Part shown: positions 1-23,133 of the stretch, one piece after another
Position numbering within the stretch: position 1 is the stretch's first letter
Layout of the letters: every line of letters starts with the position of its first letter
Virus record (IMG/VR): IMGVR_UViG_3300006917_000161
Coordinates: 1-23,133 of that record
Origin: a virus
Strand: one strand, 5' to 3'
Length of the DNA stretch: 23,133 nucleotides
The notes under the pieces: generated by a model
What the model was told of the DNA's origin: nothing
The model's input: the letters and a program-made list of their open reading frames with translations, nothing else
The model's database searches: none
Translations under genes and position numbers: made by a program

Positions 1-164
1 ACCCCCTGGATTCCAGATCCTTGCGTGATGCCGTAATCGTATATGAAATAATTATCCAGCTGTCTAGCTTCTGTTGCCTTTATCTCTGTAGGTGGAGCAA
101 TGAGATTCAGCCCATCAATAGGCGGTGGCACAAAAACATTTGTGGCATTTCTCGGTTTGCTCAT
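1..164 (-). CDS. Tail nozzle-like protein, N-terminus only (runs off the left edge)
   Basis: Only the first 54 codons are in the window; the frame is open to base 1. ATG at 164-162 follows the upstream stop codon (168-166) with one base between (TAATATG), so translation is probably coupled. The visible part begins MSKPRNATNVFVPPPIDG, then GLNLIAPP, and continues with a tyrosine-rich stretch and a Gly-rich turn. This opening (PPxxGLN, then a region placing a tyrosine/aspartate segment) is how many podovirus tail-tube or nozzle beta-propeller proteins start. The position directly after adaptor-type genes in the late operon fits a nozzle or tail tubular B role. The assignment rests on N-terminal pattern plus gene order only, because the propeller itself is outside the window. 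Confidence 0.6.
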   Translation of the reverse strand, partial: MSKPRNATNVFVPPPIDGLNLIAPPTEIKATEARQLDNYFIYDYGITQGSGIQG

Positions 165-165
165 A

Positions 166-1284
166 TTACTTTACCGCCAGCAGTCCTCCAGGCTTCTTTG
201 CTTGGTCAATCTTGCCCCAATCAATATCAATCGTGCCGTGATGCTCTCGTACTGCACCGGCATCAAGAGCTTCTTTAGCAAGCCGCCGCCGTTCTTCTTC
301 ATTGAATTTGCCGAACCAGTCATTGCCGTACTTTTCGCCGAAAGCTGAATAGCCCCAGATGTCTTCAGGGTTCAGGTCCGCTTCATTTCTGCTTTGGGCA
401 AATTTTACATTACCGCCATTGGCCTGTGCTTCTGCCACTAGCTGCTCTTTGCTTCTACCTCCTGATAGCTGTGGCTGCCTCGAGGCATAATCAGCCCATC
501 CAGCCACATCGCCGAGCTTGCTAAGGCGCTTGCCCTCAGTTTTCCACATATCTTTGTCGCCCATCTTATTTATCAGAGCTGCAATTGCAGGAACGCCAAT
601 TGTGGCTGCAACGCCCCAAGGCCCAAGCGCATACCCGAGCTGATTAGCGCCAAGAACACCGCCCAAACCGCCAAGTCCTGCTGTAAATGGATCGCCCTTC
701 TTAATGCCTTGATAAGCGCCATAGGCCCCAAGGCCAAGGCCAGCAGCGCCAGCCAGGTTTCCGGCCGTAGATCCTACAGTAAATAGGCCACCAGGAGCGC
801 CTTCAGCAGCATCTCCTACGTTCATTGCAGTTTCTCTGCCTAGAACCGAATTAAGGGCAGCACCAGATTCGGTCAATGGCCCCTGTAATGCTGTACTAAC
901 AGCAGGGGCCGCACTTCCGGCAGCCTGGGCAGCAGCAGAAGCACCGCTGGCAATACTATTTGCAGCCTCAGCACCGCCCTGACCTAAGCCGAGCAGCCCG
1001 AGACCTTCCTTAGCCCCTATGCTTGCTATTGTAGGGGCAGCGGCAGCTATGCCAATTGGCAGTAAAGACTCTCCAAGGCTAGGTGGAGTTACCGGCTTTT
1101 CAACTAGCCCTTCTTCTTGGTATCTTTCTAAAGTCGATTTCGGATTCTGATAATACTTATCCGTGTACGGATCATAGATGAATCCAGGCTGTTCGCCGTA
1201 CTTTTCATAATTAGCGCCAACGAACGGGTACTTTCTTCGCGAATCAGCGCCACGACCAGGATTATAACCAGCTATGCTTGGCAT
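166..1284 (-). CDS. Gly/Ala-rich virion-associated protein, possible DNA-ejection (internal) protein
   Basis: A 372-residue protein with three zones. The N-terminus is polar and Tyr/Pro-rich (MPSIAGYNPGRG). The middle, roughly residues 80-235, is very rich in Ala and Gly with long hydrophobic stretches and GLG/GAYGAY-type repeats. The C-terminal domain is charged and contains DMWKTEGKRL, NPEDIWGYSAFGEKYGNDW and EHHGTIDIDWGK. The amphipathic membrane-like centre and the place between adaptor and nozzle genes suggest an internal or ejection protein, but no enzyme motif is visible. Start: an upstream in-frame TTG exists at 1296, but ATG at 1284 overlaps the adaptor stop codon (TAATG) and has GGGA seven bases upstream, so I chose ATG. 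Its own stop is one base before the nozzle start. CDS confidence is high; function is inference. Confidence 0.8.
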   Translation of the reverse strand: MPSIAGYNPGRGADSRRKYPFVGANYEKYGEQPGFIYDPYTDKYYQNPKSTLERYQEEGLVEKPVTPPSLGESLLPIGIAAAAPTIASIGAKEGLGLLGLGQGGAEAANSIASGASAAAQAAGSAAPAVSTALQGPLTESGAALNSVLGRETAMNVGDAAEGAPGGLFTVGSTAGNLAGAAGLGLGAYGAYQGIKKGDPFTAGLGGLGGVLGANQLGYALGPWGVAATIGVPAIAALINKMGDKDMWKTEGKRLSKLGDVAGWADYASRQPQLSGGRSKEQLVAEAQANGGNVKFAQSRNEADLNPEDIWGYSAFGEKYGNDWFGKFNEEERRRLAKEALDAGAVREHHGTIDIDWGKIDQAKKPGGLLAVK

Positions 1285-2171
1285 TATATGTCCCAACTCC
1301 CATAAGGCACTCTATATCTGGGCCTAGCGCCCTTGCCGGTAAAGCTCCCGACATAGGGGCCAGTCCATCTTGATTTTGCCATGTTTAACATTCTAGCGTA
1401 ACCAGCATTCAGATCCTCGTACTCAAGGCCCTTGGCTTGCTTAATTCTCCACTTCAAGCCAGCAATCACCAGATCATCATCAAAGATGCACAAGTCTGAA
1501 TCAGCTAGAATTGTTTCGTAGGGCGAATCATAATAGGCCCAATGCGCAGTGCCGTCTGTAATATCTGAGGCAGTGGAGCTTGTGGGATTGCTTGCTGCTG
1601 AGGTGCCGGTAGTAATACAGCGATAATTGTATCCGTTCACGTTCACATAATCAGTGCCAGAGGTATAAGAAGTCGATGCCGCCCAGTCTTTCGGTTTGAA
1701 TAAATTAGATGAAACGTATTCCATGTATAGAGGCAACCCGCTTGCTGATGGAATTGGATGGATATGAAACTGCCCCGATTCATCAGAGCTTGGATTGCTA
1801 TCAGAGCCAAAGATTCTGTAAATATATTCAGTGGTAGATCCGCCAGGGCCATAAAGATAATAGGCCATGTCCTCATCAGATACGGGGCCAATTAGCAAAT
1901 CTTCTGTATCCGTATTTATCTGCGTTCCCATTAGTGCAGAATAATAATCCTTGGGCAATTGATACCGGTACCGCCCTGATGTAATGGAAATAGAATAAGT
2001 TTTTTTCTGCTGCGGGAACACTCTCTGATTTCTAAGCGCACGGCACTCTGCATAAAGCAAATGCTTCAGCTGAAGTACTGCGGAATCAGTAGAGGCAGCC
2101 ATCGCAGTAGGGGCTGGATGCCCTATCTCATAACATGCTGCTTGAACTAGCTCTAAAACTGTTTTGCTCAT
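1284..2171 (-). CDS. Head-tail adaptor protein, SU10 adaptor-like, with an inserted carbohydrate-binding-like module
   Basis: A 295-residue protein predicted to join portal and tail nozzle in the virion. Residues 1-160 start TVLELVQAACYEIGHPAP, followed by helices (VLQLKHLLYAECRALRNQ) and a beta region with YQLPKDY and GPVSDEDM. The C-terminal part, about 218-295, has the helix ending LVIAGLKWRIKQAKGLEY. This N- and C-terminal pattern is typical of the adaptor family of podoviruses such as phage SU10. Between them, residues 163-215 read like a small chitin-binding-type module: W163 at the start, Y169, G172, a YNYRCITTGTS core, then DGTAHWAYY. That module looks inserted just before the C-terminal helices. 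ATG at 2171 follows the previous stop with a 1-nt gap; the stop overlaps the next start. Family call is moderately firm; the insert's binding function is inference. Confidence 0.75.
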   Translation of the reverse strand: MSKTVLELVQAACYEIGHPAPTAMAASTDSAVLQLKHLLYAECRALRNQRVFPQQKKTYSISITSGRYRYQLPKDYYSALMGTQINTDTEDLLIGPVSDEDMAYYLYGPGGSTTEYIYRIFGSDSNPSSDESGQFHIHPIPSASGLPLYMEYVSSNLFKPKDWAASTSYTSGTDYVNVNGYNYRCITTGTSAASNPTSSTASDITDGTAHWAYYDSPYETILADSDLCIFDDDLVIAGLKWRIKQAKGLEYEDLNAGYARMLNMAKSRWTGPYVGSFTGKGARPRYRVPYGSWDI

Positions 2172-2172
2172 A

Positions 2173-2562
2173 CTATGGCTTGTACATAATATAGAAAAGA
2201 TTCAAATAAATGTTGTTCGTTGCCACGTCGACGGTTAGCGAAGTATTAACCGATGTCTCAAAATAGCCGCTATCAACTATAGGAAGATAAAGGGCGTCGG
2301 CGTTTGTATTTGGCGGAATCAGTGCCTGAAAAAGGTCTGCTGCCGTTCCGTCTTCAAAAAGAACATAGGCCAGCGCCGCAGCAGCGGATTGGATAAACAT
2401 GCCCATCACACGGAACTTGTGAGAAGTACTAGGCAGAATGCTGGCGTTTAGAAGCACCGTATCATTGGCAACACCTACGACTTGGGTTAGGCAGTAAACT
2501 TTACAAGCCTCGCCATTAACCTCGTATTTCCTTGGGGGGTCGATTGGGATTTGTGGGGCCAT
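2173..2562 (-). CDS. Small beta-rich virion protein, unknown
   Basis: A 129-residue protein without a signal peptide. It reads as alternating beta strands and turns (ANDTVLLNASILPS, HKFRVMGMFIQSAAAALAYV, TVDVATNNIYLNLFYIMYKP), the pattern of the single-domain beta-sandwiches that are frequent in phage virions. The IMYKP ending is reminiscent of the ITYK and CTYYQ endings of two exported proteins in this window, so it may share their C-terminal fold. Start ATG 2562 has GGA about seven bases upstream; an ATG four bases further upstream is out of frame. It sits between a signal-peptide repeat protein and the adaptor, 1 nt from the adaptor start. A head-decoration or tail-accessory role is plausible but not shown. 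Confidence 0.7.
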   Translation of the reverse strand: MAPQIPIDPPRKYEVNGEACKVYCLTQVVGVANDTVLLNASILPSTSHKFRVMGMFIQSAAAALAYVLFEDGTAADLFQALIPPNTNADALYLPIVDSGYFETSVNTSLTVDVATNNIYLNLFYIMYKP

Positions 2563-2619
2563 TCATATCCGTTACGTTTTATGTTCCGACTTCGGCCTTA
2601 TCGCCATGTGGTGCTCCGA

Positions 2620-3966
2620 TTACTTATAGGTAATATTAATAAGCTGCTCGCTGGCTGCGGTCGAAGTGTTGTCTGCGTCGGTTATGCCGGTGACAATGCA
2701 ATAGCCGATTCCTGTACCAAAGTTCATGCCGACTGGAAATTGAATTGTTTGACAGCCGCCAGTAGTTCCGCCCGGTATCGCAACTCGCAGGACTGGAGTA
2801 TCGGTTCCACAGGTCGGAGCTGACGCCTTATTGTAGAGCTTTAAGTATCTAGCCGCTGCGTTGATATTACACGCATTAACTGAATAGACCGTTCCAGCAG
2901 TCGCTTTGAGGTTTGTCGAGTTGTTTGAAGCGGCAGAAATAATACTCGTTGATAACGCGCCACCGCTGGCTCCAGCCATCGGCTGAACGTAGATGCCGCC
3001 GTTGTTGTTGCTGATTAATGCCGAATAGTCTCCGTCAGTTGATGTATTGTTGTCTGTAGCAATAGCATCGGCCCTTTTTGATAGTATAGCTACTCCAGCA
3101 TCGGCGTTTGCGCTTGCGGTGTCCTCCTGCTTTAGTAGTGATGACGCTGCATTTTTTTGAGTCCAGAAGTTAATATCGGCAATCGTGGCTCCATAGGTGT
3201 TAACTGCCATTGGAGTATAATCTCCGACTGCGTTGGATAGGTTTGTCTGGGTAGTTACATCTATCGCGACACCTAAATTTTGCACACCCGCATCACCTGA
3301 TGTGTGTGCATTATCTTCGCTCCTCGGTAGTCCCGCGGTTGGCGAAATTAGCAGATAGCCCTGCGGGTCTGTTGCAATCGGAGTATAGTCACCTTCTGCG
3401 GCAAGCGTATTTCTATTTGCGTTGGCCACGGCCAAACTCATCACGCCATACGCCGTACTCGCATGAACCGCATCCTCCTGCTGGAACAAATTACTCCCAT
3501 CGCCGCCAGATTTAGGAACAACAACAACGCCACCCGCGCTATCTAGCTGCGGAGACATCACCCGCCCGAAATAGAACAGGTCGGCCACGTTTGGCGTATT
3601 GCGTAGCGGTGGCGAAATTGTAAACGAGTTAGTAGAGGTCGAAGTAACGTAACCCATGCCAGCACGAGCAGTTGAGCTAGGCCCAAACATTACCCAATCG
3701 CCAACTTTTACAGAATGGGCAGTTGCGTTAATTGTGGTCGTAGTACTACCAGCCTCAGCATTATCATTGCCGCCATTAACAAACCCGCTAAACGGAGCCT
3801 GTTCCATCTGCTGTCCAAATCTATCCGTGGAAAGTGCAGTCGAAGTGCCAGCTACAGTCGCCAGTGCCTTGTTTGCCTCATTGTTGATTGCGGGATTCTG
3901 CCCCATGGCAAAAACCGGAAACAAAACTAGCGCCAGGAGGCTTGCAATTTTACTTTTAATGTTCAT
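2620..3966 (-). CDS. Exported repeat protein: signal peptide, three EDxxH repeats, beta C-terminal domain
   Basis: A 448-residue protein beginning with a clear Sec signal peptide: Lys at 4 and 6, hydrophobic core 8-19, and an AMG cleavage site before Gln23. Residues 75-135 form a beta-rich domain. Three degenerate repeats follow at about 163-209, 216-263 and 280-329, each with an ED dyad, an H/A-rich turn, a YGV/DAGV strand, then GDYxxxxxxxxG. The C-terminal domain (about 336-448) is strand-rich and holds the only four mature cysteines, suggesting two disulfides formed in the periplasm. Similar repeat and C-terminal modules are common in environmental phage structural proteins (recalled, not searched). 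No Shine-Dalgarno precedes ATG 3966; the leader is U-rich and follows directly on a terminator hairpin. It may be a fiber, decoration or secreted phage protein. Confidence 0.75.
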   Translation of the reverse strand: MNIKSKIASLLALVLFPVFAMGQNPAINNEANKALATVAGTSTALSTDRFGQQMEQAPFSGFVNGGNDNAEAGSTTTTINATAHSVKVGDWVMFGPSSTARAGMGYVTSTSTNSFTISPPLRNTPNVADLFYFGRVMSPQLDSAGGVVVVPKSGGDGSNLFQQEDAVHASTAYGVMSLAVANANRNTLAAEGDYTPIATDPQGYLLISPTAGLPRSEDNAHTSGDAGVQNLGVAIDVTTQTNLSNAVGDYTPMAVNTYGATIADINFWTQKNAASSLLKQEDTASANADAGVAILSKRADAIATDNNTSTDGDYSALISNNNGGIYVQPMAGASGGALSTSIISAASNNSTNLKATAGTVYSVNACNINAAARYLKLYNKASAPTCGTDTPVLRVAIPGGTTGGCQTIQFPVGMNFGTGIGYCIVTGITDADNTSTAASEQLINITYK

Positions 3967-3979
3967 ATCAATCTAACAA

Positions 3980-4014
3980 AATAAAAAAGGAGCGCGGGTT
4001 AGGGTTCCCGCGCC
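3980..4014 (-). terminator. Intrinsic terminator, leftward, inside the late operon
   Basis: Read on the minus strand, GCGCGGG (4013-4007) pairs perfectly with CCCGCGC (3998-3992) around an 8-nt loop, and is followed by TCC and six T (3989-3983), then ATTTTG. A 7-bp all-G/C stem plus a T tract is a strong rho-independent terminator. It lies only about 15 bases before the ATG of the next gene, so downstream tail genes need readthrough, antitermination or a hidden promoter. Confidence 0.8.
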
Positions 4015-4060
4015 CCAGGGTCAAGTGTGTCCGTCAGTATGGAGAACATTGTCATTTTGT

Positions 4061-5281
4061 TTACGAGCAAATAATCGCGTTTGAGGCTGTGGCGTAACAA
4101 ACGTGAACCACAATGCCAGTAACTAAAGTGCAAGCTGCATCTGCCGCGCCGCCGTTACAGGTGCCGCCTGATACCGCATAGACTTTAGGAACGCCCGCTG
4201 TAGTGCTTAACAGGAAGTGAACATCGCCAGCAGTAAGAGATGGGAACTTCCAGCCCACTGTGCCGTTAGCGCCAGTGATCTGGTGGAACATCTTAGAAGC
4301 GCTTAAAGCTGCGGCATCTGCTACCGTGGTGCCAGCTCCTGCTACGGCTTCGACGTTGGTCGAAACATTGAGCACGTTTGTGGGAAGCTGTAGAGCACTG
4401 GTCGTAATCACAGCAGCGTTCACTCCAGCCACCGTGAAAATATGGCCGTCTCCAGTCCCAGCGTTATAAGTAATATCAGATCCGCCGCTGACCTCCTCTC
4501 CTGGCAAGGTGATAGATGCGCCTCTAGTGCCGCCATCAGCGCCACCGCCAGCGAGGATTAGGCTGCTATCGTCGTCGCCGTCGGAAGTGGAGGCCCTAAT
4601 CGTAAGCTGCTGTACTGCTGTTGTTCCACCGTCACCGAAAGTTAAAGAAAGGGCGGTATCCGATGCGGCTGCAAATGTGAGCAGCCGATTGGAATCCTGT
4701 GCCCCATAAACTATTAGCGAATCGACAGGAAGTATCTGCACATCTGCGCCGCTTGCGCTGCCAGAGCTTAAGTTTAGATTTCCAGTTGAAGTTGCCTCAT
4801 TGCCGTATAGTTGAATATATGCGCCGCGTGATGCACTGACTGAGCCGCCAGCAGTTAGCTGGAGAACTGAATCGTCGTCAGCATCTGAAGTAGACGCAGA
4901 TACCGTTAGGATTTGCGCCGCCGTAGTACCAGCATCGCCGAACTTCATAGCCAAAGCCGTATCGCTTGCAGCGGTGAAGCTAATCAATCGGCTAGCATCA
5001 TCCTCAAGCTGCAAGATAAGCTCATCAGAAGCGCTGGAGTTGATTACGGTGTTGTCGGAGGCATCAACTTTAATCAGGTTAATGTCAGCTGAATTAGCTG
5101 CGTTTCTGCCCTTAATGTAAGCGTTGTTCGTCGCAACAGAGCCAGCTGGCAGCAGAGTAGAAATATAATCAGCAAGTTCTGAGCGCATACCCAGACCAAC
5201 TAAATCATTTGCAACTGTTTGCCCGTGTGCAGCAGTGCTAAGTCCTAAAACTAATCCGATTGTCAATAGGAGTTTTTTCAT
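4061..5281 (-). CDS. Exported beta-repeat protein with signal peptide and tandem ~86-residue repeats
   Basis: A 406-residue protein with a textbook Sec signal peptide: KK at 2-3, hydrophobic core LLLTIGLVLGL, and AHG before Gln21. The mature part is Ser/Thr/Ala/Gly-rich. Two tandem repeats cover about 97-183 and 198-282; both have an RL[IL][ST]F opening, then AASDTAL, FGD.GTTA, ASTSD and a DDDS turn. The end (about 325-406) resembles the C-terminal parts of fiber-type proteins and has all four cysteines of the protein (C375, C384, C395, C405). ATG 5281 has a strong Shine-Dalgarno (GGAAGGAAAG). An intrinsic terminator follows the gene. Fiber-like beta architecture is inferred from the repeats; the signal peptide would send it to the periplasm or outside, which is unusual for a virion part. 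Confidence 0.75.
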   Translation of the reverse strand: MKKLLLTIGLVLGLSTAAHGQTVANDLVGLGMRSELADYISTLLPAGSVATNNAYIKGRNAANSADINLIKVDASDNTVINSSASDELILQLEDDASRLISFTAASDTALAMKFGDAGTTAAQILTVSASTSDADDDSVLQLTAGGSVSASRGAYIQLYGNEATSTGNLNLSSGSASGADVQILPVDSLIVYGAQDSNRLLTFAAASDTALSLTFGDGGTTAVQQLTIRASTSDGDDDSSLILAGGGADGGTRGASITLPGEEVSGGSDITYNAGTGDGHIFTVAGVNAAVITTSALQLPTNVLNVSTNVEAVAGAGTTVADAAALSASKMFHQITGANGTVGWKFPSLTAGDVHFLLSTTAGVPKVYAVSGGTCNGGAADAACTLVTGIVVHVCYATASNAIICS

Positions 5282-5305
5282 CTTTAGCTTTCCTTCCTTC
5301 TATCC

Positions 5306-5662
5306 TTAAACAGCCTCATCACCAATTGATTGAACCGGCAGTGGCTCAACTTCTACCTTTACTTCTACTGCCACCGGCTCTGGCTCAACTGGCTTAGAGA
5401 TAAAAACCTTTTTTCCTGGTTCTGCTTTTGCTTCTGCAAATAGAGCATCCTTGTCGGCCTCTAATAGAGCATCGAACTCAGCTACCTCTTTCGGGTTCTG
5501 CTTTCTAATGTCCTCATCAATATGGCCTTCCTGAATCAGCTTCGGCCTTAGTTGACCGGCACCGTCTACGACTACATCTTCAGACTCGAATTTATAAAAT
5601 TCTTTAATCTGAAGTAGCCCGTTGGCGCACTTTTCAGCTTGAATATAAAATTGCTTCTGCAT
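5306..5662 (-). CDS. Small acidic protein, unknown
   Basis: A 118-residue protein. The N-terminal half is mixed (MQKQFYIQAEKCANG, then VVVDGAGQLRPKLIQEGHI), and an acidic helix-prone stretch follows (EVAEFDALLEADKDALFAEA). The tail is Pro/Glu/Val-rich and probably disordered (EPVAVEVKVEVEPLP). No catalytic motif or membrane segment is seen. The ATG overlaps the stop of the upstream AT-hook gene (TAATG), so the two are translationally coupled and may act together. It sits between head genes and an exported fiber-like gene. I do not recognise the family. Confidence 0.65.
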   Translation of the reverse strand: MQKQFYIQAEKCANGLLQIKEFYKFESEDVVVDGAGQLRPKLIQEGHIDEDIRKQNPKEVAEFDALLEADKDALFAEAKAEPGKKVFISKPVEPEPVAVEVKVEVEPLPVQSIGDEAV

Positions 5663-6462
5663 TATTCGTCTTCCTCAATTTCATCTAGCATTGCTTCGAT
5701 GTCAGCATGTTGCTCGGCTGTAGCTTTCTTAGGTCTGCCCCTGCCTCGCTTCTCTGAAGTTTTTGCAGTTCCATTTACCCGTTCAGAAAGTGCTTCAAGT
5801 TTTGCAAATGCATCTTCAAGCGACCGCTGTAGCTGTGCATTAGTTTGCTTCAGCTGAACGATTTCATCAGTGGTTTCTTTGATATGCTCCATTGGAGCCT
5901 CGCGATTAACAAAAGCGATTGCTTTGCGATAAAGCTCAACAAACCGCTTTGGAAATCTGCCTTCGATTCTATCAGCAGGAGCCGAGGCAAGCTGATGAAC
6001 AGTCCAGAAACCTTCGCTATTTAGTGTTTTAATTTCTCCGCTGCTGGCTTCATTCCATCGCTCAAATGGCAAGCCCTGATTTCCAAGGCCAGCCTTCCAG
6101 CGCAGATAAGCCTCTTTGTAAAGGCCACCAACGCATTCTCCGAGCTTATTGAATTTCAATAGCTGTGGAGGCAAAAATCTAACTCTTTCTACGATTCTAT
6201 TCTTCTTATCTTTTGTCCACTCAATCATCTCAATCGGATCTGTCATCAGCATATCTGCTGCTTCAGATTTGATTTTGTTTTCTTCATCGTGGATATAAAA
6301 CCGAAAAGCAACGCCCTTATCATATCCAGCTAGTTCAAAGCTGGTAACAGATGCGCCCTGACCTTGATTGATTGTCTTTGCAACGATTCCCTGCCGAGCC
6401 AGATCTTCCCTCGCTTGAGCTGGCAGTGGAAATTGATCTAAGAAATTTAACGGACTTGTCAT
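5662..6462 (-). CDS. Coiled-coil protein with a C-terminal AT-hook, unknown function
   Basis: A 266-residue cytoplasmic protein. Residues 1-180 look globular and mixed alpha/beta (FELAGYDKGVAFRFYIHDEE; EMIEWTKDKKNRIVERVRFL; RFPKRFVELYRKAIAFVN). About 195-230 is a heptad-like coiled coil (DEIVQLKQTNAQLQRSLEDA), then RGRGRPKK at 239-246, a canonical AT-hook core (GRP flanked by basic residues), and a strongly acidic end (IEAMLDEIEEDE). The AT-hook suggests minor-groove binding of AT-rich DNA, and the coiled coil suggests oligomers. It lies just past the post-capsid terminator, with AGGGGAAA directly before ATG 6462. It could be a head-completion, DNA-organising or regulatory protein; the globular domain is not recognised. 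Confidence 0.75.
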   Translation of the reverse strand: MTSPLNFLDQFPLPAQAREDLARQGIVAKTINQGQGASVTSFELAGYDKGVAFRFYIHDEENKIKSEAADMLMTDPIEMIEWTKDKKNRIVERVRFLPPQLLKFNKLGECVGGLYKEAYLRWKAGLGNQGLPFERWNEASSGEIKTLNSEGFWTVHQLASAPADRIEGRFPKRFVELYRKAIAFVNREAPMEHIKETTDEIVQLKQTNAQLQRSLEDAFAKLEALSERVNGTAKTSEKRGRGRPKKATAEQHADIEAMLDEIEEDE

Positions 6463-6476
6463 TTTCCCCTATCTCC

Positions 6477-6502
6477 AAAAAAGGGGGCCATTGCTGGCCC
6501 CC
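6477..6502 (-). terminator. Intrinsic terminator after the capsid genes, leftward
   Basis: On the minus strand GGGGGCC (6502-6496) pairs perfectly with GGCCCCC (6489-6483) around AGCAAT, followed by six T (6482-6477). It lies 6 nt after the stop of the 163-residue protein. Placement right after the major capsid gene pair matches the common phage strategy of making extra capsid mRNA, with partial readthrough to the later genes. Confidence 0.85.
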
Positions 6503-6508
6503 ATCCTA

Positions 6509-7000
6509 TTAGTCATGAGCCATGATCACGCCAGCGGTAAGGATACCAGAGGCAACAATCGTAACTCTTGTGCTTGTTACACCAGCATCAATAGTTTTTA
6601 CACCATCCAAAACGAATGATGAGCTATTAGTGCCAGGAATTCCGGCATTGGCCGTGGTGTAAAGAATATCGGTAGCAGCAAAGCTGTTTTCGATAATTGC
6701 TTCAAATTCACCGTAGCCAACAAAGAACCAGCCGTAATAGTTATCAGTACCATCGCGGCAAGCGATTCCTATATTTTTCCAGTTTGTGCCCGGAGTACCG
6801 CAGAGGGCAGTAGTCATCGGTGTGCAATCATAAGTTGAATCGGTGGAGATAATGCTCCAGCGACCAGCTGTATGTGCGCCGTTGTACTGTCCGTAGCGAT
6901 ATTGTCTTCCGAGAACGTCTACATAAAGCGATCCGACCTTGCACAGAGGTGTTGAACTCTGTGAAAGTAAATCGAATGCCATTGCCTGTTGTCCAGCCAT
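6509..7000 (-). CDS. Small protein after the capsid gene, possible head decoration protein
   Basis: A 163-residue protein directly downstream of the major capsid gene (19-nt gap) with a good Shine-Dalgarno (AGGAG) before ATG 7000. It reads as beta-rich: GSLYVDVLGRQYRYGQYNG, GWFFVGYGEFEAIIENSF, STRVTIVASGILTAGVIM. There are four cysteines and no signal peptide. It is transcribed with the capsid gene and cut off from later genes by a terminator, so it is probably made in large amounts. Those are the features expected of a decoration or cement protein, but this is context-based inference and the family is not recognised. Confidence 0.7.
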   Translation of the reverse strand: MAGQQAMAFDLLSQSSTPLCKVGSLYVDVLGRQYRYGQYNGAHTAGRWSIISTDSTYDCTPMTTALCGTPGTNWKNIGIACRDGTDNYYGWFFVGYGEFEAIIENSFAATDILYTTANAGIPGTNSSSFVLDGVKTIDAGVTSTRVTIVASGILTAGVIMAHD

Positions 7001-7019
7001 GTTTTTATTCTCCTATTCT

Positions 7020-8024
7020 TTAGTCAAAACCTACCCAGCAGCGTTTTGCAAAAGCGCCGATGGTGCAAGTTGCCATAGTGAACATGAGCCGTGATACAGC
7101 AGCCTGATCATTTGCATTTACAGGCTCAAGCATGTCGAACTCAGCTTTCTTATGGAATACAATGTTGAATCCACCTTCTTCTACGTTCAACAGATACGTT
7201 CTAGTAGCTGTCTGTGTGCTGAAGCCGGAGTAGTTAATACCTCCAGATAGGTACATTGGGATTCCGCGATAGTAGATCTTATTATGACCTACTCTTGCAG
7301 TGTCTTTTTCATGCGTAATCATCTGAAGCGCACGAGTTGAAGAACTCAAAAAGCCCCAGTGAGTCTGGCCCAAAAGACCAAGCTGCACAGTCGGCATTGA
7401 ATTAATCATCGTGGCATCAATTCCTTGATCCAGGAATCGAGTTACGTTACCAGCATCAACAGATCCATCAGACCATGAAGATGCAGTATTGAAGGCTTGG
7501 TTTCTAAACCAAACAGCATCAGAGCTTGCTCGGTTAATGCCGCCAACGGTTCCAGTAGTAGGAGTTGTTGAAACGTGCGATGCCAAGCCAGCCATCTGCA
7601 AGCCGCCAGAGCCGGTACCGGCAGATAGAACGCCTTCATGGAATTTGTTCATCTGGGTTGACTCAAGCACTTTAAATTTGCTTGAAATGATTGGGATATA
7701 CTGCTCTGGGCCATCATTCTGATACTGTTCAGCCAGGGTGAATACAACCGAACCAAGCAGGTAAAACCAGCTAAATTCAGCAGCATCTAGGATATTCTGG
7801 TCTGTTAATGCAACAGCCCCAGATGGTCCTACCCAGTCTACGGTATCGTTCTGATCCGAGAGTGCTTCTTCTACCACGGAGCGACCACCAGAGACGCGAC
7901 GAACGCCTCCGTGTTCTTCCATGTGCTTAATGACCGGCAAGTTGTCGCGAACGGCATCTTTTGCCTTTTTGCTTCTACGTCTGCCAGTCGCGGTGACTAA
8001 TTGTCCTAAACCTACGTCTGCCAT
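7020..8024 (-). CDS. Major capsid protein
   Basis: A 334-residue protein, usual size for an HK97-fold coat protein. It starts with a basic segment (GRRRSKKAKDAVRDNLPVIK), followed by the central helix region (AEFSWFYLLGSVVFTLAEQY) and a long beta/loop part. The C-terminal core includes YYRGIPMYLSGGI and FNIVFHKKAEFDMLEPVN, and ends with an Ala/Met-rich helix-strand. It is located immediately downstream of the scaffold gene (8-nt gap) and before a small accessory head gene and a terminator. The Shine-Dalgarno GAGG overlaps the end of the scaffold gene. Role: forms the icosahedral shell around the scaffold. Fold assignment is by pattern and gene order. Confidence 0.85.
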   Translation of the reverse strand: MADVGLGQLVTATGRRRSKKAKDAVRDNLPVIKHMEEHGGVRRVSGGRSVVEEALSDQNDTVDWVGPSGAVALTDQNILDAAEFSWFYLLGSVVFTLAEQYQNDGPEQYIPIISSKFKVLESTQMNKFHEGVLSAGTGSGGLQMAGLASHVSTTPTTGTVGGINRASSDAVWFRNQAFNTASSWSDGSVDAGNVTRFLDQGIDATMINSMPTVQLGLLGQTHWGFLSSSTRALQMITHEKDTARVGHNKIYYRGIPMYLSGGINYSGFSTQTATRTYLLNVEEGGFNIVFHKKAEFDMLEPVNANDQAAVSRLMFTMATCTIGAFAKRCWVGFD

Positions 8025-8031
8025 GTATTAT

Positions 8032-9201
8032 TTATCCTCGTAATAATTCCTCCAGGGCTATTCGAGCAGATTGCTCTGGAGTTTCGTTTGCTGATACAGC
8101 AATTTCAGATTTTGTCGCTGGCATTGCTTGACTTGTTCTGCCACGCACTGAAACAGGCTGGATCACTCTATTTTGTGATTGATTATTACCGGCAACGAGT
8201 CTGGTTTGATTAAGTCCGTTGGAATTTCCTTCAGAATAGGGCTTACCGGTTAAATCTGCCCAGGCTTTTTTTAGTGCCTGTGCTGCGGTAATGCCAGGAA
8301 TAGTTCCAAGGTACGCAGAAACCAGTGGTTCTGTGCGCCTGAGAAAATCGCCATCATGTAGTTCAGGGTATTTGTACTGACCTACGGCGTTCTTCTCATT
8401 CACTACTGTTTCAAATTCTGAAACAGTTTTAGCTACTGCCTCCTGCTCTTGCTGTTGTTTGGCTGTAGCTTTTTCGGATTCTATGGCATTTAGTCTCTTT
8501 TGCAAAGCCAGAAACTCAGGGTGCCCTGAAATATTTGCCAGCTGGCCCTGACTTGGCGCTCCATCATCATCAGCAAGAGTTTCTAAGTTAATCTCTAAAT
8601 CATTCGCAAGTGCTTTAAATGCCGCAACTTTTGTTTTTGGATCTGTAAGTTTTTGCTGCGCTGCGCAAAGTGCAGCAAGGCCAGCAGAGAGAGTGAACCC
8701 CCGTTCTGCAAACACACCGGCAAAGGGCTGCACGGCTTCTTTTATCGCCCTGGTTTCTTGTAATTCTCTCGATAGTTCTTGCTGCGTTCTTGTAAAGTGC
8801 GCTTGATGCTCTTTGAACATCCTAGCAACAGCTGGCTTAAGCTGCTTGGGTAGCTTGTTAAAAAGCTCCTTTTCCTTGGCGCTTAATCGCTGCGGTGGTT
8901 CAAAATCAGCTGAATCTGGCTGCTGTTGCTGCGCTTGGGCTTCAGTTCTAACTACCTTTACTTGCTTTTCATCAGACTGGCCCTCGGTGGCTGGGGCGTC
9001 TTCTGATTGCGCACTTTTATCCCCATCAATCGCGTTTTTCTTGAGTTCTTCAAGCGCTGCCCTAGCTGACTGTTCAGGCGTTTCATCTTTGGCTGGCTCC
9101 TCTTTGGCTAAATTTTTAGCATCTTCAACAATGGCATCAACTTCAGATGCTTCATCTTCTATTGTACCTTCATTTTCTAATACGGACTCTTGATTTTCCA
9201 T
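8032..9201 (-). CDS. Capsid scaffolding protein
   Basis: A 389-residue, highly charged, helix-prone protein. It is acidic at the N-terminus, Gln/Glu-rich in the middle (KEKELFNKLPKQLKPAVARM; FKEHQAHFTRTQQELSRELQ), with a coiled coil around residues 240-270 and a more basic region near 320-370. Composition, length and placement just before the capsid gene identify it as a scaffold. An unusual feature is the motif ETPEQSARxALEEL, found once at residues 40-53 and again at 373-386, the last residues but three. The two DNA copies use mostly different synonymous codons. Start ATG 9201 has GAGAGGAAA right upstream and overlaps the previous gene by 25 nt. In such systems the scaffold C-terminus usually contacts the coat protein, which may explain the conserved end motif. 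Confidence 0.8.
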   Translation of the reverse strand: MENQESVLENEGTIEDEASEVDAIVEDAKNLAKEEPAKDETPEQSARAALEELKKNAIDGDKSAQSEDAPATEGQSDEKQVKVVRTEAQAQQQQPDSADFEPPQRLSAKEKELFNKLPKQLKPAVARMFKEHQAHFTRTQQELSRELQETRAIKEAVQPFAGVFAERGFTLSAGLAALCAAQQKLTDPKTKVAAFKALANDLEINLETLADDDGAPSQGQLANISGHPEFLALQKRLNAIESEKATAKQQQEQEAVAKTVSEFETVVNEKNAVGQYKYPELHDGDFLRRTEPLVSAYLGTIPGITAAQALKKAWADLTGKPYSEGNSNGLNQTRLVAGNNQSQNRVIQPVSVRGRTSQAMPATKSEIAVSANETPEQSARIALEELLRG

Positions 9202-9617
9202 TTTCCTCTCCAGTTTCTTCGTTCACGTTCATGCACAGCTTTTTCTTCTTCAGAGAATTGAACCCGATCATATTTAATGTCGTAGTAACTTTTCTCTATA
9301 TCTTCTTTAATTTCCTTATCAATTTCCTCCTGGCTCTTGCCCTTGGCCCGCTCTGCATCTTTGAGATGCTCGCCACCAGTTTCTCTAAACCCATGTTCTT
9401 TTAAATGCCTCCTGTAGGCAGATTTACTCGTAAAAACTTTGCCCTCTGCTGTTGCATGGCTAACAGTAGGCTCAATTTCATCTGTAAATACTGCTGGCGC
9501 ATCTGCATTCAGCTTTCTTGGCTTCTCGCACGGAATGAGCTTCTTTGATTCATCATCGAATCGAAATCTGCCCCGTTCTCCAGTCCCAAAGCTAAGAGTT
9601 TTCTTCTTGGGTGCCAT
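9177..9617 (-). CDS. Basic/charged small phage protein upstream of scaffold, unknown
   Basis: A 146-residue charged protein. It begins MAPKKKTLSFGTGERGRFRF, contains FTSKSAYRRHLKEHGFRETG in the middle (a segment I associate with small proteins found next to scaffold genes in podoviruses), and ends with charged helices (EEIDKEIKEDIEKSYYDIKY; EEKAVHERERRNWRGKWK). The single H-x4-H region lacks cysteines, so it is not a zinc finger. It overlaps both neighbours (26 nt upstream, 25 nt downstream), which points to coupled translation; no strong Shine-Dalgarno is visible before ATG 9617. A head-assembly role is inferred from position only. Confidence 0.75.
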   Translation of the reverse strand: MAPKKKTLSFGTGERGRFRFDDESKKLIPCEKPRKLNADAPAVFTDEIEPTVSHATAEGKVFTSKSAYRRHLKEHGFRETGGEHLKDAERAKGKSQEEIDKEIKEDIEKSYYDIKYDRVQFSEEEKAVHERERRNWRGKWKIKSPY

Positions 9618-10011
9618 TTTTTACGAACTTTGCCATCAGTTTTTCAAATGACTTCGCCGGTGCCGCTGACTTGCCATCAGCGCCAAGCAGTCTGGTTTTT
9701 TCTACCGTCTTTTCAAACCCAACCATTGCAAGCGCATCATCTGGATTTGGATTATTATGCGGCTGCACTACATTGAATGTCATTTCGTATGCCGTTTGGG
9801 CAAAATGCACTAGCGTTTTCATCGGCAGTGCGCAGATCAGAGAATTTCCTTCAATCTGGATTTCTACTGCTGGCACTTCCATCTTGATTGGTGTAGCTCC
9901 GTCATCTGGAGTTACTTTGACTTGCATCGTTTTGTGCATGTTATAAAGAACGGCTGCTAAGATAGCGACCGGCGATATGTGTACCTGTTGCGTTCCTGGT
10001 GCTTGTTGCAT
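9592..10011 (-). CDS. Small cytoplasmic phage protein, unknown
   Basis: A 139-residue protein. It has a strand-helix start (VHISPVAILAAVLYNMHKTM), a beta section (IKMEVPAVEIQIEGNSLICA) and a basic helical end with KSFEKLMAKFVKNG. An in-frame TTG at 10020 would add three residues, with AGGG five bases upstream. I chose ATG 10011 because the junction TAATATG with the preceding stop is the same as at two other late-gene junctions in this window. It overlaps the next gene by 26 nt. The family is not recognised; the neighbourhood suggests head assembly. Confidence 0.65.
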   Translation of the reverse strand: MQQAPGTQQVHISPVAILAAVLYNMHKTMQVKVTPDDGATPIKMEVPAVEIQIEGNSLICALPMKTLVHFAQTAYEMTFNVVQPHNNPNPDDALAMVGFEKTVEKTRLLGADGKSAAPAKSFEKLMAKFVKNGTQEENS

Positions 10012-10012
10012 A

Positions 10013-10270
10013 TTAATCAAATAGCCCTAAAAGTATTTTAATTAAAAAGTTATCTTCTTCTTCACGCATCCGTTTTAACTTCATTCGAGCGCGATGAAGA
10101 AATTCAAGCCTGTGCAAATCAGCATCTACCGGCACAGCTTGGACGGTCTTTTCTTCTTTCTTAACCTGATAAACCTTTTTCCTTTTCCGCTTAGGGGCGA
10201 CAGGAGCAGTTTCGGTTTGCCACCTATCTGCCCTGGCCCCATAGAACGGTTTTAAGAACAGAAGCAGCAC
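10013..10270 (-). CDS. Small highly basic protein, unknown
   Basis: An 85-residue protein starting with GTG at 10270, which overlaps the upstream TAG by one base (TAGTG). A short hydrophobic start (LLLFLKPFYG) is followed by a very basic stretch (KRKRKKVYQVKKEEK), a helix with HRARMKLKRMREEED, and a hydrophobic end (FLIKILLGLFD). It is coupled to the membrane-anchored protein gene before it and the 139-residue gene after it. It could bind nucleic acid or act at the inner membrane with its neighbour; nothing identifies a family. Confidence 0.55.
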   Translation of the reverse strand: MLLLFLKPFYGARADRWQTETAPVAPKRKRKKVYQVKKEEKTVQAVPVDADLHRLEFLHRARMKLKRMREEEDNFLIKILLGLFD

Positions 10271-10485
10271 TATTTTTTCTCGGCTTCTTTTACTACTGGT
10301 GCTGGAACTTCTAGTGCCTTAACTCTTGCATTCAGCTGATTTATCACTTCGCTTAGTTGCTTTAATGCTGGCTGTACATCAGCAGCAGTAAGAGCTTTTG
10401 GCATCAGGTTCAGGTGAACCGCAGCGACAAATAGAAGAACTAGCAAAAGTACTAGCCTTTCAAATGACGGTAATGGTATGTGCAT
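10270..10485 (-). CDS. Small membrane-anchored coiled-coil protein
   Basis: A 71-residue protein with one N-terminal membrane segment (residues about 10-28: RLVLLLVLLFVAAVHLNL). An amphipathic coiled-coil helix (QPALKQLSEVINQLNARVKA) and a short Pro/Lys tail follow. Two ATGs are possible. The one at 10485 has AGGAG with 8-nt spacing, whereas the one at 10491 has it only 2 nt away, so the shorter form is preferred. Layout (short N-terminus, one membrane segment, periplasmic coiled coil) resembles inner-membrane spanin subunits or small anchoring proteins. No lipobox partner is visible next to it, so spanin is only a weak suggestion. Confidence 0.6.
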   Translation of the reverse strand: MHIPLPSFERLVLLLVLLFVAAVHLNLMPKALTAADVQPALKQLSEVINQLNARVKALEVPAPVVKEAEKK

Positions 10486-10506
10486 ATACATTTCTCCTAT
10501 AAAAAA

Positions 10507-11250
10507 TCATGGCCCTTTCATCATGCCGTTACTGATGATGCTGGCATCACCGCCGTCAGCATTGATTCCAAAAGCCACACCGTACCAAGTGCGACTGGCT
10601 GAGAGTGACCAGTTAATTACGCCATCGCCGCCCATATCCTGAGTCGATACCAGCGCCCTAGTCGCGTTAGTGCCTGAGCCCTGACTTGCATTAACTCTGC
10701 TTGTTTCGCCAGAACCCACTGTTGCGGTGCTAGCGCCAGCAGCTAAATCGACGGTATAGAATCCTATGCCAGCAGCTCCGCTTGATAGTGTTGCAGATAC
10801 ACTTGGAGTGGTTGATGAGCCGTTGTTGGTTGCCACGGTTCCATTACTGACTGTGCCAGTAAATCCAATAACAGAGAGCCTTGCCGCCACACCGAATCCA
10901 GAGGCAGACTCCCAAATACATTCAAGCCGCTTAGTGCCTTTATCGGGCTTGTAAATTACAAAGACGTTTAAAAACGGACCAAAGCCCTCATTGGCGATCT
11001 CGGTCATATCGACACCCGCATAAGTGCAGGTGATGTTAAAATCTAGCCCGAGCGATTCGCCCCAGTGGACTCCTACAAAAAGTACATCTGTATGTGGGCT
11101 AACGGCGATATTGCCAGCCATCGTGAGGTTAACGCCGTCATCGAGCATTGTCGGAGATGTGCTCGTGGAATAGCGGTAGAACGTGCCGCCATAGGCCGTG
11201 TTAGCTACTAGCAGCAGCAGTGCTAGGATGCAGTTTGATAGTATGTGCAC
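10507..11250 (-). CDS. Exported beta-sandwich protein with signal peptide
   Basis: A 247-residue protein. GTG at 11250 starts a Sec signal peptide (MHILSN, hydrophobic CILALLLLVAN, AYG cleavage before Gly22). The mature part is one beta-sandwich-like unit: DVLFVGVHWGESLGLDF, CTYAGVDMTEIAN, then VFVIYKPDKGTKRLECIW, VIGFTGT, and a closing RTWYGVAFGI. This order (Y-x-G-V-x-M-T, then a Y-x-P-x-x-G turn, then the F-x-G strand) is one I associate with environmental phage tail or surface proteins. Two mature cysteines (in ITCTYAG and LECIW) could form one disulfide. The GTG start overlaps the upstream gene by 28 nt with a GGA about seven bases upstream. Destination and role are unknown. Confidence 0.7.
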   Translation of the reverse strand: MHILSNCILALLLLVANTAYGGTFYRYSTSTSPTMLDDGVNLTMAGNIAVSPHTDVLFVGVHWGESLGLDFNITCTYAGVDMTEIANEGFGPFLNVFVIYKPDKGTKRLECIWESASGFGVAARLSVIGFTGTVSNGTVATNNGSSTTPSVSATLSSGAAGIGFYTVDLAAGASTATVGSGETSRVNASQGSGTNATRALVSTQDMGGDGVINWSLSASRTWYGVAFGINADGGDASIISNGMMKGP

Positions 11251-12452
11251 GTTACGTCCAATGCTCCAGTTGTGGGTGCGCCAGAAGTTATTCGCAAATC
11301 ATCGCCATCGCCGCCTACTACGATAATGCCTGAGCCATCGCCAACAACTAAGCCACCGCCAGGGGCCACGCCAGGATGCGAAAGTGCGACAAGTGAGGTG
11401 GTTGGAGTAGTAGTTGAGCCAAGTCCGATTCGCACGGCTGTGTTAACCGTCGTTGCGTTTGAAACGGTCGCGTGACAGCTAGTGACGACGATCTTAGTCC
11501 CAGTGCTGATTGTGACCAGTGCCGTATCGGTCTGAGCCGAAGTATACTGCGCTCTAATAACCGTGGTAGCGGGTGAGCCAGCAATGACGAAGGGTAGGCC
11601 TTCGCGATTAGCATAGAGCCTAGTAACGTCTGCATCAGCTACGGCGGTTGGCAGTGAGCCATGAGCCTTAGTTCTAGCGCCTAGAATTATCGGGTTATTT
11701 GTTGTCGTGTCGGCTGTGTCATGGGCCAGCTCGCCCTGAACCGTCCAACCAGTATTGCCAGCATTTGCGGCAGACCCCTGCGCGACCATCGCATGGCCTG
11801 AGCCGTTCATTAACAAAGAAATAGCACTCGTAGGAGCGCCCACAGTATCGACACCGCCGATGATAACAGGCTGCGATCCATAGGTAGCTGCATCAGCAGC
11901 ACCGACCACTGGAAGAACTGGATTGATTACAGAGACAGCGGAAGTAAAACCTGTAGCAACGGCTTTAACCGATATTTCTGCCACTTGTGGATAGGTTGCG
12001 CCCTGGGCTGTGGCTCCGTTCTGATACACGAAGTAGACATAGCGACCGCCCAAAGGCAAGAGCTTTCCCGCTGTCGGATTGCCGTCTGTTAATACGTTAT
12101 AAACAGCATAGTAGTTAGTTAGGCCAGAGCCATCGCCTGGATCGTTATAAGCAGTGTTTGCACCATCGCGGCTCCACATTGCATAAAGCACGCCAGAGGT
12201 TGCGCCAGGACTGTTATCCACTACGGAAACCAGAATGTTTCCATAGCCGTTTAAATCGTAGTACGAGCCGCGAGAGCCAGTTGGCGAGAATACTTTATAG
12301 GCATTAGCTCCAAGAGCTGCGCCCCCAGTAGAGGCGAAGTCGGCCAGCGTTTTCGCTGGAATATTTGCAATAGTGCCGCCGCCAGAGGAGGGCTGCGCTG
12401 TTGCTACTGAAGCACAGAATAAAAGTGCAGCTAGAAAAATTCGCTTTATCAT
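11223..12452 (-). CDS. Exported multi-domain beta protein with signal peptide
   Basis: A 409-residue protein with Sec signal peptide MIKRIFLAALLFCASVATAQ (ATA cleavage before Gln20). An N-terminal beta domain covers about 30-165 (ILVSVVDN, GRYVYFVYQNG). A repeat-like module follows at about 175-295, with NPVLPV, PVIIGGVDTVGAP, then AHDTADTTTNNPIILGART and ADVTRLYANREGLPFV. That HDxxDxxxNPI...AD motif recalls repeats in podovirus structural proteins. The C-terminal beta domain (about 300-409) holds the only two mature cysteines (VTSCHA and VTCTYY). ATG overlaps the upstream stop (ATGA), a tight coupling with the 139-residue gene. Virion fiber, decoration or secreted factor are all possible. 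Confidence 0.75.
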   Translation of the reverse strand: MIKRIFLAALLFCASVATAQPSSGGGTIANIPAKTLADFASTGGAALGANAYKVFSPTGSRGSYYDLNGYGNILVSVVDNSPGATSGVLYAMWSRDGANTAYNDPGDGSGLTNYYAVYNVLTDGNPTAGKLLPLGGRYVYFVYQNGATAQGATYPQVAEISVKAVATGFTSAVSVINPVLPVVGAADAATYGSQPVIIGGVDTVGAPTSAISLLMNGSGHAMVAQGSAANAGNTGWTVQGELAHDTADTTTNNPIILGARTKAHGSLPTAVADADVTRLYANREGLPFVIAGSPATTVIRAQYTSAQTDTALVTISTGTKIVVTSCHATVSNATTVNTAVRIGLGSTTTPTTSLVALSHPGVAPGGGLVVGDGSGIIVVGGDGDDLRITSGAPTTGALDVTCTYYQTAS

Positions 12453-12868
12453 GTTGCCTCGTAAACATCCAAGCTCAAGCTGCCACCACTTGCTTGATAG
12501 CCTCTAATTTCTTGAGCCGTTTCAAACTTAAATACAGAGCCAGGAAGGAGTGGTATGCACTGCTCTGGAACCGCAGCTGCGCCGATTTCTATCCAGAAAG
12601 TCTCTGCGTTATTGTTGATAATGAAGCTGCCAGAGGCTCTATTGGCATTAGCCGCTATTAGTGATGTGCTGCTCGCTGTTGCTACTGTTGGCCTCGTGTG
12701 GGCATAAGCAACTAGCCCACCGCCAGAGACAGGCACTTCGGTCCAAGGCTCGCCATCAGTGCCAGCCAGAATAACATGCTGCACATTTTCATCAGATGCA
12801 GTCTTCGTGGTACGAACTTTATATTCGCCCAGTACGAAGTTCCAAACCTTTTGAAATGTGCTAGGCAT
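12449..12868 (-). CDS. Small beta-sandwich phage protein next to portal, unknown
   Basis: A 139-residue protein without a signal peptide. The second half is typical of small phage beta domains: ANANRASGSFIINNNAETFW, IEIGAAAVPEQCIPLLPGSV, then a short strand and SLSLDVYEAT. The pattern N-x-N-R, a strand with NN, IPLxPG and a terminal Val/Glu/Ala strand is common in virion accessory proteins. Start ATG 12868 is one base after the portal stop (TAATATG), with AGGA close upstream; the end overlaps the exported-protein gene by 4 nt (ATGA). Position suggests a head-tail or decoration protein. Confidence 0.7.
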   Translation of the reverse strand: MPSTFQKVWNFVLGEYKVRTTKTASDENVQHVILAGTDGEPWTEVPVSGGGLVAYAHTRPTVATASSTSLIAANANRASGSFIINNNAETFWIEIGAAAVPEQCIPLLPGSVFKFETAQEIRGYQASGGSLSLDVYEAT

Positions 12869-12869
12869 A

Positions 12870-15311
12870 TTATCCTAACGGTAGCAGTCCTGACGGTGCC
12901 TGACCTGGGGCTTCTTCAACTTCTAGCTTTGTGACTGTGCCATCTTCACGAATTATTGTAGCTGTCTTTTTCCCCGGCTTTGGCATTTCAATATTAAAAT
13001 TCATTGGCGGCATGGCCGGTGCTGCTACTTGAATTATCTTTGGCTCTGGCGCCTGTGGTGTATTAGATGATTCGATTTGCATCCGAACGCCTTCAAGGTC
13101 AGCCTCTTGCTTTAATCTCATTTCCTCGAGCATCGCTTCCTGGGCATTGATCTGTGCCTTAAATTGTTCAATGGCTATGCGCTGGTTTTCCTGCATCAGA
13201 AGCGCCTCGTCAAGAGCAGATTTCATCTGAAGTTCATACTCAGACAGCCGGTTTTCGCTCTGTGCCTTAAATGTCTCAATCTGGGCATGAACGCCCTTGA
13301 TATCCAGCTCTCTTGCAGCCAGGGCAGCATCAACTTGCTGCTTCTGCGCTTGGAGCTGGTTCTTCTGCCCTGCAACTTCTACCTTAAGCATTTCCACATT
13401 CGGTTCAGGTGGTGGCGGTGGTGCTTTCCTTCTCTTTTCCAAATCAGATACGGCACGTTTTATCATGTTCTCTGCTTGGCTAGATCCGCCCATGCTTTCA
13501 AGTACAGCAAGCAGCATGGAAAGGGCAGTCTGCATAAATTCATAATTTTCAATCGAGCCGATAGTAGCCAGCCCTTGAATCACTGTATCTGCAATCATCT
13601 TCTGCCGGGCCATCTCCCTTGCTTCATCTCTGAAGGAAGTAGAATCGGTTTCAAAATCAATTGATACCAATCTGGTTTCATCGTCCTTCAGCCTAGCCAG
13701 TGCTTCTGGGAATAGCTCATAGTGGCTTGGCTTGGCTGGTGTACCTTGAGGATTTTCTTCTGATGGCGGCTCTGCTGGTGTACCCCTTTCAAAGAATTCA
13801 AGGCCTACAATCTTGGCAATCTTATCTGCGCTAAAAACTTTCAGCGCCATATCAAGCATTCCCTGGGCTAAATCCCTGGCCAGGTCTACCATTTGCTTTT
13901 TATTGTACTTGAATCGGTCATGGGCTGAATCAGCTGCAATGTTCTGCCCGGTAGCAGTTTCTTCGGGGTTTAAAATGCCACGAAGGATTTCTGGAACGCC
14001 AATCCACTCGTAGAAATTATTCTTGAAGTGATTCTCCAGCTCGATGGCTTCTGCAATTGCATCAACTAATTCTTTAACCGGCAAATAGTGGATACATTCC
14101 TCAATGCCGCCCTTATCCAGAATGTCAGCAAGCTCAGATACAATGATAAATTCTGCGCTTTTCAGATTATTCAATGCAGCTACAACTTCAGCACTAAGGC
14201 CATAGACTAAGGCTCTGCGCTTAACAGCATCGACTAAAGTAAAGACACGTTCATATAATTTATTCAGCTGGTTTGCTGTAGATTCTAGGTAAACAAATAC
14301 TGGAGTTGGATATAGGCTCTTGCGCCTTCTGTTCTGCAAGGCAAATTTCGGGCATGGGAAAAAGTTTTGCAGCTGATATGGATCATCTTCAACTGCCAGG
14401 AAATCATCTTTGTAGCTCTCACAAACCCAGTAAATCTTCTTTGATTTCTTGCAGTAGATTTCATACCCGTGCAGCTGAAGTCCTGGGCTATCTACATCTG
14501 TTTCCTTGCCATCATCATCAGAATCAGCGTTAGAATTACCAAAATAGCCTGATTTAACATATGGCAAGCTCTTGGTACCATCTGGGTTGAATCTGGCTTC
14601 TGCTTCTTCTTTATCTAGGCAAAATTTAAATCCAATCTCAGTAATTTCATCGAAGGTCTTTGCTTCAGGGCTGTGGATAACTTCATCAAACGGGGCAGGG
14701 GCAGCAAAGACTCGCTGGCTTCTCTCATCAACAGCCTCTTGCTCATAGAAGAATTGGCCTTCAGCCTCCAGGACTTCACCGCCATAAACTGAGCCGTCTT
14801 CCAGCATAAATTGGTTTTCAATCTTGGTCAGCGGAACTCTTTGGCTAGCATTTGTAGCTGTATAAATGATTTGCGCAGTGGCTTTGGCTGCGTGCATAAA
14901 GTCATTGCGAGCAGCAACCATGGTGTCATCAAAATTGCCATTGTCGATAAGGTACTGCCCAAGCCGTTCAGCAATTAGGCCCATAGTTAAAGCCAGCGGG
15001 TTCTCTATTCCGTATCTGCGCCGAGCAATTACTTTCGGAGTTCTGGAATAATAGGCTGGCTCAACTGTGGTACTTGCTACCCAATAAATCGGATAGCTGG
15101 CGTGACCGGCACCAGTAGTATCATCAGTAGATCGCTTAGAATCCAACTCATAAGCAGCATAGGCAGCCTTGCTATCTTTCCAATGTAAATCGGCAGCCTT
15201 CTTTGCAGCAGTTACCCATTTAAGCCAATAATTTACTTTGCTTCTACCAGCAGGGGTATTTTCATCGTCCGTAGCTGCTGCTGCATCGACTTTCTTATCT
15301 TCGGGTAACAT
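12870..15311 (-). CDS. Portal protein with long C-terminal coiled coil (P22-type size)
   Basis: An 813-residue portal, the dodecameric DNA gate at the capsid vertex. The N-terminal half has typical portal features (YWLKWVTAAKKAADLHWKDS; SYPIYWVASTTVEPAYYSRT) and a wing/stem region (FFPCPKFALQNRRRKSLYPT; STANQLNKLYERVFTLVDAV). It also has NFYEWIGVPEILRGI followed by ATGQNIAADS, the common helix-turn of the clip region. After a Pro run near residue 645, a long Gln/Glu-rich coiled coil extends about 100 residues, comparable in position with the barrel helix of P22 portal. It overlaps the terminase gene by 17 nt. Identity is firm by motifs, length and order; the barrel comparison is inference. 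Confidence 0.9.
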   Translation of the reverse strand: MLPEDKKVDAAAATDDENTPAGRSKVNYWLKWVTAAKKAADLHWKDSKAAYAAYELDSKRSTDDTTGAGHASYPIYWVASTTVEPAYYSRTPKVIARRRYGIENPLALTMGLIAERLGQYLIDNGNFDDTMVAARNDFMHAAKATAQIIYTATNASQRVPLTKIENQFMLEDGSVYGGEVLEAEGQFFYEQEAVDERSQRVFAAPAPFDEVIHSPEAKTFDEITEIGFKFCLDKEEAEARFNPDGTKSLPYVKSGYFGNSNADSDDDGKETDVDSPGLQLHGYEIYCKKSKKIYWVCESYKDDFLAVEDDPYQLQNFFPCPKFALQNRRRKSLYPTPVFVYLESTANQLNKLYERVFTLVDAVKRRALVYGLSAEVVAALNNLKSAEFIIVSELADILDKGGIEECIHYLPVKELVDAIAEAIELENHFKNNFYEWIGVPEILRGILNPEETATGQNIAADSAHDRFKYNKKQMVDLARDLAQGMLDMALKVFSADKIAKIVGLEFFERGTPAEPPSEENPQGTPAKPSHYELFPEALARLKDDETRLVSIDFETDSTSFRDEAREMARQKMIADTVIQGLATIGSIENYEFMQTALSMLLAVLESMGGSSQAENMIKRAVSDLEKRRKAPPPPPEPNVEMLKVEVAGQKNQLQAQKQQVDAALAARELDIKGVHAQIETFKAQSENRLSEYELQMKSALDEALLMQENQRIAIEQFKAQINAQEAMLEEMRLKQEADLEGVRMQIESSNTPQAPEPKIIQVAAPAMPPMNFNIEMPKPGKKTATIIREDGTVTKLEVEEAPGQAPSGLLPLG

Positions 15312-16896
15312 ATGGGATTGTGCTGTTATGTTGGTTTAATTGAGAAACAATGGAATTGACTGTGTGGCGCTTATTCTTATCTCTGTAATCTGGCTCTGTG
15401 ATTTTTTCAGCATCTCTAACCAGCGGCCTAACTGTATGGGCTAATCGTGCAGCATCGCAAACGTGCGTTGCCTCGCCGTCCTCCTGCGCATCTTCTGAAT
15501 TTGTCTCATGATAGCCGAGTGCTGGCAAGTAAGTTCTTAAGTATGTGCAAGATTGTTGGATGTACAGCATCGGAATTCCTTCGATGCCCTGAAGTCTGGA
15601 TCTGATTTCCTTCCAGCCGAATATTCTTGCGGTATTTCCAAGAGTTAGTGGCGCTCCGTTCTCTCTGAAGTCATCAGCCATTGTCCACTTGGTGCCGTTC
15701 TTCTTATGCCCCCTATCTGCAAAAGGATAATTATCTGAGAAGGTTAGCCCACAGGTGGTTTCTTGCGTTCGCTTTACGATTCCTTGCGCGATTAGTTCAT
15801 TGGCAAGGTGGATTCCTTTTGATGGATCTTCTTCATCACAGCCGTACCATTCCCGGTAACATATTAAAGATTCTCTTGGAAACCAGCGCTGATTGCCATT
15901 CTCATCTGTAAATTCTTGCCCATCGCTGACGCACCACCACAGGGCGGCGAAAGGCTCTGCGCTGCCCCAGTCAAAGGTGCGAAATTTAAACCAGTGGTTT
16001 GGCGGAATGAAATTTGGCACAGCATGAAGGTCGTCATTATACTCTTTGAAAAAATCACCAGCAGGGGCAGACCAATCGCCCTCGATTAGTGCCTTGGCTC
16101 TTGCTTCACCTAGTGGAAGTAATCGTCGCTTCTGCGCAATCGGATCTGCGCTTGGATTATCTGAAACTTTGCTTGGAATAAATTGGCGAATAAAGCCGCC
16201 CTCATTATCTGGTGCTTGCCAAATATCAAAGGGGTTTCTGTTCTCAATCCACTTTCTTCTGAAATAGCTAAGGCTAGGCCCTTCTGGGTTGGTGGTGTAG
16301 AACATTCTGGGAAATAGCTCCCGGCGCTCTTGCTCAGAGAAATGTGCATAAAGTTTTTCTAGCTGCTTTGGCAATGCATCCTTCATCTGCTTTGGCATAC
16401 GGCACCAAGCCCTGAGTCCGTCAATGTGGTGCTTTGGTATCTGCCCTGCCTCATCAAGCCAGATAACGTGCTTTTCTCGCCCGATGTGCTTCTCTAAGTC
16501 CTTATTCAGCAGCAAGCCATGCAGCTGAATGATTGAGCCATTCCAGAATTTGATTTCGTTCTCTGTGATTGTAACCAGCTTGTCTTGTTTCCATTGACGC
16601 AGCATGACATGGAATGAAGTCGGGCCTTCCATGTGATTGGAAATTACATCGCCGTAATACTTTCGGAAGATGTAGCACTGAAGGTGCGGAATAGCAGAGC
16701 ACCAAGCAATTAAAAAGAATCTGCCAGCAAAGCTCTTGCCTCCTTCAGATGCACCACCAAAAAGTAGTTCAGTTGATTTGGAATAAAAGGCCAGTGCTTG
16801 CCTAGGATATAGGCCCCATTCATTGATGATGCTACGACCGGCAGCTGCTTCTTTACTTAGAGTCGCTGCCCGTTCCGATCTTGAGGATGTTGACAT
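15295..16896 (-). CDS. terL: Terminase large subunit (packaging ATPase/nuclease)
   Basis: A 533-residue terminase that drives DNA into the prohead and cuts it. Walker A is GGASEGGKS at 47-55, Walker B VIWLDEA at 144-150 with acidic pair D148/E149, and motif III TTNP at 201-204. The RNase H-like nuclease domain starts with FRTFDWGSAEP (first metal-binding Asp at 309) and has the late VCDAARLAHTVRP helix. ATG 16896 lies inside the small-terminase gene (44-nt overlap); no strong Shine-Dalgarno is seen, so translation is probably coupled. All catalytic elements look intact. Confidence 0.95.
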   Translation of the reverse strand: MSTSSRSERAATLSKEAAAGRSIINEWGLYPRQALAFYSKSTELLFGGASEGGKSFAGRFFLIAWCSAIPHLQCYIFRKYYGDVISNHMEGPTSFHVMLRQWKQDKLVTITENEIKFWNGSIIQLHGLLLNKDLEKHIGREKHVIWLDEAGQIPKHHIDGLRAWCRMPKQMKDALPKQLEKLYAHFSEQERRELFPRMFYTTNPEGPSLSYFRRKWIENRNPFDIWQAPDNEGGFIRQFIPSKVSDNPSADPIAQKRRLLPLGEARAKALIEGDWSAPAGDFFKEYNDDLHAVPNFIPPNHWFKFRTFDWGSAEPFAALWWCVSDGQEFTDENGNQRWFPRESLICYREWYGCDEEDPSKGIHLANELIAQGIVKRTQETTCGLTFSDNYPFADRGHKKNGTKWTMADDFRENGAPLTLGNTARIFGWKEIRSRLQGIEGIPMLYIQQSCTYLRTYLPALGYHETNSEDAQEDGEATHVCDAARLAHTVRPLVRDAEKITEPDYRDKNKRHTVNSIVSQLNQHNSTIPYVTRR

Positions 16897-17209
16897 GGAA
16901 TTCAGGAATCAATGGCGCACCGTTCTTGCCTGTATGTTCAATTTCTTGCTTCTCTTTCCAGCCCATTCTGCACTTGGCCCAGAAGATTGCGGCAGTTAGA
17001 TTTGTTTGCGCTTGCTGGTACAGGAATCTGCCGACTGTGGCATTGGCTTTGATTGCGCCAAGCTCCAATTCTTCGGGAAAGTATTTGCGCAGAGTCTTTT
17101 CGTCGCAGCCAATCACCTTTGCAATATCTTTCTGAGGAACCCCAACAGCAGCCATTGCTTGAACTAGCGACCGATCTTTATCTGTGGGACTAAAGGGCTT
17201 TTGTGCCAT
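16853..17209 (-). CDS. terS: Terminase small subunit
   Basis: A 118-residue DNA-recognition subunit of the packaging motor. Residues 10-45 carry a helix-turn-helix (LVQAMAAVGVPQKDIAKVIG, then CDEKTLRKYFPEEL), followed by the oligomerisation helices (ANATVGRFLYQQAQT; AAIFWAKCRMGWKEK). The AIFWAK...GWKE signature is typical of a common small-terminase family. A good Shine-Dalgarno (AAGGAAAG) precedes ATG 17209. The start lies 17 nt after a tRNA-like element, and the C-terminus overlaps terL. Packaging specificity (cos or pac) cannot be read from the sequence. Confidence 0.92.
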   Translation of the reverse strand: MAQKPFSPTDKDRSLVQAMAAVGVPQKDIAKVIGCDEKTLRKYFPEELELGAIKANATVGRFLYQQAQTNLTAAIFWAKCRMGWKEKQEIEHTGKNGAPLIPEFHVNILKIGTGSDSK

Positions 17210-17888
17210 TGCTTTCCTTTTCTAAATGGAGCGCACCGGTCGGACTTGCACCGCCATCTTCCGACTGGTGAGTCGGCTGTTCTACTCTTGCACTAGGTGC
17301 GCACTTTTTCAGCCAGTAAATATATTTTATTTTTCCAGCTGTTTTGATTTTCTTTAAATTTGGATCAACTGCTTTTTTCAACGTCTTTATGCTTCTAGTT
17401 CCATACTTCGATCCGACTGTGCGAGGATGTACTTTTTTGCCAAGAAAGAAATAATGTTCATCAAAACATTCGCCATCTTTTATGAAGTTGCTTGCTTGAT
17501 ATATCTTGCCTTCGTGCCCCTGATCTCGATCGGCATACGAAACGACCAGCGCCAGTCCTGGGCAAAGTTTCTTGACCATTGATAATGCAATTTTTATTAG
17601 TCTGCTGACTGGCGTTGCATGTTGTCCCAGTGCGATTCGCACAAGCTCGCAAGCCTCGTTTTTTTTTAATCCATATGGTCGAGCCAGATTCATATTTGCC
17701 CCGATGCCGAAAAGTATGCAGCCAATAAACTTTTTATTTTCCCAGACCCCGATCTTTATCAACTTACTACTTGGCATAGAGCGAGAATAGTGCCAGCGCA
17801 TAACAGCATATTTGGCTGCATCGTAGCTGCACCAGTCAAGGCGTAAATCTATGTCCACATTCTGGGCACTCTGCTTGCTTTGGTTCAT
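17190..17888 (-). CDS. Mom-like DNA modification protein (GNAT-type), with tRNA-derived C-terminus
   Basis: A 232-residue homologue of the Mu Mom family, which modifies adenine in phage DNA and protects it from host restriction. Visible family features: LDWCSYDAAKYAVMRWHYSR at 17-36, LIKIGVWENKKFIGCILFG at 43-61, CELVRIAL at 80-87, PVSRLIKIAL at 93-102, and VVSYADRDQGHEGKIYQASN at 115-134. The GNAT-type core appears complete. It starts at ATG 17888 with an AAGGA site, overlapping the ParB-type gene by 53 nt. After residue 195 the frame passes straight through a 76-nt tRNA-like element (residues 196-221) and stops inside terS, giving a Pro/Ser/Gly-rich tail unlike the rest of the protein. Homologues' C-termini were not compared here. 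Confidence 0.85.
   Translation of the reverse strand: MNQSKQSAQNVDIDLRLDWCSYDAAKYAVMRWHYSRSMPSSKLIKIGVWENKKFIGCILFGIGANMNLARPYGLKKNEACELVRIALGQHATPVSRLIKIALSMVKKLCPGLALVVSYADRDQGHEGKIYQASNFIKDGECFDEHYFFLGKKVHPRTVGSKYGTRSIKTLKKAVDPNLKKIKTAGKIKYIYWLKKCAPSARVEQPTHQSEDGGASPTGALHLEKESNGTKAL
17227..17302 (-). other. 76-nt tRNA-like element, probably degenerate tRNA or structured mimic
   Basis: On the minus strand a perfect 7-bp acceptor stem (GCGCACC with GGTGCGC) is followed by T and an encoded CCA, and the total is exactly 76 nt. There is a 5-bp anticodon-type stem (CCGAC/GTCGG) and a T-loop TGCAAGT. Faults: the anticodon loop TCACCA has six bases, the D stem has a G-A mismatch (GTGC/GAAC), the T stem has a G-A mismatch, and there is one extra C before the acceptor 3' strand. 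If read, the anticodon would be CAC (Val). It lies fully in frame inside the end of the Mom-like gene and 17 nt before terS. It could be a decayed tRNA, an RNA-processing signal, or a packaging-site structure. I would not call it a working tRNA. Confidence 0.5.
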
Positions 17889-18309
17889 CTAGCTTTCCTT
17901 GATCGTCAATCGAGCCTGGTTCAAAATTTATTTCTTTAAGACTATCCAGCCCCCAATCAGCCAGATCAAGGCCGGAGTCCTCGAGCGAATCGAGTTCCAA
18001 GTTCAGATTATCAAAGTCCCAGAGCGAATCATTCTGTAATTTGTTATCCAGAATTCTGTACGCTTTCTTCTGTACTTCGGACAGGTTGCTTTTTTTATAC
18101 ACAGGAACAAACTGGAATCCGAGATGCTGCGCAGCGAGCAATCTGCCGTGACCTACTAAGCACTCGTTATTCTCATCAATCACAATTGGCTGATTGAATC
18201 CGAATTCTTTGATTGATTTAGCTATGCGTTCAATCTGGATTTTATCATGGCGGCGGTTGTTGAATTCGTACGGAGTGATTTGATCAATCGGAAAGTCTTC
18301 AATCTTCAT
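17836..18309 (-). CDS. ParB-type nuclease-like domain protein with C-terminal CxxC motif
   Basis: A 157-residue protein with an N-terminal ParB/Srx-type domain: IDQITPYEFNNRR at 8-20, a helix (KSIKEFGFNQPIVID), the signature LVGHGRLLAAQHLG at 51-64, and the following VQKKAYRILDNKL helix. In many phages this domain heads a DNA methyltransferase; here no methylase follows. Instead the protein ends with an acidic linker and CPECGH at 148-153, half of a zinc knuckle. The gene overlaps the Mom-like gene by 53 nt, so the pair is probably expressed and used together, possibly for DNA targeting or modification. Only one CxxC pair is present, so metal binding would need a dimer or a partner. Confidence 0.8.
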   Translation of the reverse strand: MKIEDFPIDQITPYEFNNRRHDKIQIERIAKSIKEFGFNQPIVIDENNECLVGHGRLLAAQHLGFQFVPVYKKSNLSEVQKKAYRILDNKLQNDSLWDFDNLNLELDSLEDSGLDLADWGLDSLKEINFEPGSIDDQGKLDEPKQAECPECGHRFTP

Positions 18310-18496
18310 TTTTCAATTCAGCCTCCAGTGCTGCGAGTTGGTTGATGATTTTACGGATTTCAAAAGCGAGCAGGATTCGCTCTGATTTGTAGAATTTATT
18401 ATGCCGACATTTCCAGCCGAAGTGCTGCCTGGACATATTGAGCCGTCTGGCTATAGCAGCCGAGCAAATGCCAAATTTTTGCAATCTTAGTTCCAT
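18299..18496 (-). CDS. Small helix-turn-helix protein, first gene of the late operon
   Basis: A 65-residue DNA-binding-type protein. Residues 5-28 form a helix-turn-helix (KFGICSAAIARRLNMSRQHF), then WKCRHNKFYKSERI and a Glu/Leu-rich helix to the end. Several starts are possible: GTG 18514, ATG 18505, ATG 18496. Only 18496 has a purine-rich site (GGAAAG) at usable spacing, so I chose it. It overlaps the ParB-type gene by 11 nt. Its place at the head of the leftward operon, beside divergent promoters with dyad sites, makes a role as switch regulator of late or early transcription likely but unproven. Confidence 0.65.
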   Translation of the reverse strand: MELRLQKFGICSAAIARRLNMSRQHFGWKCRHNKFYKSERILLAFEIRKIINQLAALEAELKNED

Positions 18497-18556
18497 GCTT
18501 TCCATTTGTCGCACGGATTGGCTCGAGAACGCCAGTCAAAACTAGGCAGATTGGGC

Positions 18557-18585
18557 TATATATATAGGTATATAATCCTATTCAA
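18557..18585 (-). promoter_or_regulatory. Leftward sigma70-like promoter for the late operon
   Basis: Minus-strand -35 TTGAAT (18585-18580), 17-nt spacer, -10 TATATA (18562-18557), then the expected start near 18550, about 50 bases before the HTH gene. It lies in an AT-rich alternating stretch that offers other -10 choices. Transcribing the whole terminase-to-tail operon from here is inference. Confidence 0.55.
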
Positions 18586-18596
18586 TTAAAATAATT

Positions 18597-18620
18597 TCAG
18601 CTCAGGCGCTAAGTAGCTGA
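18597..18620. promoter_or_regulatory. 24-bp dyad between divergent promoters, candidate operator
   Basis: TCAGCT (18597-18602) and AGCTGA (18615-18620) form perfect 6-bp inverted arms around 12 bp. It lies between the leftward and rightward promoters, where a dimeric regulator could control both. The small HTH protein encoded just to the left is one candidate ligand. Confidence 0.35.
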
Positions 18621-18645
18621 TTCTATTGGCCTTAAAAAGCATTAA

Positions 18646-18695
18646 AATTGTAATTAAAGTATTTACAAGCCCAGTGGTTCTGTTACAATTGTAAT
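18646..18695. promoter_or_regulatory. Repeated AATTGTAAT half-sites with palindrome over the rightward -10
   Basis: AATTGTAAT occurs at 18646-18654 and 18687-18695 in the same orientation. The second copy is part of a perfect 12-bp palindrome TTACAATTGTAA (18683-18694) that covers the -10 hexamer of the rightward promoter. The arrangement fits repressor sites blocking early transcription. Confidence 0.4.
18662..18689 (+). promoter_or_regulatory. Rightward early promoter 1
   Basis: -35 TTTACA (18662-18667), 16-nt spacer with TG just upstream of the -10, -10 TACAAT (18684-18689). The start would be near 18696, shortly before a leader hairpin and the first early gene. The -35 hexamer and the following GCCCA are shared with early promoter 2 at 20408. 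Confidence 0.6.
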
Positions 18696-18701
18696 ATAGA
18701 A

Positions 18702-18718
18702 AGGATGGAAAGCATCCT
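18702..18718 (+). other. Leader hairpin in the first early mRNA
   Basis: AGGATG (18702-18707) pairs with CATCCT (18713-18718) around GAAAG, within the first bases of the predicted transcript and about 10 nt before the Shine-Dalgarno. No T tract follows, so it is not a terminator; a 5' mRNA-protecting or protein-binding hairpin is possible. Confidence 0.5.
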
Positions 18719-18740
18719 GAATCTTTTGGAGGAACAAAAA

Positions 18741-19031
18741 ATGATAATCAGTGAAAAGAGAATCGGCAGCAAGAATGCAAAGAAGATTGTAACTCGAGCC
18801 TGGGGCGGCAACCAATGCACCTGGCTTCAAAGTTATAGCACCGTGGTTGCGGTATACGACGAAGGAACAAATAGCCTTTATATAACCGATACCAAGTACA
18901 GCAATACAACGACTCGGCATGTAAATAGCTTTGTTCAAGATTTCGTAGGCAGCAAAAAAATCACGGTTCCTGCTAATGAGCTGGCTGCTTCATTTCGGCG
19001 GAACGAATTCGCCCCTGAATCAGTAAATTAA
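18741..19031 (+). CDS. Small early phage protein, unknown (possibly DUF8033-like)
   Basis: A 96-residue protein and the first early gene. ATG 18741 has a strong TTGGAGGAA site eight bases upstream. An in-frame ATG at 18705 lies inside the leader hairpin and lacks a spaced ribosome site, so it is rejected as start. Sequence shows a mixed alpha/beta fold: KKIVTRAWGGNQCTWLQSYS, VVAVYDEGTNSLYI, then KYSNTTTRHVNSFVQDF. The pattern of Y-x-T near KYSxTTxxHxNxF resembles small phage proteins adjacent to DUF932-type genes; the family name is from memory and uncertain. Probably acts early in infection; function unknown. Confidence 0.75.
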   Translation: MIISEKRIGSKNAKKIVTRAWGGNQCTWLQSYSTVVAVYDEGTNSLYITDTKYSNTTTRHVNSFVQDFVGSKKITVPANELAASFRRNEFAPESVN

Positions 19032-19046
19032 TTGGAGGAAATTAAA

Positions 19047-19322
19047 ATGCATAAATACAACTGGATATATTTAGGAAAGCAAGCCGAGCAAGTAGACCTG
19101 AACGAATTCGTTACTATCTATTGGTTTGAAGCAGGGGCACCAGCCAGGGCCGGAAATATTCCTCCGGTCTATGGCTTGGTCGATGATCCACGCCAAGAAG
19201 ATTGGCAGCTAGTGGACGAAGATGGCTATCTTGAGAACGTCAGCGATCCAAGACCGGCTGAAATCGTTCAGCAGCTGGCCGATGCACTTCGAGAACGTAA
19301 CGAACAACTATATCAATCATAA
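19047..19322 (+). CDS. Small acidic early protein, unknown
   Basis: A 91-residue protein. ATG 19047 follows TTGGAGGAA with good spacing, 15 nt after the previous stop. It reads MHKYNWIYLGKQAEQVDLNE, then IYWFEAGAPARAGN, a DDPRQEDWQLVDEDGYLEN acidic stretch and a C-terminal helix PAEIVQQLADALRERNEQL. It carries a net negative charge. No motif is recognised; the acidic surface is a feature shared with phage proteins that mimic DNA or bind basic host proteins, which is only a suggestion. Confidence 0.7.
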   Translation: MHKYNWIYLGKQAEQVDLNEFVTIYWFEAGAPARAGNIPPVYGLVDDPRQEDWQLVDEDGYLENVSDPRPAEIVQQLADALRERNEQLYQS

Positions 19323-19334
19323 GTGCTGACTCGA

Positions 19335-19348
19335 CTGCCTTCGGGCAG
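19335..19348 (+). other. C(UUCG)G tetraloop hairpin between early genes
   Basis: CTGCC-TTCG-GGCAG: a perfect 5-bp stem closed by the extra-stable UUCG loop, in the 68-nt gap before the DUF932-type gene. No T tract follows, so termination is unlikely; it may set mRNA stability or an RNase boundary. Confidence 0.55.
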
Positions 19349-19390
19349 CCGGGCCAACAATTAAGTTGGATTTATTGGAGGAATTGAATC

Positions 19391-20347
19391 ATGGCACACG
19401 AATTTGAATCTGGATTTTTTGTAAGAGAACCGGCTTGGCATAAACTTGGCATTGTATTGGATGAGCCGCCTACGATTGAAGACGCAATCATTCAGGCTGG
19501 ATTGAACTGGGAGGTCGTAAAGAAGCCTTTATTTCTTGGCAATGGCCAGGAAATTGACGACAAAGTAGCAATCGTTCGCAATAGCGATAACAGCTATCTG
19601 GGAACGGTCGGCATCAACTATGAGCCGGTGCAGAATATTGAGGCTTTCAAGTGGTTTCAGCCATTCATCGACGAAGGTGCCCTTAGCTTGGAAACTGCCT
19701 TAAGTTTGCGCAATGGCAAGCGGGTTTGCGTTCTTGGCAAGTGGAACCGCGAGGGTGAAGTGATTGAAGGAGATCGGATCAAATCTTATCTGCTTTTCTC
19801 AACTGCGCATGATGGTTCAATGGCTGTTCACTGTCAGCTGACAGACATCAGAGTTGTCTGTATGAATACTTTCAAGCTAGCACTTCGGGCTGCTGAGAAT
19901 GGCAGCGAGCAAGCATTGAAAGTGCGGCACACAAAGAATGTGAAGCTCGGCTTAGAGGCTGTGCGCAATTGCATCGACTATGTGAATGGCGAATTTGAAC
20001 TGACGCTTCAGCAGTACCGCAAATTGCAGCGCCAGAAATTGCCGATCAATGGCCTTGAAAATTATGTCAAGGAAGTAATCGGAATTGAAGATTTCAAAAC
20101 TAAAAAGACCGGCGAGGATAAGAAGCCGAAAGTTTTTGAAATCACCAAAGAGCTGTATGAGCGTGGCCTTGGCAGCGACATTCCTGGAGTCAGAGGAAAC
20201 TACTGGGGCGCTTTCAATGCCGTTACTGAGTGGGTGGATCACTACCGGGGCAGAGATGCAGAACTGCGACTGGAGAATATGCTTCTGGGCCATGGTGCAG
20301 AGCTAAAAACCAAAGCATTTAATGTAGCTTTGGCGCACTGCAATTAA
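19391..20347 (+). CDS. DUF932 / phage-plasmid-like protein (TIGR03299-type)
   Basis: A 318-residue member of a widespread phage and plasmid family of unknown molecular function. Visible signature: MAHEFESGFFVREPAWHKLG at the N-terminus, then LDEPPTIEDAIIQAGLNWEV, YLGTVGINYEPVQN, GKRVCVLGKW, LLFSTAHDGSMAV and TDIRVVCMNTF. The C-terminal part has GVRGNYWGAFNAVTEWVDHY and ends ALAHC before Asn. Length and motif order match the family. Often found near recombination or replication genes in phages. Shine-Dalgarno TTGGAGGAA precedes ATG 19391. A terminator follows, so it is the last gene of the first early unit. Confidence 0.92.
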   Translation: MAHEFESGFFVREPAWHKLGIVLDEPPTIEDAIIQAGLNWEVVKKPLFLGNGQEIDDKVAIVRNSDNSYLGTVGINYEPVQNIEAFKWFQPFIDEGALSLETALSLRNGKRVCVLGKWNREGEVIEGDRIKSYLLFSTAHDGSMAVHCQLTDIRVVCMNTFKLALRAAENGSEQALKVRHTKNVKLGLEAVRNCIDYVNGEFELTLQQYRKLQRQKLPINGLENYVKEVIGIEDFKTKKTGEDKKPKVFEITKELYERGLGSDIPGVRGNYWGAFNAVTEWVDHYRGRDAELRLENMLLGHGAELKTKAFNVALAHCN

Positions 20348-20357
20348 GCAAGAATCC

Positions 20358-20404
20358 GGGGGAATAAATCGGTCAATTTGGCTGCATTTATTCCCTCATT
20401 TTTT
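20358..20404 (+). terminator. Intrinsic terminator after the DUF932-type gene
   Basis: GGGAATAAAT (20360-20369) pairs perfectly with ATTTATTCCC (20386-20395), extended by two more pairs (one G-T), with a 16-nt loop, then TCA and six T (20399-20404). It separates two early units; a new promoter starts 4 nt downstream. Confidence 0.8.
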
Positions 20405-20407
20405 ATA

Positions 20408-20436
20408 TTTACAGCCCAATATTTCCGAGATATAAG
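20408..20436 (+). promoter_or_regulatory. Rightward early promoter 2
   Basis: -35 TTTACA (20408-20413), exact 17-nt spacer, -10 TATAAG (20431-20436); each hexamer differs from consensus by one base. Directly follows the terminator and precedes the HTH/replication gene cluster, giving this cluster its own control. Confidence 0.65.
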
Positions 20437-20464
20437 ATTTACATTCTTATGTTTTTGGAGGCTT

Positions 20465-20641
20465 ATGACTGAATTAATTGGCATATCTGAATTAATGAAA
20501 CGGCTGCAAGTTTCAAGGCAGACAATTCACAAGTACTGCAAGAAGGGGCTACCCTTTCTTCGTGCACCGGGGCAAAAAACGGTGAAATACTTTGACTGGG
20601 TTGCAGTTATTGAATGGCTAAAGGAAGGGGGCAAAAAATGA
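20465..20641 (+). CDS. Small HTH protein (MerR/excisionase-like)
   Basis: A 58-residue DNA-binding protein. GISELMKRLQVSRQTIHKYC is a winged-helix/MerR-type recognition region, followed by KKGLPFLRAPGQKTVKYF (the wing) and a Trp-containing helix (WVAVIEWLKEGG). This pattern matches excisionase and small phage regulator domains. ATG 20465 has GGAGG upstream; a longer frame begins upstream but overlaps the promoter and terminator, so it is rejected. The stop overlaps the replication gene start (ATGA). Could regulate promoter 2 or act in replication; no integrase gene is in the window. Confidence 0.75.
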   Translation: MTELIGISELMKRLQVSRQTIHKYCKKGLPFLRAPGQKTVKYFDWVAVIEWLKEGGKK

Positions 20642-21441
20642 CAAAATCAAAAGAGCGTTCCCCGGCCATGCAATTTTACTTTCGACAATTCTCTGGTGAT
20701 GAGGCTGTAATGGCGATGGATCTGGATGCTGTGGGGGCGCATATATTGCTTATGTGCGCTGCCGGTTCGGCATCATCTGGCTACAAAATTGAGGCAGATG
20801 AGAGAGCGATTCGGACACGACTTCGGAACCCAAATAATTCCGATTTTGAGCGAATAAAAGGCCAACTTTTAGCCGGTGCCTGGAAGATCAGCGAGGATGG
20901 CAAGCATTGGGTTCAGGAAGGAATGAAGCGTACATTATTGAAACAAAAGGAGTTTTCGAGAAAGCAAAAAGAGAATGCGCGGAAGCGTTGGGGCGATGCC
21001 AAATCGATGCCAGATGAGTGCCAAAAAGATGCCAAAGCGATGCCTTCTTCTTCATCTACATCTTCATCTACATCTGAGGATCTAAAAAAAGAAATTAAAG
21101 AAAAAAAGGGGCCTCGATTTCCAGCCAACCTTCAAACCGAAGACTGCCGGGCTGCTTGGGCAAGCTGGCTGAAACACAAGCAGACCAAGAAGCAGAAATA
21201 CCAATCCGTGGAAACCGAAGAACGGGCTTTGGCAAATTGGGCTGAGGCAACGCCAGAAGAATTCATCGCTGCTGTAAATTTCTCAATTGGAAATAATTAT
21301 TCTGGAATTTTTGCAGACAAGCGCAATGGGGCCACAAGGCAATTCCAGCAAAAGAAAACACCGGCACAAAAAACTTTTGAAACTGGTCAGCGGTTGTACG
21401 AGCAAGCGATACTGGAGGAACAAGCAAATGCAAAAAAGTGA
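20638..21441 (+). CDS. Replication initiation protein, DUF1376-like, with embedded origin-like repeats
   Basis: A 267-residue protein of the phage replication-initiator type. N-terminal domain (about 8-110): MQFYFRQFSGDEAVMAMDLD, AVGAHILLMCAAGSASSGYK, then KGQLLAGAWKISEDGKHW, ending with a basic helix KQKENARKRW. A low-complexity linker (about 118-160) contains DAKSMP/DAKAMP and a Ser/Thr run. The C-terminal domain has AAWASWLKHKQTKKQKYQSV and FIAAVNFSIGNNYSGIF. The architecture (DNA-binding N-domain, linker, C-domain) parallels lambda O. ATG 20638 overlaps the HTH gene stop with AGGAAGGGGG upstream. Within the linker DNA lie five 11-bp repeats and an A-rich tract. Overlaps the next gene by 14 nt. 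Confidence 0.8.
   Translation: MTKSKERSPAMQFYFRQFSGDEAVMAMDLDAVGAHILLMCAAGSASSGYKIEADERAIRTRLRNPNNSDFERIKGQLLAGAWKISEDGKHWVQEGMKRTLLKQKEFSRKQKENARKRWGDAKSMPDECQKDAKAMPSSSSTSSSTSEDLKKEIKEKKGPRFPANLQTEDCRAAWASWLKHKQTKKQKYQSVETEERALANWAEATPEEFIAAVNFSIGNNYSGIFADKRNGATRQFQQKKTPAQKTFETGQRLYEQAILEEQANAKK
20995..21107 (+). repeat. Candidate replication origin: five 11-bp iterons, 12-bp tandem repeat, A-rich tract
   Basis: Five copies of a GATGCCAAA-type unit begin at 20995, 21006, 21017, 21028 and 21039; the TGCC core recurs with exact 11-bp spacing (20997, 21008, 21019, 21030, 21041). Since 11 is not a multiple of three, amino-acid repetition cannot explain the period. Next come two perfect copies of TCTTCATCTACA (21049-21072) and a purine/A-rich tract (21083-21107). 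Iterons then an AT-rich stretch inside the initiator gene is how the lambda origin is laid out. Origin function here is inference. Confidence 0.55.
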
Positions 21442-21988
21442 GATGATAAAAATTTTGACGATTACGAAATCGCTTTACGCGCACCAAGAACTGACAGCAC
21501 CAGAAATCGATGCATGGTTTTTGTGGTTTGGCCGCGAAGATTCAGAAGCATTTTGCAGAGCGATGCAATCAGCGAGCAAGAGCAGCGAATTTTTCCCAAC
21601 GCCTGGGGCTGTGCAGAAATTTTTGGAAAAAGAAACGCTGCCCGAAACTTTGACTTGCACTGCTGCTGAGGCGTACGCGAATCGAGGCAGCCCAAAACTT
21701 TTGATCAGATACGCTGCGCAATTTGCAGACCGAACAGTGCCGCGACCGATGAAGCAATACGGCTCGATTGAAGAACTGAACCGTGCCCATGCGGTTTACG
21801 ATGCGACTTGGCAGAGAGAATTTAAAAATCGATTCGAGCAAATGCAGGATGCCGCACTGGCGAAAGTCAGGGCTGGAAAGGATTACAAGCAAGCAATCTT
21901 TGAAGCGGTCGGTGTCGATGCCGGGCCAAAGCAGCTGGAATTGACCGAAGGGCAGCGCAAGGCTTTGGGAATCGTGAGGCTGGCATAA
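21428..21988 (+). CDS. Probable replicative helicase loader/accessory protein
   Basis: A 186-residue protein. The N-terminal part (LTITKSLYAHQELTAPEIDA; WFLWFGREDSEAFCRAMQSA; then FFPTPGAVQKFL) resembles the small helical domain of phage helicase loaders such as SPP1 G39P, where a Trp-rich helix pair is followed by a FPPTP-type motif. The C-terminal part is helical and charged (NRAHAVYDATWQREFKNRFE; RAGKDYKQAIFEAVGV) and ends with EGQRKALGIVRLA. It directly follows and overlaps the initiator gene by 14 nt, the usual place for a loader (compare lambda O-P). Start ATG 21428 has GGAGG nine bases upstream; ATG 21443 is a weaker option. Functional call is from pattern and order. Confidence 0.7.
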   Translation: MQKSEMIKILTITKSLYAHQELTAPEIDAWFLWFGREDSEAFCRAMQSASKSSEFFPTPGAVQKFLEKETLPETLTCTAAEAYANRGSPKLLIRYAAQFADRTVPRPMKQYGSIEELNRAHAVYDATWQREFKNRFEQMQDAALAKVRAGKDYKQAIFEAVGVDAGPKQLELTEGQRKALGIVRLA

Positions 21989-21989
21989 C

Positions 21990-22169
21990 ATGGAAATCAA
22001 AACATTATTCTATTATCATGAGCAAAAAGGGCGATTTTCAGAGCGAAATTCAAACCCGGCCTTTTTTAAAATAGCGATTAAAAGGCCCAGGATGACCGCC
22101 ATTCAATTTTCTAGGTCAATTTGGCCTATGCCACGTATTTTGATTTTTAGCGGCCTGGGGGCAATTTGA
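21990..22169 (+). CDS. Tiny early ORF (59 residues), uncertain
   Basis: ATG 21990 begins two bases after the loader stop, with GAGG 11 bases upstream, and the frame ends at a TGA that overlaps the TTG start of the HNH gene. The product starts MEIKTLFYYHEQKGRF, is basic in the middle (KIAIKRPRM), and ends hydrophobic (RILIFSGLGAI). It exactly fills the 177-nt gap between two genes, in keeping with the tight packing here. No family is recognised; it may simply be an untranslated spacer. Confidence 0.4.
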   Translation: MEIKTLFYYHEQKGRFSERNSNPAFFKIAIKRPRMTAIQFSRSIWPMPRILIFSGLGAI

Positions 22170-22639
22170 AAAAAGACCACATAAAAATTTTTGGCAATGT
22201 AGTGATGGTTTCAGCCTACTGTCCAGAATGCCAAGATGAGGCATTGATTGCGCAGGGGGAATATACCTGCTGTGGAGCAAGCTACGAAGAAAAAAAGCTG
22301 GATAAAATTGTGCGCGAATCTGAGCCGGTCAATAAGCGAAAAATTTTAGGAAGAAAATCACGCGAGGAAATTTTAGCACAGCAAAACTTCTGCTGCTTTT
22401 ATTGTGATCGGAGATTTGGAAAAACTGTTTACAGAAAAGGAAAGCCGATTGCTTTAAAAATAAATTACGATCATCAAGTTCCGTTTGCTTATGGACAGAA
22501 TAATTCTGCTGACAATTTTGTAGCTGCTTGCCACATTTGCAATGCAATAAAAAGCAGCATGCTTTTTGATTCAATTGATAAAGCCAGGTTGCACATTCTT
22601 GCTGCTTGGGCAGAGAAAGGCATAACAGATGAAAAGTAG
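22166..22639 (+). CDS. HNH endonuclease with N-terminal zinc ribbon
   Basis: A 157-residue nuclease. An N-terminal Cys4-type ribbon uses C19, C22, C35 and C36 (CPEC, then TCCG). The HNH domain uses C77-x2-C80, D102-H103 (the catalytic His pair in YDHQVPFAYG), N117 (DNF) and CHICN at 122-126. All core positions are present. Start: TTG 22166 with GGGGG a few bases upstream; starting at the internal ATG 22205 would still keep the first Cys pair but lacks a ribosome site. It could be a packaging-associated HNH, a replication or repair nuclease, or a homing-type enzyme; no intron or insertion signs are seen. Confidence 0.85.
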   Translation: MKKDHIKIFGNVVMVSAYCPECQDEALIAQGEYTCCGASYEEKKLDKIVRESEPVNKRKILGRKSREEILAQQNFCCFYCDRRFGKTVYRKGKPIALKINYDHQVPFAYGQNNSADNFVAACHICNAIKSSMLFDSIDKARLHILAAWAEKGITDEK

Positions 22640-22649
22640 CAGCAGCGAT

Positions 22650-23133
22650 TTACAGGAACGATTCTACCATCGGCTGTGCCCAATAGCGAGCGACTCGCCA
22701 GGGCACAAAGCAGAGAAACAGATCCAGGCTGTCCTGCTCAATGTCAGATCCGAAGATAGGAAAACATCTGATGTAATGATCGTTAGAGTAGACACCGGCC
22801 GTCTGGCAGATATCCAAAATTCCTTTGGGCAAATTGTGGGTGTCGCTCCTATGGTTCAAGCTACTAACCAACATGTAGCAGCACCAGACTTCTTTGTCTG
22901 GCAGAATCGGCACTTGCAATTTGTGAAATTGAATCCGTTCAGTCAGAAGTTTTTCAAATGCATTCTGCGCTCGGGCTATTTTGGGCTGCTTTCCGAAAAC
23001 CACTTTCTGCGTGGCTTTATTAAACCAAGTAAACCTGGAATTGCTAACAGAATAAAGTTTGGCTGCTGGCCCAGTAACTCTGATCTTCAAATAGCAATCG
23101 GCAACAAAGTCCAGCTGCACCGCAGAGGCAGAA
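22650..23133 (-). CDS. rusA: RusA-like Holliday junction resolvase (5' end may lie beyond the window)
   Basis: The frame is open to the right edge; a GTG at 23120 lacks a ribosome site, so the start may be outside. Numbering from that GTG, the core motif RSDTHNLPKGILDICQTAGV at 91-110 continues YSNDHYI and aligns without gaps to E. coli RusA [20 protein letters not shown] and its following LDD. Conserved: D93 (RusA D70), N96, K99, D103 and D114 (RusA D91). The second metal-binding Asp (D72 in RusA) is His95 here. N-terminal VTGPAAKLYSVSNSRF fits the beta start of the family. It would resolve branched DNA before packaging. Convergent with the HNH gene, 10 nt between stops. Confidence 0.8.
   Translation of the reverse strand, partial: SASAVQLDFVADCYLKIRVTGPAAKLYSVSNSRFTWFNKATQKVVFGKQPKIARAQNAFEKLLTERIQFHKLQVPILPDKEVWCCYMLVSSLNHRSDTHNLPKGILDICQTAGVYSNDHYIRCFPIFGSDIEQDSLDLFLCFVPWRVARYWAQPMVESFL

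Follow-up and report, generated by a model that had tools for sequence, protein, structure and literature searches.

In a tailed phage sampled from the environment, four late fibre-like genes carry putative export tags and paired cysteines. Judged from the sequences, the signals are very probably genuine and the proteins adapted to an oxidising compartment; for W247, one of the four, the same reading is likely. Export and disulfide bonding of these fibre-like proteins are strongly supported by comparison with related genes, and predicted exported sets of late proteins recur in uncultured tailed phages. The interpretation of the initial annotation is upheld in part, for export with periplasmic disulfides, by these comparative data, and the sets have proved recurrent. 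That annotation had proposed three possible fates: proteins of the host surface, secreted carriers, or parts joined to virions at lysis. The standard teaching is that the structural proteins of tailed phages are cytoplasmic; most are assembled in that compartment, and export is an unexpected route for components of such a phage.

The late structural block

The window, the whole stretch of 23,133 nucleotides that was analysed, holds the four genes in two pairs within one late block (Table 1). An open reading frame check confirmed the coordinates and reading frames given for all four; the GTG start of W247 overlaps the upstream W409 gene by 28 nt. The core of the block is that of an Mx8-like podovirus, with a homologous portal and major capsid protein in the same order: both are 21-32% identical to those of Mx8/Mx9, BUCT555 and Ruegeria 45A6, and the late gene order is similar. 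Our scorer found no convincing signal-bearing fibre-like genes in the late blocks of BUCT555, 45A6 and Mx9, and in Mx8 a few signal-like genes located elsewhere.

Table 1. Position and features of the four predicted exported proteins and of neighbouring late genes
Feature	Position	Strand	Basis and remarks
Head-tail adaptor with CBM5/12-like insert	1284..2171	-	PF24175 8.2e-9, PF02839 1.4e-5, PHROG 6013 1.1e-25; downstream of second exported pair
W448, 448 aa, putative exported late protein	2620..3966	-	Signal score 11.9; Cys366, 386, 405, 423
W448 C-terminal beta jelly-roll domain	2623..2961	-	Widespread in phages; Cys386 + Cys423 are the pair tracking the signal
W448 signal peptide, MNIKSKIASLLALVLFPVFAMG/QN (predicted cleavage)	3901..3966	-	N-terminal reading and scorer
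W406, 406 aa, putative exported late protein	4061..5281	-	Signal score 13.7; Cys375, 384, 395, 405
W406 C-terminal domain, contains all 4 Cys	4064..4360	-	Tailspike/baseplate trimer-domain fold, AF2 and structure alignment
W406 signal peptide, MKKLLLTIGLVLGLSTAAHG/QT (predicted cleavage)	5222..5281	-	N-terminal reading and scorer
Major capsid protein	7020..8024	-	PHROG 9953, 5.5e-41; between both exported pairs
W247, 247 aa, late protein	10507..11250	-	ORF; mature Cys75 + Cys111
W247 putative signal peptide, (V)MHILSNCILALLLLVANTAYG/GT	11188..11250	-	Score 15.3, h 3.56; GTG start read as Met
W409, 409 aa, putative exported late protein	11223..12452	-	ORF; signal score 17.7; second gene behind portal; mature Cys326 + Cys402
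W409 signal peptide, MIKRIFLAALLFCASVATA/QP (predicted cleavage)	12396..12452	-	N-terminal reading and scorer
Portal protein, opens late structural block	12870..15311	-	PHROG 12082, 1.4e-86

Signal peptides

Signals were scored with a weight matrix of our own, built on 30 textbook signals of E. coli (minimum in leave-one-out 12.7); among the four proteins, W448 falls just under that minimum. The remaining 19 late-strand genes score at most 2.6, save one 73-aa membrane protein at 9.2. Only 1.3% of 617 internal 40-mers exceed a score of 8, and composition shuffles reach the observed scores in at most 2 of 1000 cases. The Sec signals initially annotated on all four genes are thereby borne out as being of Sec/signal-peptidase-I type, three of them classical: W409, W406 and W448 combine a charged n-region, an h-region, small residues at -3 and -1 and a length of about 18-30. 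The glutamine noted at +1 in three of the four is likewise correct. Positively charged N-termini, claimed for the whole set, are found in these same three proteins but not in W247, which has the h-region and the -1/-3 residues and no K or R before the hydrophobic core. With its GTG start inside the upstream gene, W247 therefore carries the weakest signal of the four.

Other export routes were rejected. A search of the four signals for SRRxFLK-like motifs found RR in none of them, which speaks against Tat, and lipoprotein processing by signal peptidase II is not indicated, as the four proteins have no lipobox ([LVI][ASTVI][GAS]C) and no Cys at +1; the h-region cysteine is preceded by LLF in W409 and by LSN in W247. 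The mature parts contain no anchor, neither a lipobox nor a later hydrophobic segment.

It is very improbable that the start codons are misassigned, or the likeness to signals accidental, with the true proteins beginning downstream. W448 would suit such an explanation, since its first ATG is not preceded by a clear Shine-Dalgarno sequence and an in-frame Met21 lies at the predicted cleavage site, but a strong AAGGAAGG-type site lies directly upstream of the signal-coding start of W406. Relatives have a conserved mature domain and signals of diverged sequence, and since diverged relatives retain signals, a start-codon artefact is unlikely. Nor could the choice of start explain the linkage between signals and cysteines.

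Cysteines that accompany the signals

The mature cysteine counts first reported (four each in W448 and W406, two each in W247 and W409) are right provided that W409 and W247 are each counted without the one cysteine in the h-region. As evidence for disulfides, even counts in four proteins are weak, with a chance of 1 in 16, and non-exported neighbours of 163, 129 and 295 aa likewise show even counts. We dropped the argument in that form and replaced it by a set of 65 signal-bearing genes from 35 contigs, across which parity becomes strong evidence: non-zero cysteine counts are even in 60 of 64 signal-bearing genes against 98 of 200 genes without signals on the same contigs. When the domain genes used for selection are removed, the figures are 35/38 and 87/177, respectively.

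The C-terminal domain of W448 allows a closer comparison. Among 120 distinct copies, a Cys pair occupies two fixed columns in 25 of the 28 that bear a signal and in none of the 92 that do not (Fisher 8e-23, uncorrected for kinship). Two of the three exceptional signal-bearing copies show a relocated pair, one Cys having moved, and in L072 the signal is present and the pair absent. A scan with a Cys-free pattern gave the same picture (pair present to absent, 9:1 with signal and 0:58 without). On a Cys-masked tree the signal changes four times and the pair three times, each time together with the signal; signal and pair thus appear to have been gained jointly about three times, a number of independent gains that leaves a kinship-corrected test powerless. 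In the C-terminal domain of W406 the terminal Cys pair is found in 5/5 signal-type copies and 0/~20 signal-less copies, and cysteines gained pairwise with the signal, as expected of disulfides, are therefore seen in both domains. Signal-bearing homologues of W406 fill the same gene slot in the L070, L018 and L206 phages. In L070, where the gene order is the same, the gene in the W406 slot has a signal and eight cysteines, and that in the W448 slot neither.

Signal-less copies of the shared domains occur in late genes of cultured phages; no exported version was found among 50,697 cultured-phage records. The genome scan, for which A3 was used (A2 being too divergent), returned 19 bacterial-genome matches, none with a signal. 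The check on homologues proposed at the outset thus shows that some relatives keep the signal, and that others lack both the signal and the Cys pair. Homologues beginning after the signal segment, proposed as a refutation of export, do occur for the shared domains, but the Cys pair is likewise missing from such copies, so that they count in favour of export and not against it. W409 and W247 have no relatives except near-identical contigs, which places their signals outside this comparison.

The same observations weigh on a cytoplasmic alternative, in which the hydrophobic N-termini would not be export signals and would stay uncut, anchoring the proteins in the virion or an assembly chaperone. 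The uncharged n-region of W247 and the usual cytoplasmic assembly of tailed-phage structural proteins agree with it. We nonetheless consider it improbable, because two unrelated domains, on about three branches, show Cys pairs only where the N-terminal segment is present, and because cysteine parity in the 65-gene set is joined by AxA-Q type sites in 41 of 62 cases.

Folds and domain content

The fibre-like beta body attributed to the four proteins is supported by structure models for two C-terminal domains, those of W406 and W448. The W406 domain (AF2 model, pLDDT 92.5) aligned with the Solidus_gp83 tailspike at Z 10.1 (82 aligned, 2.2 A), with CBA120 TSP4 at Z 8.8 and with T4 gp9 at Z 7.7 (VIA-align). 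The modelled domain would accordingly share, at Z 7-10, the fold of tailspike/baseplate trimer domains of the T4 gp9/gp10 and TSP4 type, proteins that lack signal peptides and assemble within the cytoplasm. A sequence-profile search of the PDB with the W406 domain (profile A7) gave no match, and PF12219 in W406 was not accepted, being below its cut-off. The W448 domain is modelled as a jelly roll, closest to the Bacillus endospore appendage Ena (best Z 7.5) and also resembling XepA and a Bdellovibrio fibre tip; such a Z is common among beta sandwiches, so the domain was given no family.

W448, W406 and W409 have no confident PHROG or Pfam family, while W247 matches PHROG 553 'minor tail protein' (E 1.5e-9, aa 41-226). 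A signal-bearing relative in L211 is a tail fibre with an S74 chaperone domain (PF13884 1.7e-12; PHROG tail fiber 1.9e-22); PF13884 was seen in L211 only and has no match in the four window proteins. Other signal-bearing relatives resemble PHROG virion structural families 6002 and 10356, or contain LamG, pectate-lyase-like (Pect-lyase_RHGA_epim) and arabinofuranosidase-like (ArabFuran-catal) domains. The tailspike/baseplate fold, the S74 fibre and the virion-structural PHROGs fit a fibre or spike function, and assignment of the four proteins to the fibre, spike or virion-structural kind is supported.

Comparison with known systems

In filamentous phages, pIII and pVIII are coat proteins that are synthesised with Sec/YidC signal peptides and join the particle afterwards. 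Such inoviruses are extruded and assembled at the membrane, whereas the present dsDNA phage is tailed and encodes a portal, a terminase and a major capsid protein. Host Sec is also used by the T4 RI antiholin, with a cleavable signal peptide (PMC8385771), by Lom, whose gene sits between the lambda tail-spike and fibre genes (PMC12309495), and by SAR/signal endolysins, but these act in lysis control or at the envelope and are not fibre or spike domains.

A further likeness is to the mosaic adhesive trimer (MAT) proteins of Bdellovibrio bacteriovorus, also beta-rich and phage-tail-fibre-like, exported by signal peptides and displayed on the surface, some ending in S74; membership of the superfamily calls for a conserved beta domain of ~130 aa directly after the signal (PMC10769870). 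The window proteins share with MATs a signal peptide on a phage-fibre-like protein and not the C-terminal S74 of one MAT subgroup, which the L211 relative shares together with the signal. MATs are bacterial genes for prey recognition, whereas the window genes lie in a phage late operon near portal and capsid. Our search of the open-licence literature yielded no account of tailed phages whose tail fibres bear signals.

Proposed assembly route and function

We propose that the products of the four genes are virion appendages of fibre or spike type, destined for the periplasm. Translated late, alongside capsid and tail genes, they would be directed through SecYEG by a signal at the N-terminus that signal peptidase I cleaves off, and would fold and form disulfide bonds in the oxidising periplasm. 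Holin and endolysin would then open the cell, so that the exported proteins meet the DNA-filled particles of cytoplasmic origin, to which at least some of the proteins may bind as fibres or decorations on the outside. This attachment to virions after lysis is a step that we only infer; to our knowledge, periplasmic proteins join virions after lysis in no known tailed phage. We hold the whole chain tentatively, at not quite an even chance.

A serious competitor, itself somewhat short of even, is that the proteins are exported and disulfide-bonded, yet are not virion parts and instead act on the infected cell or outside it. They might cover the receptor against superinfecting phage, bind or cut surface polysaccharides, or be free fibres in the lysate, their fibre and glycan-binding domains having been recruited from virion proteins with a signal added. 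All the export evidence, from the signal-Cys link to parity, applies equally here. The glycan-type domains of exported relatives suit such roles, as do S74 phage-like fibres that Bdellovibrio places on its own surface (PMC10769870) and phage proteins exported outside the virion, such as Lom (PMC12309495). Some phages also keep separate cytoplasmic fibre-like genes: L206 and L211 encode cytoplasmic fibre/spike-like genes behind the portal in addition to exported proteins. Export is thus unnecessary for owning fibres, and the idea that exported proteins are the sole fibres of these phages was dropped. Against a role outside the virion, the genes sit within the block for head and tail assembly, away from early or moron positions, the same domains in signal-less form occupy comparable late positions, and retention at the surface would require a partner, as the mature proteins have no anchor.

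Implications for tailed phages

More broadly, and at somewhat less than an even chance, many uncultured tailed phages may be built in two compartments, with DNA-filled capsids in the cytoplasm and Sec-exported, disulfide-stabilised fibres or spikes in the periplasm, joined at lysis. Sets of virion domains would have switched compartment repeatedly, gaining signal and Cys pair together. The switch within one domain family offers a natural experiment in protein adaptation between compartments. For annotation, a late phage gene with a signal peptide and even cysteines would denote an exported protein. Should such exported and disulfide-locked sets of fibres prove common in uncultured phages, the parts used in host recognition, their environmental stability and the use that phages make of the host envelope during infection would need rethinking.

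Signal peptides in the late block

The tailed phage of the window, which is an IMG/VR virus record, carries minus-strand genes with confident PHROG or Pfam matches to the terminase subunits TerS and TerL, the portal, the major capsid protein and the head-tail adaptor. As its portal and capsid proteins are 21-32% identical to those of Mx9, BUCT555, Ruegeria 45A6 and Bradyrhizobium ppBjS10J-1, its core can be classed by these comparisons as podovirus-like. A near-identical contig of 25.5 kb prolongs the late block with a large transglycosylase-domain protein followed by a holin-like gene, and no additional fibre gene was recognisable in the portion of this extension examined.

Four late genes had been described in the initial annotation as encoding positively charged Sec signal peptides. 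Using a small scorer of our own, built from 30 textbook signals of E. coli and evaluated by leave-one-out, we recovered all four (scores 11.9-17.7), the remaining late-strand genes reaching at most 2.6 save for a 73-aa membrane protein at 9.2. The positive charge does not hold for W247, which has a GTG start and no Lys or Arg before its hydrophobic core. No further anchor-like segment is obvious in the four mature proteins (best 19-mer means 1.2-1.65).

Coordinates of signal-bearing genes and of neighbouring features in the window and in compared loci
Sequence	Positions	Feature	Observation
Window	1284-2171	head-tail adaptor	CBM5/12-like insert (PF02839, 1.4e-5, just under the cut-off); also matches a head-decoration PHROG
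Window	2620-3966	W448	signal; 4 mature Cys
Window	4061-5281	W406	signal; 4 mature Cys
Window	10013-10491	pair of small genes between W247 and scaffold region	73-aa single-TM protein with periplasmic-type helix and 85-aa basic protein; no family match for either; possible spanin or holin
Window	10507-11250	W247	putative signal; 2 mature Cys
Window	11223-12452	W409	signal; 2 mature Cys
Window	17190-18309	Mom-family DNA modification protein (PF25680, 7.4e-42)	adjoins a ParB_N protein; lies immediately upstream of TerS
L070	5678-5959	93-aa protein, lipobox-like LSGC	between exported W406-type and non-exported W448-type genes; possible o-spanin or exported lipoprotein
L211 (same contig as L244, 9674-11457)	5523-7306	three adjoining signal-bearing late genes	middle gene a Peptidase_S74 tail fibre with 2 mature Cys
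L122 (73-kb contig)	6911-14315	run of signal-bearing genes	beta-helix, pectate-lyase-like, one protein with 34 Cys
L012 (Mx8, cultured Myxococcus phage)	20782-23368	several signal-like genes (p64, p66, neighbours)	outside the core late block

Joint occurrence of signal and cysteine pair

Whether homologues keep the signal, a question raised with the initial annotation, receives a divided answer. The W448 C-terminal domain has at least 583 profile matches in viral contigs. We took the best 80, added 80 from a second scan whose pattern contained the cysteines, and retained 120 copies after discarding duplicates, those whose N-terminus was incomplete and a single truncated one. A signal is present in 28, accompanied by the cysteine pair in 25 (three of these called by eye, below the scorer's cut); the other 92 have neither, and none has the pair alone. 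The first scan by itself, with a cysteine-free pattern, gave 9 copies with both, 1 with the signal only, 0 with the pair only and 58 with neither. Two of the three unpaired signal-bearing copies (L126, L138) keep the second cysteine and have the first relocated to another loop, leaving L072 as a true exception. A tree built with the cysteines masked shows four changes of the signal and three of the pair, the latter always coinciding with the former; the events fall on a clade of 21 rows, on one of 5 rows, on the window by itself and on L072, which lacks the cysteines. With so few events, a sign test on independent pairs was powerless, and the Fisher values for this link are therefore not free of kinship.

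The W406 C-terminal domain behaves similarly. Five distinct proteins (window, L206, L018, L208, L211) have a hydrophobic signal-type N-terminus, two being called by eye below the cut; all five carry the terminal cysteine pair, which is found in none of about 20 signal-less copies. Cys375/Cys384 of the window are lost as a pair in L018 and L206, both of which have Val/Phe there. L070 shares the gene order of the window; its gene in the W406 slot encodes a signal and eight cysteines, and the one in the W448 slot consists of the domain only, with neither.

Among cultured phages, tblastn located the 110-aa W448 domain in late genes of Cr30, KSC, S2B, Tweety19, S-SRP01, DB2 and PBR31, always without a signal and with 0-2 cysteines. 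The uncultured phage ctLwi270, which matches a different part of W448, encodes immediately after its portal a protein whose N-terminus is of the signal type.

Cysteine parity and clustering

In 35 loci including the window, picked for holding signal-bearing domain genes, we counted 65 distinct signal-bearing genes; their mature cysteine number is even in 60 of 64 non-zero cases, against 98 of 200 signal-less cysteine-containing genes. Without the domain genes used for selection, the proportions are 35/38 and 87/177. Exported genes cluster, since after the same removal 39 of 280 genes bear signals in these loci versus 18 of 660 where the domain gene is signal-less. In L122, at least six follow one another almost without a break after the portal and Mu-F-like genes. 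AxA-Gln type sites, which roughly two in three signal-bearing genes have (41/62), may reflect a common host group.

Nature and fate of the exported proteins

Sec export, cleavage and disulfide bonding constitute the best supported reading: the proteins would pass through Sec, lose their signal and form disulfides, the last two steps being deduced from sequence. Given their domain content and gene position, we think that they are fibres, spikes or decorations. AlphaFold models of the W448 and W406 C-terminal domains are confident (pLDDT 93.1 and 92.5). The former is a jelly roll without specific match; the latter resembles trimeric tailspike and baseplate domains (Solidus_gp83, Z 10.1; CBA120 TSP4, 8.8; KP1 baseplate cup, 8.4; Pa223 capsid spike, 7.8; T4 gp9, 7.7; T4 gp10, 6.9). 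W247 resembles a minor-tail PHROG. In other phages, signals are carried by a small but complete tail fibre that has an S74 chaperone (L211), by proteins resembling virion structural PHROGs 6002 and 10356, and by proteins with Gly-rich, LamG, pectate-lyase-like and arabinofuranosidase-like domains. Between portal and scaffold, the L206/L243 phage encodes cytoplasmic beta-rich spike-like proteins of 572 and 468 aa, whereas W409 and W247, in the same slot of the window, have signals.

We propose that lysis, by mixing periplasm and cytoplasm, would allow at least some exported proteins to join virions. Nearly as likely is the main rival, in which they never enter virions but function at the cell surface or beyond it. 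The S74 phage-like fibres that Bdellovibrio displays on its surface after export (PMC10769870) show that proteins of this kind can be made through the envelope.

Phage fibre domains and Sec export by phages are already known. No signal-bearing copy of the protein of locus L104 occurs among 50,697 cultured-phage records, none of 19 bacterial-genome matches has a signal, and the open-licence literature yielded no description of signal-bearing fibre proteins of tailed phages. Signal-bearing fibre domains in a tailed-phage late block, whose signal and cysteine pair were repeatedly gained together, thus appear undescribed in the literature and records searched. The signal-like genes of Mx8 could serve as a laboratory entry point.

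Follow-up and report, generated by a model that had tools for sequence, protein, structure and literature searches.

Does a run of short repeats inside the reading frame of a phage gene serve the protein that is encoded there, or does it serve the DNA in which it is written? The question is raised by a viral record, IMG/VR IMGVR_UViG_3300006917_000161, of which positions 1 to 23,133, here called the window, were analysed. The elements of interest lie in and around a single gene. The following list gives coordinates, strand, identity and, in brackets, the basis of the assignment:

20465..20641, plus strand: gene of a small HTH protein, overlapping the start of the initiator gene (ATGA) (profile matches)
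20638..21441, plus strand: putative replication initiator gene, 267 aa (PHROG matches, AlphaFold model, fold look-up)
20917..20991, plus strand: codons of a long helix, aa 94-118, ending in A..RW; proposed iteron-recognition element (AlphaFold model, motif/core co-variation)
20995..21045, plus strand: iteron array of five 11-bp units, consensus GATGCCAAANN (TGCC positions, chain search, shuffles)
21050..21073, plus strand: two exact 12-bp copies of CTTCATCTACAT, hexamer-like pyrimidine-rich strand (sequence)
21083..21107, plus strand: A-rich tract, candidate DNA-unwinding element (sequence, AT profile)
21428..21988, plus strand: gene after the initiator, weakly helicase-loader-like (phrog_2289, E 0.0036)

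The original prediction, made from the sequence alone, had made three claims: that TGCC occurs five times at exact 11-bp steps, that each copy is in a different codon frame, and that a 12-bp tandem repeat and then an A-rich tract come after them. The first claim holds: the copies start at 20997, 21008, 21019, 21030 and 21041. So does the third. The second holds only in the sense that the copies cycle through all three frames (2,1,0,2,1). The five units read GATGCC, except for unit three, which reads AGTGCC. The array is the sole chain of at least five copies of any 4-mer in the 23,133-bp record, when spacings of 5-40 bp are scanned. Four TGCC at 11-bp steps, with one mismatch allowed, do not occur a second time in the window and were found in none of 100 dinucleotide shuffles. 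Codon-order shuffles of the window gene reached five copies in 0 of 300 trials. Synonymous shuffles of the same gene kept the five-copy chain in 4% of cases, because the codons for Met-Pro and Cys-Gln dictate it. The protein sequence partly explains the pattern in this single gene; for strong statistical support one has to turn to the whole family. Far away from the array, from position 792 onward, there are five CAG spaced by exactly 36 bp, within a gene at 166-1296 on the minus strand.

The product of the initiator gene is predicted to consist of a winged-helix-like N-terminal domain, a long helix ending in ..ENARKRW, a low-confidence linker encoded by the array, and a C-terminal domain. In the AlphaFold model, which has a mean pLDDT of 68, the helix (aa 94-118) is modelled with a pLDDT of about 85-91 and stops exactly at RW, the codons of which are 20986-20988 (R117) and 20989-20991 (W118); the array falls in the predicted linker between the two domains. 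The sequence itself discloses little. Residues 10-154 match phrog_9327, a primosomal protein, weakly (E 0.0018), and the C-terminus matches phrog_18589 (E 2e-5). No Pfam family exceeded its cut-off for the 267-aa protein, and the Pfam scan of the window gave no match to DUF1376 or RepA_N (PF06970) at E 0.1. A PHROG search with the protein yielded no match to the lambda-O family, and a sequence search of the PDB no match either. In the fold look-up the top realigned chains for the window model were staphylococcal Rep initiators (4pql with Z 8.0, 80 aligned residues and an rmsd of 3.1; 5kbj with Z 7.5; 4pt7; 4pta), and the winged helices of eukaryotic ORC came just below them at about Z 6.5. With the model of another initiator, L532, staphylococcal Rep initiators rank second, third and seventh (Z 5.0-5.4). 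With Z values of 8 at most, all these fold matches are borderline and are not taken as evidence of family membership. Foldseek retrieved nothing under E 0.001 with either model; for the window model the Rep matches had E above 0.1.

The small HTH gene and the initiator gene likely belong to one operon. A DUF932 protein (E 8e-43) is encoded upstream of the initiator in the same early operon, at 19391-20344 on the plus strand, and an HNH endonuclease-like gene (phrog_2118, E 2e-10) follows at 22166-22636, also on the plus strand. Immediately downstream of the initiator, named phages encode a DnaB-like helicase, an IstB/DnaC-like ATPase, a replicative helicase or a primase/helicase. On the minus strand, a gene at 17193-17888 shows a strong match to the Mom family (PF25680, E 7e-42), from which it is likely that the phage modifies its DNA; it is overlapped by the gene of a ParB_N-domain protein (E 5e-7, 17839-18309, minus strand).

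Close relatives of the window protein were found neither in phages, except for a weak C-terminal match, nor in plasmids, and the viral contigs contain only the same phage again, at 99.9% identity. We therefore have to argue from remote relatives, and conservation of the 11-bp step is demonstrated in remote families, not in the window's own lineage. Such relatives are abundant. Five ATGC at 11-bp steps occur in at least 120 stretches of viral contigs; our own estimate of the chance expectation, from 20 fixed bases, is about 0.1. Among 43 representative array-bearing ORFs, DUF1376 is present in 17 and Lin1244_N in 12, and the PHROGs matched most often are those of primosomal or replication-initiation proteins. 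At 10 and 12 bp, the spacings used as controls, there are matches as well, yet these are mainly perfect tandem repeats and seldom lie near an RW motif. When only ATGC arrays with variable linkers are counted, the RW motif is close by in 34/46 at 11 bp, as against 3/15 at 10 bp and 2/16 at 12 bp. The ATGC pattern was of little use in genome contigs, where the matches are mostly tandem repeats.

A non-circular test was obtained by letting the N-terminal domain (DUF1376, Lin1244) alone decide which genes were taken, whether or not they had an array. In 48 such genes from bacterial genomes there are 61 period-11 triples of 4-mers (10 genes), versus 2.1 in synonymous and 0.3 in codon-order shuffles. 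The 35 non-redundant viral DUF1376 genes contain 155 (29 genes) versus 13 in synonymous shuffles, and 23 Lin1244 genes contain 58 (10 genes) versus 5.7. Harmonics at 22 and 33 accompany the period of 11 in these domain-picked genes, while in the same synonymous-shuffle comparison periods 10 and 12 stay at background level in the viral DUF1376 and Lin1244 genes. By a strict rule, many members of both families have no array.

The usual place of the array is directly after the N-terminal domain, in most loci about 350 bp inside the gene. Among relatives with a nearly identical domain the core can be ATGC, TTCAAC, CGCA or GCGAA, the place and the 11-bp step remaining constant, and some arrays are inverted relative to the gene, so that both orientations occur. 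What is conserved across many phage initiator genes is the 11-bp step, while the linker and even the core vary. One gene (L523, starting at 1501) has, in addition to its linker array, a second ATGC array within the codons of the N-terminal domain (LAMQMQCERNA).

The order of iterons followed by A-rich repeats recurs in the relatives. In the family, the DNA after the array has about 10 percentage points more A+T than the gene, with a strong preponderance of A over T. It is made of 7-bp units in the DUF1376 genes (lag-7 identity 0.50 versus 0.395 in synonymous shuffles) and of 5-bp units, again beyond the synonymous null, in the Lin1244 genes. The 12-bp repeat of the window occupies the place where relatives have A-rich tandem repeats of 5 to 7 bp, and the 30-bp bin from 21074 has an AT fraction of 0.77, compared with 0.54 across the window initiator gene.

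A short basic helix encoded directly upstream of the array can carry one of two motifs. Genes with A..RW have ATGC cores, those with AG..SA..R have TCAAC cores, and this is true in the DUF1376 and in the Lin1244 family. For 105 non-redundant genes the table of motif against core reads 17:0 / 0:36, without a single crossover among the 53 that have both features; the corresponding Fisher value of 3e-14, however, ignores shared descent. We therefore also consider trees of the N-terminal domains. The DUF1376 tree implies six core changes, four of them forced by well-supported branches, and the Lin1244 tree three, one of them so forced, each with a change of motif. Core and motif switch together in 5/5 cases on supported branches and in 9/9 on the best trees; only five independent core switches lie on well-supported branches. 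Among genes fetched later, RW was paired with ATGC in six loci and then in eight, and AG with TCAAC in two loci, without any crossover. These eight RW loci are not all independent: L643 is the query contig L104 or a near copy of it, and L645 and L646 read alike. A later viral scan with L104 as the query, set in advance, comprised four loci only. In the pooled sets ATGC pairs at 11 bp are present in 31/44 RW genes versus 2/70 genes with neither motif. The main weakness of the rule is that it was found by inspection on part of the same data. The window belongs with the RW class: ENARKRW comes directly before the four GATGCC and the one AGTGCC.

Two further groups of initiators deserve mention. 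In L614, L615, L624, L626, L629, L633 and L635 an AT-hook-like ENGKKGGRPKK replaces the RW or AG motif, and the downstream DNA is rich in AACC(C)A and GGGTT; these may represent another core class. In L618, L620, L621 and L473 the motif AG..GA..RW goes with linkers rich in TGGCA/ATGGC, possibly a fourth class. In both cases the core is tentative.

Arrays are not confined to genes, though only a few lie outside them. In L031 an array with 7-bp AT-rich units lies in intergenic DNA directly upstream of an initiator-like gene, whose helix, DAANERW, is of the RW class and whose linker has no array. Non-coding arrays are present in L073 and L122 too, with 7-bp or 5-bp units after them. Since arrays occur in non-coding DNA, a DNA element is favoured over a peptide repeat. 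Between terminase-like and head-like genes, not adjoining an initiator, we also saw 11-bp ATGC arrays in non-coding DNA, together with A-rich repeats of 5 bp (L122:5424 and L098:11546, on the array strand).

Most likely, then, the segment is a replication origin embedded in the initiator gene. The array, its phasing, the co-variation of motif and core, the A-rich repeats and the gene context are established by computation; that the initiator binds here and that replication starts here is inferred, as there are no binding, footprint or replication data. In the mechanism we propose, initiator molecules would bind the repeats side by side, one per helical turn and on one face of the DNA. The bases may be read through the helix that precedes the linker, by A..RW in the case of ATGC-type and by AG..SA..R in the case of TTCAAC-type cores. 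The putative filament of initiators would strain and then melt the adjoining A-rich repeats, and the C-terminal domain, together with the downstream helicase loader or helicase, would put the replicative helicase on the melted DNA. Since the array sits in the linker, the reading frame of the gene stays intact although the gene carries the proposed binding sites of its own product, and protein and site travel together.

The claim of an embedded origin in the original prediction is thus supported, the period being kept in many initiator genes though linker and core change. Absence of the 11-bp period from relatives would have refuted it; the period is present in remote ones. That the array is a DNA signal and not a protein repeat is supported by the family-wide excess over synonymous shuffles, by the switching of cores and by the non-coding arrays. 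The idea that initiator dimers line up on one DNA face has, in the absence of binding data, no support beyond inference. GC skew, proposed as a further check, neither confirms nor refutes the origin. The cumulative minimum lies at 18.2 kb, 2.9 kb from the array, and marks a change of gene strand. In five named phages the minimum is 3.1-3.7 kb from the initiator gene in three and 12-15 kb in two, and again follows the gene strand. With minima that track gene strand at distances of 3 to 15 kb, GC skew is not decisive as an origin locator.

Other explanations have to be considered. The one that survives best, although it is unlikely, sees the array as an operator or assembly site through which the initiator regulates its own replication operon, the origin being elsewhere. 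The intergenic array of L031, upstream of the initiator, speaks for it, and plasmid iteron arrays often serve both as origin and in autoregulation. However, about 350 bp inside the gene, where most arrays are found, is a poor place for an operator, and the A-rich short tandem repeats that come after the arrays are origin-like.

Still less probable is a repeat at the protein level, the linker peptide DAKSMPDECQKDAKAMP being selected and the DNA period arising as a by-product. The 4% of synonymous shuffles that retain the five-copy chain in the window gene, and the wide recurrence of the signature NAxAMxxQCxxNAxAM, can be quoted in its favour. Yet 11 bp is not a multiple of a codon, and an 11-aa repeat would yield a period of 33 bp instead of 11 bp. 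The family-wide excess of period 11 over synonymous shuffles also contradicts it; differing cores encode differing peptides at one 11-bp step, and arrays occur in either orientation to the gene and also in non-coding DNA.

A partition centromere or another multi-site landing pad for a different protein, e.g., of the ParR/parC type, is similarly improbable. Plasmid centromeres also have direct repeats of about one turn, and a ParB_N-domain protein is encoded at 17839-18309. But the array tracks initiator genes, its core tracks a motif of the initiator itself, and the neighbouring genes are those of a helicase or helicase loader. Least probable of all is that the array arose by chance or by low-complexity slippage within a disordered linker: linkers are permissive and many ATGC arrays in the databases are plain tandem repeats, but 0/100 dinucleotide shuffles reproduced the pattern, domain-picked genes show the period-11 excess, and slippage by 11 bp would frameshift the gene.

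The origin reading, preferred over these rivals, can be extended to a bolder one, which taken as a whole we would neither bet on nor against. Phage initiators from several domain families would share a modular, switchable code. Its reader would be a short helix that follows the N-terminal domain and bears the motif A..RW, AG..SA..R or, possibly, AG..GA..RW or ENGKKGGRP. The helix would read an array of 11-bp, one-turn iterons with the core ATGC, TTCAAC or, possibly, TGGCA or AACCC, and this array runs through all three frames of the codons that come next. Exchange of a cassette of roughly 200 bp would swap the origin specificity. The origins of most phages are unmapped. If the reading is true, those of many metagenomic phages and prophages could be read from sequence as an array, a motif and A-rich repeats within the gene, downstream of the part that encodes the N-terminal domain. 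A function would be gained for many 'DUF1376/Lin1244/primosomal' genes. There would be a natural protein-DNA recognition code with several testable switches and a clear example of double-duty DNA, coding and binding in three frames.

How does the window compare with known systems? Repeats inside an O-like or Phg_2220_C gene have been proposed as origin in the phages KIRK (PMC7924643) and MD8 (PMC8508860). These are single-phage predictions, and 11-bp phasing, core classes and a motif/core rule are not mentioned in the relevant passages. In the open-access literature that we searched, neither one-turn arrays nor the motif/core rule are described in general terms; subscription papers were outside the search. 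The rep gene of Lactococcus phage TP901-1 has an internal origin. It is annotated as an experimentally shown replication protein but, unlike the window, it has no 11-bp chain by the same statistic and contains three copies of a 15-bp repeat.

The 'primosomal' phage proteins of the DUF1376/Lin1244 type share with the window gene a layout of N-terminal domain, A..RW helix, ATGC 11-bp array, A-rich repeats and C-terminal domain; they differ in that the window protein has only a weak match to PHROG 9327 and, at E 0.1, none to a DUF1376 model. In pSK41, a staphylococcal RepA_N plasmid, the rep gene itself contains four Rep boxes, to which the initiator binds with its N-terminal winged-helix domain, and the ori-encoded linker is dispensable (PMC5703833). 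There, as in the window, where the likeness is one of layout only, the repeats lie between the N- and C-terminal domains of the initiator; a RepA_N domain is, however, typical of the pSK41 type, whereas the window lacks a RepA_N Pfam match and its fold match is borderline.

The lambda ori in gene O, the site of the O-some, likewise has direct repeats in the codons of the interdomain linker of an initiator gene, followed by A-rich DNA. The original prediction had invoked this order of parts, and the order holds. The lambda-type iteron as such does not: the annotated lambda iterons are 18 bp long at steps of 20-24 bp (39034/39054/39078/39101), and lambda O shows no 11-bp chain under the statistic used for the initiator genes. 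A helicase-loader gene comes next in lambda; in the window the next gene is weakly helicase-loader-like. By the features examined, i.e., the 11-bp step and the lack of a RepA_N or lambda-O match, the window array is a member of neither the lambda nor the pSK41 type. What is said here on binding, on the filament, on melting and on helicase loading is an inference from analogy with these two systems; in this sense the array would work like the lambda ori in O and the pSK41 ori in rep, but with iterons of one helical turn.
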